In this document: piece after piece, positions 1 to 64,000 of the stretch
How the letters are laid out: each line of letters starts with the position of its first letter
Position numbering within the stretch: position 1 is the stretch's first letter
Origin: an uncultured Geobacteraceae bacterium
GTDB lineage: Bacteria > Desulfobacterota > Desulfuromonadia > Geobacterales > Pseudopelobacteraceae
Assembly: GCA_903875605.1 (NCBI GenBank)
Contig: CAIQWT010000044.1
Span: 1 to 64,000, forward strand
Direction: 5' to 3'
DNA: 64,000 nucleotides
Program-made: the position numbers and the translations under genes
The notes under the pieces: generated by a model
The model's database searches: none
Told to the model about the DNA's origin: nothing
The model's input: the letters and a program-made list of their open reading frames with translations, nothing else

Positions 1-97
1 CTTAATATCCATGTTTAAACAATACCATATTTCGGATTAAAGTGAAAGGTCAAAGACAACTTCCCCCTTTCATCCAACGACTGAAGTCGTTGGTTTT
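1..97 (-). mobile_element. Left end of an IS200/IS605-family element, cut by the window edge
   Basis: On the minus strand, bases 12 to 1 read ATG GAT ATT AAG (M-D-I-K). This fits the usual beginning of IS200-type TnpA (Y1/HUH single-strand transposase), but only four codons are visible. About 60 bases upstream of that start is a perfect 9-bp hairpin (74-93), the position expected for the subterminal hairpin that TnpA recognises at the left end of these elements. Such elements lack terminal inverted repeats and leave no target duplication, so the outer boundary cannot be fixed; it should lie between the hairpin and the cheA stop at 144. Identification rests on the hairpin plus the four codons; the alternative is an ordinary terminator beyond cheA and an unrelated gene. 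Confidence 0.55.
74..97. repeat. Perfect 9-bp hairpin, probable IS left-end hairpin
   Basis: CCAACGACT and AGTCGTTGG are perfectly complementary and separated by two bases, followed on the plus strand by TTTT. It reads equally well as the DNA hairpin of an IS200/IS605 left end (minus orientation) or as a short intrinsic terminator on the plus strand. It does not suit termination of cheA, which is transcribed on the minus strand, since no T-run follows it in that direction. Confidence 0.7.
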
Positions 98-143
98 CCC
101 GTGGACTTGGCATAATGACGACTGTATTTGATTCACTCGCTTA

Positions 144-1772
144 TCAGACGAGTGCGGCGGCATCAGCAATAAAAAGTATACGACCGTCGCCACTGATTGT
201 GGCACCGCTCATTCCCCGCAGACGAGCAAGAGGAGAGCGCAAGGGACGGACAAAGATTTCCTGCTGACCGGAGATGCTGTCTACACTGAAGGCAAGTAAA
301 GTCCCGCCGACATCGCAGATAATTATTGACTGTAGAGAGTCTTCCGGTTCTGACTCTGTCGGCAGGTCCAGCGCCTGTCGCAGGTTGTGCAACACTATGG
401 CACTGTCGTCAAGAAAGATTGTAGAACGAGCAGAATCGTCGATAATCTCTGAACGTTTTAGCTCTAACGTGCGCTTGATAACATTGAGTGGAAAAGCAAT
501 TTCCAAAGGTCCACATCGTACAATAAGAGCATGAATTATAGAAACTGTTATCGGTAGGCGCAATATAAAACGGCTACCCTGGCCAACTTGAGAATGAATT
601 GTCAAAACTCCTGTCAGGGACTGAACTGCGTCGCGGACAGCATCCATGCCGACACCACGCCCGGAAATTTCAGTTACGTTTGTCGAGGTTGAAAACCCGG
701 GTGTGCAGATTAGCTGATATGACTCTTGCTGTGTCATCAACTCGGCTTGCTCCGATGTTATGATTCCCTTTTCCAGAGCTTTCTGCTTTAGGCGCGGCGG
801 GTCCATACCGCGGCCGTCATCGGTAATAATAATTTCAACATGGTCTTTGTCACGGTTTACTGTCAGAGTAATTGTGCCGCCCGGTGGCTTACCTGCCATC
901 AGGCGCTCGTCGGCACTCTCCAGTCCGTGATCGACAGCATTACGCAGGAGGTGGACAATCGGCTCGGCAATCTCCTCCAGAATGCCCCGGTCAAGTTCGA
1001 TGTTTTTACCTTCAAGAAGGAATTGAATATCTTTTCCCTGCTTGCGGGCCAGGTCGCGTACCATGCGTGGGAAACGGTCGGCGATAAATGCAAACGGCAG
1101 CATGCGTACCTTGAAAACTTCGTCTCGCAGTTTACGCAGCAATGCCCCCAGTTGATTAAGGGGTTCCAGGCATTCGTCGGCCTCTGCCAGACGAACAGAT
1201 TCAGCCAGGCGATAGCGATTGGTAATCAAATCTCCGGTTATATTGACAAGATTATCGAGTGTTTCAGTCTTTATGCGGATACTTTTGAAGGAATCGTTCT
1301 GGCGGAACTGGTGCTGCGGGGAAGCGCCGGCTTCAAGCGTAGTTACTGCTACCTCGGTTTGAGGATCGGTGTGTATATCTGTCTGCGCTTCAGCGGAGGG
1401 GTCAAATGTCGTCAGTCGCCCGACCAATCCGGTGGTCTCCTCAAAAAAAACACTACCAACGTCTATCCGGGACACCAGTCGAGCCAGCACATCGCCCGCT
1501 TCCAGCAGAAGATCTGCCATAGCGGGTGACAGCGGTGAGTCACCACTTCTAACCCGGCCCAGTTGATCCTCCATGAGATGGGCTATGCCCTCAATCTGCT
1601 CATAGCCCATTGTTGCAGACATTCCCTTTAAAGAATGTGCATGGCGAAAGAGCTCATCGATAGCGGCCCTATCGTCAGGGGTATTTTCGAGATGTACAAT
1701 CAGCTCGCTGAATGCGGACAGATGGTTGCGCGCCTCTGAAACGAACAGTTCCCTATAGGGAGACATGTCCAT
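144..1772 (-). CDS. cheA: Chemotaxis histidine kinase CheA
   Basis: CheA autophosphorylates in response to chemoreceptors and passes phosphate to CheY. At 542 aa it is shorter than E. coli CheA (about 650). Visible order: an HPt domain (about 1-110) with phospho-accepting His46 in H-S-L-K-G; a linker with no obvious CheY-binding P2 domain (110-165); the dimerisation helix pair (about 165-230); the HATPase domain with N-box LLRNAVDHGLE, DDGRGMD and GRGVGMD; and a C-terminal CheW-like domain (about 410-540). The cheY-like gene 1776-2138 lies 3 bases upstream in the same direction, so the two are surely co-transcribed and probably partners. No receptor, cheR or cheB is next to it; an IS-like element sits immediately downstream and may have separated it from former neighbours (inference). 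Confidence 0.93.
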   Translation of the reverse strand: MDMSPYRELFVSEARNHLSAFSELIVHLENTPDDRAAIDELFRHAHSLKGMSATMGYEQIEGIAHLMEDQLGRVRSGDSPLSPAMADLLLEAGDVLARLVSRIDVGSVFFEETTGLVGRLTTFDPSAEAQTDIHTDPQTEVAVTTLEAGASPQHQFRQNDSFKSIRIKTETLDNLVNITGDLITNRYRLAESVRLAEADECLEPLNQLGALLRKLRDEVFKVRMLPFAFIADRFPRMVRDLARKQGKDIQFLLEGKNIELDRGILEEIAEPIVHLLRNAVDHGLESADERLMAGKPPGGTITLTVNRDKDHVEIIITDDGRGMDPPRLKQKALEKGIITSEQAELMTQQESYQLICTPGFSTSTNVTEISGRGVGMDAVRDAVQSLTGVLTIHSQVGQGSRFILRLPITVSIIHALIVRCGPLEIAFPLNVIKRTLELKRSEIIDDSARSTIFLDDSAIVLHNLRQALDLPTESEPEDSLQSIIICDVGGTLLAFSVDSISGQQEIFVRPLRSPLARLRGMSGATISGDGRILFIADAAALV

Positions 1773-1775
1773 TGC

Positions 1776-2138
1776 TTAATCCTCTAGCTCTTTCAGGATT
1801 TCAGCTACTTTTTCAGGGGTGAAAGGCTTTTGAATGAATGCCCTGGCGCCCAGGTCGATCGCTTTCTGGATGACCAGTGGTTGACCGATAGAAGAGCAGA
1901 CAACAACTTTAGATTCTGGGCAGGCCGAAATGATTGATTCAAGAAGATCAAGGCCGTTTGAATCAGGCAGGATAATATCCAGTAAAATGATATTCGGGTG
2001 GTTGGAGTGCAGATTTCTCATCGCCTCGATCCCGCTTGCCGCCTCTGCAGTTACATCGTACCCTCTTTCGGCAAGAATTCCGCGTAGAATTTTACGTATG
2101 AAAAGAGAGTCATCGACAATCATCACGGTCTGGCTCAT
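1776..2138 (-). CDS. cheY: CheY-like single-domain response regulator
   Basis: A stand-alone receiver of 120 aa. The acidic pair Asp9/Asp10, the phospho-acceptor Asp54 (LLDIILPD), a Ser/Thr switch region (VVVCSS) and Lys105 (IQKPF) are all present, so it should be phosphorylated normally. There is no output domain. It is directly upstream of cheA with 3 bases between the genes and is the likely phosphate acceptor; phosphorylated CheY of this kind binds the flagellar switch. The start at 2138 follows a fair ribosome site (GGAGG about 6 bases upstream). It lies 13 bases downstream of the gatB stop, so chemotaxis signalling may be expressed by read-through from gatCAB. Confidence 0.9.
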   Translation of the reverse strand: MSQTVMIVDDSLFIRKILRGILAERGYDVTAEAASGIEAMRNLHSNHPNIILLDIILPDSNGLDLLESIISACPESKVVVCSSIGQPLVIQKAIDLGARAFIQKPFTPEKVAEILKELED

Positions 2139-2151
2139 AAAAACCTCCGTA

Positions 2152-3591
2152 CTACCCCTTTAATTTATTCAGCAGTAGTTCGTTTACCACCGACGGGTTG
2201 GCCTTTCCTTTACTGACTTTCATAACCTGACCAACAAAAAAACCGAAAACTTTCTCCTTGCCGCCGCGATATTCCTCTACCTGTCCAGTGTTAGCAGCCA
2301 TTATTCCGTCAATGATGCTTTCAATAGCACTGCTGTCTGAAACCTGAACCAGGCCTTGCTCTTCAACAATGATATGTGCCGCCTTGCCGCTTTTCCACAT
2401 TTCATCGAAAACAGTTTTGGCAATTTTACCTGAAATAGTGCCGCTATCGATTAGCTTCAGGAGTCCCCCCAGTTGTGTCGGTGAGACCGGACAGATTTCA
2501 ATGGCTGCACCGCTGTCATTAAGAGCACGGGTAATTTCACCCATGACCCAGTTGGCAACCGCTTTAGCGTTGTCATGGGCGGCAACTCCGGCTTCAAAAT
2601 AATCTGCCAGAGCCCGGCTTGCGGTCAGTACTTCGGCATCATAGAGAGGAAGGCCGAGTTCAGCCATAAAGCGCTGCTGCCGCTGTTCCGGTAGTTCCGG
2701 TAGTTCCTGTCGCGTGCGTTCAATCCATTCGTCGCTGATGACCAGCGGTACCAGATCCGGATCTGGAAAGTAACGATAGTCGTGAGCTTCTTCTTTGCTC
2801 CGCATCGAGCGGGTTTTACCGCTGTTGGGGTCAAAAAGACGCGTTTCCTGTACTACTGTTCCGCCATCTTCGATCAATTCAATCTGGCGTTGGATTTCAT
2901 ATTCGATGGCCTGTTTGACAAATTTGAAGGAATTGACGTTCTTGATCTCTGCACGAGTGCCCAACTTGTCTGAACCAACCGGCATAACAGAAACGTTGGC
3001 GTCACAGCGAAAACTTCCCTCTTCCATGTTACCGTCACAAATGCCGAGCCATGTCACAATCTGGTGCAACTGCTTCAAGTAGATCACGGCTTCGTCGGAT
3101 GTGCGGAGATCCGGTTCAGAAACGACTTCCAGCAGCGGAGTGCAGGCGCGATTTAGGTCAACGCCCGAACCGTCATTCATTTCGGAATCACCATGAACCA
3201 GTTTGCCGGCATCCTCTTCCATGTGGATGCGGGTGATGCCGATCCGCTTGAGCTCTTGCCCTTCAACCTTAATGTCCAGCCATCCCCACTGGCAGATCGG
3301 ATCCTCGAACTGGCTGATCTGATAACCCTTTGGAAGATCGGGATAGAAATAGTTTTTCCGGGCGAAAATACTGCGCGGTGTGATGGAACAGTTGGTGGAG
3401 AGGCCTGCTTTAATAGCAAACTCCACTACCTTTTTGTTAAGGACCGGCAGCGCGCCAGGCAGTCCCAGGCAGACCGGGCAGGTCTGTGAATTGGGCTCGG
3501 CGCCGAACTTTGTAGAACAGCCGCAGAAAATTTTGGTATTAGTCAGGAGTTGGACGTGAACTTCGAGACCGATGACTGGTTGGTATTTCAT
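2152..3591 (-). CDS. gatB: Asp-tRNA(Asn)/Glu-tRNA(Gln) amidotransferase subunit B
   Basis: GatB binds mischarged Glu-tRNA(Gln) or Asp-tRNA(Asn) and activates the carboxylate with ATP for amidation by GatA. The 479-aa product opens with [15 protein letters not shown], the conserved start of the family, has paired CxC/CPVC cysteines near residues 30-50 (zinc site) and ends with the YqeY-like tRNA-binding tail. An upstream in-frame start (3651) would add 20 unconserved residues inside gatA; the start at 3591 is preferred because of a GGAG site 9 bases upstream. It is third in a gatC-gatA-gatB operon. Presence of GatCAB suggests the organism makes Gln-tRNA and/or Asn-tRNA by the indirect route. 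Confidence 0.96.
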
Positions 3592-3607
3592 ATATTTGCT
3601 CCGGAAG

Positions 3608-5062
3608 TTAAATCGTTGCTTTCCTGTTATGCCACTCAGTTGCCTGTTCAAAAGAATACCCGGCCTTTAGTATCGTCTCCTCGCCAAAAGGTTTACCGAT
3701 CAATTGCAGCCCGATCGGGAGGCCGGAAGCAGAAAAACCGGCCGGGAGCGACATGGCGCAGGTGCCGGCCAGGTTGACCGGTATTGTGAAAATATCGGAC
3801 AGATACATCTGCAGCGGATCGTTAATCTTTTCTCCAATTTTGAACGCCGGGGTCGGAGCCACCGGGGTCAGCATGACATCAACATCTTCAAATGCCTTGA
3901 TAAAGTCATTCATAATAAGTGTACGGACTTTCTGTGCCTTTACATAGTACGCGTCATAATAACCGGACGACAGGGCGTAGGTGCCGAGCATGATGCGGCG
4001 CTTTACTTCTGTGCCGAATCCGTCGCTGCGACTTTTGGTGTACATATCGAGCAGTCCGTCAGCCTCCGCACGGTGGCCGAAACGTACACCGTCGTAGCGG
4101 GCCAGGTTGGAGCTGGCTTCGGCGGTGGCGATCAGGTAGTAGGTTGCGACTGCGTAGTCGGTATGTGGCAGCGAAATATCGACAAATTCTGCTCCCAGGC
4201 GCCGATAAGTGTCAATGGCGGATTCCATGGCTTTTTGTACGTCAGGGTCAAGTCCGCTGATGAAGTATTCTTTAGGAAGGCCGATTCTCAAACCTTTTAC
4301 GCCATGTGTCAGGGCTGATCTGTAGTCAGGGACCGGCGTGTCGACGCTGGTGGAATCTTTGGGATCGTAGCCGGCAATTGCCTCGAGCATGATGGCGCTG
4401 TCAGTCACATCTCGGGTCAGCGGTCCTACCTGATCCAGTGAAGATGCATAGGCAATGACTCCGTAGCGGGAGACCCTGCCGTAGGTAGGTTTAAGGCCGA
4501 CGCAACCGCAGTGAGATGCGGGCTGCCGGATGGAGCCGCCGGTGTCTGTGCCGAGTGTTGCAGTGGCCTCTCTGGCGGCAACCGCTGCGGCAGAACCGCC
4601 CGAGGATCCACCAGGGATACACGACGTATCCCACGGGTTACGGGTCGTACCGTAAGCGCTTGACTCGTTTGAGGAACCCATAGCAAACTCATCCTGGTTT
4701 AGCTTTCCGAGCAGAACCGCTCCGCTCTGGTGAAGTTTTTCCCAGGAAGATGCACTGTATGGAGGCACAAAATTTTCCAGAATACGAGATCCGCAAGTTG
4801 TACGGGTGCCCTCGGTCAAAAAGATATCCTTAATAGCCAACGGTATACCGGTTAGCTGGCCGCATACTCCACGCGCAATGTCGTCGTCAGCGGATTTGGC
4901 TGCAGACAGAGCCTGCTCCGAAGTCACCGTTATGAAAGAGCCCACCTTAGGCTCAACTGATTCAATACGCTGAAGCATTGAGGTTACAGCTTCAACGGAA
5001 GAAATCTGCCTACCCTTTAGAGCTGCATGCATTTCATGGATGGTCATGTCGATAATATTCAT
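3608..5062 (-). CDS. gatA: Asp-tRNA(Asn)/Glu-tRNA(Gln) amidotransferase subunit A
   Basis: GatA is the glutaminase subunit of GatCAB: it frees ammonia from glutamine, which is channelled to GatB. The 484-aa protein is full length for the amidase-signature family. The Ser-cisSer-Lys triad is visible: the lysine in AIKDIF (about residue 75-80) and the serine cluster [13 protein letters not shown] (about 150-165) with the downstream nucleophilic serine in [10 protein letters not shown]. It lies 18 bases after gatC and 16 before gatB, all in the same direction. Confidence 0.97.
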
Positions 5063-5080
5063 AATAAAGTGTCCCTTGCT

Positions 5081-5368
5081 TTATTCGATAACTTTTGGCA
5101 CGGCAAAAAAAGTCCCAGTTTTCCGGGGTGCATTAGCCAGTGCTCTACCTAAGCCGATTGAAGGCTGCACCTCGTCTTTGCGGAACGCATTTTCCATTGG
5201 AACGGCGTGAGAGGTAGGCACGATACCCTCAGTATTCAGCTCATTTAGTTTTTCCACATAACCGAGGATCGCCGCCATCTGAACTGCAAAGAGCTCTTTA
5301 TCTTCTGGGCTTAACTCAAGTCGCGCCAGACGTGCCACGTTCTCAACGTCTGCTATCGTCATTTTCAT
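5081..5368 (-). CDS. gatC: Asp-tRNA(Asn)/Glu-tRNA(Gln) amidotransferase subunit C
   Basis: GatC is the small scaffold that wraps around GatA and anchors it to GatB. The 95-aa length and the features MTIADVENVARLARLELS at the N-terminus, LNELNTEGIVPTSHAVP in the middle and a C-terminal F-F-A-V-P-K-V-I-E are typical of the family. It is the first gene of gatC-gatA-gatB and is divergent from rplM, so both promoters must lie in the 197-bp gap 5369-5565. Confidence 0.95.
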   Translation of the reverse strand: MKMTIADVENVARLARLELSPEDKELFAVQMAAILGYVEKLNELNTEGIVPTSHAVPMENAFRKDEVQPSIGLGRALANAPRKTGTFFAVPKVIE

Positions 5369-5474
5369 AGTGCCGGCTCCAAATAAATCTGATAATTGTC
5401 GCGTGGTTGTAACATAAAATAGACTCCGTTACAACATCGATCAAATTAATTACTTCCCTGATAATTTTTTTCCC

Positions 5475-5503
5475 TTGACACGGCCACGCTCTTTAAGTAA
5501 GTT
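5475..5503 (+). promoter_or_regulatory. Candidate sigma-70 promoter of rplM-rpsI
   Basis: A perfect -35 hexamer TTGACA (5475-5480) is followed after 17 bases by TAAGTT (5498-5503), a moderate -10. It is correctly oriented about 60 bases before the rplM start and is the best sigma-70 match in the divergent gatC/rplM gap. The short leader leaves room for regulatory structure such as L13-type autocontrol, but no specific motif is recognised. Confidence 0.5.
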
Positions 5504-5565
5504 ACACCTCTTCAAAAAAATCATGGCCTGTATTGTCTACAGGTTGTACCGTGGGCGGGGAATTT

Positions 5566-5994
5566 ATGAAAACAGAAGTAGCTAAACTAGCAGATGTAAA
5601 GCGTGAATGGTATATTGTTGATGCACAGGACGCAGTTCTAGGTCGCCTTTCAACCCAGATTGCAAATGTTCTGCGCGGTAAAAACAAGGCTCTCTACACA
5701 CCCAGTGTTGATACCGGCGATTTTGTCATCGTAGTGAACGCCGAAAAGATCGCTCTGACCGGTCGCAAATTAGCCGATAAAATCTATTACAGCCACTCCG
5801 GTTACGTTGGTGGATTGAAAGAGATTTCAGCTGGCAAGTTGCTTGAAAAAAAGCCTGAAGAACTCATCAAGAAAGCGGTAAAAGGGATGCTCCCCAAGAA
5901 TAAACTTGCACGGGCCATGCTCAGCAAGCTTAAAATCTATGCGGGACCAAGCCATCCACACGCAGCTCAGCTGCCAAAGAATCTGGCACTTTAA
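5566..5994 (+). CDS. rplM: 50S ribosomal protein L13
   Basis: L13 is an early-assembly protein of the large ribosomal subunit. The product from the ATG at 5566 is 142 aa, the same length as E. coli L13, and carries the family features W-Y-I-V-D-A near residue 14, L-G-R-L-S/T, and [10 protein letters not shown] near residue 110. A TTG at 5533 would add 11 unconserved residues. The ribosome site before 5566 is a run of Gs (GGGCGGGGAA). rpsI follows 22 bases later, the conserved L13-S9 pair. Confidence 0.97.
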
Positions 5995-6016
5995 TATTCA
6001 CTAAGGAGAAAACGAT

Positions 6017-6409
6017 ATGGCAGCAGTCAGTTATTATGGAACAGGCAAACGCAAGACTTCAATTGCTCGTGTTTGGCTTAAGCCGGGTGTAGGTTCTTTT
6101 ACCGTCAACCACAAAACTCTTGATGAATATTTCGGTCGCGAGACATCCAAGATGGTTGTTCGCCAGCCGTTTGAACTCGTTGAAAAAGTGGGCATTTTTG
6201 ATGTGTTCGTAACAGTTTCTGGCGGTGGCGACACTGGTCAGGCCGGTGCTATCAAGCATGGTATTACCAAAGCTTTGTTGCTGCATGAGCCGGAACTTCG
6301 TGGAGTCCTCAAAAAAGCCGGTTTCATCACCCGCGACTCACGTATAAAAGAGCGTAAAAAATACGGCAGGAAAGCAGCCCGCGCCCGTTTCCAGTTCTCC
6401 AAGCGTTAA
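6017..6409 (+). CDS. rpsI: 30S ribosomal protein S9
   Basis: S9 contacts P-site tRNA through its C-terminal tail. The 130-aa product has the family start [29 protein letters not shown] in the middle, and the invariant basic tail ending F-S-K-R. It is preceded by AAGGAGAAAACGAT and translated from the rplM transcript. A strong terminator follows the gene, so L13-S9 forms a closed two-gene unit. Confidence 0.98.
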
Positions 6410-6439
6410 TCGTTGGATTAGACCACACTGGTATGTTAC

Positions 6440-6471
6440 AAGGGGAAATCCGCAAGGGTTTCCCCTTTTTT
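6440..6471 (+). terminator. Rho-independent terminator of rplM-rpsI
   Basis: A 12-bp stem (one G-U pair) pairs 6440-6451 with 6456-6467, closed by a GCAA tetraloop and followed by a run of six T residues (6466-6471). It lies 30 bases after the rpsI stop and 23 before argC, so argC needs a promoter of its own or read-through. Confidence 0.92.
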
Positions 6472-6494
6472 AGTAATTTAAAGGAGTTTCCTTC

Positions 6495-7535
6495 ATGTTA
6501 AAGATAGCAATCGTCGGAGCCAGCGGCTACACAGGGCTTGAATTGATCCGCATCCTCCATTGCCACCCCGAAGTTTCGGTAACCTGCCTCACCTCCGAAC
6601 AGAGTGCTGGTAAACGTATATCGGATGTGTTTCCAACTCTGCGTGGACGTTGTGACATTGTGCTGGAAAATCTGGAGCCGGTACGGATTGCCGAAAAGGC
6701 TGATATTATATTCACCGCACTTCCTCACAAAGCGGCCATGGAGGTGGTGCCTACCTTTTTGAAGCTTGGTAAAAAAGTCATAGATCTCTCGGCTGATTAT
6801 CGGCTTTCCGATCCGGCTGTTTATGGTGAGTGGTACGAGACTCATCTCAATCCTGCCAACCTGAAAAAAGCTGTCTATGGATTGCCGGAAGTCAGGAGGG
6901 CAAAGATCAAAAGCGCGAAACTGGTTGCCAATCCTGGCTGCTATCCTACCAGTATTATTCTTGGCCTGGCTCCACTACTGAAGAAGGGTTTGATTGATCT
7001 GTCAAGTATCATTGCTGACGCTGCTTCCGGAGTTACCGGCGCCGGACGTTCAGCCAAGGTTGACAGCCTATATTGCGAAGTAAATGAAGGTTTTAAAGCA
7101 TACGGGGCAGGCGGAGTTCATCGGCACACTCCAGAAATCGAACAGGAATTGTCACTGCTGGCTGGTGAACCGTTGAAAATTACATTCACTCCGCATCTGG
7201 TGCCGATGGACAGAGGTATTCTTGCCACGATTTATGCGCTGCCGATAAAATCAGTCAATACGGAAACAATTGCCAAGTTGTACCGCGAATTTTATGCTGG
7301 AGAGCCCTTTGTAAGGATTCTAACAGCTGGCACTCTCCCTTCTACAGCATTTGTTCGCGGCTCGAACTTCTGTGATATTGCTCCTCTTGTGGATGCCCGT
7401 ACCGGTCGTATTATAGTTATTTCAGCTATTGATAATCTGGTAAAGGGAGCATCAGGGCAGGCGATACAGAATATGAATCTTATCTGCGGGTTCCCTGAAA
7501 CGATGGGACTTGAAGGCCTGGCGCTGTTTCCCTGA
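6495..7535 (+). CDS. argC: N-acetyl-gamma-glutamyl-phosphate reductase
   Basis: ArgC reduces N-acetylglutamyl-5-phosphate with NADPH, the third step of arginine synthesis. The 346-aa protein has the nucleotide-binding GASGYTG at residues 8-14, and the catalytic cysteine in N-P-G-C-Y-P-T near residue 150, followed by a G-V-T-G-A-G-R segment. The start at 6495 follows AAGGAG about 7 bases upstream. It is followed after 3 bases by the YgiQ-type gene, suggesting co-transcription, although no functional link between the two is evident. No other arg genes are nearby. Confidence 0.96.
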
Positions 7536-7538
7536 ACT

Positions 7539-9359
7539 ATGTCCTTTCTACCTACCACAGAAAAAGAACTCCTTCAGCGGGGTTGGGCCGAACTCGACAT
7601 TATCTTTGTCAGTGGCGATGCCTATATTGATCATCCCGCTTTCGGCGTACCGCTTTTGGCGCGCTGGCTTGAGAACCACGGTTTTCGTGTCGGAATTATC
7701 GCTCAACCTGACTGGCGCTCGAAAGAACCCTTCATGGCACTAGGTCGCCCCCGGTTGTTTTTTGCCGTATCGGCCGGAGCCATGGACTCAATGGTGGCCC
7801 ACTACACTCCTGCGCGCAAACTGCGCCATGATGACGCATACACACCCGGCAACCGCCATGGCGCCCGACCTAATCGTGCCACGATGATCTACACCTCCCG
7901 CCTGAAGGAAGCCTTCAAAGACGTGCCGGTAGTGATTGGCGGTATCGAAGCATCATTGCGCCGTTTTGGTCACTATGATTTTTGGGAAAACAAAGTACGC
8001 AGATCGATACTGCTTGATGCCAAAGCGGACCTGTTGATTTACGGTATGGCCGAGCGAGCAATTCTGACCGTTGCCGAGAGGATGCGTGACGGCGAACCGC
8101 TTGATAAAATACACGATGTGCGCGGTACAGCACATTGCTGTGGCGCCTATGAAGGTGGTGCTCACGTCATTATCCCATCATTTGAGGAGATAGTGGCCTC
8201 CAAAGAAAAATTTGCTGAGGCTTTTCGCCTTGCCTATCTCCAGCAGAATCCATGGTCGGCTGAAGTTGTAACACAACAACATGGCAACCGGGTTCTGGTC
8301 TGTAACCCTCCCGTGTTACCCCTGACAGAAGTCGAGATGGATGCTGTATATTCTCTGCCGTTCGAAAAAAATCCACATCCATCATATAGTGAGACCATTC
8401 CGGCCTGGGAGCAGATCAAAACCTCCATTACCAGTCATCGCGGATGCTTCGGTGGCTGTGCGTTCTGTGCTATCACAATGCATCAAGGTAAAACTATCCA
8501 GTCCCGCAGCAAAAGTTCCATTATCACAGAACTGTCAGCAATGACCCGTAAGTCCTGGTTTCGTGGCAGCGTCAGTGATATCGGTGGGCCGACCGCTAAT
8601 ATGTATGGTCTTGGTTGTGACAACGCTGAAGCCATGAAAAAATGTCAGCGCGAAAGCTGTATATTTCCAAGTATATGCCCAAGCCTGCGTACCGGTGATA
8701 AACCCGCAACAATGCTGCTGCAGGCGGCACGATCCCTGGATGGTATCAAGCACACGGCGGTCTCCTCAGGGGTGCGCTACGATCTACTTGAACGTCAAGC
8801 CGCATATTTCACTGAATTGACTGCTCACCATGTCAGCGGTCTGCTTAAGATTGCTCCGGAGCATCTTGTCGATTGCGTAACTGATATCATGCGTAAGCCT
8901 GGCAAAAAAACATTCGAATCATTCCTTGCCCGGTTTCGTGCAGAAAACGATCGGCTTGGCAAGCGACAGTATATAGTGCCGTACCTAATTTCAGGGCATC
9001 CCGGTTGTACGCTGGCCGATATGTTTGAGCTTGCACTGGTACTCAAAAAAATGGGTATTAAGGTCGAACAGGTTCAGGACTTCACTCCAACTCCGGGTAC
9101 TATTGCAACCTGTATGTTCCATAGCGGCATTGATCCAATGACAGGTAAGGCCGTTTACTCAGCCACAAGCGACCGTGAAAAGGGGTTGCAGAAATCTTTA
9201 TTACTATGGCATATCCCGGCAGAAAGGATCAAGGTGCTGGAGGCATTGAAGGAGCTTGGTCGCGAAGGAGACGCGGGACTTCTATGGGGAGCTGGAGCAG
9301 AAACGGATCGCGGCACTCCCGCGTTTCGAAAGAATAAACCAACAAAAAAAGCCCGCTGA
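7539..9359 (+). CDS. ygiQ: YgiQ family radical SAM protein
   Basis: Member of the YgiQ (formerly UPF0313) family: 606 aa with an N-terminal domain rich in conserved motifs (residues about 1-290), a radical SAM core whose C-x3-C-x2-C cluster motif (GCFGGCAFC) lies near residue 305-313, and a C-terminal segment containing DFTPTPGT. These residues bind a [4Fe-4S] cluster and S-adenosylmethionine; the substrate of the family is not known to me. The protein is full length. The stop codon lies inside the stem of the terminator at 9351-9369, so the gene ends right at its terminator. It starts 3 bases after argC. Confidence 0.93.
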
Positions 9360-9372
9360 GTCAGCGGGCTTT
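9344..9372. terminator. Bidirectional terminator between ygiQ and the cold-shock gene
   Basis: GCCCGCTGA (9351-9359) and TCAGCGGGC (9361-9369) form a perfect inverted repeat; the physical hairpin is a 7-bp GC-rich stem with a GAGTC loop. Seven As precede it and TTT follows, so on the minus strand the stem is followed by seven Ts. It terminates the minus-strand cold-shock gene (stop at 9399) strongly and the plus-strand ygiQ more weakly. Confidence 0.9.
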
Positions 9373-9398
9373 AGCAACAACCGGATATCTGGTCGCTA

Positions 9399-9599
9399 TT
9401 ATTTTTTAACTACGTTAGCTGCCTGCAGGCCTTTAGGACCCTGGGTGATCTCAAATGTCACCGCATCGCCTTCTGCAAGTGATTTGAAACCATCACCGCC
9501 AATTGCAGAGAAATGAACAAAAACGTCCTCTCCACCCTCCTGCTCGATAAAACCAAAACCCTTTGTGTCGTTAAACCATTTAACTTTACCCTGTGCCAT
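9399..9599 (-). CDS. Cold-shock-domain RNA chaperone (CspA family)
   Basis: A 66-aa single cold-shock domain beginning [23 protein letters not shown]1 (K-G-F-G-F-I) and RNP2 (D-V-F-V-H-F) aromatic RNA/DNA-binding motifs are both intact. These proteins melt RNA secondary structure and act as antiterminators or general RNA chaperones. The start at 9599 is chosen for the family start and the GGAGG 8 bases upstream; a longer in-frame reading to 9722 would run through the leader. It is monocistronic, with a long leader and its own terminator. Confidence 0.95.
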
Positions 9600-9749
9600 T
9601 TCCTGCCTCCTTTTTTGTCCGATCCTACGCCGGAACGATTGGTTACCGCCTAAGTTTCCGGAGTCTGATGCAGGAAAAGCGCAAAGCCTGGTCAAACACG
9701 TGCTACTTGCAACGTTCTGCAAAAACTTCCGAAACTACGTGTTCGAGTC

Positions 9750-9778
9750 GTTTATCACAGCCATAAAGCGGGTGTCAA
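9750..9778 (-). promoter_or_regulatory. Candidate sigma-70 promoter with long leader for the cold-shock gene
   Basis: On the minus strand TTGACA (9778-9773) is followed after 17 bases by ATAAAC (9755-9750), with TGTG just before it. Transcription would begin near 9743, leaving an untranslated leader of about 145 bases before the start at 9599. Long structured leaders that rearrange on cooling are known for cspA-type mRNAs; a thermosensor here is inference. Confidence 0.5.
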
Positions 9779-9859
9779 GACAATTCACAACGGCCTCAAC
9801 TAAACAGTAAAGTTGAATTCCATCCATAAAAACGCAGACTACAGTCGTTCACCAGTTGA

Positions 9860-10450
9860 TTATGGAGACTTCAATTCTTCATTTTTGCTCTGTAGTTTTT
9901 TTACAAGCTTTTCATAACCGCTCGCGGTGATAATTTTGTTAAATTGGCTGCGATAGTTTGAGACAAGACTTACCCCCTCGATAACAACATCATATACCAT
10001 CCATTTGCCTTCATGTTTAAACAGGCGGTAATCGAGAGTAAACTCATCACGGGAAGCGGTGACGACCTTCGACTTTATCTCCGCAAACTCATCCTCAACA
10101 ATCTCCTTAATGTAGACTATTTTTTCATTATTATATGATTCGATCTTCCCGGCATACGAATTCTCTAGCAGGGTTGCAAAAAGCTCCGCGAACTGTTTTT
10201 TCTCTCCGGCTGTGCGTACATTCCAATGTTTTCCAAGCGAACGTTTTGCCATTTCAGAATAATCAAACATCACACTGATGGCCTTTTTAAGAGACTGGCG
10301 CCGTTTGACCTCATTTTTTTTCAGCTCTTTATCGGCCACAATACGCACGACTTCATCAACAGTTTTTTTAACCTCCTCTGTCGGGGTCGCCCAAGCAAGA
10401 GAAACAGAGAAAAGAGACGCAGTCAGTACCAGTATGATTCGTTTCAGCAT
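9860..10450 (-). CDS. mlaC: Periplasmic phospholipid-binding protein MlaC (Ttg2D-like)
   Basis: MlaC carries phospholipid across the periplasm between the outer membrane and the MlaFEDB inner-membrane complex. The 196-aa protein has a Sec signal (MLKRIILVLTASLFSVSLAWA, cleavage near residue 21) and a body matching the Tol_Tol_Ttg2 family: an N-terminal helical half with F-D-Y-S-E-M-A and S-L-G-K-H-W, then a mixed beta segment with Y-R-L-F and V-Y-D-V-V-I-E-G-V-S-L-V-S-N-Y-R. It is the last gene of mlaE-F-D-tolC-mlaC. No mlaB-type STAS gene or mlaA is seen in the window. Confidence 0.9.
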   Translation of the reverse strand: MLKRIILVLTASLFSVSLAWATPTEEVKKTVDEVVRIVADKELKKNEVKRRQSLKKAISVMFDYSEMAKRSLGKHWNVRTAGEKKQFAELFATLLENSYAGKIESYNNEKIVYIKEIVEDEFAEIKSKVVTASRDEFTLDYRLFKHEGKWMVYDVVIEGVSLVSNYRSQFNKIITASGYEKLVKKLQSKNEELKSP

Positions 10451-10465
10451 GAGACCTCCATAAAA

Positions 10466-11845
10466 TTACTTATCACTAATGCGCAACGGTTCGTTTGTGG
10501 CATAGTCAAGATTGGCAGCAGCAATTCGATAGTTGTAAATTGATTTAAAAAAGTCTGAGCGCATGGTGGAATAGGCCTGAAGCGCTTCGAAAATGTCTTT
10601 GGCCGGACCCATGCCAAAGTCAAAATTCGCTATGGCTGTGACCGCCCATTTTTTAGCATTCAAGTAAGCGCCACGCGTTGCTGCGGCACTGTTTCTGGCT
10701 TCAACCAGATCCAGATAATATTTCTTCACCTGCAGCGGAACGTTGATCTCAGCAAAATCACGGGTGCTGAGGAGGCGATTGTACTGAGCGCGTTCTCCGG
10801 CCACTTTAGAACCGGTAATGCCGAAATCCAGTTTCCAGCGTGCTCCGATAGCAACCCCGCCATTAAGATGTTTGAACGGGTCGCTGAAGTACGGATTTTG
10901 AATACGTTCACGCTCATCAGAATAGGCCCAGGAGAAAAGGCCGGCCATGAAAATATCGGGATAGTAATTAGCTTTGGCTGCTTCAACAAGGGCTGAGCGG
11001 GCCTTGAGCCCTTCGGCAATCTGAAGGAATTCAGGGCGACGGCTGCGGGCAGCAGCTATATAGGTTTCAAGAGGCGGTATTTCTACATCAACTATTACAA
11101 GGCGCTCGGTTCCGGTTTCCAGCGGTGCATCGGCAGGAAGGTTCAGCCGTGCTCGCAGAGCAGCGAGTGCGAGTGACTCCCCTTTTTTTGCTTCTTCAAG
11201 ATACTTTGTGGCCATTCCAGAAAAGGCGTCAAGCTTATAGAGGTCCATTTCGTCAACGGTATCCGACCCCTGATTGAGTAGCTTCTGGGCTTTTTCACGA
11301 GCCCTGATCAGAATCTCCTCAACTTCCAATACCAATTCTTTCATCTCACGGGCCAGGAGTAACCCGCTATAGTATTCGTGCACCTTAAGGACGATCTCGT
11401 TGGCCCGCTGCTGCTTGCGGGAACGATCCACCTCGATACCATGTGTCGCGGCCTTCATGTTTTCCGATATTTTTCCAAAGGTGTAAAGAGGTTGGATGAT
11501 TGTGGCATCGGCACTGGTAAACCAGGTAAGGGCATTGAAGCTGAAGGGTCTATCAGTTTTGATGCTTGGGTAAATATCAGAACGGTAGGCGATCGGCGCC
11601 GGTCCTACCAGTGTGGTGACATCCATCTGAGGAAAACGGTATGACTTGGCCTCGTCAAGTTTACTGTTAGCCAGTGCAATGTCACTATCGGCCTCGCCCA
11701 GTTCCGGGGCAGTTTTCAAAGCCATGCGGATACATTCTTCAAGCCCCATAACGGCTTGCGGTGCGGGGTTTTCGGCTGCGAGACTTACGCCGGTAGCAGC
11801 AATCAGCGCCCATGCGATCAAGCAGGTATAAAAAAAAGTTTTCAT
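10466..11845 (-). CDS. TolC-family outer-membrane channel protein
   Basis: A 459-aa protein with a Sec signal (about residues 1-24, ending V-S-L-A-A) and the two-fold repeated architecture of the outer membrane efflux (TolC/OEP) family: long coiled-coil helices rich in Ala/Leu/Glu separated by short strands. It should form a trimeric outer-membrane and periplasmic tunnel. Unusually, it lies between mlaD and mlaC (21 and 15 bases from each), rather than with the RND pump at 13958-18334, which lacks an outer-membrane gene. It may serve either system; its operon position favours a role in MCE-type lipid export or import. The closing segment is typical of the family, so the gene looks complete. 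Confidence 0.85.
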   Translation of the reverse strand: MKTFFYTCLIAWALIAATGVSLAAENPAPQAVMGLEECIRMALKTAPELGEADSDIALANSKLDEAKSYRFPQMDVTTLVGPAPIAYRSDIYPSIKTDRPFSFNALTWFTSADATIIQPLYTFGKISENMKAATHGIEVDRSRKQQRANEIVLKVHEYYSGLLLAREMKELVLEVEEILIRAREKAQKLLNQGSDTVDEMDLYKLDAFSGMATKYLEEAKKGESLALAALRARLNLPADAPLETGTERLVIVDVEIPPLETYIAAARSRRPEFLQIAEGLKARSALVEAAKANYYPDIFMAGLFSWAYSDERERIQNPYFSDPFKHLNGGVAIGARWKLDFGITGSKVAGERAQYNRLLSTRDFAEINVPLQVKKYYLDLVEARNSAAATRGAYLNAKKWAVTAIANFDFGMGPAKDIFEALQAYSTMRSDFFKSIYNYRIAAANLDYATNEPLRISDK

Positions 11846-11866
11846 CGGTATATTCCCCTGCGTAGT

Positions 11867-12319
11867 TTACTCTACTTTGCCGTGGATGAATTTGCTGACC
11901 AGCTCTTCGATGTCGATAGCCGACTCGGTTTCACGGATGGTATCATTATTCTTCAACATCTTTTCAGAACCGCCCGGCCTGAGTTTGATGAATTTATCGC
12001 CGATTATACCGCTCGTGCGTACAGAGGCGATAACGTCATCAGTTATCTTTACACCGGTCTTGATTTTAAGATATGCAAGTGCCCTATCACCACTTTTTGT
12101 ATCGAGGGCTATCCGGTCAACCTTGCCCACCTCAACACCGGCAACTTCTACCCGTGCTCCGGCTTTTAGTCCCGAAACCGAATCAAAACCGGCCTTAACG
12201 GAGTAAAAATCGCCACCGCCAATTTCCATTTTACCCAGTTTGATAGAGACATATCCCAGGCAGAGGATTCCGATCAGCATAAAGGAGCCGACCATCATTT
12301 CAAGTTTTACCATGTTCAT
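11867..12319 (-). CDS. mlaD: MCE-domain protein MlaD
   Basis: A 150-aa single-MCE protein: one N-terminal membrane helix (about residues 7-26) followed by the MCE barrel (about 38-115) with the F-x-x-V-x-G-L-x-x-G-A-x-V-x-x-x-G-V-x-V-G-x-V pattern. MlaD forms a hexameric ring on the permease MlaE and passes lipid to MlaC. Length is close to the E. coli protein (183) but with a shorter C-terminal tail. It sits between mlaF (22 bases upstream) and the TolC-like gene. Confidence 0.92.
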   Translation of the reverse strand: MNMVKLEMMVGSFMLIGILCLGYVSIKLGKMEIGGGDFYSVKAGFDSVSGLKAGARVEVAGVEVGKVDRIALDTKSGDRALAYLKIKTGVKITDDVIASVRTSGIIGDKFIKLRPGGSEKMLKNNDTIRETESAIDIEELVSKFIHGKVE

Positions 12320-12340
12320 ATTTCGTACCTCGTTATAAAT

Positions 12341-13087
12341 CTATACCATCTGAATCGGGCCGTCCAGGCTGCCGCTGATAAACTGGCGGATTGCAGGATC
12401 GGCAGAATTTATTATTTCATCCGGTGTGCCATGCTGCAGTATTTTACCTCTAAACAGCATGGCTACGTTTTGGGCCACATCAAAAATATCCGGTATTTCA
12501 TGCGATACGATCACTGCAGTAAAGCCGAACTTGGCGTGAGTCTCCTTAATAAGCTGATGAATAGCCCGCTTTATGATCGGATCAAGTCCTGTTGTCGGTT
12601 CATCGAACAAGATTATTTTCGGGTTAAGTACAACCGCCCGTGCCAGGCCGACCCGTTTTTTCATGCCGCCTGACAACTCATCCGGGAATTTGTTCTCAAT
12701 GTTTTTTAGACCCACATCTTCCAGAGCAGCAAGAACCCTGACACGGATCTCCTCTTTTGAAAAAGAGGTCTTTTCCTCTAACGGGAAGGCGACATTTTCA
12801 TAAACAGTCATTGAATCAAATAGGGCTACATTTTGGAACAACATGCCAAACTTTTCCCTGATCCGGTTAAGTTCAGAACGACGCAGATCAATAATGCTCT
12901 CGCCCTCAACTTCAACCGCACCACTGTCTGGCTGCAGCAGACCTATCAGGTGCTTTAACAGCACACTCTTGCCTTCACCGCTGGGGCCGATTATGGCAGT
13001 GATCTTGCCGGCAGGAATGTCAAGGTCAAGATCGTCGAGTACCTTCTGTGATCCGAAGGATTTATGTACATTTCTCAGCATAATCAT
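12341..13087 (-). CDS. mlaF: Lipid-transport ABC ATPase MlaF
   Basis: The ATPase of the Mla/MCE transporter, 248 aa. Visible: Walker A G-P-S-G-E-G-K-S (about residues 33-40), Q-loop near L-F-Q-N, signature L-S-G-G-M-K-K-R, Walker B I-I-L-F-D-E-P with D-loop G-L-D-P, and switch histidine in V-S-H-E. The start at 13087 gives MIMLRNVHKSFG and lies one base after the mlaE stop (TGATATG), a coupled junction; a longer in-frame reading to 13126 would overlap mlaE by 38 bases and has no family support. Confidence 0.94.
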   Translation of the reverse strand: MIMLRNVHKSFGSQKVLDDLDLDIPAGKITAIIGPSGEGKSVLLKHLIGLLQPDSGAVEVEGESIIDLRRSELNRIREKFGMLFQNVALFDSMTVYENVAFPLEEKTSFSKEEIRVRVLAALEDVGLKNIENKFPDELSGGMKKRVGLARAVVLNPKIILFDEPTTGLDPIIKRAIHQLIKETHAKFGFTAVIVSHEIPDIFDVAQNVAMLFRGKILQHGTPDEIINSADPAIRQFISGSLDGPIQMV

Positions 13088-13088
13088 A

Positions 13089-13850
13089 TCAGAGCAGTAC
13101 CGACGTGAGAAAATAGTCCCACACAAGAATAATGACGGAGGTCAGAACCACTGACTCGGTCGTGGCTTTGGATACACCCTCGGCACCATGTCCGGCATAA
13201 TACCCTTTGTAGCAGCCGATCCAGGCGATGATCACACCGAAGGAGAAGGACTTCAGGAAGCCGGAATAAACGTCACGCCAGACAACAGACTTTTCCATCT
13301 CATAAAAATAGGCTCCAGGGTTTACCCCCAGGAGTTTTACGCCTACCAACCATCCCCCATAGATGCCGATAACATCGAAGATGGCGCAAAGAAGAGGAAG
13401 AGATATCATAGCGGCAATAAACTTCGGCGTGACCAGATATTTGAACGGGTCAAGAGCCATGGTTTCCAGCGCGTCGATCTGTTCAGTGATGCGCATAATG
13501 CCGATTTCAGCCGTGATGGCGCTGCCGGCCCGACCTGTCACCATAAGTGCCGCCAGTACCGGTCCCAGTTCACGGATCAGAGAGAGTGCCACCGCTGTGC
13601 CCAGCATCCCCTCGGAACCGAACTTTGCCAGAGTGTAATACCCCTGCAGGCCAAGAACCATTCCGGTAAATCCTGCTGTCAATACGATTACGAACAGAGA
13701 TTTTGTGCCGATAAAGCGCAACTGTTTCAACACATGTACCAGACTGCCCGGACGACGGACAATCATGTAGAGAGAATAGAGTAGAAACCAGCCCACCCGT
13801 CCTAGGTCGCGCACTATTGTTATGGTTTTATGCCCAAGTGCCTGAACCAC
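13089..13850 (-). CDS. mlaE: MlaE-family lipid ABC transporter permease
   Basis: A 253-aa integral membrane permease with about five or six hydrophobic segments and the MlaE signature region: G-M-V-L-G-L-Q-G-Y near 65-73, then E-L-G-P-V-L-A-A-L-M-V-T-G-R-A-G-S-A and A-E-I-G-x-M near 95-120, followed by E-Q-I-D-A-L-E-x-M. It is the first gene of the operon; the 107 bases upstream (13851-13957) separate it from the RND pump gene that reads towards it, and must hold the promoter, though no clear hexamers stand out. Confidence 0.93.
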   Translation of the reverse strand: MVQALGHKTITIVRDLGRVGWFLLYSLYMIVRRPGSLVHVLKQLRFIGTKSLFVIVLTAGFTGMVLGLQGYYTLAKFGSEGMLGTAVALSLIRELGPVLAALMVTGRAGSAITAEIGIMRITEQIDALETMALDPFKYLVTPKFIAAMISLPLLCAIFDVIGIYGGWLVGVKLLGVNPGAYFYEMEKSVVWRDVYSGFLKSFSFGVIIAWIGCYKGYYAGHGAEGVSKATTESVVLTSVIILVWDYFLTSVLL

Positions 13851-13957
13851 GTGAATCCTTTGAATGCTGAAAATAGAGTAAAAATATACAGCAATGATCT
13901 GAAAAAGAAAAGTGTAACTTGATTAACATTTCCGTCCGGCGCGACTCGCAGGGAGGT

Positions 13958-16900
13958 TTAATCTGCCTCAACTCCGTTTGCCTCTAAGGTGGCTTTTGAG
14001 TTGTCAGATTCCTTTTGCTGCTTCCTGCTGAAAATCCGTGACACCAGCACAAAGAAAAATGGAATGAAGATCAAGTCGATGAAAGTGGCAGAGAGCAGAC
14101 CTCCGGTGACTGCTGTGCCGATGGCGTTCTGGGCAGCTGCCCCGGCTCCTCGTGTCAGGGCCAGTGGCAGTGTGCCAAAGAAAAACGCCAATGATGTCAT
14201 AATAACCGGACGGAGTCGGATTTTTACCGCAGACAGAGTCGCCTCGGTCAGTCCAAGCCCGTGTCTCATCTCTTCTTTAATGAACTGAATAATCAGAATC
14301 GCATTTTTGGTTGATAGTCCAATGGTTGTTAGAAGCCCGATCTGCAGATAGACATCGTTGGGTAGCACGCGTAGCTTAACAGCTGTAATTGCACCTACAA
14401 GTCCCAGCGGTATCATCAGCATGTTGACAAAAGGTATTGTCCAACTCTCGTACAGTGCCGCTACCGAGAGAAAAACAACCAACAGCGAGATGGCATAAAG
14501 CGCAGGGGCCTGGGCGCCGGCATTTTTTTCCTCGTACGAAAGGCCGGTCCATTCAAAACCGATACCGGTCGGCAGCTTGGCTGCCATCTTCTCCATCTCA
14601 GCCATAGCATCACCGGAACTTAAGCCCGGTGCTGCCTGCCCCATGATCTCCACCGACGGAATACCGTTATAACGTTCAAGCCGTGGTGAGCCATGCTGCC
14701 AGTGGGCAGTGGCAAAGGCCGAGAAAGGAACCATGTCGCCGGTGGCGTTACGAACCCGCCACGAATTAATATCCTCCGGCAGCATCCGGTACTGAGATGC
14801 CGCCTGGACAAAAACTTTCTTCACCCGCCCATTTTCGATAAAGTCGTTTACGTAGGAGCTGCCCCATGCGGTGGCAAGGATATTGTTGATATCAGCCTGG
14901 GAGACCCCCAGAGCACCGGCCCGCACATCATCAATATCAAGCTTGAACTGTGGGCTGTCATCCTGACCGTTGGGACGGACTGCAATCAGTTTCGGATTTT
15001 TAGCGGCCATTCCCAACAGCTGATTACGGGCCTCCATTAGCGCAGTGTGACCCAGACCTCCGCGATCCTGCAGCATGAAGTCAAAGCCGTTAGCCTGCCC
15101 CAATTCAACTACCGCTGGTGGTGAAAAGGCAAAAGCCAGACCGTCTTTGATACGCGAAAAAGCACCCATAGCACGACCTGCCACGGCAGGTGCTTTCAAG
15201 TCAGGGGTCTGGCGCAGCTTCCAGTCCTTCAGTCTGACAAAGGCAAGACCCATATTCTGCCCACGTCCGGCAAAGCTGAATCCGGCAACCGTGATTACCG
15301 AATCAACGGTTTTTTGTTCATGCTCCTTAAAGTGCTGCTCCACCTGTTCAATTACCTTCAGAGTTCGCTCCAGAGTGGCACCGGCAGGAAGCTGAATCTG
15401 GCAGACGATGAAACCCTGGTCCTCATCCGGCAGAAAGGCGGTAGGAAGACGGAGAAAGAGAAACACCATTCCGGCAACGATAGCGGCATAAACGACCAGA
15501 TAGCGCACCGGCTTGCTGAAAGAGCGACCGACAATCGATTGATATTCCCCTGCTCTACGGTTAAACCAGGCGTTGAACCAGTGGAAGAATCCCTTGAACC
15601 ACCCCGATTCACCTGCGGTATGGCCTTTTGACACCGGCTTGAGCAGGGTGGCACAGAGGGCCGGAGTCAGGGTCATGGCCAGCAGCACTGAGAGAACCAT
15701 GGCGGAAATGATGGTGATAGAAAACTGGCGGTAGATGACGCCGGTGGAACCACCAAAAAAGGCCATTGGAAGAAAGACTGCCGTCAGTACGGTGGCAATA
15801 CCCCAAAGAGCACTGGTGATCTGTCCCATAGACTTGATGGTGGCTTCTTTAGGTGGTAACCCCTCCTCGGACATGATTCGTTCCACGTTTTCTACAACTA
15901 CAATAGCATCGTCAACAAGAAGGCCGATGACAATGACCAGAGCGAACATAGTCAAGGTATTGATGGAAAAACCGCTGACCGACAAAACTCCAAAGGTGCC
16001 CAGCAGAACTACCGGCACTGCGATAGTCGGGATCAGGGTAGCCCGGATATTCTGCAAGAAGAGGAACATGATGACAAAGACCAGAAAAACTGCCACGAAA
16101 AGGGTTTTGACAACCTCTTCGATGGAGATCTTGACAAATGGTGTTGTGTCATATGGATAGACTACCTTCATGCTGGATGGGAAAAACTTAGACAGCTCCT
16201 CCATCTTTGTCTTGACCCTGTTAGCTGTCTCTAAAGCATTGGCTCCGGCTGCAAGCCGGATTGCCATGCCACCCACCGGCTTGCCTTTGTAGCGGGCCTC
16301 AACATCGTAATTTTCGGTGCCTATTTTACATTCAGCAACATTCTTTAGTTTAACAGTAGAGCCGTCACTGTTTGTTTTGAGGATAATGGCATCAAACTGC
16401 TCGGTACTTTGCAGCAAAGTACGGGCGGTAATAGTGGCGTTCAGCTGCTGTCCTGCAGCTGCAGGAGTACCACCGAACTGTCCTGCCGAAACCTGGGCGT
16501 TTTGTGCCTGAAGCGCGGCGATCACATCATTGGTTGTCAGATGGAAATTGTTCAGTTTGATCGGGTTCAGCCAGATACGCATGGCGTTCTGAGAACCGAA
16601 CATCTGTAACTCTCCGACCCCCTCAACCCGGCTGACTATATCCTGGATGTTGGATACGGCATAATCGGTCAAGGCATTACGATCCATGGAACTGTCTTCC
16701 GAAACAAGCCCTATTATGAGGAGGAAGTTCTTGGTGGATTTGACTACCTGAATCCCCTGTCGCTGAACTATCTGCGGGAGAAGCGGGGTGGCAAGCTGTA
16801 ATTTGTTCTGCACCTGAACTTGAGCGATATTAGGGTCAGTACCGGCCTTAAAGGTGAGATTGATGGCGATCGCTCCAGCAGAGTCACTGGTGGAGGACAT

Positions 16901-17131
16901 ATAAATCAGATTGTCAATCCCGTTCAGCTTCTGTTCCACAACCTGGGTCACGGTGTCCTGCACGGTCTGTGCAGAAGCTCCCGGATACATGGCATTGATT
17001 GTGATCTGCGGCGGTGCGATTGGAGGGTACTGGGAGACCGGCAGCGTTTTAATTGCCAAAAGGCCGGTCAGCATTATCATGATTGCTATCACCCAGGCAA
17101 AGATCGGGCGATTGATGAAATATTTAGGCAT
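13958..17131 (-). CDS. RND multidrug efflux transporter, HAE1 family (AcrB-like)
   Basis: A proton-driven inner-membrane pump of 1057 aa, full length for AcrB/MexB. It starts [14 protein letters not shown] (first membrane helix), has two large periplasmic loops and twelve predicted membrane helices in two halves. The proton-relay Asp pair is intact in [13 protein letters not shown] (about residues 400-412). The membrane-fusion gene lies 12 bases upstream and a TetR gene beyond that. No outer-membrane partner is in this operon; the TolC-family gene at 10466 is the closest candidate. Substrates are unknown, probably hydrophobic toxicants. Confidence 0.96.
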
Positions 17132-17143
17132 GAAACGCCTCCT

Positions 17144-18334
17144 TTACTTTTTGGCAGCTGGCTGTGGAGTGGTCGTGGCAGGTAAGGCGCCAAACGGTAC
17201 GGCCTTGACAGCGGTACCTGGGCGGGCTTTCTGCAGCCCCTCCAGTATTATGCGATCTCCAGCTTTCAGGCCCTCACTTACCAGCCAGTTTTCGCCAATG
17301 GTCTGAACCACCTTAATAGGTCGCGGCTCTACCTTTTCTTCCGCTCCCACAACCATTACCATGGCTTCACCCTTGGGGTTGCGGGTGACGCCACGTTGAG
17401 GAACCAGTATTGCCTGCTCACGGATCCCTTCCTCAAGAATGGCGCGGACAAACATGCCTGGCAGCAAGGTCTGTTTCGGGTTAGGGAAAGTCGCTCGCAT
17501 GGTGATGGAGCCGGTGCTCTGCTCAACAGTAACCTCTGAGAAGTTCAGGATTCCCGTCAAAGGGTATAGTGAACCATCCTCCAGCACCAACTTGACCTGC
17601 GCCTGTGAAGCACCGCCGTTTTTTAGCATACCACTGGCCCGGTTCTGTTTTAATTTCAGTAATTCAGCGCTTGACTGAGTAACATCAACGTACATGGAAC
17701 CGAGTTGCTGGATAGTGGCTAAAGCTGCCGGCTGACTGGCGGTTACCAGTGCGCCGTCAGTTACAGCCGAACGCCCGATACGCCCTGAAATAGGGGCCGT
17801 CAACTTGGTATAAGCCAGATTGATTCTGGCTGTTTCTACAACCGCTCTAGCTGAAGCAACGTCGGCCTCGGCTTGCTTCAGGGCTGCCTGAGCATCGTCA
17901 TTATCCTGCTGACTGAGCGCATTAATCTTTACCAGTTCCTGATAACGCCCGGCTTTGAGACGCACCGAAAAAAGGTTGGCCTCAGCTTTTGCTTCAGCTG
18001 CCTTGGCACTGGCAAAGGCAGCCTGATAGGTCGCCGGATCAATCTGATAGAGAGCCTGCCCCGCTTTTACATCGGAACCTTCTGTGAACAACCGCTTTTG
18101 AATGATGCCGCCTACCTGGGGCCGTACTTCAGCCACCATAAAAGACGCTGTTTTTCCTGATAATTCGGTGGTAATTGCCATTCGCTGCGGCTGCACTGTT
18201 ACCACGCCGACTTCCGGCGGACCGGCTGGCGGCATTTGGGCCGCAGGCTTCTTCTTGTCGCAACCGCTGACTAGAATGCTGATGGCGAGTATTCCACAAC
18301 TGGCAAGTAATGTTGTTCTGTACGTGATTTGCAT
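17144..18334 (-). CDS. RND efflux periplasmic adaptor lipoprotein (AcrA-like)
   Basis: Adaptor joining the RND pump to an outer-membrane channel. From the ATG at 18334 the product is 396 aa with a lipoprotein signal: lipobox L-V-S-G-C with the acylated Cys near residue 25. Order: lipoyl half-motif and alpha hairpin (about 60-170, Ala/Glu-rich coiled coil), lipoyl second half with G-x-I-G-R-S, beta-barrel and membrane-proximal domain (200-380), then an Ala/Pro tail. A GTG two codons upstream (18340) is possible, but AGAGG sits 5 bases before the ATG. A TetR-type operator lies 22 bases upstream of the start. Confidence 0.94.
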   Translation of the reverse strand: MQITYRTTLLASCGILAISILVSGCDKKKPAAQMPPAGPPEVGVVTVQPQRMAITTELSGKTASFMVAEVRPQVGGIIQKRLFTEGSDVKAGQALYQIDPATYQAAFASAKAAEAKAEANLFSVRLKAGRYQELVKINALSQQDNDDAQAALKQAEADVASARAVVETARINLAYTKLTAPISGRIGRSAVTDGALVTASQPAALATIQQLGSMYVDVTQSSAELLKLKQNRASGMLKNGGASQAQVKLVLEDGSLYPLTGILNFSEVTVEQSTGSITMRATFPNPKQTLLPGMFVRAILEEGIREQAILVPQRGVTRNPKGEAMVMVVGAEEKVEPRPIKVVQTIGENWLVSEGLKAGDRIILEGLQKARPGTAVKAVPFGALPATTTPQPAAKK

Positions 18335-18356
18335 AGACACCTCTAAAAATATTTAC

Positions 18357-18372
18357 GAATGAATGTTCATTC
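18357..18372. promoter_or_regulatory. Palindromic operator in front of the RND pump operon
   Basis: GAATGAA-TG-TTCATTC: two 7-bp arms, perfectly inverted, around two central bases. Nearly the same 16-mer occurs at 19009-19024 in front of the tetR gene. Two copies, each next to a start in a TetR-pump locus, make this the probable binding site of the regulator encoded at 18409-18984. It lies in the 74-bp gap between the tetR stop and the adaptor start, so the pump genes probably have their own repressed promoter. Confidence 0.82.
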
Positions 18373-18408
18373 TTATTTGGTGGAAAAACAGCAGCAAGCT
18401 GAAATAGC

Positions 18409-18984
18409 TTACCTTTTGATGCCATCCCAGCAGGCATCAACGGTTCTGGCGATCATAGCGGAGTCCATGTTGACAAAGCCGAGGATATGATCTCGTGCCA
18501 CAGCCAGAATGGGACCAAAAGAGAGGGCAAACAGGATTACCAGTGGCAGATCTTTTATAACCTGCAGGGATACCCCGTGTTCAAAAAGTTCGCGGAAGAC
18601 ATTACATCCCTCCTTCTTCCCTAGTATCTTGTCCCGACGATGTTCCACACCGTAAGGGGAATTATGGAACTGTTCCAGGTAGCGGAAGTCCAGTGGATTC
18701 TCGATGAAAAAATGCATTAGCGATGTACCAAGGTGAAGAAATCTCTCCCTGACCGGCTTGTCGGCTGCGTACTCCTCCAGGATGCCGGGGAACATCCTCT
18801 CTTCGAGATCCTGGTAGAGTTCGGTTATTAGCACATCCTTGTTTTCAAAATAGCGGTAGATTGTCCCGGCACCGACATTTGCATGCTCGGCAATTGCCGC
18901 CATTGGGGCGCCATGAAAACCGTTTTCAGCAATAAGCTCCAATGCTGCACGAACTATTTCTGCCCGCTTGTCAGGTTTTGTCAT
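18409..18984 (-). CDS. TetR/AcrR-family repressor of the adjacent RND pump
   Basis: A 191-aa regulator. The N-terminal 50 residues hold the TetR helix-turn-helix (A-A-I-A-E-H-A-N-V-G-A-G-T-I-Y-R-Y-F-x-N-K), followed by an all-helical ligand and dimerisation domain of the TetR_C type. It is immediately upstream of the pump genes on the same strand. A perfect palindrome lies 25 bases upstream of its start and a near-identical one precedes the pump adaptor, so it probably represses itself and the pump until an inducer (a pump substrate) binds. Confidence 0.9.
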   Translation of the reverse strand: MTKPDKRAEIVRAALELIAENGFHGAPMAAIAEHANVGAGTIYRYFENKDVLITELYQDLEERMFPGILEEYAADKPVRERFLHLGTSLMHFFIENPLDFRYLEQFHNSPYGVEHRRDKILGKKEGCNVFRELFEHGVSLQVIKDLPLVILFALSFGPILAVARDHILGFVNMDSAMIARTVDACWDGIKR

Positions 18985-19290
18985 ACCAACAACCCCCTTA
19001 TATTGGAAGAATGAATATTCATTCCTATTAGCTCTGTTAGATTGATTGAGTCAAGTATTTTCTGTGAAATGACAATAAATGTTGTCACTCTGTCGAAGAA
19101 ATCAGGCACAACCTGTAAAGCATTAGAGGAATACTTTACAGGATCCTATTAAAGGAGACTTTAGAAGGGAACAAAAACTATCAAAGGATTACGAGTTTTC
19201 AGTAGGAAAATTTAAAATTCCTTTGTCAAAGCGCTTGTAGCGCGCCTTGATGCTACGGAATAACGCTGTGCAATATAAGTATCAAAAATT
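18985..19290. other. Intergenic region between tetR and the hybrid kinase
   Basis: About 300 bases without a gene. Apart from the tetR operator at 19009-19024, it holds one clear structure: CCTGTAAAG (19112-19120) and CTTTACAGG (19134-19142), a perfect 9-bp inverted repeat with a 13-base spacer. No T-run follows, so it is not a good terminator on either strand; a regulator site is possible. The region is AT-rich and no small ORF with a convincing ribosome site was seen. Confidence 0.6.
19009..19024. promoter_or_regulatory. Perfect 16-bp palindromic operator in front of tetR
   Basis: GAATGAATATTCATTC is a perfect palindrome, 25 bases upstream of the tetR start at 18984. It differs from the site at 18357-18372 only in the central bases. 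It is the expected autoregulatory operator of the TetR-type protein. Confidence 0.85.
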
Positions 19291-22200
19291 CTATAGCGAG
19301 GGTGCTGACCTCCCCTTTAACTCATGAGCACATTCAAGCAGTGTTACTTTCAGCTTTGTTCTGGAAAGAGACTTTGATTCATGCCTGACAACTCCAAAGT
19401 CTTGAGGTTGATTTAAACGATCAGATGTCTCAACAGCCGACAAAACAATAGCCGGGATTGAAGTATTTGATGTGTGCACATGCTTCAACATTTCCAGACC
19501 ATCCATCACCGGCATCATAATATCGGTAATTATTATATCTGGCTGGTGTTTATGGTAGGCAGCCAGGCCTTCAGCACCATCTTTTGCGGTAATCAATTTA
19601 CCTACAAGATCAGTCAGGAACAAGCTGTACATCTCCCGCGTTACTTCATCATCTTCAACATATAAAACGGTAAGATTCTTCAGTTGATCCAGATTCTGAT
19701 TACCGACTTCAATGGTTTTTCTCTGTAACAGTTTCGCCGGTGAGAGCCATTTCTCAAGGACAGCAGCAAGCACCTCTTTTTTGACCGGCTTGGGTATATA
19801 GTCATCCATCCCAGCTTCAAGGCACTTGTCACGATCTTCCTTACCCGTATTGGCTGTCATTGCGATTACCGGTAGATGATGATTGAGAACCCCCGAATCT
19901 TGAGCACGGATTATGCCTGTCGCTTCAAAGCCGTTCATGTTAGGCATCATGCAATCCATCAGCACCAGATCATAGTTAACCTTCGTCAGTGCATCCACCG
20001 CTTCTTGGCCATCTGCAACCACATCAGCGGTGTATCCGAGCGATTTCAATATATGGAGAGCGACTTTTTGATTGATACTGTTGTCTTCAGCCAGAAGAAT
20101 ACGTGCGGTGAGGTCGTCCAAACTGCCAACACTGCGAGGCGCTGTGCCAAGTGTAAGCTTGGGAACATCTTGAGCAGATTTTATGGCTTCAGCGATTTGC
20201 TTTTCAAATCGGGCAGTAAACCAGAAGGTTGAACCTTGTCCATCCTCGCTGACAACACCTATCTCCCCCCCCATAAGCTCAGCCAGTTGCCTACAGATGG
20301 CCAACCCCAGGCCTGTGCCTCCATATTTACGGGTGGTAGAGTTGTCTGCCTGGGTAAAAGGGAAAAAGATGGAGCTCAAATGGGACTCCGGTATGCCGAT
20401 GCCGGTATCGCTAATTTTAAACATGATTGTCAGAAAGTTATCTTGATCTGATACAAGTGACGCAGCGACAGTAACGGCACCCCGCTCGGTGAACTTCAGG
20501 GCATTACCAACCAGATTGGTAATCACTTGCCGGATTCTGGTAGGGTCGCCTTTCATAACTTTGGGCAGAGAAGGCTCGATATTATAGGTTAGAATAATCC
20601 CTTTTTCGTCAGCCCGATAGGACAATAAGCGATTAATATCATCCAGTATCAGACGCAGATCGAAGTATATCAACTCCAGATAAAGCTTGCCCGCCTCAAT
20701 CTTGGAAAAATCGAGGATTTCATCAATCAGTATCAGTAGATTTTCACCACTTCGAGAGATAATCTCAGCATAATCACGCTGTCCTACGCTCAGATCAGTT
20801 TCCAAAAGAAGGCTGGACATGCCGACGACCCCATTCATCGGAGTGCGGATTTCATGACTAATGGTAGCAAGGAATGAGCTTTTTGCCTCGTTTGCCGCTT
20901 CGGATTTGTCGCGAGCATTGGCCAATTCAAACATGGTCAGCTTAAGTTCCGTTATGTTTTCATGTGAAATCACGGCATAGGTTTCACTGGATATTGCAAA
21001 CGCACTGATTTTGCACAGGAACCAGCGCTCTTCTGTCGGCGAATCACAGGTGTATTCTTTGGCAAACTCCCTTTGAGTACAATTCAATACCGACTTTAAA
21101 GCTGCATGGAACTCCTCAGCACCCGAATTATCCTGATGGTCCGTCGAACAGCATGCGTCCAGGTAGTTTGCCCCCTCGCCACAACTGCTAACTACTGCGT
21201 TGTTTTCTTCAGCAAAAGCATTCCATTGCCGATTGGTGATAACAATCTTTCCCGCAGAATCAATAACGCAGATATGGGCGCTTAACCCGTCAATGGTGGC
21301 ACGCATAAACTGTTCACTCTTCTGTAGTTCATCTTCGGCCTGTTTGCTTTTGGTTATATCGTGTGTAGAGGAAAAAATTACTCTCTGACCTTGTAAAGTC
21401 ATTAATTTAAGTGAAACGAACCCCCAGAACTCTGTACCATCAAGACGACGGTGTAGCCATTCAAAACCGATGCTCCCGGTGCGGAGTGCTTCAGCAATCT
21501 TTTCTGAAGCCACTTCTGCGGAACTGCGGCCATTCGGCTGATATTCTGGGGAGAAATTTGCAATTGACAGACCGTGGAACTGTTCGCAACTGCAGTGAAA
21601 CAAATCATTCGCGGCCCTGTTGCAGTCAATAAAAACACCATCTTTGGAGATAATATAGGCATCCGGCGACTCGGTAAAGAGTTGCCGAAAACGGGTCGAA
21701 CTCTCTTCCAGTTCAATTTCGCGGCGCTTGGTTTCATCGAGAAGAGCGTTGAAGGCTCCGCCTAACAGACCTATTTCGTCCGAGCTTATCAAATCAAAAC
21801 GCCGTGATTTGTCTGAATCAAGATGTGATAATTCGCCAATCCTGCGGGTAAATACTTCCAGCGGTCGGGTAATGGTCGATCCGCCCAAATAGCTGAATAA
21901 AGCTGCCAGCATTATCCCCGCTATAGCAACAGCAATGTATACATTTCTGTACTCGGCTACCGGATGAAAGGCATTTTCTACCGGATAGTTCGCTGCCAGT
22001 ATCCAACCGGTTGTGTGCAGGCGCTTGAAAGAGGTCAGGTAGTTGATCCCTTTGGAGTTGGTATTCTCTCCGGATCCTTCAAAGCCTTCTATAGCCTTAT
22101 CAAGAAGTTTATTTAAACCGGGCTTAACATCCTGCTTCATGATACGTGATTTGTCCGGATGGACAATCATGGTACGGTCAGGTGCGATTAGATACATATA

Positions 22201-22800
22201 TCCGTTTGCACCGAGCTTGAGATCATTCAGGGAGCCGAACAGGCTGTCATTTTCTAGCAGGCTAATATTGCCACAGAGTAGCCCGGCAACAGTGCCATCG
22301 GCATCATAAATTGGTGCAGTCATGACAATGGCAGGCTGATTATTCGTTAATGACACGAACGGCTTAGAAATATACGGTTTGCCGGTAACTATGGTTGAGC
22401 GAAAATACTCCCGATAGGCAAAAGAGGTGCCGTATAGTTTCGGATTTGCGGGGGCAGCGGCAATCATTACGCCGTTTTTATCCAGAATGTACAGGCTCGA
22501 TCTGAAAATGGTACGTGTGGCAATGTGGCTCTTTAACCACAACTCTGCATCAGCACCTTGTGACACAAGTGCCGGTTTAGTATTAGCCGCAACGGCAGCA
22601 AGAATATTTTGAGCCTTGAGCATCTCATCATCGAGGGTATGTGCTTCTCGCGAGATTGTCGTGAACTGATGATCAAAAACTTGTTGCCGGATAATATTTT
22701 TGAAACAGAGGTACGTCACTACTGAAATAGCTATCAGTAGAAAGGATACAAAGGCGATATTAGCTACAACCAGTTTTTTTTTGATTCCTGCGAATTTCAT
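19291..22800 (-). CDS. Hybrid sensor histidine kinase: dCache-HAMP-PAS-PAS-HisKA-HATPase-REC-REC
   Basis: A large membrane sensor, 1169 aa. A first membrane helix (about 10-32) and a second (about 285-305) enclose a periplasmic dCache-type domain with D-K-N-G-V-M and Y-R-E-Y-F segments; then HAMP (about 310-365), two PAS domains (about 375-490 and 500-620), HisKA with the phospho-His in [10 protein letters not shown] (about 655), HATPase (760-880; N-box [15 protein letters not shown]), receiver 1 (about 915-1030, M-D-C-M-M-P) and receiver 2 (about 1055-1150, I-T-D-I-M-M-P). Receiver 2 has K-S rather than the usual K-P after the conserved Lys. No HPt domain is present, so an external phosphotransferase may be needed. 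It lies 94 bases downstream of a single-domain receiver gene and is probably co-transcribed. Confidence 0.93.
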
Positions 22801-22894
22801 GTGAGCCTCAAAACAATACGCGGGTCTAATACACAGACTATCTCCAGATCTTTATCCTTTGCTCTTACGCCTTGAATACTTATTACGTGCAGCT

Positions 22895-23305
22895 TTATTC
22901 ATATACATAGGATTTTCCCCTGATATTATCAGCAATCCAGTTGTTCACCACAGCAAGCAAAACATCGCTATCGCAAGGTTTTGGAATGTGTGTGGAGATT
23001 ACACCGGATTTAAGCGAGGCAATAATATCTTTGCCCGGTGCTACACCTGTCAGGAGAATGCGGAATGAATCCGGTTGCAACTCGCAAGTGGCGGCCAGGA
23101 ACTCTATGCCATTCATGCCTGGCATCCGGTAATCGGAAATAATTACATCAAACATGCGACCATGTTGCAGAACAGCAAGTCCCTCCGCACCTGATTCTAC
23201 GGTAACAACGATGCAACCTGTATCGACCAAAACTTTGCGTAGTGAGCTCAGAATGGCGGTCTCATCATCAACCGCCAGGATTTTTACCAGAGCCTTGTTT
23301 TGCAT
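22895..23305 (-). CDS. Single-domain response regulator
   Basis: A 136-aa receiver with acidic pair Asp13/Asp14, phospho-acceptor Asp58 (I-I-S-D-Y-R-M-P-G-M-N-G), Thr in L-L-T-G and Lys109 in H-I-P-K-P. The last about 20 residues extend beyond the fold without a recognisable output domain. The sequence I-I-S-D-Y-R-M-P-G is typical of receivers found with hybrid kinases and HD-GYP or GGDEF regulators. It lies just upstream of the hybrid kinase 19291-22800 and is the natural candidate to receive phosphate from it. Its start overlaps the end of a receiver-domain fragment at 23284-23436. Confidence 0.88.
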   Translation of the reverse strand: MQNKALVKILAVDDETAILSSLRKVLVDTGCIVVTVESGAEGLAVLQHGRMFDVIISDYRMPGMNGIEFLAATCELQPDSFRILLTGVAPGKDIIASLKSGVISTHIPKPCDSDVLLAVVNNWIADNIRGKSYVYE

Positions 23306-23436
23306 TGAGTCATTCTCCGTTCGAACTCGCGAATGTAACGCAGCGCTTCTTCATGGTTGACAGCGATAACGCAATCAAAATACTCCGCCAGCAACTTGTT
23401 CAGAATTTGCCGCGAAATAAAATCATCCTCTACTAT
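23284..23436 (-). pseudogene. 5'-truncated receiver-domain (CheY-like) gene remnant
   Basis: Reading the minus strand from 23436 gives an open frame of 49 codons beginning I-V-E-D-D-F-I-S-R-Q-I-L and continuing F-D-C-V-I-A-V-N-H-E-E-A-L. This is the first beta-alpha-beta part of a response-regulator receiver, with its acidic residues. There is no start codon: a TAA stands directly before the Ile codon, and the missing first few residues are replaced by the inverted repeat 23435-23468. The phospho-acceptor strand and the rest of the domain are absent. The frame runs on 22 bases into the receiver gene at 23305. It is a relic, probably left by deletion between neighbouring receiver genes (inference). 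Confidence 0.75.
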
Positions 23437-23468
23437 TTAACATCTCAAGTGATCCTAAGATGTTAAAT
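23435..23468. terminator. Perfect 11-bp inverted repeat just after the chemoreceptor gene
   Basis: ATTTAACATCT (23435-23445) and AGATGTTAAAT (23458-23468) are perfect inverted repeats around 12 bases, beginning at the base after the stop of the chemoreceptor gene (23469). It could act as a terminator or 3' stabiliser, but the stem is AT-rich and no clear T-run follows on the minus strand. It coincides with the truncation point of the receiver remnant, so it could also be a scar of the rearrangement. Confidence 0.5.
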
Positions 23469-25142
23469 TCAGAACTTCTCAAACTCATCATCCAGATGAT
23501 CCGGCCCGGCAGTGCCTAATTGAAGATGTACGCCGCCTGATGCTCGTTTGGCGGGACTTGTCGAGCTTTTTGCGTGCGCGATCTGCATCTTTTTTGCCGG
23601 TTTGCGACTACTTGCAGCCATCGAACTCCGCGTCTGATTGCCGATATTAAAGAAGCTGATCGAATCCTGAAGCTGCTCCGCCTGACTGGAGAGTTCTTCC
23701 GAAGTTGAGGCCATCTCCTCAGATGCTGAGGCGTTCTGCTGGATAACCTGATCAAGCTGCTGAATCGCCTTGTTGATCTGCTCAGCGCCGGTATCCTGCT
23801 CTTTACTGGAGGCGGCAATCTCCTGCACCAGCTGTGCAGTCTTCTGGATATCGGGAACCATCTTGGTTAACATGTCGCCAGCCTGCTCGGCAATCGCGAC
23901 GCTGCGGGTAGATAGGCTCGATATCTCTCCGGCGGCGGACTGGCTCCGTTCGGCAAGCTTGCGAACTTCCGAGGCGACTACGGCAAAACCTTTGCCATGC
24001 TCTCCGGCGCGGGCCGCTTCAATGGCGGCGTTCAGAGCCAGAAGGTTGGTCTGTCGGGCGATCTCTTCGATGATGCTGATCTTGGAAGCGATTTCCTTCA
24101 TTGCGGCAACGGTCTCAATAACAGACTTGCCGCCGTCTTTGGCATCGACAGAACTCTTGATGGAGATTTTCTCGGTCTGCATGGCATTATCGGTATTCTG
24201 ACGGATGCTGGAGGCCATCTCTTCCATACTGGATGAAATTTCTTCGGCGGAAGCTGCCTGCTCTGTTGCGCCCTGGCTCATCTGCTGAGCGGTAGCAGAA
24301 AGCTCCTGACTGCCGGAGGCGACGTTGTTAGCGGCGGCCGTAACGTCGCCAACAATGCTGCCAAGCTTGGCCACCATTTCGTTGAGCGCCTGAGCAAGTT
24401 GGCCTATTTCATCCTTCTGATCCAGATCAATCTTCTGGGTCAGATCTCCGGCAGCAACCGACTGGGCAAAAAGGACACCCTTGCGCAGGGGATTGCTGAT
24501 GATGTTGGAGATGAATAAACCGAAAAGGATGGAAATGAGAACGCCGGCGATACAGAGGCCGATCATAATGTTACTCGCATTCTTCGCAATAACCCCGTTT
24601 TCCTCTTCAGTCAATTTGGCCTGCTTCATCTTGGCTTCCTGAAGTTTATCAAGCATCTCCTGCTCAAAAAAAGCCGCCTTTTTGCCATCAACTTTTATTA
24701 TATCAAGGGCTTCCTTGTCCTTATCGGCCATTGCCAAAGGGGTTACCCGATCAATGATCTGGCCATACCCTTCCCGACTCTTTTTAAATTCCTCAAAAAG
24801 CTTGCGACCTTCTTCTGTCAAAATTGTTTTCTCGAATGCAGCTGATTTTTCTGACATGTCAGCTCGTAACTTCTTGATAGTGTCAATCGCCACCTGCTTC
24901 TCAGCTGCATTATCAGCCTCCACAAGCCCGCGAATATTTATGCGAATACGCTGAAAAGCAGTCGACATATCGCCCAGATCGCTAATTGGCACGGTGATTT
25001 TGTTGTACATTTTATCACCGTTGTCATCGAGTTTCTTCAGTTCGACAATGCCAATCACGCCGATTACCAGAGCAATAAGCGCCACAACAACAAACGCCGA
25101 TAACAACTTCACACTGATTTTCAGATTGTAGTACCAACTCAT
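23469..25142 (-). CDS. Methyl-accepting chemotaxis protein (4HB-type sensor)
   Basis: A transmembrane chemoreceptor of 557 aa: N-terminal membrane helix (about 10-32), periplasmic four-helix-bundle sensor domain (about 35-185), second membrane helix (about 188-212), HAMP (about 212-265) and a cytoplasmic signalling coiled coil. The kinase-control tip is intact ([22 protein letters not shown], about 360-380). The C-terminus is an Ala/Ser/Lys-rich tail without a CheR-binding pentapeptide. It is downstream of cheX-cheW on the same strand; no cheA is in this cluster, so the kinase must be encoded elsewhere (a CheA is at 144-1772). Confidence 0.95.
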
Positions 25143-25178
25143 AATGCCTCCCTTTTCCTGTATAGTTTTTGAATCTAA

Positions 25179-25655
25179 TTATTCCTGATCGGAAACAGCA
25201 GCCAGCTCTTCACTTGAAAAGACTTTATCAATATCCAGAATCATCACAAAGCGCCCGTCATGTTTTCCCATGCCCTTGAGAAAATCGGTGTTCAACTGTG
25301 TGCCAATATGAGGCGCGACCTCGATCTGCTCCGCTTCCATCTCGATAACTTCCTGTACCGAATCGGCAAGACAGCCAAGTACTACGGTCTCACCATCCAT
25401 TGCCACCTCAACTACGATTATGCAGGTGTTGACTGTGCGCTCCGATTCACTCATACCGAATTTGAGTCGCAAATCGATCACCGGTACCACACTGCCGCGC
25501 AGGTTAATCACCCCTCGCATAAAATCCGGAGTCTGCGGAACCTTGGTAATTGTGGTGATCTCCAAAATCTCGCGTACTCTCCCGACATCAACCGTGAAGA
25601 CTTCGTCGTCAAGCTTGAATGTCAGATACTGGGTTGCTTCTACTGTCTCTTCCAT
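25179..25655 (-). CDS. cheW: Chemotaxis adaptor CheW
   Basis: CheW links receptors to CheA. The product from 25655 is 158 aa, a single CheW domain: Q-Y-L-T-F-K-L near residue 9, V-R-E-I-L-E, then the hallmark V-I-N-L-R-G-S-V-V-P-V-I-D-L-R-L-K-F-G near 50-70, and a C-terminal M-I-L-D-I-D-K-V-F. The start at 25655 has GGAGGAG 9 bases upstream; reading further up to 25775 would run into cheX and is not supported. It lies between cheX and the chemoreceptor 23469-25142. Confidence 0.95.
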   Translation of the reverse strand: MEETVEATQYLTFKLDDEVFTVDVGRVREILEITTITKVPQTPDFMRGVINLRGSVVPVIDLRLKFGMSESERTVNTCIIVVEVAMDGETVVLGCLADSVQEVIEMEAEQIEVAPHIGTQLNTDFLKGMGKHDGRFVMILDIDKVFSSEELAAVSDQE

Positions 25656-25719
25656 AAGGGATGCTCCTCCTTTTTTATTGATGCTATTAAAGGCGTGACA
25701 TAAGAACGATAAGCGTGCA

Positions 25720-26220
25720 TTAGGCTTCCATTTCCAGATAAAGGCTAACCAAAAAGCTCTCCGTACCACATTCAAACATGAGCGCCAATGTGTTCAGTGC
25801 GACCCCTACTGACATCATATATTCATCTCCTGATATCACTGACGGAGTTGAAAGTCGTACCTCATGACCTTCATTCACAAAGTGGTGCTTGAATGAACCA
25901 CCCATCATATTTACTATTTCTCCAAGTGCATCATTCACTTCATCATCACATTCCGTACCATCCATCCCGAGCATTTTGCTGGTAAAGTCTATCGCCAGTT
26001 TTTTCGATGTATTGAGACCGATCATACCGTTGTAGCAGCCGGCGAATCCGACCAGCGCGGAGACACTATCAGTGAATTTAGTTTTCACATCTGCTGTTTG
26101 GCATGACGAGATCGATATCCCAACCATCGTGGAAAAGATTTCCCGTACATCGACATCAAGAAGCTTGATAAGTTGTTCTTCTGTGGTTTGAAGCTGGGCA
26201 AGAATTTCCGGGTTAATCAT
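25720..26220 (-). CDS. cheX: CheX-type CheY-phosphatase
   Basis: A 166-aa CheX/CheC-family protein. The key E-x-x-N phosphatase motif is visible in L-G-E-I-V-N-M-M-G-G (about residues 96-105), preceded by an acidic loop. CheX dimers strip phosphate from CheY and so end the signal in organisms without CheZ. A second C-terminal part shows V-G-V-A-L-N-T and a beta-rich end typical of the fold. It sits between two chemoreceptor genes with cheW 64 bases downstream, in the same direction, which fits a role in adaptation or signal termination. Confidence 0.85.
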   Translation of the reverse strand: MINPEILAQLQTTEEQLIKLLDVDVREIFSTMVGISISSCQTADVKTKFTDSVSALVGFAGCYNGMIGLNTSKKLAIDFTSKMLGMDGTECDDEVNDALGEIVNMMGGSFKHHFVNEGHEVRLSTPSVISGDEYMMSVGVALNTLALMFECGTESFLVSLYLEMEA

Positions 26221-26331
26221 GGTGTTCCTTCCTTAAGATGTTTTTCCTCGACTCAACAATATAAACCTTCCAATCAGTGCGAGAATCTCTGGTGTTGCTG
26301 AAATATACAATGTTTGCTCCGATGGAGAATT

Positions 26332-27969
26332 CTACAGCTTAAACTGCCGAACCAACCGCTGCAATTCCTCGGCATTGCCGCTCAACTGTGCCGCTGCCGT
26401 GGCCGATTCATGAGCGCCTTGTGAGGTCTGCTGCACCACTTCGGTGATCTGCATCATGTTGTTAGAAATCTCACCGGTTGTGGCGGTCTGCTCTTCGGCT
26501 GCGGTGGCAATCTGGTTGACCTGCATGGCAACGTCATTAATCTGCTGCAGAATATCCTGTAACGCCTGGCCGGACTTTGCCGCTTCTTCAGTGCCGGTCT
26601 CAACCTGCTGAACACCCTGCTCCATTGCGGCAACAGCGCCTTTGGTTTCCCTCTGGATGGCTTTAATCATTTCGCTGATTTCTTTTGTGGCGCGGGTGGT
26701 GCGTTCGGCCAAGGCACGGACTTCATCGGCGACAACGGCAAAACCACGACCCTGTTCACCGGCGCGGGCGGCTTCGATGGCGGCATTCAGCGCCAGCAGA
26801 TTGGTCTGATCGGCAATATCTTCAATGGTGCCAATAATCGCACCGATCTGATCAGAACGCTGCCCGAGGCCTTCTACTGTTTTGGCGGATTCCTGGACCT
26901 TCTGAGCAATCTGTTCCATTACGGCAACGGTTCTGCCAACAACCATGCCGCCGTCGCTGGCGGATTGGGAGGCTCGCTGGGCACCTTCGGCCGCCATCTG
27001 ACAGTTCTGAGCGATATCACCTGATGTAGCCGACATTTCTTCACCGGCGGTGGCGACGGTGCTCGCCTGAGCGGCAACTTCTTCGGCACCGGTGGCGATA
27101 TGTTCTGCGGTGGCCTGGAGCTGAGTGGACGCGGCGGCCACCTGGGTGGAGGTGTTGGAAATCTGGCTTATGATGCTGTGGAGTTTGTCGATAAAAAGAT
27201 TGAACATCCGGCTGACCTGGGCGATTTCGTCGCTGCCGCTGGTATCAAGGCGTTTGGTCAGATCCCCTTCTCCCTGGGCGATGTCAGTGGTGCGTTCCAG
27301 AAACACGGCCAGAGGTTTGGTGATAGAGCGGATGATTATGGTGGCCAGGGTGAAGGCCAGGATGAAGGCGATAACGGCCAAGGCAACAATTGTATTCTGA
27401 ATTTTGCCGCTGCTGGCAATCGCATTTTTAACAGTCGCTTCCATCCGTTCATCAATCTGCTCGGCAAATTCCATTATCATTTTTTGGCCTTCATCAGCCG
27501 ATTTTTTGTAAGGCCCCATGGCCATGTTGCCATCTTGCGGTGTGTTTATCTTGCCAGCTTTGATCTCTTCGTACACCTTGTCAAAACCGGCTTCGTACTC
27601 TTTTATCAGCTTTGCGATGGTGCTTATTGTTTCTTTATCTTTGGGGGTATCCACAAGTTTTGCCAACTGCTCCATCTGCTTGTGAAATCGTTCGCCGTTG
27701 TCATCAAACTTTTTCATGTATTCGTCAGTCTTTACGCGGTCCTCGATGTTCAGGAACAGATCTTTTTCATAACGGCGAAAGATGTTCATGTTGGCGCGGG
27801 TGCGCTGAGCATATTCCACCTGCTTGGCATCATCGTGTGCAACATCAATGAGGTGCGCTTCCAGTTTTTCCATGCCGATGTAACCGGCGGCACCGATAAT
27901 GGCTATGAACAACAGCATGATGATAAAGGCGACGATGAGGCGGGTACTGATTTTTAGCTTGGTAAGCAT
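26332..27969 (-). CDS. Methyl-accepting chemotaxis protein (4HB-type sensor)
   Basis: A chemoreceptor of 545 aa with membrane helices at about 10-32 and 190-212, a periplasmic four-helix-type sensor between them with a R[10 protein letters not shown] segment, HAMP (212-265), and the signalling domain with tip [23 protein letters not shown] (about 365-385) and F-A-V-V-A-D-E-V-R. It ends L-V-R-Q-F-K-L, the frequent C-terminus of this receptor class, with no CheR tether. It differs from the receptor at 23469-25142 in sensor and methylation helices, so they are not recent duplicates. A decayed cheW lies directly upstream. Confidence 0.95.
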
Positions 27970-28022
27970 TTATGTCTCTCTTTTTTGCGTGTTATTTTTT
28001 ATCTTTATGTAGCCATCTTTTC

Positions 28023-28360
28023 CTACAGCTCCCCAAAAGGCTCCCGTTCGTCGTCCGAAAACATTCGGTCAATATCCATGATGATAAAAGTCGTTCGGCG
28101 TGGTTGAACACACCCGTAATGAACTCCTGACCGACGCCACCTGATAACACCATCGATGGTGGCGGCTGGATTTCGCTGCTGTGGATGCGGATGACTCCGG
28201 TAACGGCATCCACAATGAAACCGGTCAGGCTACCACAAACATCCATGATAATTATTCTTGTCTGGCTGTTTTTTGCGCTCTCCATCAGATTGAAGCGCCT
28301 GCGCATGGAGATGTTTTGTGTGACCTTGCCGCGCAGATTGATGATGCCCTCGACATGCAT
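28023..28360 (-). pseudogene. Decayed cheW (5' truncation plus frameshift)
   Basis: The frame beginning at 28360 enters in mid-domain: V-E-G-I-I-N-L-R-G-K-V then R-R-R-F-N-L, which in CheW lies near residue 50. The first about 45 residues are missing, a TAA stands directly before the ATG, and no ribosome site is seen. After V-F-N-H-A-E-R-L the frame loses CheW similarity; shifting by one base restores F-I-I-M-D-I-D-R-M-F-S-D-D-E up to a TAG at 28023. The shift is explained by loss of one T in a T-run (A-run at 28086-28089 on the plus strand). Both lesions together make a functional product unlikely. The hallmark sequence also has V-T-Q-N-I-S-M where V-I-P-V-I-D-L is usual, a sign of further drift. 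It is just upstream of the chemoreceptor 26332-27969. Confidence 0.85.
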
Positions 28361-28496
28361 TTAACAGATAGCTGTAATAATATTCATTAGTGTGTGCATA
28401 ATAACCGCAGTTCTGCCAGCTGTATATTCATACAAATGACTAGAAGGAAAAATAATTTCAGATGGATTTGTTACTAAAAGAAAAAGGAGGAAGGGA

Positions 28497-29123
28497 TTAA
28501 ACAGTGGTCATTAATTCAGTAATAACCGCCCAGCGGGCAAGATTTGCTGCATTTGGAACATCGAGTTTCTTCATCAAGTTCGCACGGTGCACTTGCACGG
28601 TATTGATCTTAATTCCTAATCGATTGGCAATTTCTTTGGAAGTATAGCCCTGGCCCACCAGAATCAGGATTTCCTGCTCCCGTTCAGTAATCTGTTGGGT
28701 CAGTTGCGCAAATTCCTCATGAAGAGCGGTTGTTTTATCGTGTCGATAAATTAACTTAAAACGATGCAGACGCGCAATAACCGCAGATATCAACTCTTCG
28801 GAAGAAAACGGTTTGGTCAGGTAGTCATCGGCTCCTTTGCTCATGCCGCTGCGTTGGTTGCTGCGATCCGATAGGGCGGTAACAAAAATAAAGGGGATAT
28901 CGGCGTGGCTGCTGTCTTGCTTCAAAAACTCAAGTACAGAGTGCCCATCCATTTCCGGCATCATGATGTCACATAAGATAAGATCAGGACAATGTTCATT
29001 GATCATGGCAATGCCTAAGGCACCGTTTTCTGCTGTCCGGACATTAAAACCCTCCTTCTGAAGAATCAGAGCCGTAGAATTACGGCATGGAGCATCGTCT
29101 TCAATTATCAGAATTGAGTTCAT
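28497..29123 (-). CDS. NarL/FixJ-type response regulator
   Basis: A 208-aa DNA-binding regulator. Receiver domain (about 1-120) with acidic pair Asp9/Asp10, phospho-acceptor Asp52 (L-C-D-I-M-M-P-E-M-D-G), and Lys in L-T-K-P-F; then a LuxR-type helix-turn-helix (about 143-205) with T-x-R-E-Q-E-I-L and Y-T-S-K-E-I-A-N-R-L-G-I-K-x-N-T-V-x-V-H-R. Its ATG overlaps the stop of the sensor kinase 29120-32041 (ATGA), so the two form a coupled two-component pair. Targets are unknown; the adjoining chemotaxis genes are candidates. Confidence 0.94.
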   Translation of the reverse strand: MNSILIIEDDAPCRNSTALILQKEGFNVRTAENGALGIAMINEHCPDLILCDIMMPEMDGHSVLEFLKQDSSHADIPFIFVTALSDRSNQRSGMSKGADDYLTKPFSSEELISAVIARLHRFKLIYRHDKTTALHEEFAQLTQQITEREQEILILVGQGYTSKEIANRLGIKINTVQVHRANLMKKLDVPNAANLARWAVITELMTTV

Positions 29124-32041
29124 GGTAATTGTTCCTCTGGTACAGAAATAGTAACGACAGGAAGTTGTACTTGAAATATTGTCCCATCTCCGACCCCGCT
29201 TTTCAATGAAATACTCCCGTTTAATGACATCACGGCCTCTCTCACGATGGACAACCCCAAGCCGAGACCTCTCCTCGCATCTACGTTACTGCTACGAAAG
29301 AAAGCCTCAAATATCTTTTTATGGTCTATTTCGGGAATGCCAATGCCGGTATCTGCAACATCTATCAGCAATTCATCCCCGTTCCGTTTGACGCGAAGAG
29401 ATACGCTGCCGCCTGCCGGAGTAAAACGGAATGCATTGGTAAGAAGATTTTCCAATAGCATTCGGAACAAAACTCCATCAAAGAAACCTGTTCCACACTC
29501 AGAAGAGATATCACTCTGAAAATGATGATCTTTACTCCAGACCTTGTGTACCTCGTCAGATATTGTAGCGCACATCTGACTAATGTCCAGCAGCGCTGAA
29601 GAGGTAATACTGGCATCTCTTTCCTGCCTGTTGTAGGCAGAGACAGAATCAATGAGAGATGAAAGCTGATTTGCCGCATTTCTTATCTGGTTATGCTGTT
29701 CAAGCTGTTCATCCGTTGAAAGACGACCCTCGTACTGCTCAAGGATGTCCATGCTTATGGTGAGTAGGTGAAGCGGTGTGTGAAATTCATGTGCCACAAT
29801 GGACAAGAAGCGGCTTTTTGCCAGAGTTACGGATTCTGCCAACTCTTTAGCCTGAAGAAGTTCTTCTTCGGCCTGTTTTCGTTTGGTAATACTGTGATAA
29901 TTGAGCAATACGCCATTTATCACCGGATTGTTTACAAGATTTGTGGCGGTAAGGTGGATCGGCAAATAACTGCCATCTTTGCATTTGTACCTGTACTCTA
30001 CCATTTTAACCGAATTATCTTTTCCAAGTAGGGCAAAGAATTCCTTTTGGATTCGTTCCAGATCGTCAGGATGAACAGTCAACCACCCATCTGTGCCGAT
30101 AAGGTCACTTGGTTGCCAGCCAAACCATTTTTCGATATTGGAACTGTTATACTTCATATAACCGTCAACTCCGAGAATGCTGATTACGTCGGAAATATTG
30201 GATATCATTGTACTCAGTCTTTCTTCGCTCATCTGTAATGCTTTTTCCGCCTGCTTGCGTTCGGAAATGTCGTGAACTATTGAGAAAAGAAGTTTCGTCT
30301 TTAAAACGATTACAGGGGTTGTATGTACCTCGACAGTTTTCATGGTGCCGTTTGACAATCTGTGCGGGAAGATGAAGTGGTTAACATGCATATTCAGAGC
30401 GCCTGTTCGTTCGAATTCTATCTGCTCCGGAGAAAATTGGTTGATATCACTGATGTTCATGGTGAGCAGTCTCTGGCGAGGATAACCGTAAAACTGCTCC
30501 GCCGCCTGATTGGCATCAACAATTTTTCCGGACACTGGTTCAATTAAAAGCATGATGGCACTATGGCTGTAAAACATGCTCCTGAAACGCTCTTCACTCT
30601 CCTGCAGCGCACCTATAGTGCGGCGGCTCAATTTTTCCGCCAAGCCAAGCGAGGCTAATAATATCAAAAGCAGTATTGTCAACTTGCTGGAATAATTGTC
30701 GTACAGTTTTTTCTGATACGGCGCCACAGGTTGTTCCAAGATTAATTTCCATTCAGCCTTGTCGCCTATAACTGCTTCAATACAATAAAATGATTTCTTC
30801 CACCGTTCCGAGATTGAGATATTGGACGGAAGCTCAGGAATCCACTGGCTGAGGTCTTTGTCCAATTTTGTGAGTGTACCCTTTCCACGCACAAGGGGTG
30901 ACATTACTTTTTGATCGGTCCGGTTAGTGAGGATAATGTTGCCGTTTTTATCCAGCAGCGTGAAGAGTGTGTCATTTTCTGAAAGGCTCTTGGTAAGTTG
31001 CTCCGCTATTTGCTGTAAATTAAGAACACCGGTTATGTATCCGGAAAACTTCCCTCTAACAACAATCGGGGCAAGCATAAGCACTTTGGGGCCTGGAGTG
31101 CCAATTTTGCCCATATAAACATCGGACAGCATCGATTTTTGTGTCCGTTCAAGCAGACGAAAATAGGGACGGTCCTCAAAACTGATGCCTATATTGCTCG
31201 CTCCCGTCTCATCAGTCAGAGGAGCATAAGCGATGGTTACGGCAGAAGCATTCAACATTCCAATCCGTTCTAAATTGGGGTCTGCCTTTTTTGTCAGTTC
31301 AAGGTAGGGTTGCATCTGTTCGGGAGGTCTTGACGACGCCATATCAGCCAGAGCCTCTACGGCTGTTTTTCTGTTGTGCTGCCAGGTTTCGATATAATGA
31401 TCGAGTCGCCTGCTGATACTGAAGAGAGACCGTTTGATGCTATTATTAGTCTCAGCAAAATCGCTTCTGCTGGAAACTGCCAGCAAAACCAACGCCGGAC
31501 AGAGAACGAAAAAGGCCAGCAGGTTGTAGATTACTTCATTATACGGTACCTTTTCCGTGCGAGCGTGAGAGGCAAAACCAGAGAAAACCAAGCGGGCGAC
31601 CAGAGCATTCGCGATACCGTTTATCGTCTGCTTGGTCATGACAAAGTAGCAGTTGCCGGGCGTGACTTGCATGACTAGGTGGTAGAACAGGTAAACCAGC
31701 GGCATACCGATAATCAGCCAGTAGAGGGCATCAGCCAGTACCATCCCCATTTTACGGCGACTCATAAGAAAACCGACTACTGCAACCTCAGCAGTCATGA
31801 TGATGATTGCGTAGGGGTGATTCCAGAGGACATAGGTATAACCGGCAATGGCGGCAGCAGCTACAATACCGCGGCCAAGCCCGAAAAACTGCAGTGCCAG
31901 CATGGCAAACATGCTTCCAAAAATGAAGTCAATATTGAGGAAGATAGGGTATTTCAAATAGTTACCGGCGAGACCAGCAGCTATTAAGACTATGAACAGC
32001 GGGATGCGCAGTTTATAGGGCATAGTGATTGTTGGCAACAT
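29120..32041 (-). CDS. Membrane sensor histidine kinase: multi-TM, Cache-like, PAS-PAS-HisKA-HATPase
   Basis: A 973-aa sensor. The first about 200 residues contain seven or so hydrophobic segments (a MASE-like membrane module), followed by an extracytoplasmic Cache-like domain (about 225-445) with S-F-E-D-R-P-Y-F and a further membrane helix (about 450-472). Then two PAS domains (about 490-600 and 615-735), HisKA with phospho-His in V-A-H-E-F-H-T-P (about 765) and HATPase (about 860-965; L-L-T-N-A-F-R-F, D-T-G-I-G-I, G-L-G-L-G-L-S). The unusual H-E-F-H-T-P replaces the common H-E-I/L-R-T-P. The start at 32041 has AAGGAG 7 bases upstream. It overlaps the regulator gene 28497-29123 by four bases and is its probable partner. 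Confidence 0.93.
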   Translation of the reverse strand: MLPTITMPYKLRIPLFIVLIAAGLAGNYLKYPIFLNIDFIFGSMFAMLALQFFGLGRGIVAAAAIAGYTYVLWNHPYAIIIMTAEVAVVGFLMSRRKMGMVLADALYWLIIGMPLVYLFYHLVMQVTPGNCYFVMTKQTINGIANALVARLVFSGFASHARTEKVPYNEVIYNLLAFFVLCPALVLLAVSSRSDFAETNNSIKRSLFSISRRLDHYIETWQHNRKTAVEALADMASSRPPEQMQPYLELTKKADPNLERIGMLNASAVTIAYAPLTDETGASNIGISFEDRPYFRLLERTQKSMLSDVYMGKIGTPGPKVLMLAPIVVRGKFSGYITGVLNLQQIAEQLTKSLSENDTLFTLLDKNGNIILTNRTDQKVMSPLVRGKGTLTKLDKDLSQWIPELPSNISISERWKKSFYCIEAVIGDKAEWKLILEQPVAPYQKKLYDNYSSKLTILLLILLASLGLAEKLSRRTIGALQESEERFRSMFYSHSAIMLLIEPVSGKIVDANQAAEQFYGYPRQRLLTMNISDINQFSPEQIEFERTGALNMHVNHFIFPHRLSNGTMKTVEVHTTPVIVLKTKLLFSIVHDISERKQAEKALQMSEERLSTMISNISDVISILGVDGYMKYNSSNIEKWFGWQPSDLIGTDGWLTVHPDDLERIQKEFFALLGKDNSVKMVEYRYKCKDGSYLPIHLTATNLVNNPVINGVLLNYHSITKRKQAEEELLQAKELAESVTLAKSRFLSIVAHEFHTPLHLLTISMDILEQYEGRLSTDEQLEQHNQIRNAANQLSSLIDSVSAYNRQERDASITSSALLDISQMCATISDEVHKVWSKDHHFQSDISSECGTGFFDGVLFRMLLENLLTNAFRFTPAGGSVSLRVKRNGDELLIDVADTGIGIPEIDHKKIFEAFFRSSNVDARRGLGLGLSIVREAVMSLNGSISLKSGVGDGTIFQVQLPVVTISVPEEQLP

Positions 32042-32231
32042 AGTTGCTCCTTAAGACAAGGGAAGCTTTGATTCTGCAAATTATCACACTGCTCATTTTT
32101 TTATAAGTACTTCAAATATTGGCGCTCACCCATTTCTCGATTTCACTCAAACGACTGGTAGGCGATCTTCAAAAAAGGGTATGAAAATTACAAGCTGTAA
32201 ACTCGCTTAATGAGCCCAGCCATCATTGCAG

Positions 32232-32266
32232 AGGCACTTTGACGGCACCCGTTAGAGTGCCTTTTT
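32232..32266 (+). terminator. Orphan intrinsic terminator with no upstream plus-strand gene
   Basis: AGGCACT (32232-32238) pairs with AGTGCCT (32255-32261), followed by five Ts. It is a good rho-independent terminator on the plus strand, yet no plus-strand gene precedes it (the nearest is the minus-strand kinase starting at 32041). It may end a small RNA transcribed within 32042-32231, or be a relic. Confidence 0.6.
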
Positions 32267-32371
32267 GCATTTCCGGCTACCTGTCTTAGGGTCAATCTGG
32301 ATGCTATTTGTCAGGGGGGAAGGCGGGAGGTAGGCTGTACAAAATGGTGACCGGACGGAGGGAGAAGAGAG

Positions 32372-32400
32372 GTGGGGCATATTTACAGACTCTGCCCCAC
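32372..32400. repeat. GC-rich 8-bp hairpin
   Basis: GTGGGGCA (32372-32379) and TGCCCCAC (32393-32400) are perfectly complementary around 13 AT-rich bases. No T-run follows on either strand, so it is structure or a binding site rather than a standard terminator. Confidence 0.5.
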
Positions 32401-32661
32401 GCTTTCATCACTAGTAGTTACTTAATCCGCCGAACAAATCTAAAACAATATTACGAATAGCCGGCGATCGCCAGACAACGGATTTACAAGAAGATGCACG
32501 CTTGATATGCAGGTATAAATAAGCAGAATATTTATGAGGTCAAGGCCTCTGGTTCTGAAGACAACCGACCTGGACTCAAGTCTGGTAACAACCGAATGGT
32601 GATCGGATCTCCGCTGTGTGTTCTCCAGGCGGAGGAAAGTACTTTCGTATTTCCGGTGAGA

Positions 32662-32932
32662 GTGACAACATTTATTGTCATTTACCCAACCAATAATCCG
32701 AAGAAGCATCGTGGAGTATCCTTTGAGGAGGCAGCTACCTGCCTGCCTGCTAGATCCTATGTCGCTGGTTACGGAAGACCCGGACTCTGAAGGTGAACAA
32801 CCCTTTATTCTTATTGGCATGAGTACAAATGTCCGATTATTGACTGTATGTTATGCTCTGCCAGATGAAAATACCATCCGCATTATATCTGCGCGCAAAC
32901 CAACCAAAAGAGAGGAAGCCCATTATGCGTAA
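32662..32932 (+). pseudogene. brnT: brnT toxin gene broken by a 4-bp duplication
   Basis: BrnT is the RNase toxin of the BrnTA type II system. From a GTG at 32662 the frame gives V-T-T-F, then K-K-H-R-G-V-S-F-E-E-A-A-T-C-L, the N-terminal part of BrnT. It is then thrown out of frame and stops at 32790. In another frame the rest of the toxin is intact: L-L-D-P-M-S-L-V-T-E-D, S-E-G-E-Q-P-F-I-L-I-G-M-S and the diagnostic I-R-I-I-S-A-R-K-P-T-K-R-E-E end, stopping at 32932. The break is at three tandem CTGC units (32739-32750); removing one restores T-C-L-L-D-P. The 3' end overlaps brnA by 8 bases, as usual for the pair. Confidence 0.85.
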
Positions 32933-33197
32933 AGAATATGACTTCAGTCAGGGAAAACGGGCAGGCGTTATACCGCACCTTGCAAAATTACAGGCCGAAA
33001 ACTCAAAAGGTAAAGTTCGCATCACCACCTATCTTGATGCCGACGTGCTTGATCTTCTTAAAGCCCGTGGCGAATCAGAAAATAAAGGTTATCAGACAGT
33101 ATTAAATGAACTGTTGCGTAAGCAATTTGAAACTGAAAAACCTCTTGAAGATATACTGCGCAAAGTAATCAGAGAAGAGCTGAAGAAGGCCGCTTAA
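32925..33197 (+). CDS. brnA: BrnA-type antitoxin (ribbon-helix-helix)
   Basis: BrnA neutralises BrnT and represses the operon. The 90-aa product has a basic N-terminal extension and a C-terminal ribbon-helix-helix unit: K-V-R-I-T-T-Y-L-D-A-D-V-L-D-L-L-K-A-R-G, then G-Y-Q-T-V-L-N-E-L-L-R. The ATG at 32925 follows AGAGAGGAAG and overlaps the end of the broken brnT. The family usually has G-K-G-Y-Q-T; here N-K-G-Y-Q-T is close. The antitoxin appears intact although its toxin is frameshifted, so it may survive as a repressor only. Confidence 0.85.
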   Translation: MRKEYDFSQGKRAGVIPHLAKLQAENSKGKVRITTYLDADVLDLLKARGESENKGYQTVLNELLRKQFETEKPLEDILRKVIREELKKAA

Positions 33198-33347
33198 GGT
33201 TACAAAACAGGTAGGCTGGCAAAAATCAGTACGCTGCTATTCTCAAAACGGCCATGACTTCAATCGCTTTAACCGGTAATTTTAAAGATCCTTTTTCTTG
33301 CCTTCTTGAATTCTTTTATACGAAATCAGATTGCTGCCGTACACCTG

Positions 33348-33539
33348 TCATGATAGACAGCGTGAGGGCGAGGAAAAAAATGTAACATCTCGCGAATAGA
33401 GTTCAATGGCCTCTCGCATTACCTCTGAAGTACTCTTCTTAGTTCGCCTTGTTACCTCTTCAAGAACCGCTTTTTCGGCGTCAGTCACCCGAAGTGACAG
33501 GACATTATAACGTGGATTATCTTTAATATTATTTGGCAT
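33348..33539 (-). CDS. Small ribbon-helix-helix (CopG/Arc-like) protein
   Basis: A 63-aa protein. Residues about 12-50 form a ribbon-helix-helix: N-V-L-S-L-R-V-T (DNA-contacting strand), A-E-K-A-V-L-E-E-V-T-R-R-T, then S-T-S-E-V-M-R-E-A-I-E-L-Y. The last dozen residues (R-D-V-T-F-F-S-S-P-S) look unrelated and may be a chance extension after a truncation. It is 17 bases downstream of dctA on the same strand and may be read with it. No partner toxin is next to it. It could be a solitary regulator or an orphan antitoxin. Confidence 0.65.
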   Translation of the reverse strand: MPNNIKDNPRYNVLSLRVTDAEKAVLEEVTRRTKKSTSEVMREAIELYSRDVTFFSSPSRCLS

Positions 33540-33556
33540 CTGTTTTCTCCGGGTGG

Positions 33557-34873
33557 TTACTTTGCGGGAGCTGGTTCAGCATCCAGCAGAAATTCGGGCT
33601 CATCGGCCTCAAGGTCGGTCTCATTATTCAATATCCGCTGCATTCTCGCCATATCAAGTTCATTCTCCCAGCGGGAGACCACCACGGTAGCAACTCCATT
33701 GCCAATCAGATTAGTGAGTGCGCGTGCTTCGGACATGAAGCGGTCTATACCAAGTATCAGCGCGAGGCCGGCAACCGGGATAGTCGGAATGGCGGCAAAA
33801 GTTGCTGCCAGGGTAATAAAACCACTGCCTGTAACTCCGGCTGCGCCTTTTGAGGTGAGCAGCAGCACGCCAAGAATGGTGAAGGTCTGAGTCCATGTGA
33901 GGGGGGTGTTGGTTGCCTGAGCAACAAAAACAGCGGCCATAGTCAGGTAGATGGAAGTGCCGTCCAGGTTGAAGGAATATCCGGTGGGGATAACGAGTCC
34001 AACAACGGACTTGGTACAGCCTAAATTTTCCAGCTTAGCCATCATACGTGGCAGGACTGATTCCGAGGAGGAGGTGCCCAATACAATCAGCAGCTCTTCC
34101 TTAATATATTTGATGAACTTGAAGATGCTGAAACCACAAAGCTTGGCGATACTGCCAAGGACGATAAAGACAAAAAGTAGACAGGTCAGATAGAAGCTCC
34201 CCATCAGCATGCCGAGTTTGGTCAGTGAACCAAGCCCGAATTTGCCGATAGTAAAGGCCATGGCGCCGAAAGCACCGATTGGTGCGGCCTTCATGATGAC
34301 GCCGACGATACCGAACAGCACATGGGATATTTCATCGATGAATTTGAACACTACTTTGCCGCGCGAGCCGAGCATGGAAAGCGCAAAGCCGAACAGGATG
34401 GCGAAGAGCAGAACCTGCAGGATGTCTCCCTTGGCAAATGCGTCAACTACACTGTTTGGGATTATATTTATCAGGAACTCTACCGTGCCGGTCGCCTGCC
34501 CCTTTGAGGTGATTGCCGTCAACGCTCTGGTATCCAGCTTGGATACATCGGCGTTCATGCCGACACCCGGTTGGACGATGCTGACCACCAGAAGACCGAT
34601 CCCCAGCGCGAGAGTTGAGACGATTTCAAAATAGAGCAGCGCTTTTCCGCCGACCCTACCTACTTTTTTCATATCATCCATGCCGGCGATGCCGGTCACG
34701 ACGGTGCAGAATATTACCGGGGCGATAATCATCTTGATCAGCTTGATGAAGCCATCTCCCAGTGGTTTCATGGCAGCGCCGGTTTCGGGGTAAAAATGTC
34801 CGACGCAGATGCCGATGCTAATGGCGGAAAGTACCTGAAAGTACAGATGCTGATAAAACTTTTTACCGTTCAT
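33557..34873 (-). CDS. dctA: C4-dicarboxylate:cation symporter DctA
   Basis: Inner-membrane uptake of succinate, fumarate and malate. The 438-aa protein fits the DAACS family: eight membrane helices, the serine-rich re-entrant loop [12 protein letters not shown], and the [11 protein letters not shown] substrate and cation motif in helix 7. The start at 34873 has GGAG about 8 bases upstream. A 39-codon ORF with a strong ribosome site lies 44 bases upstream and a sigma-54 promoter precedes that; the activator and sensor genes (dctD-, dctB-like) are immediately upstream on the same strand. In such bacteria DctA often feeds fumarate or succinate for respiration. Confidence 0.95.
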
Positions 34874-34917
34874 GTTGAGGCTCCTTTATTTGTGGGGTTA
34901 GTTGATGCTGTTATTTG

Positions 34918-35037
34918 CTATTTCAGATTACCGACACAGGTATTATCCTCACCGAAAAAAGGATAGGGCGTGTACCGCAGGACTCTTTGATGTTCTCTAG
35001 GCAGTTGCGCTTCAGTGTCAATCAATTCCATGGCCAT
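34918..35037 (-). CDS. 39-aa small ORF between the sigma-54 promoter and dctA
   Basis: From an ATG at 35037 the product is 39 aa, beginning M-A-M-E-L-I-D-T-E-A and ending C-V-G-N-L-K, stop TAG at 34918. An excellent ribosome site (AGAAGGAG) lies 7 bases before the ATG. It is downstream of the candidate sigma-54 promoter at 35102-35116 and ends 44 bases before dctA, so it should be first on the dctA transcript. The peptide is soluble, with R-Y-T-P-Y-P-F-F-G-E in the middle and one Cys. It could be a leader peptide that controls dctA translation, or a small protein acting with the transporter. I do not recognise a family. Confidence 0.6.
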   Translation of the reverse strand: MAMELIDTEAQLPREHQRVLRYTPYPFFGEDNTCVGNLK

Positions 35038-35101
35038 TTAACAACTCCTTCTCGTTATCAGCTACAGTGTGCTTTTGATCACCTGCTATAACGATATGTT
35101 A

Positions 35102-35116
35102 GCAATAGGAATGCCA
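35102..35116 (-). promoter_or_regulatory. Sigma-54 (-24/-12) promoter of the dctA unit
   Basis: On the minus strand the sequence reads TGGCA-T-TCCTA-TTGC: it matches the TGGCAC-N5-TTGC consensus at every position but one, with the obligatory GG and GC ten bases apart. Transcription should start near 35090, 53 bases before the small ORF at 35037. Next to a DctD-like sigma-54 activator gene and dctA, this is well supported. Confidence 0.8.
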
Positions 35117-35262
35117 GTAATGTATACAATTTTAACTAGCTGTTATTACAGATAAAAACCGCTGGATGGAAGCTGCTGGGTTAAAAAAGAGGTATAACCG
35201 GAAGATTGGGGGTTTGTCGTTAAACGAGGTATTAGCTAATACAATCAGCATGTTGAATGTTT

Positions 35263-35295
35263 ATAACCGCAGTTATAATCTATAACCTTGGTTAT
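35263..35295. promoter_or_regulatory. Tandem palindromes, probable activator-binding sites (UAS) for the dctA promoter
   Basis: ATAAC-CGCA-GTTAT (35263-35276) and ATAACC-TT-GGTTAT (35282-35295) are two related palindromes with centres 19 bp apart. They lie about 150-180 bp upstream of the -24 box at 35116, the usual range for enhancer sites of NtrC-family activators, and next to the activator gene ending at 35352. Binding by the DctD-like protein is inference. Confidence 0.7.
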
Positions 35296-35351
35296 GCCCA
35301 TTCAACGCGGGGGTGCAGAGAAAGGACATTAGAACAGATTTTTAAGCAAAA

Positions 35352-36770
35352 TTAAATGACAACTCTGAGCTTAAGGCGCTTGCTGAGGGCCGGTTGGGAA
35401 ATTCCAAGTAGACGTGCGGCAATGGTCTGGTTACCGTTGGCACGAGACATCGCTTCTTCGACGAGAAGTTCGGCCGCTTCACCAAATGTGGGCAGGTGAT
35501 CCAGGCCGGCAAAGAGATTCTTTTCCGGCCCGGCCAGCGCAGCTTGATTCTGCTTCGTTTCCGGATGGATTATTGTCTTCAAAAAAGTATCCATGGAAAG
35601 GACCCGGTCGCGGTGGACGCTGACGGCGTTGTAAACAAGAGCCTTAAGTTCGCGAATGTTACCGGGGAAGCTGTAAGTCGCCAGTAACTGCAGTAGCTCT
35701 CGTGGAGGGGTTGGCTTCTTCTTGCTTAGTGTCCGGGCGGCCTCCTCCAGGAAATGATCCAGCAGCGGTGACAGATCACCTTTACGCTCGCGCAGCGGCG
35801 GGACATGCACCATATGGGTGCAGAGACGGTAGTAAAGGTCGCGTCGGAACGAACCGTTCTCCTGCTTAAGCAACAGATTCTGGTGTGTGGCAACAACAAC
35901 GCGGGCTTTGAGGCGCTTGGGGCGGTCACTGCCGAGCGGGAAATATTCCCCTTCCTGAAGCAGTCTGAGCAGCTTGACTTGGGAGGCGACGCTAAGATCG
36001 CCTATTTCATCCAGAAAAAGCGTGCCATCCGCTGCTTCCTCTATCATGCCGCGCCGCGGTTGGTCAGCCCCTGTGAAAGCACCGCGCATATGTCCGAATA
36101 GAGTGTCGGCGAAAACCACATCATCAAGACCCGCTACATTTACCGAGACCAGCTCACCACTGCAGCCGCTCAGTGTGTGGGCAGCCTTGGCAATCAACTC
36201 CTTGCCGACGCCGCTCTCACCCAGTATAAGCAAAGGTTCCGTACTCAGGGCGACAGCTTCAATATAGGAAAAAATGGCATGCATACCGCGATCAGCCGTG
36301 ACTATCCCGGCAAAGGCGGAAGGGTTTTTCAACTCTCCAGACAGCATCCGGCTCGACATCTCACGGTTCTGCCGCTCCAGTTCCAACATCCGTATCGCCC
36401 GCAGGACGCCGCTGATAAGCCGATCCTCTTCAACTGTTTTGACAAAATAATCGAATGCTCCCTGTTTGATGCAGTTCACTGCGCTCTCGATTTGGTTCAT
36501 GCCGCTGATAACAATAACCGCTATTTCAGGATGGCGCTCTGCAATCATACCGATCAGCTGATCGCCGCTCAGATGTGGCATGGTCAGATCGAGCAGTACC
36601 AATCCTATTTCGTGCCGTTCGAGCAGTTCCATCACTTCGCGGCTCTCCTGGCAAGTGATGATGTTGGTAATGCCGGCGGAACGTTCAAGAGTAAGACGTA
36701 GTGAACGGAGCCAGGCCGGTTCGTCATCTACCAGAAGAACTCCGAAGTGTGGATATAATGATGAATTCAT
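35352..36770 (-). CDS. dctD: Sigma-54-dependent response regulator (DctD-like)
   Basis: A 472-aa NtrC-family activator. Receiver domain (about 10-125) with Asp15/Asp16 and phospho-acceptor Asp61; AAA+ domain (about 160-390) with Walker A G-E-S-G-V-G-K-E, the sigma-54 contact loop G-A-F-T-G-A, Walker B-like L-F-L-D-E-I-G and arginine-finger region; C-terminal Fis-type helix-turn-helix with A-A-R-L-L-G-I-S-Q-P-A-L-S-K-R-L. The start overlaps the sensor kinase stop by four bases (ATGA). Genes downstream are the UAS, sigma-54 promoter and dctA, so it is named by context. It likely activates dctA when dicarboxylates are sensed. Confidence 0.9.
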   Translation of the reverse strand: MNSSLYPHFGVLLVDDEPAWLRSLRLTLERSAGITNIITCQESREVMELLERHEIGLVLLDLTMPHLSGDQLIGMIAERHPEIAVIVISGMNQIESAVNCIKQGAFDYFVKTVEEDRLISGVLRAIRMLELERQNREMSSRMLSGELKNPSAFAGIVTADRGMHAIFSYIEAVALSTEPLLILGESGVGKELIAKAAHTLSGCSGELVSVNVAGLDDVVFADTLFGHMRGAFTGADQPRRGMIEEAADGTLFLDEIGDLSVASQVKLLRLLQEGEYFPLGSDRPKRLKARVVVATHQNLLLKQENGSFRRDLYYRLCTHMVHVPPLRERKGDLSPLLDHFLEEAARTLSKKKPTPPRELLQLLATYSFPGNIRELKALVYNAVSVHRDRVLSMDTFLKTIIHPETKQNQAALAGPEKNLFAGLDHLPTFGEAAELLVEEAMSRANGNQTIAARLLGISQPALSKRLKLRVVI

Positions 36771-38530
36771 TTTTTACTCCTGGTCGTTACCGGAAGGGTC
36801 AGGGTCACAGTTGTGCCGTTGCCTGGGGTGGAGGTGAACTCCAATGTGCCGTTGTGCTCTTTAACAATGGTAGCCGAAACCGAGAGACCGAGCCCGGTGC
36901 CGCCGCTTTCACGTTTGGTAGTAAAGAAAGGGTCAGTCAGGTGCGGGATATGTTCCGGCGCAATGCCGAGTCCTTCGTCGGTAACGCTGAGCACCACCGT
37001 CGCTGCTGTCTGGTCATGAGTGGTGGTCAGAGTAATGCAGCTTTCGGAATTCGGCAGCGCCTGGCAGGCATTCAAAAGCAGATTGACTACAACCTGTTCA
37101 ATCCGCTGGGCGTTGCCAAGAATTGAAGGGAGGAGAGCCGAGTAATTCGCTTCAAAGCGGGTGGTGGCCGAGCGGAGTGAAGAGTCAACCAGGCGGACGG
37201 CGGTCTGTACCACAACATTAAAATCTACGATTTCACTTGCCGCCGACGTATCCTGCCGAGCGAAGTCCTTCAGTTCCTCAACAATTCTTTTGATACGGTT
37301 GGCCCCCTCCTGCATCTCCTCCAACAGATGAGGAACCTCATCACGCATGCGGGAGTAAGGTAATCCACCCAGGGTAAAATCACCCTGATTCCGGAAGCGG
37401 GCTTCGAGTACCTCTTCAGCGTCCTGATACACATCGCGTAATATCGGCATATTGAGTAAAATCAGGCCGTTAGGGTTGTTGATTTCGTGAGCGACTCCGG
37501 CGACAAGGATGCCCAGAGAGGCCATCTTGTCAGCTTGAACCAGTTTGTCCTGATGGAGCTTCAACTCATCAAGGGCGCGTTTGCGCTCGGTTACCTCCAG
37601 CGCCAGTTCTTTCGTACGCTGGGCAACCCTTTTCTGGAGAGCCCGCGACCAGACCACCGTCCCGGTGAGGATCAGGAGCAGTGGCCCCAGCACCATAATT
37701 CCATACCAGACAACCTTTTCCCAGGCCACTTTAGGGGGGCCAAGGACGCCAAGCCAACGGTCGTAAATTTCCTGGTACTGACCGGTTTTCTTCAGGATGG
37801 CCAGGCCTTCTTTAAAGCGGGCCAGCAGCTCTTCGTTTCCCTTCCTTACAGCATAGCAATATTTTTGGGTTGATATGCTTTTTGCCACCGGTACCAGGTT
37901 GGAGAGTTTGTGCTCGCGGATAATGTACATGCCGGGAAGCATAGCCAGTACGGCATAGTCATGTTTGCCGGAAGCCAGCAGTCGAAGTGCATCCGCTGGA
38001 GTATCGGTCATGTTGAGGTTGGCCGCAAAACCAAGTGAAGTCAGATAATCGTGCATAATGCCGTCACGGAACACAACGATCTCTTTTCCACGCAGCTCTT
38101 CAACACTTCTGACCGATGGTGTCTCTTTTCGGGCGAAAATTGCGTGATTTATTATGGTGTGTGGCGGGGTGAATGCGAGAGTTCTGGTCCGATCTTCAGA
38201 GAAGGATATCCCTTGCAGAACATCCACTGAACCTCCCAAAAGGGCATTACGCATCTCGGACCAGCCGCCGAAACGGAATTCGACCTTCATCCCCATTACG
38301 TCGGCAATAGCACGGGTGAGATCAACATTATAGCCGCTTGGCCGGCCATCTTTATCAAGAAATTCATACGGTGGATAATCACGATCACCACCAACAATTA
38401 TAACCGGCTGTGATGCAACATCGATCTCGGCAGCGGTGATGAAAAAGGGACAGAGGAACAACGATAGCGCTATGGCAAGCGCAGCGATATTTTTTGCCAA
38501 CGTTTTATTGTGGTGAGCGATGTGTGGCAT
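36767..38530 (-). CDS. Sensor histidine kinase with extracytoplasmic solute-binding domain (DctB-like by context)
   Basis: A 587-aa kinase. A signal or first membrane helix (about 15-33) is followed by a bacterial solute-binding family 3 domain (about 40-260; P-P-Y-E-F-L-D-K-D-G and G-Y-N-V-D-L), a second membrane helix (about 272-295), a short coiled coil, HisKA with phospho-His in G-V-A-H-E-I-N-N-P-N (about 348) and HATPase (L-L-L-N-A-C-Q-A-L, G-T-G-L-G-L-S). H-E-I-N-N-P is typical of NtrB/DctB-type kinases. True DctB has a PAS-type periplasmic sensor, so this is not orthologous by sensor. It is coupled to the DctD-like gene (ATGA overlap). Confidence 0.9.
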   Translation of the reverse strand: MPHIAHHNKTLAKNIAALAIALSLFLCPFFITAAEIDVASQPVIIVGGDRDYPPYEFLDKDGRPSGYNVDLTRAIADVMGMKVEFRFGGWSEMRNALLGGSVDVLQGISFSEDRTRTLAFTPPHTIINHAIFARKETPSVRSVEELRGKEIVVFRDGIMHDYLTSLGFAANLNMTDTPADALRLLASGKHDYAVLAMLPGMYIIREHKLSNLVPVAKSISTQKYCYAVRKGNEELLARFKEGLAILKKTGQYQEIYDRWLGVLGPPKVAWEKVVWYGIMVLGPLLLILTGTVVWSRALQKRVAQRTKELALEVTERKRALDELKLHQDKLVQADKMASLGILVAGVAHEINNPNGLILLNMPILRDVYQDAEEVLEARFRNQGDFTLGGLPYSRMRDEVPHLLEEMQEGANRIKRIVEELKDFARQDTSAASEIVDFNVVVQTAVRLVDSSLRSATTRFEANYSALLPSILGNAQRIEQVVVNLLLNACQALPNSESCITLTTTHDQTAATVVLSVTDEGLGIAPEHIPHLTDPFFTTKRESGGTGLGLSVSATIVKEHNGTLEFTSTPGNGTTVTLTLPVTTRSKK

Positions 38531-38679
38531 CAGGTAGATTCCCGGATGTTTTTGGAGGTATGTTTGCTGCCGGGGCGTTGTTTGTTATTTTGCTATATCA
38601 AGTAAGATGCCTTTCGACAAATATTCACCAAGCCAAGAAAGCGAGTCTATTCGATATCCATCATCCATTATAACGTCGG

Positions 38680-39060
38680 TCAGGATGATGCTTTCGGGAA
38701 ATACCTGACACCTGGCAGTCCTGTAAAATCATTGTCCTGGGTCCAAAGGGTTGCGTCATTTGTCTGTGCCGTGGCCAGAATAATACTGTCGGCCATTGGG
38801 AGCTTTGCCTCCAGGCTCAGTTTCGCAGCCAGCAGAGCTATTGATAAAGATAATTCGATGATTCTACCCTGCTGCATTAATGCCGTCGCCTGGAGTGCCG
38901 AGTCTTCTCCGCGTTGACGATAGATAATTTTGAATACCTCGTACATAATAATTGTCGGCACCAATAATTCCGAGACGTTGCCAAGCGTTTCCGCAAAACA
39001 GTCTGCATTAGGGCCGTCCGAAAAATACTCAAGCCATCCAGATGAGTCGACGATGTTCAC
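38680..39060 (-). CDS. vapC: VapC-type PIN-domain toxin
   Basis: A 126-aa PIN ribonuclease. The acidic active-site residues are visible: Asp5 (N-I-V-D-S-S-G-W), Glu near 40 (Y-E-V-F-K), Asp near 91 (M-A-D-S-I-I-L-A-T-A) and Asp near 110 (W-T-Q-D-N-D-F). VapC toxins cut tRNA or rRNA when not held by VapB. Its start overlaps the vapB stop by four bases, the usual arrangement. No lesion is seen, so the toxin should be active. Confidence 0.9.
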   Translation of the reverse strand: MNIVDSSGWLEYFSDGPNADCFAETLGNVSELLVPTIIMYEVFKIIYRQRGEDSALQATALMQQGRIIELSLSIALLAAKLSLEAKLPMADSIILATAQTNDATLWTQDNDFTGLPGVRYFPKASS

Positions 39061-39263
39061 AGGCGGTCATCCTCTCTGCTTACGGTTGTATCAATCCCCT
39101 TAAGAAAACCTCGCATTTCCCGGATATCCTTGGACGGCATCAACTCAATCCTATTGCCGTAGGCTATGACCTGCATCATCTGCCCGGGGATGAGATGCAA
39201 ACTTTCACGGACATCGCGCGGAATCACTACCTGGTATTTAGGTGAAAGTTTTACGGCATTCAT
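39057..39263 (-). CDS. vapB: VapB-type antitoxin (AbrB/SpoVT fold)
   Basis: A 68-aa antitoxin. Residues about 5-48 are an AbrB-type swapped-hairpin DNA-binding domain: L-S-P-K-Y-Q-V-V-I-P-R-D-V-R-E-S-L, then G-Q-M-M-Q-V-I-A-Y-G-N-R-I-E-L. The acidic C-terminal tail should wrap the toxin. It overlaps vapC (ATGA). A perfect 12-bp palindrome sits right at its ribosome site and is a candidate operator for the VapBC complex. Confidence 0.9.
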   Translation of the reverse strand: MNAVKLSPKYQVVIPRDVRESLHLIPGQMMQVIAYGNRIELMPSKDIREMRGFLKGIDTTVSREDDRL

Positions 39264-39271
39264 GATTTGCT

Positions 39272-39283
39272 CCTATCGATAGG
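39272..39283. promoter_or_regulatory. 12-bp palindrome overlapping the vapB ribosome site
   Basis: CCTATCGATAGG is perfect and ends 9 bases before the vapB ATG (39263); its last bases form part of the AGGAG ribosome site. VapBC complexes commonly repress their own operon by binding inverted repeats near the promoter or start, so it is a reasonable operator candidate. Confidence 0.45.
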
Positions 39284-39399
39284 TAATTCGTTAAACAATA
39301 TAATATTCGATACAAAATACAATAGCAAATCTTGATTACTCTGCCCTTATACTTATCGGTGAAGCACCATATGCCAGTCTTTCAGAATTGCGCCTGACT

Positions 39400-40545
39400 T
39401 CAGACCAGCTCTTCTATCGTGCCGCCCGGTTTAAGGGCAAACCGGCTTCCGCGCCATTCAACATGATTTCCCAAAAAAGAGAGAGCCCAGGTAAAAAATG
39501 CCAGCATGTCCCGCAATGGCAGCAGCCATAGCCAGCGCGGAAAGAGGTTGTCTCTGACAAACCTGCGGCTAAAGAGGGTGCTGATGCTCAATCTGACTAC
39601 GTACAGCAGCGCCACGGCAGCAGCTCCAACTGCCGGTGACGGGGCCAGCAGCGTTGCCAGCAGTACGGCCGGAAAGGGCAGAGTAATGCCCGAAGCCAGA
39701 TAACCTCCCGGCCGACTGACCCTCATGGTGCGGGCCCAGCGCAGCTGCCGTGACAGTACAGCCATAAGATTTTCCGGTTTAATGACACTCTCGACAAAGC
39801 AGGGGTCAAGGGCAATTTTCCATCCGGCGCGATGGATTTTGTTGCCAAGCTGATAGTCATCGGCCAGATAAGCGGACAGCGCTTCAAAGCCCCCGATTGC
39901 CAGCAGCGCCTCCCGTCTTACCGCCATGGATGCGCCAAGGGCAAAAGTAAGCCCCTCCAGTTGTCGGGCTACCAGGACATTGGGAACCATCTCGGCGGTA
40001 AAGCCGGTCGCTTCAAGAGCGGTTGCAATGCCGTGGACGTCAGAGGTGCGATAAAGCGACGTTACCAGGCCGATCTGCGGGTCAGCAAAGTGTGCGGTAA
40101 CCGAGCGGAGGTACTCAGGCTCAACATTTATGTCGCTGTCACTGATAATAATGATATCGTGTCCGGCCTGCGGAAACGCATTGATAAGATTGGAAACTTT
40201 CTGGTTCGGCCCATGCAGCGCCGGGTTAATTACGAGCTTGATATCCTGATTGGTGAAATCATCCCTCAGTTGCCGGATGATCGGAATAGCAGCGTCGTCA
40301 GGTGATGCGACGGCAAACACAATCTCCAATTTCCCTGAATACTCCTGGCAGCAGAACGAGGCAAAGTTGTCGTAACTATCTTTATCCATCCCTTTGACCG
40401 GCTTTATGATTGAAACGGCGAGGGGCCTGTGATTACGGGCAGGATGATCATTTTTGTTGAAATATTTCAGGGCACACCACAACGAAATCAGTGAATAGGC
40501 GAGTGATGGCAGGATAGCTATGAAGGGTAGTAAATTGTGCAGCAT
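39400..40545 (-). CDS. hpnI: Membrane glycosyltransferase, HpnI-like (hopanoid N-acetylglucosamine transfer)
   Basis: A GT2/GT21 enzyme of 381 aa resembling ceramide glucosyltransferase. Visible: N-terminal membrane helix (about 5-25), catalytic Asp motifs D-S-D-I-N-V (about 136-141) and L-A-D-D-Y-Q-L-G (about 230), the Q/R-L-R-W-A-R-T-M-R motif, then two or three C-terminal membrane helices (about 275-345). In hopanoid producers HpnI adds N-acetylglucosamine to bacteriohopanetetrol; no other hopanoid genes are in the window, so the assignment is by family resemblance. The start at 40545 follows AAGGTG and lies one base after the mnmM-like stop (TGACATG). Confidence 0.7.
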   Translation of the reverse strand: MLHNLLPFIAILPSLAYSLISLWCALKYFNKNDHPARNHRPLAVSIIKPVKGMDKDSYDNFASFCCQEYSGKLEIVFAVASPDDAAIPIIRQLRDDFTNQDIKLVINPALHGPNQKVSNLINAFPQAGHDIIIISDSDINVEPEYLRSVTAHFADPQIGLVTSLYRTSDVHGIATALEATGFTAEMVPNVLVARQLEGLTFALGASMAVRREALLAIGGFEALSAYLADDYQLGNKIHRAGWKIALDPCFVESVIKPENLMAVLSRQLRWARTMRVSRPGGYLASGITLPFPAVLLATLLAPSPAVGAAAVALLYVVRLSISTLFSRRFVRDNLFPRWLWLLPLRDMLAFFTWALSFLGNHVEWRGSRFALKPGGTIEELV

Positions 40546-40546
40546 G

Positions 40547-41137
40547 TCAGAGCACCTTCTGGACAAGGAGCAGATAAGGTGCGTCCGGGGTGACGTTGGC
40601 CTGTCCCATGCGCCAGCTGTGATAAGCGCGCGGGTCCAATGTTGTTGCCCAATTCTCTACCGCAGACTGTTCCTCCGCACCGCCGCCGTGGCCCGGATAC
40701 ACGGTTACAATCACAATGCCCCCGGATGCCAAAAGCTGCAGAGATTTTTCCAATGCGATTCCGGTTGTTTCGGGACGGGTAATAATGCAGCGATCCCCCC
40801 CGGGTAGATAGCCCAGATTGAACAGCACAACTTGTAGCGGTGCAGAGACATGCTCTGCCATCTTTTCGTGTCCGATATTAAGCAGTGTTACCCTGTTTAA
40901 CAGCTCCGCTTCGGTCAGGCGTCGGGAGGTTTCATTAATTGCCTGCTGCTGAAGGTCAAATCCCCATACCTGGCCACTGATGCCGACAAGAGTGGCCAGC
41001 ACCAGGGTGTCATGGCCGTTACCACAGGTTGCGTCTACAGCACGATGCCCGTCACGGACAAAAGTGTGTAAAAACAGGTGTGAAAGCGGCACCGGTCCGC
41101 GCAGAAGCGGTATTGTGGGGGGGGGAGCTGTATTCAT
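40547..41137 (-). CDS. mnmM: Class I SAM methyltransferase, MnmM (YtqB)-like
   Basis: About 196 aa. The SAM-binding motif A-V-D-A-T-C-G-N-G-H-D-T-L-V-L-A lies in the first third, followed by G-F-D-L-Q-Q-Q-A-I, V-L-F-N-L-G-Y-L-P-G-G-D and V-T-V-Y-P-G-H-G-G-G-A-E-E, a set that marks the rRNA-methylase-like YtqB/MnmM family. MnmM completes the 5-methylaminomethyl group on U34 of some tRNAs in bacteria lacking the MnmC methyltransferase. The start is uncertain: 41161 and 41137 are both in frame and neither has a good ribosome site. Its stop nearly abuts the glycosyltransferase start, probably without functional meaning. Confidence 0.75.
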   Translation of the reverse strand: MNTAPPPTIPLLRGPVPLSHLFLHTFVRDGHRAVDATCGNGHDTLVLATLVGISGQVWGFDLQQQAINETSRRLTEAELLNRVTLLNIGHEKMAEHVSAPLQVVLFNLGYLPGGDRCIITRPETTGIALEKSLQLLASGGIVIVTVYPGHGGGAEEQSAVENWATTLDPRAYHSWRMGQANVTPDAPYLLLVQKVL

Positions 41138-41221
41138 AGAACCAGAGGTTAGCAGAATCATGGGGCTTTAGCCACTGGGAATTTGTTTGTAATCGTTCGC
41201 TAAAAAAGGTACTACGACAAC

Positions 41222-42100
41222 ATGATACTAAGAAAAACAGTCGGAAAAGAGCAGAATAATCTTCGCCTTGACGATGCCATCGCTGCACTCTGCCCCGGGG
41301 TCAGCAAGTCAGAGGCGCGCCGCATCATCGATCGGGGAGGTTGTACGGTTAATGTAGCTCTGGTAAGAGTGGCGTCACGGAGTGTCAAGGCGTCTGATGT
41401 TATTGAGATCGGTGTTATGGAAACCGGGCGATTTCAGGAATTGAAAATGCCACCGGAGGCACTGCTCTACGAAGACGCCGGGCTGATTGCCGTTAACAAA
41501 CCGGCCGGGGTCAACAGCCAACGCACCCCATATCAGTTGAAGGGGACATTGGAGTACTGGGTGTCGGAATATTTTAAAGCACAAGGGAATAATGAACCGG
41601 CTCGTGTTGTCCACCGTCTTGACCGGGGTACCTCTGGTGCAATGCTCTTCCCAAAGAACAGGCAGGCGGCCGCCTGGCTCTCAAAACAATTTCAGGATGG
41701 TCTGGTGGAAAAACTGTATCTGGCACTGGTGTCAGGTCGACCGGATCAGGAAAAGTGGACTGTAGACGCACCAATCGGGAAGGTCGCTTCGGCGCGTTAC
41801 GGGATTGTCGAAGGAGGTAAAGCGTCATCGACCGAATTTAGAACGGTAGCCTCATCCGCTGATTTCTCATTGGTAGAGGCCAGGCCGTTGACCGGTCGCA
41901 CCCACCAGATCCGGGTGCATCTTGAATCGGTCGGCCTGCCTATCGTTGGAGATGCAACCTATGGCGGTTCTGCGGCTGCTCGGATGATGCTGCACTGTTC
42001 AGTAATGAAGTTTCAGAGTTCAAAGCTGGTGGAAATTTGTGTAACGGCACCGCTTGATGGGGATTTTGCCGGGATGGTTCATAATTTGCCGAAGCTTTAG
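41222..42100 (+). CDS. RluA-family pseudouridine synthase
   Basis: 292 aa. An N-terminal S4 RNA-binding domain (about 15-70; L-D-D-A-I, S-K-S-E-A-R-R-I-I-D-R-G-G-C-T-V-N) precedes the catalytic domain with the RluA signature R-V-V-H-R-L-D-R-G-T-S-G (about 128-139), whose Asp is the nucleophile, and L-T-G-R-T-H-Q-I-R-V-H-L. It converts specific uridines of rRNA or tRNA to pseudouridine; the exact sites (RluC- or RluD-like) cannot be told. It is divergent from the mnmM-like gene and overlaps the convergent gene 42097-42642 by four bases. Confidence 0.93.
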   Translation: MILRKTVGKEQNNLRLDDAIAALCPGVSKSEARRIIDRGGCTVNVALVRVASRSVKASDVIEIGVMETGRFQELKMPPEALLYEDAGLIAVNKPAGVNSQRTPYQLKGTLEYWVSEYFKAQGNNEPARVVHRLDRGTSGAMLFPKNRQAAAWLSKQFQDGLVEKLYLALVSGRPDQEKWTVDAPIGKVASARYGIVEGGKASSTEFRTVASSADFSLVEARPLTGRTHQIRVHLESVGLPIVGDATYGGSAAARMMLHCSVMKFQSSKLVEICVTAPLDGDFAGMVHNLPKL

Positions 42101-42642
42101 TCTCCAAAAACCTGGGCGCTAAAGATATAAATATCGCATTCCCCCTGCCAGGCATCCTCCGTCAGGCCGGCTTTGATGCAGGTGTGTTGTAGAAACTGGT
42201 CGCGATTCCAGCCGTATTCAGTTGCTACCTGCGGCAGCAGCACCCCGCGATAATTCCCCTTTACGATATAGATACCGTGTGTTCCAACCAGAATTTCGTC
42301 AACTGAAGCAGCCCTTGTCAGCGGAGAAAGAACGGAAATATCAAGCCTAAAGTCGGACAGATCATTGACCTTCATCGGATAAAACCTGGGGTCTCGGGTC
42401 GCGGCTGAAATCGCCATCTCCTGCACCAGCAGATACAGTGGCCGGTCAGAGATGAAATTGCCGATACACCCACGCAATGCCGCCTTCTGCTTGATCGTGA
42501 CAAAGCAGCCGGAGTGAAGATTCAGCCCCGGTGAGGTCGGGGCAACTGCCGGAGTTTTCTGCTTGGTGACGAAGTCAATGATCGTGTTACGGGCGATTTC
42601 CAACAGTTCCTGCTGCTCGTTTTTGGTCAAAAGATCCGACAT
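42097..42642 (-). CDS. AmmeMemoRadiSam system protein A (AMMECR1 domain)
   Basis: A 181-aa AMMECR1-family protein: L-H-S-G-C-F-V-T-I-K followed by L-R-G-C-I-G-N, the hallmark loop, then L-D-I-S-V-L-S-P-L and G-x-x-G-V-L-L-P-Q-V-A. This family is often grouped with a Memo-like protein and a radical SAM protein (AmmeMemoRadiSam); neither partner is next to it here. The biochemical role is not established. It is followed, on the same strand upstream, by def and an ACT-domain gene, 34 bases apart. Confidence 0.9.
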   Translation of the reverse strand: MSDLLTKNEQQELLEIARNTIIDFVTKQKTPAVAPTSPGLNLHSGCFVTIKQKAALRGCIGNFISDRPLYLLVQEMAISAATRDPRFYPMKVNDLSDFRLDISVLSPLTRAASVDEILVGTHGIYIVKGNYRGVLLPQVATEYGWNRDQFLQHTCIKAGLTEDAWQGECDIYIFSAQVFGD

Positions 42643-42676
42643 GGCTTCATCCCCGTCAATTCAAAAAATAGAATTA

Positions 42677-43180
42677 CTAATAGCTCTTGCGCCGGAACAA
42701 TCCCGTCTTGATACTGGTCACCCGGTCGAGGAACAGCACGCCATCCAGATGGTCCATTTCGTGCTGGATGGCAACAGCCTCAAATCTGCTGGCGGTAATT
42801 TCCTGAATGGTTCCGTCCGGATCGTTAAAGAGCAGCGTAATTTCGGTTGCCCGGTCGACGTCTCCGGTGTAATCGGGCACACTCATGCACCCTTCACGCA
42901 TTGTGGCCAAGCCGCAGCGCCCCGTTATCTCCGGGTTTATCATGCAGAGTAGGCCGTGGTTATTCTCTTTCCCATGACGGTTTTTGGAGACGTCAACAAC
43001 ACAAACCCTCAGTGTGACTCCAATCTGTGAAGCCGCTACGCCGACCGAACCGGGCCCATCATGCATTGTATCTACCAGATCCTCAATCAGTCTATGGATG
43101 TTCTGGTCGATCTTTTCGACACGATTACAGAGTTTTTTCAATATAGGGTGCGGATAGCGTAAAACAGGTTGAACGGGCAT
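42677..43180 (-). CDS. def: Peptide deformylase
   Basis: Def removes the formyl group from the N-terminal Met of new proteins. The 167-aa product has all three signature motifs: G-S-V-G-V-A-A-S-Q-I-G (motif 1, about 45-55), E-G-C-M-S-V-P (motif 2, metal-binding Cys, about 88-94) and Q-H-E-M-D-H-L-D-G (motif 3, two metal-binding His, about 135-143). Motif 1 has Ser in G-V-A-A-S-Q in place of the usual P. It lies 2 bases downstream of the ACT-domain gene and is not with fmt, the common partner. Confidence 0.96.
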   Translation of the reverse strand: MPVQPVLRYPHPILKKLCNRVEKIDQNIHRLIEDLVDTMHDGPGSVGVAASQIGVTLRVCVVDVSKNRHGKENNHGLLCMINPEITGRCGLATMREGCMSVPDYTGDVDRATEITLLFNDPDGTIQEITASRFEAVAIQHEMDHLDGVLFLDRVTSIKTGLFRRKSY

Positions 43181-43182
43181 AG

Positions 43183-43743
43183 CTAGAAAGCCACCGGTGT
43201 TATGATCCGAACGCTGATTTCCACCTTTAACTCTTTTTTAAGGGCGGCCAGTGTCTGCTCGATTCCTTCAGGGCTCTCTCCTTCAGGCAAAGCGACCTCC
43301 AGCATCAGCACATAGACCGGTTCTTCGGCTGTGCCGATCAGCTTGGTGTTCAGATCGGTTATGTTTATGCTGCGAGCGGCCAGCTCTTTAGTGACGTGAT
43401 ATACAATGCCCGGTTGATCGGCGCCGTAGACGGAAATCATGCAAATTTCGCTGTCGGTTTCCTGACGGGCTATTTCATCGGCATGGAGCGTGCGAACCCC
43501 AAGAGTCATGCCCAGTTTGTCGCAGATCGGTTTCAGCTCGTCAATCAGCCGTGACTTACTAAAAGGTCTTTTAAGCGACACAATCAGTATCATGGCAAAC
43601 TCACCGGCCAGCATTGTGCAACTGGAATCGGCAATATTACAGCCGAGGTTAAAAAGGCCCCCGGTTATGGCTGCGACGATACCGGGACGGTCTTTGCCAA
43701 CTACGGAGACAGCATAATGCAGGATATCGGACTGTTGCGTCAT
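43183..43743 (-). CDS. Tandem ACT-domain protein (GcvR-like)
   Basis: A 186-aa protein made of two ACT domains: residues about 8-85 (V-V-G-K-D-R-P-G-I-V-A-A-I-T) and about 98-180 (V-Y-G-A-D-Q-P-G-I-V-Y-H-V-T). The whole fits the family of glycine-cleavage regulators (GcvR) and related amino-acid-binding proteins without an enzyme part. ACT domains bind amino acids; no gcv genes are in the window, so the ligand and target are unknown. It is the first gene of a def-containing unit on the minus strand and divergent from the molybdopterin gene. Confidence 0.85.
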   Translation of the reverse strand: MTQQSDILHYAVSVVGKDRPGIVAAITGGLFNLGCNIADSSCTMLAGEFAMILIVSLKRPFSKSRLIDELKPICDKLGMTLGVRTLHADEIARQETDSEICMISVYGADQPGIVYHVTKELAARSINITDLNTKLIGTAEEPVYVLMLEVALPEGESPEGIEQTLAALKKELKVEISVRIITPVAF

Positions 43744-43861
43744 AATAAACCCCTTAATTAATAGCCTTGTCTGGTTATTGCATCAAAACGATTTCATCTG
43801 CAATTGTTTTTTTATATCTGTTATACTGCTTTCCGATTTAACACGAAAAAGGATACCCTTC

Positions 43862-45871
43862 ATGCCTGCAATTGTCCCCTCCGTCTGTCCTCATGATTGT
43901 CCCGATGCCTGCGGTCTTTTGGTTACTGTCGAAAATGGCCGCGTCATAGCTGTCAACGGTGATCCGGATCATCCGGTAACTCGTGGATATCTATGCACCA
44001 AGATGCGTCATTATGAGCAGACTGTTCATTCACCGCGCCGCCTGACCACACCACTGCTTCGAACAGGCAACAAGGGGAGCGGGGAATTTGAACCGATATC
44101 GTGGGAGCGTGCTATCGAACTCATCTGTACCAACTGGCAGGCAATCATTGCCACGCATGGTGCGGAAGCGATCCTGCCTTACTCATACGGGGGTACTATG
44201 GGATTGGTTCAGCGTAATGCCGGCCATGCTTTTTTTAATAAGCTGGGAGCATCGCGTCTGGATCGCACAATCTGTTCGCCTGCCAAGGAGGCAGGCTGGA
44301 AGTCCATTATGGGGGGTACACCGGCAATGGATCCCGCTGAAGTCGAGCAGAGCGACCTGATAATCCTCTGGGGTGTTAATGCCGCAGCAACCAGTATCCA
44401 CGCTATGGGCGATGCACAGGATGCTCGTCGTAGAGGTGCCAGATTATGGGCTATTGATACGTATCAGACTCCAACTTGCGAGGCTGTGGATGAAGCTTTC
44501 CTGATTCGTCCCGGGAGTGATGGCGCTCTGGCGCTGGCTATGCTCCACGTTATTAATCGTGAAGGACTGCTTGACCGGGAGTATATCTCTGTCAACGTGC
44601 TTGGGTTTGATGGGTTGACAGAACAGATTCTGCAGGATTGCACGCCTGGCCAGATGTCTGAAGTCTGCGGCCTGCCTGTCGGGGTTATCGAGCGGATGGC
44701 GCGTGAGTATGCCAGGGCAACGGCTCCTTTCATTCGTCTTGGTTGCGGATTAACACGCTATGGTAACGGGGCCATGAATGTTCGTACAATATGCTGCCTG
44801 CCTGCTGCAGTCGGCGCCTGGGCAAAGCCGGGGGGAGGGATCTTCATCGGCACTTCAACCGGAGGTGCCTTTCCGCTGCATAAGGTAACGCGGGAGGATT
44901 TTATGACAACCGTGCCGCGACTGGTCAGTATGAATCAGCTTGGTGCGGCGCTGACGGAGCTGGATACGCCGCCGGTGATGTCTCTGTATGTATATCACTC
45001 CAATCCGGCAGCCATCGCGCCCGATCAGAATGCCGTTATCCGGGGGCTGGAGCGAAAGGAATTGTTCACCGTTGTCCATGAACGCTTCATGACTGATACC
45101 GCGCGCTATGCAGACATCGTGCTGCCGGCGACCACATCGCTGGAACATCCTGATTTGTATCGCTGCTACGGCAGCTACCATGCCCAACGCTGCGGGGCAG
45201 CTATTTCTCCGGTGGGAGAGGCAAAAAGCAATCGAGATGTGTTCTGTCTGCTGGCGGCCGGCATGGAGATGGATGAGCCGTTCTTTGACTTGTCTACGGA
45301 TGAATTGATTGAGATGATGCTGGCTGAAGAAAGCCCCTGGAGGAGTACCGCTGTCACCGAACAGCTGCGTCAGGGGAAACCGGTTGTTCTGACGCCGTCT
45401 ACGGAGCCGAAGAAGCAGTGGTTAACTCCGTCAGGGAAAATTGAAGTGTTAAATATCCGGGCGGACGAGCCGTTACCGCGGCTGCTGCCGACTCATGCCG
45501 AACTGGATGGTTATCCTTTGCGCCTGCAGCCGGCAACTACGCCCTTTGCGCTCAATTCCAGTTTTTATGAGCGGGATAATCTGCGCTCGAAGCAAAACTG
45601 CATGGAGTTGTTGATGAATTGTGTTGATGCCGAGGCGCGCGGGCTGATTGATGGAGAAACAGTGGAAGCCTGCAATGATCAGGGCACTGTTCGCTTTGTT
45701 CTGCGGATTTCCGGGCGGGTACCGGCCGGAACAGTAGTTACGGAAGGGGTTTGGTGGCGGGAGTTCATTCCCGGCGACCGTGGTGTCAATGCTCTGACTT
45801 CACAGCGTCTGACCGATGGCGGTCGCGGGAGTACCTTGTATGATGTGGCGGTGGAGGTTAAGCGGGTGTAG
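43862..45871 (+). CDS. Molybdopterin-dependent oxidoreductase (DMSO reductase superfamily)
   Basis: A 669-aa catalytic subunit. An N-terminal [4Fe-4S] site is visible as C-P-H-D-C-P-D-A-C plus a fourth Cys about 28 residues later (G-Y-L-C-T-K), followed by the molybdopterin and dinucleotide domains typical of the family. No twin-arginine signal is present, so it should be cytoplasmic. It has no iron-sulfur or membrane subunits next to it, unlike respiratory enzymes of the family. The substrate cannot be told. The start at 43862 (M-P-A-I-V-P) follows AAAGGA and gives the family N-terminus; a longer frame from 43778 adds an unrelated stretch. The 3' end overlaps the convergent ROK gene by 14 bases. 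Confidence 0.88.
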   Translation: MPAIVPSVCPHDCPDACGLLVTVENGRVIAVNGDPDHPVTRGYLCTKMRHYEQTVHSPRRLTTPLLRTGNKGSGEFEPISWERAIELICTNWQAIIATHGAEAILPYSYGGTMGLVQRNAGHAFFNKLGASRLDRTICSPAKEAGWKSIMGGTPAMDPAEVEQSDLIILWGVNAAATSIHAMGDAQDARRRGARLWAIDTYQTPTCEAVDEAFLIRPGSDGALALAMLHVINREGLLDREYISVNVLGFDGLTEQILQDCTPGQMSEVCGLPVGVIERMAREYARATAPFIRLGCGLTRYGNGAMNVRTICCLPAAVGAWAKPGGGIFIGTSTGGAFPLHKVTREDFMTTVPRLVSMNQLGAALTELDTPPVMSLYVYHSNPAAIAPDQNAVIRGLERKELFTVVHERFMTDTARYADIVLPATTSLEHPDLYRCYGSYHAQRCGAAISPVGEAKSNRDVFCLLAAGMEMDEPFFDLSTDELIEMMLAEESPWRSTAVTEQLRQGKPVVLTPSTEPKKQWLTPSGKIEVLNIRADEPLPRLLPTHAELDGYPLRLQPATTPFALNSSFYERDNLRSKQNCMELLMNCVDAEARGLIDGETVEACNDQGTVRFVLRISGRVPAGTVVTEGVWWREFIPGDRGVNALTSQRLTDGGRGSTLYDVAVEVKRV

Positions 45872-46841
45872 AGGAAAACTTATCTGCTTCACACCACGCC
45901 AGTGCTGCCGCACCTAGAATCGCGCCGCTGCCCTCCGGCAGCTGTGACATGAGCAGCGTTACCTTCCCTTTATATGTAGAGAAGAGAAATTCCTCCAGAT
46001 AACGCCGGGTCGGCGCTATTAGCAGATCACCCGCTGCCGCCAGCCCCCCGGAAATAAAAATCGCCTCAGGACTGGTATGTGCGACCGCGTCAGCCAGCTT
46101 CATGCCTAAAATCCGCCCTGTTGAATCAAATGCTTCCAGCGCAATTCCATCCCCCGCGCAAGCGGCTTCATAAATCAGTTTTGAAGTCAGATGGTTGAAG
46201 CAGGTTTCCCGCAGCGGACTGGGTTCACGCCGCTGAGCCAGAAGTTCGCACACGGTCCGGCAAAGCCCCGGCGCAGACACGTATGTTTCCAAACACCCTC
46301 TCTTTCCGCAGGCGCAGTGCCTTCCCGCAGGATCTACAACGGTGTGGCCGAGTTCGCCGGCAAAGCCATCGGCTCCGTACAGTAATTCGCCGTTGACGAT
46401 AATGCCGCTCCCCAATCCGGTTCCCAGTGTAACAACAATTGCGTGCTTCATCCCGCGTGCCCCGCCAAACAACAGCTCTCCAATAGCAGCGGCGTTGGCA
46501 TCATTGGTTATTGCTACCGGCAGGTTAAAGCGCTTTCGGAACAGATCCACCAGGTTGACGGATGCCCCCCAATCAAGATTAGGCGCGTTTTCAACTGTCC
46601 CGCGGTAATAGTTAGCGTTGGGCGCACCGATGCCGACCCCTGAAAGCGTGGCCTGTTGTGTGAGAGTCGTGCCAGAATCCCTGATAGCATCGCATAACCG
46701 TGAAACCAGAATCTGTGCCGGCTGATCAGCTTGTGTAGGCAAAGTTGCTTCACATAAAATGGTGCCGTTACGATCAACAAAGCCGAACGAAGTGTTCGTC
46801 CCGCCGATATCAATTCCGATCACATAATCGACAGTCTGCAT
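45858..46841 (-). CDS. ROK-family sugar kinase (glucokinase-type)
   Basis: A 327-aa ROK protein: phosphate-binding D-I-G-G-T-N at residues 11-16, the ROK signature with G-T-G-L-G-S-G and G-E-L-G-H, and the zinc motif C-A-C-G-K-R-G-C-L-E. It has no N-terminal helix-turn-helix, so it is an enzyme rather than a ROK repressor. Likely glucokinase (ppgK or glk function) or related hexose kinase acting in the cytoplasm. It is convergent with the molybdopterin gene and not in an obvious operon. Confidence 0.9.
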   Translation of the reverse strand: MQTVDYVIGIDIGGTNTSFGFVDRNGTILCEATLPTQADQPAQILVSRLCDAIRDSGTTLTQQATLSGVGIGAPNANYYRGTVENAPNLDWGASVNLVDLFRKRFNLPVAITNDANAAAIGELLFGGARGMKHAIVVTLGTGLGSGIIVNGELLYGADGFAGELGHTVVDPAGRHCACGKRGCLETYVSAPGLCRTVCELLAQRREPSPLRETCFNHLTSKLIYEAACAGDGIALEAFDSTGRILGMKLADAVAHTSPEAIFISGGLAAAGDLLIAPTRRYLEEFLFSTYKGKVTLLMSQLPEGSGAILGAAALAWCEADKFSSTPA

Positions 46842-47000
46842 GGTTACTCCTTAACTGGTGGTGATTTATTTCCTAATTTACAGGTTCAGTAAACCAAAAA
46901 CGGTAGCACAATAACACGGAGGAACGGAGGAACGGAGAAAGCAAAGGCACAAGACACAAAGACCAATTCTTTTCATTGTTTCAGCTTGGATTTTTGTTTT

Positions 47001-47130
47001 ACCCCCCTCTTTATTTTAGGAGGGGCTGGGGGTGGTAAGGTTTTGATTTTAATTCCGTTTGATTCTTAGAGATTGATGAAAAACAAAGGCGGCAACCCCC
47101 AACCGCCAATTATAAGTAAGGAGGGGGGCT
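47001..47130. repeat. 130-bp MITE-like inverted-repeat element
   Basis: The left end (47001-47036) contains C-run, AGGAGGGGCTGGGGGTGG, and the right end (47094-47129) contains ACCCCCAACCGCC ... AAGGAGGGGGG; the two are imperfect inverted copies of about 35 bases. The 57-base centre codes for nothing. This form (two GC-rich arms, AT-rich middle, no ORF) suggests a non-autonomous mobile or dispersed repeat. Whether more copies exist elsewhere in the genome cannot be seen here. Confidence 0.6.
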
Positions 47131-47342
47131 CCAACAGTTTCTCAGTGCTTTAAATGCATTATTGGCTGTACTTATAATCAGGCACAAGTTTTTCTGCAAT
47201 AGTAATGATTTTCGCTGAGTGCATTTTAAGGCATTCAGGCGCAGTTGGCTCGCCATGCTTAAAAAACAGCAAAATAAATTTCCCCGTTCCGAACGCCAGG
47301 GTAGGCTAAGAGGGAATTCGAATGCAGGCTCAAAATTTATTC

Positions 47343-47369
47343 TAAAGTTTTTTTAGTAAGCGACGATGA
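47343..47369 (+). promoter_or_regulatory. Sigma-28 (FliA)-type promoter of flagellin
   Basis: TAAAGTTT (47343-47350), 11-base spacer, GACGATGA (47362-47369). The -35 box is perfect against the TAAAGTTT-N11-GCCGATAA consensus and the -10 box matches six of eight. It is 151 bases before the flagellin ATG. Class III flagellar control by FliA is standard for flagellin genes. Confidence 0.8.
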
Positions 47370-47520
47370 GCTGAATTAACCGACCAAATACCAATAGCAA
47401 AACCGGCCACAAAAGGGGGGCATAACAGAAAAGGCCACAGCAAAGGTATTTAAGAAGTAACACTTTACATGGGCGGCAGAATGCCGTATCCAAAAAAATC
47501 CAGAAAGGAAGTAAATTACC

Positions 47521-49548
47521 ATGGCACTCAACGACATTTCATTAACCGCAGGCATGCGCAACAATCTTGGAGCGCTCCAGAACACATCAACCCTTCTTGA
47601 CAGAACCCAATCACGACTCGCAACCGGCAAAAAAGTAAACACCGCTCTTGACAATCCGACCAACTTTTTTGCTGCACAGAACCACACCCAGCGCGCAGCT
47701 GACCTTACCTCCCGTAAAGACGGTATGGCAGAAGCCATCCAGGGCGTTACTGCTGCCGACAAAGGCATTTCCGGCGTTACCGCACTGATCGAAGCAGCTC
47801 GCGGTCTTACCCAGTCAGCTCGTTCAGCCGATGCTGCCGGCCGTGAAAATCTTGCCGCACAGTTTAACCTTATCCGCACTCAGATCGATTCGTTGTCCGG
47901 TGATGCTGGCTACAAAGGCAAAAACTTCCTTGCCAAAGATACATTAAACGTTCTTTTTAACGAGAACGGTGGCTCGTCTCTGACTATTGCCGGTTTTGAC
48001 GGTTCTGCAAGCGGGCTTTCTATTACGGCAGTCTCTCTTAATGCAAATGTTGGCATTACAACAGCTGCAGGAGAAGCAGCTTTAGTGGGTTCCGGTACGA
48101 CTGCAACAGTTGCAACAGGGAGCACATTAACAATTGCAGGTGTTGTTACCGGTACCGTAAATATTGCATCAGTAGTCCATACTGCTACATTAGCAGCGTC
48201 CGTAAATACAATCGCTGCAAGTAACATATTCCATGGTGCTAATGCTGTCCTTTCTGCTGCTTCCACAGGCATGACAGTTGTAGTTGACGTCAGCGGCCTG
48301 ACAACCGGTGGCGGAACCCTGTTTTCATCTGGGGCTACTATAACAGCAGCCTATTTAGATGGTAATGCCGTAACAGGTGCTGCACTTACCTTAATCCAGA
48401 CTAACTATAACGCCGCTGCATCTGGTGGTGCTGGAACTGGACTTGTTTCTGTAATTGGTATGCTTTCTGGTCTTGTCACTGCTGGCACCAATTTGTCCGG
48501 CCTGACCCTCACCGGCGCATCTTTGTCATTTGACATCGCCATAAAAGAGCATCTTGTTGATGGTGGTAAAGTAACCGCAAATATGGTCGGATTCGACCTC
48601 AAAGCGGGAGACCAGTTAACAGGTCTGTCAGGTGCTGGCGCGGCTGGTGCAGGACCTACCAGTGGCAGCGCAGGCATCACCGTATTTGTAGATGGTGTTA
48701 ATGTAGCGACGGGCTCTTTTACTATGAACGGCAGTCAGATTACCTTTGCTGCTAATGCCGTACCGCCTTCAGGTACAGTCACATACCAGTACAACTCTGG
48801 CCTTGCTTCTGGAGCCAGATCACAAGATACTACAACGGCTATCAGTGGCGGAACAGCTGGCCTTTTAGTTTATCTGAGCGGGAGCTCAACAGCTTTGACT
48901 CAGGGAACAGCAACTGGTAACTATTCAATTAACGGTCAAACTTTAACTTTGGTAGGTAACACAAACGCCAATAGCTCAGTGACTTTCTCTACTGCCAGCG
49001 CAACAGGTACTACTGCGGTGCTTGCGACAGGCGTTGCTAACACTTCGACTATTACCAATCAGTCTGTCTTCACCGCTACAGAAACAATGACAACCGGACA
49101 CTCGATTATTTCTGTCTCCGTAAGCGGCAGTGTAGTGGCTGCAAGTAATTACACCGTTACAGGAAGTACAATAACATTTAAAACTGGCAATGTACCTACT
49201 ACCGGTCAATCAATTACCTACACAGTCCAGTCTTCAAGTGGTTTTGTGGCTGGAGCATGGTCGACTGATGCTGGTATCTCCGCATCTGTATCCGGTCTTG
49301 ATGCGGCACTTAGCACTCTGCGTACACAGTCGGCAGCCTTGGCTTCCAACCTGAACGTAGTTGCAACACGCCAGGATTTCACTGCCGGTATGATCAACAC
49401 GCTATCTAAGGGTGCTGACAACCTGACACTGGCTGACATGAACGAAGAAGGCGCAAACATGCTGATGCTGCAGACACGTCAGCAGTTGAGCACAACATCA
49501 CTGAAGATGGCTTCAGATGCAGCTCAGGCAGTTCTGAGATTGTTCTAG
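47521..49548 (+). CDS. fliC: Flagellin with large repeat-containing central insert
   Basis: The filament protein, 675 aa. The N-terminal D0/D1 region (about 1-140; T-A-G-M-R-N-N-L-G-A-L, L-A-T-G-K-K-V-N-T-A-L-D-N-P) and C-terminal D1/D0 region (about 585-675; N-M-L-M-L-Q-T-R-Q-Q-L, ending A-V-L-R-L-F) are typical. The central 430 residues are Gly/Ser/Thr/Val-rich, beta-type, and contain three loosely similar segments starting near residues 381, 443 and 524 (pattern V-x-V-x-G ... N/T-G-x-x-I/L-T-F/L ... S-G). Such an exposed Ser/Thr-rich region is a plausible glycosylation surface, given the Maf and sugar genes downstream. The ribosome site is AGAAAGGAAG. Confidence 0.93.
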   Translation: MALNDISLTAGMRNNLGALQNTSTLLDRTQSRLATGKKVNTALDNPTNFFAAQNHTQRAADLTSRKDGMAEAIQGVTAADKGISGVTALIEAARGLTQSARSADAAGRENLAAQFNLIRTQIDSLSGDAGYKGKNFLAKDTLNVLFNENGGSSLTIAGFDGSASGLSITAVSLNANVGITTAAGEAALVGSGTTATVATGSTLTIAGVVTGTVNIASVVHTATLAASVNTIAASNIFHGANAVLSAASTGMTVVVDVSGLTTGGGTLFSSGATITAAYLDGNAVTGAALTLIQTNYNAAASGGAGTGLVSVIGMLSGLVTAGTNLSGLTLTGASLSFDIAIKEHLVDGGKVTANMVGFDLKAGDQLTGLSGAGAAGAGPTSGSAGITVFVDGVNVATGSFTMNGSQITFAANAVPPSGTVTYQYNSGLASGARSQDTTTAISGGTAGLLVYLSGSSTALTQGTATGNYSINGQTLTLVGNTNANSSVTFSTASATGTTAVLATGVANTSTITNQSVFTATETMTTGHSIISVSVSGSVVAASNYTVTGSTITFKTGNVPTTGQSITYTVQSSSGFVAGAWSTDAGISASVSGLDAALSTLRTQSAALASNLNVVATRQDFTAGMINTLSKGADNLTLADMNEEGANMLMLQTRQQLSTTSLKMASDAAQAVLRLF

Positions 49549-49585
49549 TAACAAGTAATACAGCCGAAGAAACGGCGGCATAACG

Positions 49586-49612
49586 GGGAGGGGGTAGAAT
49601 GCCCCCTCCCTT
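49586..49612 (+). terminator. GC-rich hairpin after flagellin
   Basis: GGGAGGGGG (49586-49594) pairs perfectly with CCCCCTCCC (49602-49610) across a 7-base loop, followed only by TT. It is 38 bases after the flagellin stop. It may partly terminate or protect the flagellin message, with the next gene (start 49634) read through less. Confidence 0.65.
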
Positions 49613-49633
49613 AAAAAGCCGGAGGATAATACC

Positions 49634-50452
49634 ATGACCATGACAACACAACCTATCAAGAATGATCAGGCTGTAGCGCAAATGGTGAGCAATCAGGCAA
49701 CATTACCTCAAAACTCACACTTGGCTCCACAGTCACAGCAGTCACACAAATCACCACCTGGTACCGATAAGGTTGTACATGGTAATAAGGCTGCCGACGG
49801 TGATAACAGTGCAAAAAACGCCAACAGCTTCAATGCTGCTGCGGCTAAAGATATCCTTTCCGGCGCTACAACTGCATCAGCCAAGGATGCTACAACGCGC
49901 CTGAATGGTCTCCAAAGTGGTAAAGAAACTGGTGAGCTACAGGTTTTGGCGGTACGTACCAGCAAAGCGGTTGAAAAGCAGATGGAAACAGTGCAGTCGA
50001 CGATGAATGAGATCGTCAACAGCTATCCGCCTTTTCTTCGTGGCAGCGAAAAACGTCAGCAGTATTTGATGAGTATCAGTAGCATCCGTCAGCAGATTGA
50101 GGCCATGACGATTCCGCCAACCGGCAAGCTCGATAGCCCTTCACTCGACGCAACCTCAAGTAAAGAAGCAAAGAAGATGTGGGCGAATCTGTTTCAGGAT
50201 GTCAATGTTCCGGCTCTTGCCGCTAATGGCCCCGGTGAAGCCAGTGACGCGCAGATTAAGGCAGCATCTGCTGCCGTTGGCATCTCTAAAACGGATCTTG
50301 CCAACCGCCGCGATGCTTTAGAGCAACAGGCAGCACCGGTCGGAATTTCACCGATAATGGCACAGTACATGAGCCAGACTGCCGGGCATGTCCTGGCCCA
50401 GACAGGCTTATCTCTGACCACCAACCTTACCGGAGTGCTTAAGGGCTTATAG
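49634..50452 (+). CDS. Unrecognised protein downstream of flagellin
   Basis: A 272-aa protein that I do not recognise. The first about 85 residues are low-complexity, rich in Gln, Ser, Asn and Lys; the middle (about 90-165) is predicted helical and ends S-Y-P-P-F-L-R-G-S-E-K-R-Q-Q-Y-L with L-M-S-I-S-S-I-R-Q-Q; the C-terminus is Ala/Gly-rich. There is no signal peptide or membrane helix. GGAGG lies 10 bases before the start. It sits between flagellin and a long hairpin terminator, so it is probably expressed with flagellin and may be a flagellar export chaperone or assembly factor (inference from position only). Confidence 0.75.
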   Translation: MTMTTQPIKNDQAVAQMVSNQATLPQNSHLAPQSQQSHKSPPGTDKVVHGNKAADGDNSAKNANSFNAAAAKDILSGATTASAKDATTRLNGLQSGKETGELQVLAVRTSKAVEKQMETVQSTMNEIVNSYPPFLRGSEKRQQYLMSISSIRQQIEAMTIPPTGKLDSPSLDATSSKEAKKMWANLFQDVNVPALAANGPGEASDAQIKAASAAVGISKTDLANRRDALEQQAAPVGISPIMAQYMSQTAGHVLAQTGLSLTTNLTGVLKGL

Positions 50453-50473
50453 CTAAACAGCTTACACGTTTTT

Positions 50474-50528
50474 TGACAGGATGAAGGCCGTATGAAATTA
50501 TACGCAGCCTTTGTCCTGTCATAGTTTT
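50474..50528 (+). terminator. Long hairpin ending the flagellin unit
   Basis: TGACAGGATGAAGGC (50474-50488) pairs with 50507-50521 over 15 bp with two G-U pairs, with an extra 5-bp inner stem (CGTAT/ATACG). TAGTTTTG follows. It should stop transcripts from fliC and the 272-aa gene, separating them from the flbT unit. Confidence 0.75.
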
Positions 50529-50625
50529 GACCACTCATACCCCTGCCAAAACCTTGACATCAACCCCGCGCATGATAAATCAGTATGTTAGAGGCTTCAG
50601 CCCAAGTCCCATCAAAATTATTACT

Positions 50626-50641
50626 AGGCACGCTTCGTGCA
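50626..50641 (+). promoter_or_regulatory. Candidate sigma-54 promoter of the flbT-flaF-glycosylation unit
   Basis: AGGCAC-GCTTC-GTGCA has the essential GG (50627-50628) and GC (50639-50640) at correct spacing and matches TGGCAC-N5-TTGCA except at two flanking positions. It is on the right strand, about 200 bases before flbT. It is also a partial inverted repeat (GCACG/CGTGC), so chance or another protein site is possible. Confidence 0.5.
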
Positions 50642-50842
50642 CAAATTATAATATATCAAACCTGCAAGACAAAACATTAACTCAACTGAATTCACTGGAA
50701 ACGGTTTATATACAATTCAAACGGATTAACATGTTCTACAGTAAAAATGATAAGCTTTTTGTTAGATTCTAATCTGAGTATTGTCTACTAAATCCAGTCT
50801 AAATAAATTCTCTTTCAAGAAAAGTTCAGTCAGGAGTTCACC

Positions 50843-51241
50843 TTGGCCCTCAAAATTTCGCTGAAACCAAACGAAAAAATGCTTCTGGGGGGGGCGGTAA
50901 TCAAGAATGGGCCGCACCCATCGGTCTTTTTCATTGAGAATAACGTCCTTGTGCTACGCGAACGGGATATTATTACCGAAGAGCTCGCCGATACACCATG
51001 CAAACAGATCTATTTTACCGTGCAGCTAATGTATTTGGATGGGGAAAATCTGGCAAATTATCACGCTGTTTACTGGCGGCAGGTGGGAGAGCTAATCGAT
51101 GTTGTAAAGACGATGAGGCCGCTTGTAACAGAGGCAAACGAGTACATTCTGGCGAGTGAATATTACAGAGCGCTCAAGACCTTAAAAAAGATGATCACTT
51201 ACGAAAAGGAGCTCCTCAACCATGCAATACAACGCGACTAA
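50843..51241 (+). CDS. flbT: Flagellin expression regulator FlbT
   Basis: A 132-aa FlbT homologue: K-I-S-L-K-P-N-E-K-M-L-L-G-G-A-V near the start, V-L-R-E-R-D-I-I in the middle and Y-F-T-V-Q-L-M-Y-L-D, followed by a helical C-terminus. In Caulobacter and other alphaproteobacteria FlbT binds flagellin mRNA and slows its translation until the hook is complete. The TTG start at 50843 follows CAGGAG at 7 bases; no ATG is near. Its end overlaps flaF by 20 bases, as expected for a coupled pair. FlbT outside alphaproteobacteria is unusual. Confidence 0.88.
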   Translation: MALKISLKPNEKMLLGGAVIKNGPHPSVFFIENNVLVLRERDIITEELADTPCKQIYFTVQLMYLDGENLANYHAVYWRQVGELIDVVKTMRPLVTEANEYILASEYYRALKTLKKMITYEKELLNHAIQRD

Positions 51242-51653
51242 CATATATGCAACAATGCAGAAGGACGGCCTTAACGGCAGAATGCTTGAAGCCCAGGTGC
51301 TCACACGCGCAGCCAATATGCTGAGAGAGTGCCAGATTCACTGGGGTGAAAATGGTCAGGATGAGCGGCTTGATACCGCAATTCGCTTCAATCAGAAGGT
51401 CTGGACATTCTTCCAGGCGGAATTATCCGATCCGGAAAATCCACTGCCGGTTGAAATCAAAAGGAATATTCTAAGCCTAAGTATCTTCATCGATAGTCGC
51501 CTGATTGAAATCTTGCTGAAGCCTGCAGCAGAGCTACTTACAGCAATAATAAGTATTAACCAGAACATAGCCGCCGGATTGATGAGTAAACCAAAATCGG
51601 ATGATAATGTTGCAGCGGTACCAGAACCGGGCAAAATGACATTTTCGGCATAG
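51222..51653 (+). CDS. flaF: Flagellin synthesis regulator FlaF
   Basis: A 143-aa FlaF homologue: E-A-Q-V-L-T-R-A-A-N-M-L, D-E-R-L-D-T-A-I-R-F-N-Q-K-V-W-T-F-F-Q, D-P-E-N-P-L-P and an I-N-x-N-I-A-A-G-L region follow the family pattern. In Caulobacter FlaF is needed for flagellin translation or secretion and works against FlbT. The start at 51222 overlaps flbT and has GGAG upstream. The last about 20 residues (P-K-S-D-D-N-V-A-A-V-P-E-P) are a low-complexity extension beyond the usual family end. Confidence 0.88.
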   Translation: MQYNATNIYATMQKDGLNGRMLEAQVLTRAANMLRECQIHWGENGQDERLDTAIRFNQKVWTFFQAELSDPENPLPVEIKRNILSLSIFIDSRLIEILLKPAAELLTAIISINQNIAAGLMSKPKSDDNVAAVPEPGKMTFSA

Positions 51654-51697
51654 CCCAAATTCTTTTGACCATCTATTAAGAAAGGGGGATTGATGTA

Positions 51698-52576
51698 ATG
51701 AAGGTAAAGATTGCCGAAACCGAGTTTGAGATAAAAAATACCCTGCCGGACATGAAGCTTCTGGTTTTGCGGATTAACGAGGTCATGCAGGAAAATAAGT
51801 CATACCTCAGCCACTTGATAGTGGACGATGCCATTGTAGCTGATGATCCTCTGGACTATGTTAAACAGAACCGGAAGTATATTAAAGTTGTTGAAGTCAT
51901 CTTAACGGCTAGCAATTCAACTCAGCAGAAAACCAAAATGACTAAATCCTCGACACGGGACAAAATCGGCCCTATGCAGGTGACAATCTCAAATATAGTT
52001 TTTGAGGTTAAACGAACCATTCCTGATGTAAAAACAATGTTCAGCAAGATAGATGAAGCAATGTCCGACTTTGGAGTCTATTTCAGCCACCTGGTTATTG
52101 ACGGTGTTGAAGTGACTGATGCTCCCCAAGAGTATGTTGTGAAAAACATTAAAGATATCAGCAATATTGAAGTAGCTTTCCTCTCTCAAGACCAATACTT
52201 TGGTCAAGTAGTCAGTATTATGAATAATTTTATTGAAAAGGCTGCACCATCTCTGAAAGAGGTAGCTGATGAGTTTTATGGGAAACCCGATAGCGAAACA
52301 TGGGACAGGTTTGAAGCGTGTATCAACGGAATCAGTTCCTTGCTTGGCATAATCAATTCTCTTGTCGCCGCCCCGGAGATTACAGGAAAAGCTGAAGCCA
52401 TTGCGGTTTTAGGAGAATCCATCGGATTGCATTTGGAAAATCTGCACACTGCTGCCAAACTGAATGACTTTACTCTTATGGCCGACATTCTTAATTTTGA
52501 ATTGGTGAAATTTTTGGAAAAGCTGCACGATGCGGTAAACGAACTAGCGCGGAGCCAAAACTATGCCACTCATTGA
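51698..52576 (+). CDS. Unrecognised protein with two tandem N-terminal repeats
   Basis: 292 aa, family unknown to me. Residues about 1-68 and about 95-165 are diverged copies of one another: both run V-K/T-I-x-x-x-x-F-E-I/V-K-x-T-L/I-P-D-M/V-K, then S-H-L-I/V-V/I-D and D-x-x-x-Y-V-x-x-N, and both end with V-E-V-x-x-L. Between them is a 25-residue polar linker. The C-terminal half (about 170-285) is helical and lacks motifs. It lies between flaF and the Maf glycosyltransferase, overlapping the latter by 14 bases, so it is certainly co-translated with it. A role in flagellin glycosylation or chaperoning is inferred from position only. Confidence 0.75.
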   Translation: MKVKIAETEFEIKNTLPDMKLLVLRINEVMQENKSYLSHLIVDDAIVADDPLDYVKQNRKYIKVVEVILTASNSTQQKTKMTKSSTRDKIGPMQVTISNIVFEVKRTIPDVKTMFSKIDEAMSDFGVYFSHLVIDGVEVTDAPQEYVVKNIKDISNIEVAFLSQDQYFGQVVSIMNNFIEKAAPSLKEVADEFYGKPDSETWDRFEACINGISSLLGIINSLVAAPEITGKAEAIAVLGESIGLHLENLHTAAKLNDFTLMADILNFELVKFLEKLHDAVNELARSQNYATH

Positions 52577-54542
52577 TAATATACTGACCCTAAAGAAGCG
52601 TTATCCGAAAATATGGACCAATCTTAAGCCTTTTATGGAAAAGATTGCAGAGTCGCCGTTCAAGCTTCTTCAATCGAAGAGCGGTCTGCCCACGCTTACG
52701 TATGAACAAGACGGCCAGACTATCTCCATTCACAGCACTTACGACCCAAGGCACGAGGCGGAAGTTTTCGCCCGCAAGCTTCGAGAAAGTGATACCTCTG
52801 GTTATAACCATGTATTTTTCTATGGAATCGGCCTTGGTTATCACATTGAAGAATTTCTCAAAGATCATCCTGATATGTTCTTCTCAATATATGAACCGAA
52901 TCCAGACGCTTTTTGTCACTTTATTATGAACCGGCGATTGGATGAGTTTCCACTCAGGCGGCTTAAAAGCCTCTATATTCAGTTTAAAGATGCAGATGCT
53001 GAAGGGCTTACGATAGATTTCTTTAATCGCTATCACGACCGTCCGTTCTTTGTTACGCTACCCGCTTACGAGCGCTTATTCAAGGACGAGTACGACAAGT
53101 ACAAGACCTTTTTTACCGATGCCATAGGTATAATATTGTCAAACCGCTATACAATGTTGGCTTTTGAAAAACGCTGGACTATCAACAGTATGCTGAATTT
53201 TGTCTCTAACCTGTATAATCGCAATATATTCAACCATGAAAAAGAACTGTTCAAGGATAAACCGGTGATATTGGTTGCAGCCGGTCCGTCGCTTGAGGAT
53301 GAATTTGAAAACCTGCGTAAAATCCGTGAGGAGGGAAGCGCCTATATCTTCTCCGTTGGCTCCGCCATCAAAGCACTGATAAATCAGGGTATAGAACCTC
53401 ACGCCACACTTACGATGGACCCCGGTGAGCCTACACTTCTAACTTTTACGGAAATTATTGAAAAAGGGATAACAACTATCCCCCATATTTATGGAACTTC
53501 AGTCGGCTTTGAAACCGTGCGCGCTTATCCTGGTCCCCAGCTTTATATGGTAATGGACAAGGATCATGTGTCGCCTTATTTTTTTAAAAACGAAGACAAA
53601 ACGCCGACCGGCATGGTAAGCGACGCTCCATCGGTCGCTATTACGTCACTGCAACTTTTGAGTCAGTTGGGGTTCAACCCGGTAATTCTTGCCGGACAGA
53701 ACCTTGGCTTTCGTAACAACCAACATTACGCAAAGGGCATCGAGTATGGTACGGGAGAAGAGTATCGTAACCATATGGCGACGGCCAGTGAAACTGCCAA
53801 TATCATTTACACAGAAGACGTTTATGGCGAAGAAATGCAGTCTAACAGGATGTACTATATCTTTCGCAAGAATATGGAATACATGGTTAACCTATTCCCT
53901 AAAACAACCTTCATAAATACGACTCGCGGAGGTGCTAAAATTAAAGGGTCCACTTTTACTGAGTTGGATATCCTGATGAAGGAAAAACTTACGGAACGAG
54001 TTGTGGATGATAAATGGCTTGATAAGATTAAGCCAGGCGGCTATGACATGAAACATCTGCTTATGAAAAAGAAGCGGATGAGTACCAGTCTCGTTCACCT
54101 CAAAAATCGCCTGGAAGAGATGGACAAAATTCTGACCGAGCTTAATAGGCACAAAGAGTATCACAACAAAAAACGTCTGGAGGAGGATTTCAAGCGTCTG
54201 GATAAGATCTTCACCGGTATAATGAAGAATGATTTTTATAGAAGTTTTGTTTCACCACTCAACATGCTGGAGACAGCGATCTTTGGCAACAGCATGGCCC
54301 TGGTTCATAAAGAGATATTCCACCCGGAGCGAGCAGCACATGTGGTTGCAAATTTTGGTCGTTATGTTTTGGAATGCAAACGAGACATTAAATATATTAC
54401 CGATGTACTTTATCAATATATTGGAGCGAATATCGATTTACTTGCTAAAGGGATACAGGACAAGGATAACGCTATATCTAAAGAAGTGGAAGCACCCGAG
54501 ATTGATGGAACGTATATGCAACTAGAAAAGGAACTACTATGA
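52563..54542 (+). CDS. maf: Motility accessory factor (Maf) glycosyltransferase
   Basis: A 659-aa Maf-type protein, the family that transfers pseudaminic or legionaminic acid to flagellin. The central MptE/DUF115-like core is visible: V-I-L-V-A-A-G-P-S-L-E-D (about 237-248), I-F-S-V-G-S-A-I-K-A-L and L-T-M-D-P, then V-A-I-T-S-L-Q-L-L and I-L-A-G-Q-N-L-G. An N-terminal domain (about 1-200) and a helical C-terminal domain (about 460-650) complete the usual three-part plan. It overlaps its upstream and downstream neighbours (14 and 4 bases). CMP-sugar substrate genes follow directly, a strong contextual support. Confidence 0.92.
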   Translation: MPLIDNILTLKKRYPKIWTNLKPFMEKIAESPFKLLQSKSGLPTLTYEQDGQTISIHSTYDPRHEAEVFARKLRESDTSGYNHVFFYGIGLGYHIEEFLKDHPDMFFSIYEPNPDAFCHFIMNRRLDEFPLRRLKSLYIQFKDADAEGLTIDFFNRYHDRPFFVTLPAYERLFKDEYDKYKTFFTDAIGIILSNRYTMLAFEKRWTINSMLNFVSNLYNRNIFNHEKELFKDKPVILVAAGPSLEDEFENLRKIREEGSAYIFSVGSAIKALINQGIEPHATLTMDPGEPTLLTFTEIIEKGITTIPHIYGTSVGFETVRAYPGPQLYMVMDKDHVSPYFFKNEDKTPTGMVSDAPSVAITSLQLLSQLGFNPVILAGQNLGFRNNQHYAKGIEYGTGEEYRNHMATASETANIIYTEDVYGEEMQSNRMYYIFRKNMEYMVNLFPKTTFINTTRGGAKIKGSTFTELDILMKEKLTERVVDDKWLDKIKPGGYDMKHLLMKKKRMSTSLVHLKNRLEEMDKILTELNRHKEYHNKKRLEEDFKRLDKIFTGIMKNDFYRSFVSPLNMLETAIFGNSMALVHKEIFHPERAAHVVANFGRYVLECKRDIKYITDVLYQYIGANIDLLAKGIQDKDNAISKEVEAPEIDGTYMQLEKELL

Positions 54543-55549
54543 TGAATTACAGATCAATTCTAGTAACAGGTGGTACCGGCTCATTTGGCAAGAAATTTAT
54601 TGAAACAATTCTTACTAAATACCCTCAGGTTGAACGTCTGGTTGTCTATTCGCGGGATGAGCTAAAGCAGTATGAAATGGCGCAAATTTATCCTGAGTCG
54701 AAGTATGCCGCGATTCGATATTTTATAGGAGATGTGCGTGACAAGGATCGTCTCATTCGAGCGTTTGAGGGCATTGATGTTGTTATTCATGCCGCTGCAC
54801 TGAAACAGGTGCCAGCCTGTGAATATAACCCCTTTGAGGCGATAAAGACTAACATACTAGGTGCTCAGAATGTAATTGAAGCAGCCATCGCTTCCGGCGT
54901 AAAAAAAGTAGTGGCACTCAGTACCGACAAGGCTGCAGCACCGATAAACCTTTATGGTGCCACCAAGCTCTGCTCGGACAAACTTTTTACTGCGGCCAAC
55001 AACTATCGTGGCAAGCGAGATCTGAACTTTTCCGTAGTGCGATATGGTAATGTAATGGGAAGCAGGGGAAGCGTCATCCCGTTTTTTCTCAATAAACGGC
55101 ATGAGGAAAGTATTCCGATCACTGATGAGGGCATGACAAGATTCAGTATTACATTGCAAGACAGCGTGAAACTAGTGTTACAGGTACTGGATGTCATGTG
55201 GGGCGGTGAAATATTTGTCCCCAAAATCCCGAGCTACAGGATCATGGAGTTGGCTGAGGCACTTGTACCGAACAGCCGTATAGAAATAGTGGGAATTCGG
55301 CCTGGCGAAAAATTGCATGAAGAGATGATTACCGAGACAGATTCCATGAATACTCTTGAATTTGATGACTATTATGTGATCATGCCTTCTTATCCACTCT
55401 GGTCACCAAAAGACTACGCTAAAAGCTATAATGGTAGACACTGCCCCATGGGTTTCCGTTACAACAGTGGAGAAAATACAGAATGGTTATCAGTTGCTCA
55501 AATACGTGAGCTGGTAAGAGTGCATGTAGATCCAGGATTCACTGTTTGA
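54539..55549 (+). CDS. pseB: UDP-GlcNAc 4,6-dehydratase (inverting), PseB
   Basis: First enzyme of pseudaminic acid synthesis: UDP-GlcNAc to UDP-2-acetamido-2,6-dideoxy-beta-L-arabino-hexos-4-ulose. The 336-aa SDR protein has the NAD(P) motif G-G-T-G-S-F-G (about 10-16), catalytic D-K in L-S-T-D-K-A and Y-G-A-T-K, and the PseB/CapD-type R-Y-G-N-V-M-G-S-R-G-S. It is soluble and short like Campylobacter PseB, not the long membrane form. The start (ATG ATG, 54539) overlaps the maf stop (ATGA). The 151 bases to the next gene are the only real gap of the island. Confidence 0.93.
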   Translation: MMNYRSILVTGGTGSFGKKFIETILTKYPQVERLVVYSRDELKQYEMAQIYPESKYAAIRYFIGDVRDKDRLIRAFEGIDVVIHAAALKQVPACEYNPFEAIKTNILGAQNVIEAAIASGVKKVVALSTDKAAAPINLYGATKLCSDKLFTAANNYRGKRDLNFSVVRYGNVMGSRGSVIPFFLNKRHEESIPITDEGMTRFSITLQDSVKLVLQVLDVMWGGEIFVPKIPSYRIMELAEALVPNSRIEIVGIRPGEKLHEEMITETDSMNTLEFDDYYVIMPSYPLWSPKDYAKSYNGRHCPMGFRYNSGENTEWLSVAQIRELVRVHVDPGFTV

Positions 55550-55700
55550 AAAAACTGTGACGGAGTTGCTAAAAGCATAATATCAAAATATTACTTGTAC
55601 AGGATTAACCAATAACCAGTTAGTTTTTTAATAATTTATAATTATCAGCTATGTATCCGCATTTATCCTGTCTGTAATAATATAGAAAGCAAACACTTAA

Positions 55701-56873
55701 ATGGACGATACTTTCATTCCATACGGTCGGCAATCCATATCTGAGGCTGATATCCAGGCCGTTGTCGATATTCTTCGCTCCGATTTTTTGACTCAAGGCC
55801 CAGCCGTTGAGCATTTTGAGCGCTCCATCTCCGATTATTGCGGTGTCACTTATGCTGTGGCAGTTAACAGCGCAACTTCCGCCCTTCACATCGCCTGCCT
55901 TGCTGCTGGACTGGGTTCCGGTGATATCCTCTGGACATCACCCAATACCTTTGTGGCATCAGCCAACTGCGGCCTTTATTGTGGTGCGTCAGTAGACTTT
56001 GTTGATATTGATCCCAATACCTATAATATGAGTACAACTGCACTGGAAACTAAGCTGATAAAGGCAAGACTGGCGGGTAAGTTGCCTAAAGTTTTAATAC
56101 CGGTGCATTTTGCCGGACAGTCGTGCGATATGGCGCGTATTGCAGAATTGGGGAGAGAGTACGGATTTACAGTGATTGAGGACGCCTCACACTCCATTGG
56201 TGGAAAGTATCTGGTTGAACCAATTGGAAACTGCCGTTATTCTGATATGACGGTATTTAGTTTTCACCCTGTCAAGATTGTGACTACCGGTGAAGGAGGC
56301 ATGGTTGTTACAAACAGCAAAGATCTCCATGAAGAGTTAGTAAGGTTGCGTAGCCACGGTATTACTCGTGATCCAGCTTTAATGGAAGGGGATAATAACG
56401 GGGCATGGGTTTATCAACAGGTGGAGTTGGGTTTCAACTATCGTATGACCGATTTACAGGCAGCTTTGGGCACAAGTCAGATGAATCGATTGGATGATTT
56501 TGTCGCCAGGCGACATGACGTTGCGGAAAGTTATAATCAGCAATTGTCCGGTTTGCCCTTGATACTTCCGAGGCAAAATACATATGCTTATTCAGCGTTT
56601 CATCTATACGTAGTTCGAATTGATACGGCGAAAACAGGCATTACCCGGCGTCAATTCTTTGATGCTATGAGAAACGCCAAGATTGGAGTTAATGTTCACT
56701 ATATTCCTGTACATACCCAACCATTCTACCGGAAAATGGGGTTTTCAGAAGGGATGTTTCCTGAAGCGGAGAGTTATTATGAGGATGCGATCAGCTTGCC
56801 TATGTTTGCCTCAATGACTGAGCAGCAGCAGGAACGGGTAATTAAAACAGTAAGAAGTCTTTTGACCAAATAG
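55701..56873 (+). CDS. pseC: PseC-type PLP aminotransferase (DegT/DnrJ/EryC1 family)
   Basis: A 390-aa enzyme that adds the 4-amino group to the PseB product. The PLP-binding Lys lies in F-S-F-H-P-V-K-I-V-T-T-G-E-G-G (about residue 190), preceded by I-E-D-A-S-H-S (about 160) and a substrate-binding Y-R-M-T-D-L-Q-A-A-L. Length and the F-H-P-V-K motif fit PseC better than the generic sugar aminotransferases. The ribosome site is weak (AAACACTTAA). Followed after 25 bases by the NeuB-like gene. Confidence 0.9.
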   Translation: MDDTFIPYGRQSISEADIQAVVDILRSDFLTQGPAVEHFERSISDYCGVTYAVAVNSATSALHIACLAAGLGSGDILWTSPNTFVASANCGLYCGASVDFVDIDPNTYNMSTTALETKLIKARLAGKLPKVLIPVHFAGQSCDMARIAELGREYGFTVIEDASHSIGGKYLVEPIGNCRYSDMTVFSFHPVKIVTTGEGGMVVTNSKDLHEELVRLRSHGITRDPALMEGDNNGAWVYQQVELGFNYRMTDLQAALGTSQMNRLDDFVARRHDVAESYNQQLSGLPLILPRQNTYAYSAFHLYVVRIDTAKTGITRRQFFDAMRNAKIGVNVHYIPVHTQPFYRKMGFSEGMFPEAESYYEDAISLPMFASMTEQQQERVIKTVRSLLTK

Positions 56874-56898
56874 CGTAGATGTAGCAGTAGGGGGTAAT

Positions 56899-57756
56899 AT
56901 GGGCGTTCAGTTTATTGCCGAAGTTTCCAGTAACCACAGCCGCAATTTGAAAAGATGTCTGGATTTTATCGACTGCTCAGCAGAAATCGGGTGTGATGCG
57001 GTTAAATTCCAATTATTCAAAATCGAAGAATTGTTTGCTCCACAGGTGTTGGCAGTAAATGAACAGTTGAGACGCAGGAGTGAATGGGAACTCCCGGTAT
57101 CTTTTTTGCCGGAACTCGCAGACCGCTGCCGCGAAAAAAATATTCAATTTTCATGCACTCCATTTTATCTGGAAGCTGTTGAAGAGCTCCTGCCTTATGT
57201 GGATTTTTTTAAAATTGCTTCTTATGAACTACTCTGGAACGATCTGCTGATCAAATGTGCACAAACAGGTAAACCGGTTATTTTGTCTACGGGGATGGCA
57301 ACACTGGATGAGGTGAGTGAGGCAGTAACAGTTCTTAGAAGTGCTGGATGCTTGGATCTGACTCTTCTGCACTGCGTTTCAGGTTATCCTGCACCAGTTG
57401 ATGAGTGTAACCTTTCAGTAATAGAGACTTTAAGAAAATCCACCGGTTGCCCGGTTGGCTGGTCTGATCATTCTGTCTCTCAGGGTGTAATCAATCGCGC
57501 AGTTAACTGTTGGGGGGCTAGTACGGTTGAATTCCATTTGGATCTTGATGGAACGGGCGATGAATTTAACACAGGTCATTGCTGGCTACCGGAGCAGATT
57601 GGTACAGTAATCAGTGAACTAAGGATCGGTGAGGGCGCAGATGGTGATGGTATAAAAAAACCATCTGCAAAAGAACTTCCTGACAGGGATTGGCGTGCTG
57701 ACCCTGAAGATGGATTACGTCCTTTGAAAAACACAAGATTAACTTATCAGGGGTGA
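56899..57756 (+). CDS. Short NeuB-family nonulosonic acid synthase without SAF domain
   Basis: NeuB/PseI/SpsE-like synthase condensing phosphoenolpyruvate with a 6-deoxy-hexose amine. The TIM-barrel motifs are present: A-E-V-S-S-N-H (about 8-14), A-V-K-F-Q-L-F-K (about 35-42), K-I-A-S-Y-E-L and I-L-S-T-G-M-A-T-L (about 125-133), L-H-C-V-S-G-Y-P, and W-S-D-H-S (about 195). It has only 285 aa: the C-terminal SAF/antifreeze-like domain of NeuB and PseI (residues about 290-345) is missing. The usual E-K-H-F segment reads E-F-H-L-D-L-D-G-T-G-D-E-F, so one conserved Lys is changed. The last 15 residues (D-P-E-D-G-L-R-P-L) are ordered, so it is not simply truncated. It is probably a separate clade. 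Confidence 0.82.
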   Translation: MGVQFIAEVSSNHSRNLKRCLDFIDCSAEIGCDAVKFQLFKIEELFAPQVLAVNEQLRRRSEWELPVSFLPELADRCREKNIQFSCTPFYLEAVEELLPYVDFFKIASYELLWNDLLIKCAQTGKPVILSTGMATLDEVSEAVTVLRSAGCLDLTLLHCVSGYPAPVDECNLSVIETLRKSTGCPVGWSDHSVSQGVINRAVNCWGASTVEFHLDLDGTGDEFNTGHCWLPEQIGTVISELRIGEGADGDGIKKPSAKELPDRDWRADPEDGLRPLKNTRLTYQG

Positions 57757-57758
57757 TT

Positions 57759-58544
57759 ATGGCAACTGTTGCGATTATCCAGGCCAGAATGGGATCTACT
57801 CGACTTCCGGGTAAAGTTCTGAAGATGATTTTAGATAGACCGATGCTTTGGCATATTGTTAATCGGGTGAGAAAAACAGAGAGTGTCGATGAGGTTGTTG
57901 TTGCCACTTCCGATCTCCCTGCTGACGAAAAAGTACGGCAATTCTGCTCAGAAAACGGTATCTCCTGTTTCGCCGGTAATGAAGCGGATGTGCTGGATAG
58001 GTTTTACAAGGCTGCTCAGGCAAAAAATGCTGATACGATCATTCGTATCACTGGTGATTGTCCTTTTGCTGATCCTCTCATTATCGGAAAGCTGATAAGT
58101 CAATATCGCACTGGAGATTATGATCATATTGGAGTTGCTACGGGGGCCGGGGCTCTTTATCTTGAAAAAGGTCGATTTCCAGATGGGCTTGATGCCGAAT
58201 GTTTTAGCTTCGCTGCATTGGAAAAAGCCTGGCATGAAGCAGCGCATGGCAGTGACCGGGAGCACGTTACTCCGTACATATGGCGCAATAAGGAGATTTT
58301 CCGAATTGGGTCGTTGATGTGTGAGCAGGGCGATTATTCTCATCTTCGTTGGACCGTTGATAATGATGCGGACTTTGTTTTAGTTTCAAAAATTTATGAG
58401 GCTTTATACTCTGAGGAACACATTTTTCTGATGGATGATGTTTTAGAGCTCCTTAAGGGGCGTCCTGATATATGCGAGATGAATAGCGAGTTCATTGGCA
58501 AGGAAGAATACGAAAAAGTCTGGCAGGCCGGGAAAACTGAATAA
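57759..58544 (+). CDS. SpsF/PseF-like nucleotidyltransferase (CMP-sugar synthetase type)
   Basis: A 261-aa protein of the SpsF family: V-A-I-I-Q-A-R-M-G-S-T-R-L-P-G-K-V at the N-terminus (nucleotide-binding), V-V-V-A-T-S-D and I-T-G-D-C-P-F-A-D-P (metal-binding Asp region, about 90-100). It is expected to activate the nonulosonic acid with CTP or to prepare another sugar nucleotide. The GTG at 57753 and ATG at 57759 are both possible; AGGGG lies 5 bases before the ATG. It overlaps the end of the NeuB-like gene by -2 bases (TGA at 57754-57756). Confidence 0.8.
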   Translation: MATVAIIQARMGSTRLPGKVLKMILDRPMLWHIVNRVRKTESVDEVVVATSDLPADEKVRQFCSENGISCFAGNEADVLDRFYKAAQAKNADTIIRITGDCPFADPLIIGKLISQYRTGDYDHIGVATGAGALYLEKGRFPDGLDAECFSFAALEKAWHEAAHGSDREHVTPYIWRNKEIFRIGSLMCEQGDYSHLRWTVDNDADFVLVSKIYEALYSEEHIFLMDDVLELLKGRPDICEMNSEFIGKEEYEKVWQAGKTE

Positions 58545-58558
58545 TAGGAGAAAAAGAT

Positions 58559-59881
58559 ATGGGAACAGGTCAGGAACTATACAAAAAGGCTAAGTGTATT
58601 ATTCCAGGAGGTACACAACTGCTGTCCAAGAGGCCGGAAATGTTTCTGCCGGATCTGTGGCCCGCCTACTATCGCAGTGCCAAGGGGATAACAGTAACGG
58701 ATCTGGATGGCAATGAATTTATCGATATGAGTATCATGGGTGTCGGCGCCTGCATACTGGGGTACGGCGATCCGGATGTGGATGCTGCAGCAAAAGCTGC
58801 AATTGATAATGGTGTGATGTGTACACTAAACGCTCCGGAAGAAGTGGAGTTAGCCGAGTTGCTTTGTGAGCTCCATCCGTGGGCAGGTATGGCCAGGTAT
58901 GCTAGATCAGGCGGTGAAGCCATGTCACTTGCCATTCGCATTGCCCGGGCACATACCGGCAAAGAGAAAGTGGCCTTTTGCGGATATCACGGTTGGACCG
59001 ATTGGTACCTGGCTGCAAATCTTGGCGCTGACAACAGTCTGGATGGACACTTGATGCCTGGTCTGGAGCCTGCTGGTGTACCCCGTTCACTGCGGGACAC
59101 TGCTTTTCCTTTTCATTTCAACCAGATTGAACAATTGAAGGATATCGTTGCCAAACATGGAAAGGATCTTGCCGCAATTGTTATGGAGCCGGGAAGGGAG
59201 ATATCCGCTGAAGGTGGATTTCTAGAACAGGTTAGAGAAGTTGCCTCTGCAACCGGAGCCGTTCTTATCTTTGACGAAATAACGACCGGGTTCAGAATGA
59301 CAGCTGGTGGTATTCATCTGATGATTGGCGTAAATCCGGATATGGCCGTTTTTGCCAAGTCCATGGCAAATGGCTATGCCATGTCGGCTGTAATAGGCAT
59401 TTCAGAGGTAATGGAGTCTGCACAGTCGACATTTATCAGCAGTACGAACTGGACCGAACGGATTGGTCCTTCAGCTTCGCTTGCTACGATCAAAAAATAT
59501 ATCAAAGAGAATGTTGCGGAACATATTATTGGAATAGGCAATGCTGTTATGAAGGGTTGGGATGAAGCTGCAAAAGTAACAGGTCTTAAATTGCATACCA
59601 GTGGCTTGCCAACCCTGAATCACTTTAGCCTCGAATATCCGAATGAAACGGAGCTCACTACCCTTTTTATTCAGCTGATGCTGGAACGTGGATATCTTGC
59701 TTTTAATCAATTTAAGCCTTCATTTGCTCACAAGCAGGAAGATATTATCAGGTATATAACTGTTGTTACTGAGGTTTTTGCAATACTGAAAGAAGCCAAT
59801 GACAGTGGAACTGTGATGAACAAGCTGAAAGGACCTGTTGCGCGCAGAGGGTTTTACAGATTGACATCCAAGAAAGATTAA
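58559..59881 (+). CDS. Class III aminotransferase (glutamate-1-semialdehyde aminomutase-like)
   Basis: A 440-aa PLP enzyme of fold type I. Visible: R-S-G-G-E-A-M-S-L-A-I-R-I-A-R (cofactor phosphate site, about 120-135), F-D-E-I-T-T-G-F-R (about 235, PLP Asp) and F-A-K-S-M-A-N-G-Y-A-M (PLP Lys, about 265). It is related to HemL but lies in a sugar operon, so it more likely adds an amino group to a keto-sugar; HemL activity is not excluded. It has no place in the standard pseudaminic pathway, which needs only PseC. AAGGAG-like site just upstream. Confidence 0.8.
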   Translation: MGTGQELYKKAKCIIPGGTQLLSKRPEMFLPDLWPAYYRSAKGITVTDLDGNEFIDMSIMGVGACILGYGDPDVDAAAKAAIDNGVMCTLNAPEEVELAELLCELHPWAGMARYARSGGEAMSLAIRIARAHTGKEKVAFCGYHGWTDWYLAANLGADNSLDGHLMPGLEPAGVPRSLRDTAFPFHFNQIEQLKDIVAKHGKDLAAIVMEPGREISAEGGFLEQVREVASATGAVLIFDEITTGFRMTAGGIHLMIGVNPDMAVFAKSMANGYAMSAVIGISEVMESAQSTFISSTNWTERIGPSASLATIKKYIKENVAEHIIGIGNAVMKGWDEAAKVTGLKLHTSGLPTLNHFSLEYPNETELTTLFIQLMLERGYLAFNQFKPSFAHKQEDIIRYITVVTEVFAILKEANDSGTVMNKLKGPVARRGFYRLTSKKD

Positions 59882-59891
59882 GGAATATCGC

Positions 59892-60824
59892 GTGCACTAC
59901 CGCCCATACGGAAAAACCGGCTTGTCTATCTCTGCGATTTCATTTGGAACTGTTTCTCTGGGTGTGGATTATGGCATCGAGTCGCCTGGCGACTTTGGCA
60001 GACCAGATGAGTGTGCTGCGATCCGTCTCCTTGAAGAGTCCTTTGATGTAGGAATAAACCTCTTTGACACTGCTCCGGCTTATGGCGCGAGCGAGCGACT
60101 GCTTGGTATTGCACTGGGAGCAAAGAAAGACGCTATTTTTGCCACCAAGATTACCATGCCGACAGAAATTCAAACGAGAATTGAACTTAAAAAACACGTT
60201 GAAATATCGGTACTATCCAGCCTGAAAACACTCCGTAGAGACTATATCGACATCCTCCAAGTTCATAACCTGACAGTTGAAGCTCTCACAAATACAGATA
60301 TTACTGAGATACTTGCCGACTTAAAAATCTCTGGCATAACTCGTTTCGTAGGTGCGACTGTTTATAGTGAAACAGAGTCACTGGCCGTAGTCAAGTCGGG
60401 GGGGTACGATTCGCTGCAGCTGGCATTCAGTATACTCGATCAGCGACAGTCAGCAGTCGCGCTACCGGGAGCAAAATCTGCTGGAGTTGGTGTTATGGCT
60501 CGTTCGTCACTCCTTAAAGGCGCCTTGACGCCGAAGGGACGATGGCTGCCAGATGAGCTAGAAGATTTGCGGCAGTCTGTTGAAAAGGTGGTAGGTCTGC
60601 TTGAGTGCAATTGGGATGACTTACCGGAAATTGCCACACGGTATTGCCTCTCAATTCCACTTATTGATTCTGTCCTGATAGGTGCGCGCACACATGAAGA
60701 ACTTACCGCTGCGCTTGAAGCTGAGCGAAAAGGTGACCTAGGTGACGAATGTATATCTAAATGTGCGAATCTCGGGCTCAACGACGAAAATCTACTCAAC
60801 CCGTCGAAATGGCCTTTAAAATGA
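59892..60824 (+). CDS. Aldo/keto reductase
   Basis: A 310-aa NAD(P)H-dependent oxidoreductase: Y-G-K-T-G-L-S-I-S-A-I-S-F-G at the start, catalytic tetrad Asp in F-D-T-A-P-A-Y-G (about 55-62), Lys in A-T-K-I (about 84) and His in V-H-N-L (about 120). The start is GTG (59892) with AAGGA 6 bases upstream. It overlaps pseG by four bases (ATGA) and follows the class III aminotransferase by 10 bases. Its likely job is to reduce a keto-sugar intermediate, or to modify an acyl or side-chain group of the nonulosonic acid. Confidence 0.85.
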   Translation: MHYRPYGKTGLSISAISFGTVSLGVDYGIESPGDFGRPDECAAIRLLEESFDVGINLFDTAPAYGASERLLGIALGAKKDAIFATKITMPTEIQTRIELKKHVEISVLSSLKTLRRDYIDILQVHNLTVEALTNTDITEILADLKISGITRFVGATVYSETESLAVVKSGGYDSLQLAFSILDQRQSAVALPGAKSAGVGVMARSSLLKGALTPKGRWLPDELEDLRQSVEKVVGLLECNWDDLPEIATRYCLSIPLIDSVLIGARTHEELTAALEAERKGDLGDECISKCANLGLNDENLLNPSKWPLK

Positions 60825-61852
60825 GTAAGACAATTGCATTCCGCTGCGACGCATCTTCAACCATCGGCTTTGGACACTTGGTGCGCTGTATGGCTTTGGC
60901 TAATGAATTACGGGAAGGACATGATTGCCGAACGGTCTTTCTGGTTCGTCCGGATGCTTCTACACAAGCTAAATTGGCCGAATCATCACAGGAATTTATT
61001 CTTTTACCCGAGTTTAACAGTCAGGATGATTACCGCGAATCTTTGCGTAAGATACTAATAGAACTGGAGGCGAAATCGCTTGTTGTCGATGTGCGGGATG
61101 ATCTCTCAAGTGACACACTTCGCTCTCTGAAGCAGGAAAAAGTTAAGATTATTATTATCGACGACGGTAGTGAAAGGCGCCTGGCGGCGGACCTGGCGTT
61201 TTATCCGCCCGTTCCACAAGCCAAGGCACTGGATTGGGCGGGATGTGACGGCAAGATTTATTGCGGATGGGAGTGGGTATTACTTCGCAGGCAGTTTGCT
61301 TCAATTCCTGCGCGATACCCCAATCAAGTCCCGCATATACTGATAGCAATGGGTGGAAGCGATCCTTCCGGATTCACGTTAATGGCGATTGCTGCTCTTA
61401 ATAAAGTAAAAGACGACTTCTCAGCGACCGTAATTATCGGCCCTGGTTTTACTGGGAAGAGCCAATTAAAAGAAATCATTGCCGATTCAAGAAAAAACAT
61501 AAAAGTACTAGAAAAAGTTGAAGACATGGTGTCAATTATGTTGAGAACTGATTTAGCACTTGCTGCATTTGGTATGACAGCATATGAATTGGCAGCATCT
61601 GGCGTCCCGGCATTTCATTTTTGCCTGAGCCCGGACCATGCTATTTCCGCCACAACATTCGCAGATTCTGGCATTGCTTATTCTTTTGGCCATAACAATA
61701 GTCTTCAATTATCCGATGTTGTATCAAAAATAGATGCGTTTCTGAGTGATCGAAATTTATTACGTGAGATGGGACTGAGATCTAGACAATATATTGATGG
61801 CAATGGATGTAAACGGATATCGTCACTTTTGATAAACAAACGGGAGGTCTAG
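60821..61852 (+). CDS. pseG: UDP-sugar hydrolase PseG
   Basis: PseG removes UDP from UDP-2,4-diacetamido-2,4,6-trideoxy-beta-L-altropyranose. The 343-aa GT-B protein opens F-R-C-D-A-S-S-T-I-G-F-G-H-L-V-R-C (catalytic His in G-H-L-V-R-C-M-A-L-A), has I-L-I-A-M-G-G-S-D-P-S-G in the centre, and A-A-F-G-M-T-A-Y-E-L-A-A-S-G-V-P-A near 255-270. The start at 60821 (M-S-K-T-I-A-F-R-C-D) overlaps the aldo/keto reductase stop (ATGA) and is chosen over an earlier in-frame ATG inside that gene. No PseH acetyltransferase precedes it. Confidence 0.9.
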   Translation: MSKTIAFRCDASSTIGFGHLVRCMALANELREGHDCRTVFLVRPDASTQAKLAESSQEFILLPEFNSQDDYRESLRKILIELEAKSLVVDVRDDLSSDTLRSLKQEKVKIIIIDDGSERRLAADLAFYPPVPQAKALDWAGCDGKIYCGWEWVLLRRQFASIPARYPNQVPHILIAMGGSDPSGFTLMAIAALNKVKDDFSATVIIGPGFTGKSQLKEIIADSRKNIKVLEKVEDMVSIMLRTDLALAAFGMTAYELAASGVPAFHFCLSPDHAISATTFADSGIAYSFGHNNSLQLSDVVSKIDAFLSDRNLLREMGLRSRQYIDGNGCKRISSLLINKREV

Positions 61853-61853
61853 A

Positions 61854-62789
61854 TTGACAGGCACAATTACATGGAACGGTCATTGCGGGCAACTACTTGA
61901 TTCCGTAGAACAATACGACGTAATTAGTTGTAATACTTGTGGGTTCAGCCATATTGTTCCTATTCCCGGGGTTGAGGAATTGGACAAGGTATATCGCCAG
62001 GAATATTATACCAGCGAAAAGCCGCTCTTTATAGAGCGGCAACAGGAAGACATTGAGTGGTGGAACGTAGTATACAACGACCGGTATGATTTTTTTGAGA
62101 AGCATCTGTCCCCTGATCATCGTGACATTCTGGATATAGGCTGCGGGCCTGGTTTTTTCCTAAAACGTGGGCAAGAAAGGGGGTGGCAGTGCACCGGTCT
62201 TGAACCATCTCGTCAAGCGGCCTCATTTGCATTACAGCACGGTTTTACCGTAAAGAATATGTTTCTTCATGAAGCCGATTTTGTGAAGAACGGTGAACAA
62301 TTTGATGTGGTCCATTTATCAGAGGTACTGGAACATATTCCCGATCCTCGGTCTATTTGTCTTGAAGCTTACGATGTATTGAAAGATGGCGGGTTGATTT
62401 GCATCGTTGTCCCCAATGATTACAGCTCAATCCAAAATGTACTCAGGGCTGAAGCCGGTATTTCACCATACTGGTTGGCTCCACCTCATCATATCAACTA
62501 CTTTAATTTTGAATCGGCAACACAACTGCTTCGTAGCGTTGGATTTGAGATTATGGAAAGTCAAGCAATGTTCCCCATAGATTTTTTCCTTCTCATGGGT
62601 GACAATTATATAGGCAATGACGCTCTCGGAAGACAGTGTCATTTGCGGCGAAAAAATCTCGATATTATGCTGAATAACAAGTGTTTAAAAACCTTCAAAG
62701 AAGAGATGTATTCTTTGATGGCTAAACATGGTATCGGGAGGGAGGCTATCATTTATGGAAGAAAACCTACGGAGGTGTCCGTTGACTGA
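61854..62789 (+). CDS. Zinc-ribbon class I SAM methyltransferase
   Basis: A 311-aa methyltransferase. The N-terminus has a Cys-rich segment (C at about residues 9 and 23, C-x2-C) suggesting a zinc ribbon, as in sugar C-methyltransferases of the TylC type. The SAM motif D-I-G-C-G-P-G-F-F-L is near residue 85-95, with L-S-E-V-L-E-H-I-P further on. The start is TTG (61854), with GGGAGG 6 bases upstream, one base after the pseG stop. It probably methylates a sugar of the pathway. Composition becomes AT-richer from here to the end of the window. Confidence 0.8.
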   Translation: MTGTITWNGHCGQLLDSVEQYDVISCNTCGFSHIVPIPGVEELDKVYRQEYYTSEKPLFIERQQEDIEWWNVVYNDRYDFFEKHLSPDHRDILDIGCGPGFFLKRGQERGWQCTGLEPSRQAASFALQHGFTVKNMFLHEADFVKNGEQFDVVHLSEVLEHIPDPRSICLEAYDVLKDGGLICIVVPNDYSSIQNVLRAEAGISPYWLAPPHHINYFNFESATQLLRSVGFEIMESQAMFPIDFFLLMGDNYIGNDALGRQCHLRRKNLDIMLNNKCLKTFKEEMYSLMAKHGIGREAIIYGRKPTEVSVD

Positions 62790-63987
62790 AACTCCTAGAC
62801 AGCTCGTTATTGTTCAGGCAAGCCGTATTGCTTGGCATGGTGGTCAAGATCTTTGTATGAACCTGGTAGATGGCAATCCAGTTACATACTGGACCATAAA
62901 AAAAGCGGCTGAAAACATACCTAATGCAGAAATATTTGTTGCGTTTCCAGAACATGATAAGGAAGGCTCTGATGATTTTGAAAATGTTATTTCACCTTAT
63001 ATAGCGGGTTGTTATTATGGCCATTCAAGCAGTCCGCTTGCCCGTATTCTTCATCTAACGGAAAGTCTATCTAACGATGAATACATTGTTAGAATCGATG
63101 GTGTACATATGTTGTTCGATACAGAACTTACACTTAACATGCTTAATCAGGCCAGTTCCCGTAAGTTGGACTGCGTCAAATTACCGGATGATTTCCCGAT
63201 CCAATTCACATCAGATATTTATCGTGTAGGAGCTCTACGAAAACTTAATAATATTCTTAATAAGGCTAATGCCGCTGAGTATTATGTTCATCCTAAATTT
63301 TATCTTTTTGCGCATCCGGAAGAATTTAATTGCGAATATGCTAATCCTCCACACTATGAGAAGAGTTTTCTTTTAGAGTGTAGAAATTTGTGTAAAACCA
63401 TCTATGATGAGCCCCGACTTGATGTTCAAGAGAGTAAAATTATTTGGTCAGGTGATCAGATGGCTTTTCACTATGAAATTGCGAAAAAATATCTAATGCC
63501 ACACATGTCTGTGCTTGATATTGGTTGTGGAGAAGGTTTCGGTTGTCGGTTATTGGCGCCTGCAGTTAGAACAATATGTGGTTTGGATGCAGATGTTGAA
63601 ACGGTAGAGAGGGCCAAATTAATTGCGACTGCGGCAAATGTTTCATTTTGTTGCGAGGATGCAACAAATACTTCTTATGCTGATGCGACCTTCGATGTAG
63701 TTACCTGTATGGAACTATTAGAACACATACCGCCTCATTCCATTTTACAAGAAATAAAGAGAGTGCTGAAGACAGAAGGATTTGCTGTATTCAGCACACC
63801 TCAGAATTGCATGGGAGATATCCCCGTTAATTTCCAACATCTCAAAGAATTTAGTCTTGAAGAGGTCACAGGTCTTTGCCAGGAGTTTTTCAGTGTCGTT
63901 GCAGTCATCGGCATAAAGCAAGGAAGAATTGTGATTTCAGATGATCCTCGTGGCACAAATACTGTTGTAATATGCCGAAATGCTTGA
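62782..63987 (+). CDS. Fusion of SpsF-like nucleotidyltransferase domain and SAM methyltransferase domain
   Basis: From the TTG at 62782 (GGAGG 6 bases upstream) the product is about 401 aa; ATGs at 62755 and 62728 would add 9 or 18 residues. The first about 230 residues resemble SpsF/CMP-sugar synthetase folds but lack the usual Q-A-R-M-G-S-T-R signature (here V-Q-A-S-R-I-A-W-H-G-G); they keep V-R-I-D-G-V-H as a possible metal site. The last about 150 residues are a class I methyltransferase: L-D-I-G-C-G-E-G-F-G, C-G-L-D-A-D, M-E-L-L-E-H-I-P. Fusion suggests a two-step modification, or a degenerate transferase used as a binding domain. It overlaps the preceding gene by 8 bases. AT-rich codon use. 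Confidence 0.75.
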   Translation: MTETPRQLVIVQASRIAWHGGQDLCMNLVDGNPVTYWTIKKAAENIPNAEIFVAFPEHDKEGSDDFENVISPYIAGCYYGHSSSPLARILHLTESLSNDEYIVRIDGVHMLFDTELTLNMLNQASSRKLDCVKLPDDFPIQFTSDIYRVGALRKLNNILNKANAAEYYVHPKFYLFAHPEEFNCEYANPPHYEKSFLLECRNLCKTIYDEPRLDVQESKIIWSGDQMAFHYEIAKKYLMPHMSVLDIGCGEGFGCRLLAPAVRTICGLDADVETVERAKLIATAANVSFCCEDATNTSYADATFDVVTCMELLEHIPPHSILQEIKRVLKTEGFAVFSTPQNCMGDIPVNFQHLKEFSLEEVTGLCQEFFSVVAVIGIKQGRIVISDDPRGTNTVVICRNA

Positions 63988-64000
63988 ACAACATCTCTTG

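Follow-up and report, generated by a model that had tools for sequence, protein, structure and literature searches.

One of the closest described systems is FlbT/FljJ/FlaF of Caulobacter, in which FlbT needs the flagellin paralog FljJ to regulate, and the regulation is lifted when FljJ is secreted (available portions of PMC7591256 and PMC9812332). In Brucella, FlbT has been proposed to be an activator, and the accessible text of a 2015 review leaves RNA recognition by FlbT blank in its table and calls the mechanism unresolved (PMC4347634). FlaF/FlbT was suggested earlier, in the part of the source available, as a possible analogue of CsrA/FliW (PMC4894983).

Both proteins are encoded in the window considered here, a 64,000-nucleotide stretch of contig CAIQWT010000044.1 from an uncultured Geobacteraceae bacterium (Table 1). 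An RNA signal, a protein termed Y, FlbT and FlaF appear to take the place of the CsrA/FliW brake in many bacteria of the phylum, and the unit of leader, Y, FlbT and FlaF is probably a self-contained flagellin translation switch. The sugar-attachment genes beside it are only an occasional extra. The first-pass annotation suspected an undescribed system in flbT, flaF and the genes that follow; the hunch was right, for another reason. The conserved unit (leader, Y) lies upstream.

Identification of flbT and flaF rests on unambiguous Pfam scores. FlbT matches PF07378 over positions 1-125 of 125 (E 3.2e-39, 134.2 bits, cut-off 27) and stays below the NCBIfam equivalog cut-offs (115 vs 153 bits; 112.2 vs 125 bits), while FlaF matches PF07309 (E 8.8e-30, 103.5 bits, cut-off 23.6) and exceeds the cut-off of NF009435 (111.4 bits vs 91). 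Outside the alphaproteobacteria, FlbT is not confined to the window genome, with 27 of 39 genomes positive in a search of relatives and 22 of 395 among phylum genomes. Conserved together with it are the flagellin gene and its leader, Y and, in most cases, FlaF.

Table 1. Features of the flagellin, flbT and sugar gene region, in window coordinates
Feature	Coordinates	Strand	Remark
Leader hairpin GCGGC-AGAAT-GCCGT	47473..47487	+	proposed first site for FlbT; its 3' end lies 33 nt ahead of the flagellin start
TCCAGAAAGGAAG	47499..47511	+	second AGAA, overlaps Shine-Dalgarno sequence; proposed second FlbT site
Flagellin, 675 aa	47521..49548	+	long form
Protein Y, 272 aa	49634..50452	+	degenerate flagellin paralog, judged by profile; proposed co-repressor with FlbT
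flbT	50843..51241	+	candidate repressor of flagellin mRNA; first 40 residues CsrA-like by profile
flaF	51222..51653	+	flagellin secretion chaperone (by homology)
X, 292 aa	51698..52576	+	predicted two beta-grasp-like repeats and four-helix bundle; proposed Maf/flagellin adaptor
maf, 659 aa	52563..54542	+	flagellin glycosyltransferase; genome's only MptE-like match
pseB	54539..55549	+	UDP-GlcNAc 4,6-dehydratase (inverting), NCBIfam
pseC	55701..56873	+	aminotransferase, NCBIfam
NeuB-family synthase, 285 aa	56899..57756	+	without C-terminal (SAF) part; same length in locus L035
Cytidylyltransferase	57753..58544	+	score closer to KdsB than to PseF
Class III aminotransferase	58559..59881	+	
Aldo/keto reductase	59892..60824	+	
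PseG-like protein	60761..61852	+	named by eye; weak Pfam match only (Glyco_trans_1_4, below cut-off)
Methyltransferase	61854..62789	+	
Protein with C-terminal methyltransferase domain	62728..63987	+	

AGAA sites in flagellin leaders

The flagellin leaders of FlbT-positive loci share two AGAA sites. A hairpin of at least four pairs with AGAA in its loop is found in 44 of 46 leaders (200 shuffles: mean 1.8, maximum 8), and a second AGAA stands directly 5' of the ribosome-site GG in all 46; a GGA-loop hairpin, sought by the same rule, occurs in one. Three loci (L028, L050, L147) have no usable leader. The AGAA loop is kept while the stems vary (32 distinct 5' stem strings, many with a GGC core), and the hairpins covary: in an alignment that was fitted to the structure and includes nine chance matches, and in which 80.6 percent of cells pair, the covariation score is 0.367 vs 0.129 in shuffles, with 0 of 500 as high and slid versions at most 0.127. 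Pairs with two-sided changes number 5 vs 4.5 in shuffles, which is not above the shuffled level. Nine leaders carry the AGAA hairpin farther upstream and have a second hairpin before the ribosome site is reached. An Rfam scan of 46500-55000 of the window gave no match up to E 1, and an RNA model, R1, was set aside because it contained no base pairs.

The element recurs in alphaproteobacteria. Among plasmid flagellin leaders near flbT, 11 of 12 carry the AGAA hairpin (at most 3 in shuffles), as does 1 of 28 other genes of these loci. Five of the twelve leaders, four of them positive, had been seen before the count was defined; the seven fetched later are all positive, include near copies and come from Azospirillum and Roseobacteraceae only. 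The covariance model R2 had no match among these plasmid leaders. Where alphaproteobacterial flagellin leaders were not selected for a neighbouring flbT, the hairpin is present in 6 of 37 distinct ones (39 rows minus two duplicates); in the leader survey that covered these and the CsrA-positive genomes, no ATG was present for L222, for one L248 flagellin or for two from L253. A loop in the fljK leader was reportedly found to be needed in a 2000 Mol Microbiol study.

CsrA, FliW and the N-terminus of FlbT

FlbT and CsrA/FliW exclude each other in the genomes tested. CsrA and FliW are each found in 0 of 44 FlbT-positive genomes, and both occur, in the same 25, among 36 FlbT-negative genomes that were picked rather than drawn at random (11 relatives, nine of the class and 16 with X). 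The survey left out G002, G022, G024, G360, G384, G387, G400 and G412. Eleven of the 36 lack CsrA and FliW; seven of these have no flagellin match and three only weak ones, FlgL-looking by eye. Of 15 flagellin leaders from CsrA-positive genomes, 12 have a hairpin with GGA in the loop (as AGGA or CGGA), three of the 12 lying 64-67 nt from the start.

A direct search of FlbT for CsrA (PF02599) gave no match at E 0.1, nor did genome G000 contain one anywhere, and FlbT against PDB sequences gave nothing below E 0.4. Under profile comparison, the first 40 residues of FlbT align end to end with CsrA. All FlbT proteins together give P 0.0014 (17.7 percent probability; best of 32 decoy families 0.037), and 12 alphaproteobacterial proteins alone give P 0.0002 (47.1 percent; best of 32 decoys 0.024). 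A first, narrow alignment of 43 FlbT proteins, one of them alphaproteobacterial (L022), gave P 0.017 (2.7 percent), with one of 32 decoys better (0.0063) and one similar (0.019). Apart from that first alignment, which did not stand out from decoys, the likeness of the FlbT N-terminus to CsrA lies above decoys and short of proof.

Genes on either side of flbT and flaF

Upstream, the gene for Y sits between flagellin and flbT, usually directly 3' of flagellin. Within the 395 phylum genomes, Y is present in 19 of 22 FlbT-positive genomes and gives one weak match among the 373 others, counts from a profile that was made from genes beside flbT and favours finding Y with FlbT. Three FlbT-positive genomes are without Y (G163, G299 and G312), two of them with variant loops (AGGA, AGAT), and a search of alphaproteobacteria gave only two weak partial matches among 241. 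The Y profile is flagellin-like: compared with flagellin profiles it reaches a probability of 92.5 in a colinear match of 199 columns, against a maximum of 18.8 among 22 controls. The probability becomes 86.2 without L160 and 6.6 percent for the 18 members of the window's order alone. Pfam Flagellin_N matches two of 27 Y members (best 4.2e-7) and not the window's Y, whose predicted structure is unusable (mean pLDDT 36). Judged by these profiles, Y is a degenerate flagellin paralog. Besides its one recognised flagellin gene, the genome has a single further Flagellin_N match, in a 328-aa frame on contig C26. The flagellin-like Y and the structured flagellin leader were both outside the first-pass annotation.

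Downstream, the order flbT-flaF-X-maf is real: the families are confirmed, flbT and flaF overlap by 20 nt, flaF and X are 44 nt apart, X and maf overlap by 14 nt, maf and pseB overlap by 4 nt, and 151 nt separate pseB from pseC. Between 47000 and 56000, sigma-70-like promoters (13 vs 14.7 in shuffles) and terminator-like sites (12 vs 8.6, sd 3.3) are near shuffle level, so no transcript boundary could be placed. As had been proposed, X is a two-repeat protein without a known family: its N-terminal part contains two stretches that resemble each other, and no Pfam or NCBIfam family is above cut-off (weak MMR_HSR1_Xtn match, E 8e-4, 19.8 vs 35.2 bits). Its predicted structure (mean pLDDT 69) has two beta-grasp-like repeats and a four-helix bundle; Foldseek gave nothing at E 0.001, and the matches from VIA-align were mostly generic four-helix bundles, with Z up to 14.7. 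Members of the X family often lie near Maf-like genes, mostly without FlbT, and X is a proposed adaptor for Maf and flagellin.

Maf contains an MptE-like domain (117.9 bits, cut-off 34.6) and a Maf N domain (30.2 bits, cut-off 23.5). The pseudaminic-like pathway ascribed to the genes that follow holds for PseB (511 bits, NCBIfam cut-off 407.75) and PseC (560.6 bits, cut-off 423.5), but the NeuB-like protein falls short of the PseI equivalog (161.6 vs 340.25 bits) and the cytidylyltransferase of the PseF equivalog (28.2 vs 205.7 bits). In other loci, five long opposite-strand proteins directly 3' of flbT/flaF are GT2/TPR glycosyltransferases; glycosylation genes nearby are therefore not unusual, and the window's arrangement is still rare.

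A proposed switch and its known relatives

In the switch proposed here, FlbT would bind, via its CsrA-like N-terminal part, both AGAA sites of the flagellin leader. With the hairpin loop and the Shine-Dalgarno sequence thus occupied, ribosome entry would be blocked. Y would serve as co-repressor, so that FlbT represses while Y remains in the cell; on completion of the hook, Y would exit through the export gate and flagellin translation would begin. FlaF would escort flagellin and perhaps Y too. In the window's clade, a Maf glycosylation cassette would have joined downstream, with X as its likely adaptor. A more tentative extension, judged to have slightly less than even chances, is that FlbT is a CsrA descendant whose target moved from GGA to GAA loops and in whose system a co-repressor that derives from flagellin and senses export (Y in this phylum, FljJ in Caulobacter) took over from the protein antagonist FliW; leaders would have kept their two-site layout, the loop letter changing with the regulator.

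The AGAA hairpins might instead be bound by another factor, or set flagellin translation simply through their RNA structure, with FlbT acting elsewhere. Every link between FlbT and AGAA reported here is a correlation, the hairpin is missing from many alphaproteobacterial leaders, and genomes G312 and G163 have FlbT with variant loops. This explanation is nevertheless rather improbable, given that the element tracks FlbT in the phylum, recurs beside flbT in alphaproteobacteria and, among CsrA-positive leaders, is found in 1 of 15, at a distance. Still less probable is that the exclusion reflects clade history only and the change from GGA to GAA drift once CsrA had been lost. The module may have been passed on only a few times, and the FlbT-negative genomes were a chosen set; the FlbT-positive genomes tested nonetheless come from 12 families and CsrA-positive ones from 10, with none in common, and loops remain AGAA despite differing stems.

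A doubtful though more serious contender concerns Y, which could belong to the filament, as a structural or junction protein, and not be a regulator. Its flagellin-like profile and its usual place after flagellin agree with such a role, but the flagellin-like ends are poorly conserved in most members, as read from the alignment, and Y tracks FlbT even where the two are not adjacent (G045, G081). That FlbT/FlaF control and Maf/nonulosonic acid glycosylation are one co-produced programme, as the first-pass annotation held, is unlikely. Overlaps or short gaps run from flbT through pseB, the gene order recurs in G012, G030 and G018 (the last with a short, divergent X), all four loci have long flagellins of about 560-680 aa, and in G325 (L145) flaF is followed directly by pseB-pseC. 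The full order is, however, confined to 4 of 46 FlbT loci, a view that excludes the downstream side of L034, where the contig stops right after flaF. The FlbT proteins of the four fall into a single, well supported clade spanning families, which probably points to one event and not to general coupling, and X and FlbT show no association: X occurs in 48 of 395 genomes, and of these only G000 also has FlbT (Fisher P 0.5).

The AGAA element, conserved and covarying, and present beside FlbT in two phyla, offers a direct target to test. If the proposed switch and its ancestry are right, two known flagellin brakes, CsrA/FliW and the pair of FlbT and its flagellin-like partner, would follow the same plan in different forms. 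This would account for the way in which bacteria that lack CsrA delay flagellin output until hook assembly is complete. In the portions available of the literature on FlbT, flagellin control and CsrA/FliW (including PMC7591256, PMC9812332, PMC4347634, PMC3930126 and PMC4894983), neither an AGAA element nor Y nor a kinship of FlbT with CsrA is mentioned; the 2020 Dev Cell and 2000 Mol Microbiol papers may hold part of this.

The locus shares with Caulobacter FlbT, FlaF, the logic of a flagellin-like co-repressor and the flagellin 5' leader as target, as far as the accessible texts describe them (PMC7591256; PMC9812332; PMC4347634; PMC3930126). It differs in phylum, in its single recognised flagellin gene, in a candidate co-repressor that would be a shrunken paralog between flagellin and flbT, and in a target element proposed to consist of paired AGAA sites. 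Like CsrA/FliW control, it has two leader sites, of which one is in a hairpin loop and the other at the Shine-Dalgarno sequence; the FlbT N-terminus may be related to CsrA. It differs in having AGAA instead of GGA as motif, and the FlbT-positive genomes surveyed gave no match to CsrA or FliW. As in Caulobacter FlmG and Maf glycosylation, a flagellin glycosyltransferase accompanies nonulosonic acid genes, but the window's Maf has a separate neighbour, X, whereas FlmG has its own TPR flagellin-binding domain (PMC7591256, available portion).

Genes around flbT and flaF

Contig C44 spans 99627 bases of a 3.58-Mb assembly, and the window covers its bases 1-64000. The genes named by the first-pass annotation are present: FlbT and FlaF score far above their Pfam cut-offs, removing the concern that these matches might be weak, and downstream in the same orientation come protein X (292 aa), Maf, PseB, PseC, and further sugar genes. 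Their reported close packing holds as short gaps or overlaps throughout the island, except for 151 bases between pseB and pseC. Among the named records found to carry FlbT, the closest is an assembly of Desulfuromonadaceae at 80 percent identity.

Features of the window and of two other loci
Feature	Position	Remark
AGAA-loop hairpin of leader	47473..47487	
Flagellin	47521..49548	
Protein Y	49634..50452 (+)	
Y-flbT gap	50453-50842	390 bases; about 200-600 bases in three other maf-linked loci
flbT	50843..51241	
flaF	51222..51653	
Protein X	51698..52576 (+)	
maf	52563..54542	
NeuB-family synthase, 285 aa, without C-terminal SAF part	56899-57756	stop overlaps next start
KdsB-like cytidylyltransferase, class III aminotransferase, aldo/keto reductase in row	57753-60824	also in L035
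Match to leader covariance model R2	L048:648-691	E 0.0003
Match to R2	L043:643-684	E 0.016

The surroundings of 46 FlbT loci were compared (the window, 26 from relatives, and 19 from the wider phylum), including L034, whose contig stops after flaF and cuts off the downstream side. The proposed flbT-flaF-X-maf order does recur, in G012 (also L021), G030, and G018, where X is short and divergent, but with the window it reaches just 4/46 loci, all in one FlbT clade (support 100/99; bootstrap not fully settled). Because these four FlbT proteins form one clade and G030 comes from another family, the cassette was probably built once and then moved. Flagellins of all four loci are long (about 560-680 aa); elsewhere most have about 270-300 aa, three about 380-390, and two about 500. 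Many loci without the sugar island carry a very long opposite-strand gene facing flbT or flaF, and all five that were scanned encode GT2 glycosyltransferases with TPR repeats, so glycosylation genes near FlbT are not unusual; the window's arrangement of them is rare. In G325, an unrelated genome, pseB-pseC lies directly 3' of flaF. Y and flbT are close or overlapping in most loci other than the maf-linked four, and in the G013 assembly flbT occurs twice, at loci of one type (L041, L045).

A profile made from four X proteins finds matches in 48/395 phylum genomes, among which only the window's has FlbT; across the 395, X and FlbT show no association in either direction (Fisher P 0.5). A Maf-like ORF (BLAST match, at least 400 aa) lies within 4 kb in 25 of the 40 X loci examined, X adjoins GT9-like genes in others, and L140 reads maf-X-flagellin-flaG-fliD-fliS (names by eye). 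The window's X has one sub-threshold Pfam match (MMR_HSR1_Xtn, E 8e-4); at an E threshold of 0.001, five further X proteins give no Pfam match. Structure prediction for the window's X, of moderate confidence, shows a pair of beta-grasp-like repeats followed by a four-helix bundle at the C-terminus. In the 40 loci (L104-L143), this unnamed family often neighbours flagellin glycosyltransferases. We interpret X as a putative accessory factor in flagellin glycosylation, perhaps an adaptor presenting flagellin to Maf.

In the pseudaminic-like pathway of the first-pass annotation, PseB and PseC are firmly identified. The PseI and PseF cut-offs are not reached by the NeuB-like protein, which is missing its C-terminal part, and the cytidylyltransferase, which scores closer to KdsB. 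No acetyltransferase family appears among 17 window proteins run against Pfam. The pathway may make a nonulosonic acid different from pseudaminic acid. A frameshift is an unlikely cause of the short synthase, given the stop/start overlap and a G030 counterpart of equal length (86 percent identity); the enzyme may act on something else than the usual N-acetylated sugar. The three-gene row that follows reads as an unusual nonulosonic acid pathway.

The flagellin leader, FlbT, and CsrA

Flagellin leaders at FlbT loci combine an AGAA-loop hairpin of varying stem letters with the ribosome-site sequence CCnAGAAA(A)GGAG downstream of it. By a rule requiring an AGAA loop and four or more pairs within 100 bases upstream of the flagellin start, the hairpin occurs in 44 of 46 leaders (43 loci, 42 genomes), versus a mean of 1.8 and a maximum of 8 in shuffled leaders, and AGAA stands immediately 5' of the ribosome-site GG in 46/46. 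The two remaining loops read AGGA (G163) and AGAT (G312; by eye); the same rule finds a GGA-loop hairpin once (G163). The 5' stem takes 32 different forms, many with a GGC core, and nine leaders place the AGAA hairpin further upstream, with a second hairpin between it and the ribosome site. In a 55-row alignment that was fitted to the structure and includes 9 rows other than flagellin leaders, two measures lie above every one of 500 shuffles and above the slid controls: the cells with two-sided changes (56 vs 17.6 in shuffles) and the covariation score (0.367 vs 0.129). The number of pairs with such changes does not exceed shuffles (5 vs 4.5). Rfam gives no match to the leader region. Several flagellin genes with their own AGAA hairpin leaders occur in L150 (G045, three) and L157 (G299, two). 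The tabulated R2 matches lie upstream of a gene encoding a hydrophobic protein of 50 residues, with no AGAA hairpin evident.

At the same place, genomes without FlbT have hairpins with GGA loops and a ribosome site containing GGA, as in CsrA sites; 80 genomes were therefore searched for CsrA and FliW. CsrA is found in 0/44 genomes with FlbT and 25/36 without it (Fisher P 1.7e-12, in a picked sample uncorrected for kinship), and FliW in none of the former and exactly the same 25 of the latter. Of the 11 genomes lacking both FlbT and CsrA, seven show no match to flagellin and three a weak one resembling FlgL; in G104 a flagellin is present, with AGGA in its leader. Of 15 leaders from CsrA genomes, 12 bear a GGA-loop hairpin (three of these 64-67 nt away) and one a distant AGAA hairpin. 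Their flagellins all start classically (INTN or similar), versus a motif such as DISLTAGMR in FlbT genomes, where starts were located with a DISLTAGMR-like pattern. G163 (L159) and G312 (L154) have FlbT but no detected Y; their variant loops are possibly intermediates.

On alphaproteobacterial plasmids with flagellin close to flaF-flbT or flbT, 11/12 flagellin leaders contain the AGAA hairpin (two 64-75 nt from the start), including 7/7 fetched after the rule was fixed, against at most 3 in shuffles and 1/28 for other genes of those loci. By eye, several Rhodobacterales leaders carry another AGAA hairpin, located at the ribosome site. The hairpin occurs in 6/37 other distinct alphaproteobacterial leaders, mostly from genomes without an FlbT check, and R2 recovers none of the plasmid leaders. 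The element is thus present in part of the alphaproteobacteria.

FlbT, protein Y, and a proposed circuit

An alignment pairs FlbT residues 2-40 with CsrA 1-45; it begins at the N-terminus and runs to the VPILRE/VHRE segment, the location of CsrA's RNA-binding arginine. Support rises from P 0.017 (probability 2.7 percent) in the first alignments, where one decoy scored above CsrA, to P 0.0014 (17.7 percent) after diversity was added, and to P 0.0002 (47.1 percent) for 12 alphaproteobacterial FlbT alone; the best P values among 32 decoy families are 0.037 and 0.024 for these last two alignments. The Pfam CsrA model is absent from FlbT's Pfam matches. True kinship tends to yield support that grows with added diversity, and the trend, while not proof, is consistent with an FlbT N-terminal part akin to CsrA.

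Y, an unannotated gene, separates flagellin from flbT in 39/46 loci (25/27 among relatives including the window, 13/19 in the wider phylum, and L156 by coordinates). It occurs in 20/395 phylum genomes, 19 of them with FlbT, by a profile made from genes adjoining flbT and thus biased towards such co-occurrence; the sole exception, G073, is a weak and partial match. In G045 and G081, Y is detected away from flbT. Profile comparison aligns Y with flagellin over 199 colinear columns (probability 92.5; 86.2 without the most flagellin-like member; at most 18.8 in 22 reversed or shuffled controls), but a set limited to the 18 Y proteins from the window's order gives only 6.6. Pfam Flagellin_N matches 2/27 members. 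Y looks like a degenerate flagellin.

We propose that FlbT and Y would keep flagellin mRNA silent by binding and co-repression at the two AGAA sites. On hook completion Y would leave the cell, perhaps helped by FlaF, and its exit would allow flagellin translation to start. The portions of the literature consulted hold no earlier description of the shared operator, the FlbT/CsrA exclusion, Y, or the CsrA likeness. FlaF/FlbT was suggested earlier as a possible analogue of CsrA-FliW (PMC4894983). In Caulobacter, FlbT regulation depends on the flagellin paralog FljJ, whose secretion relieves the block (PMC7591256, PMC9812332); by analogy, an FljJ-like role fits Y, placed in front of flbT.
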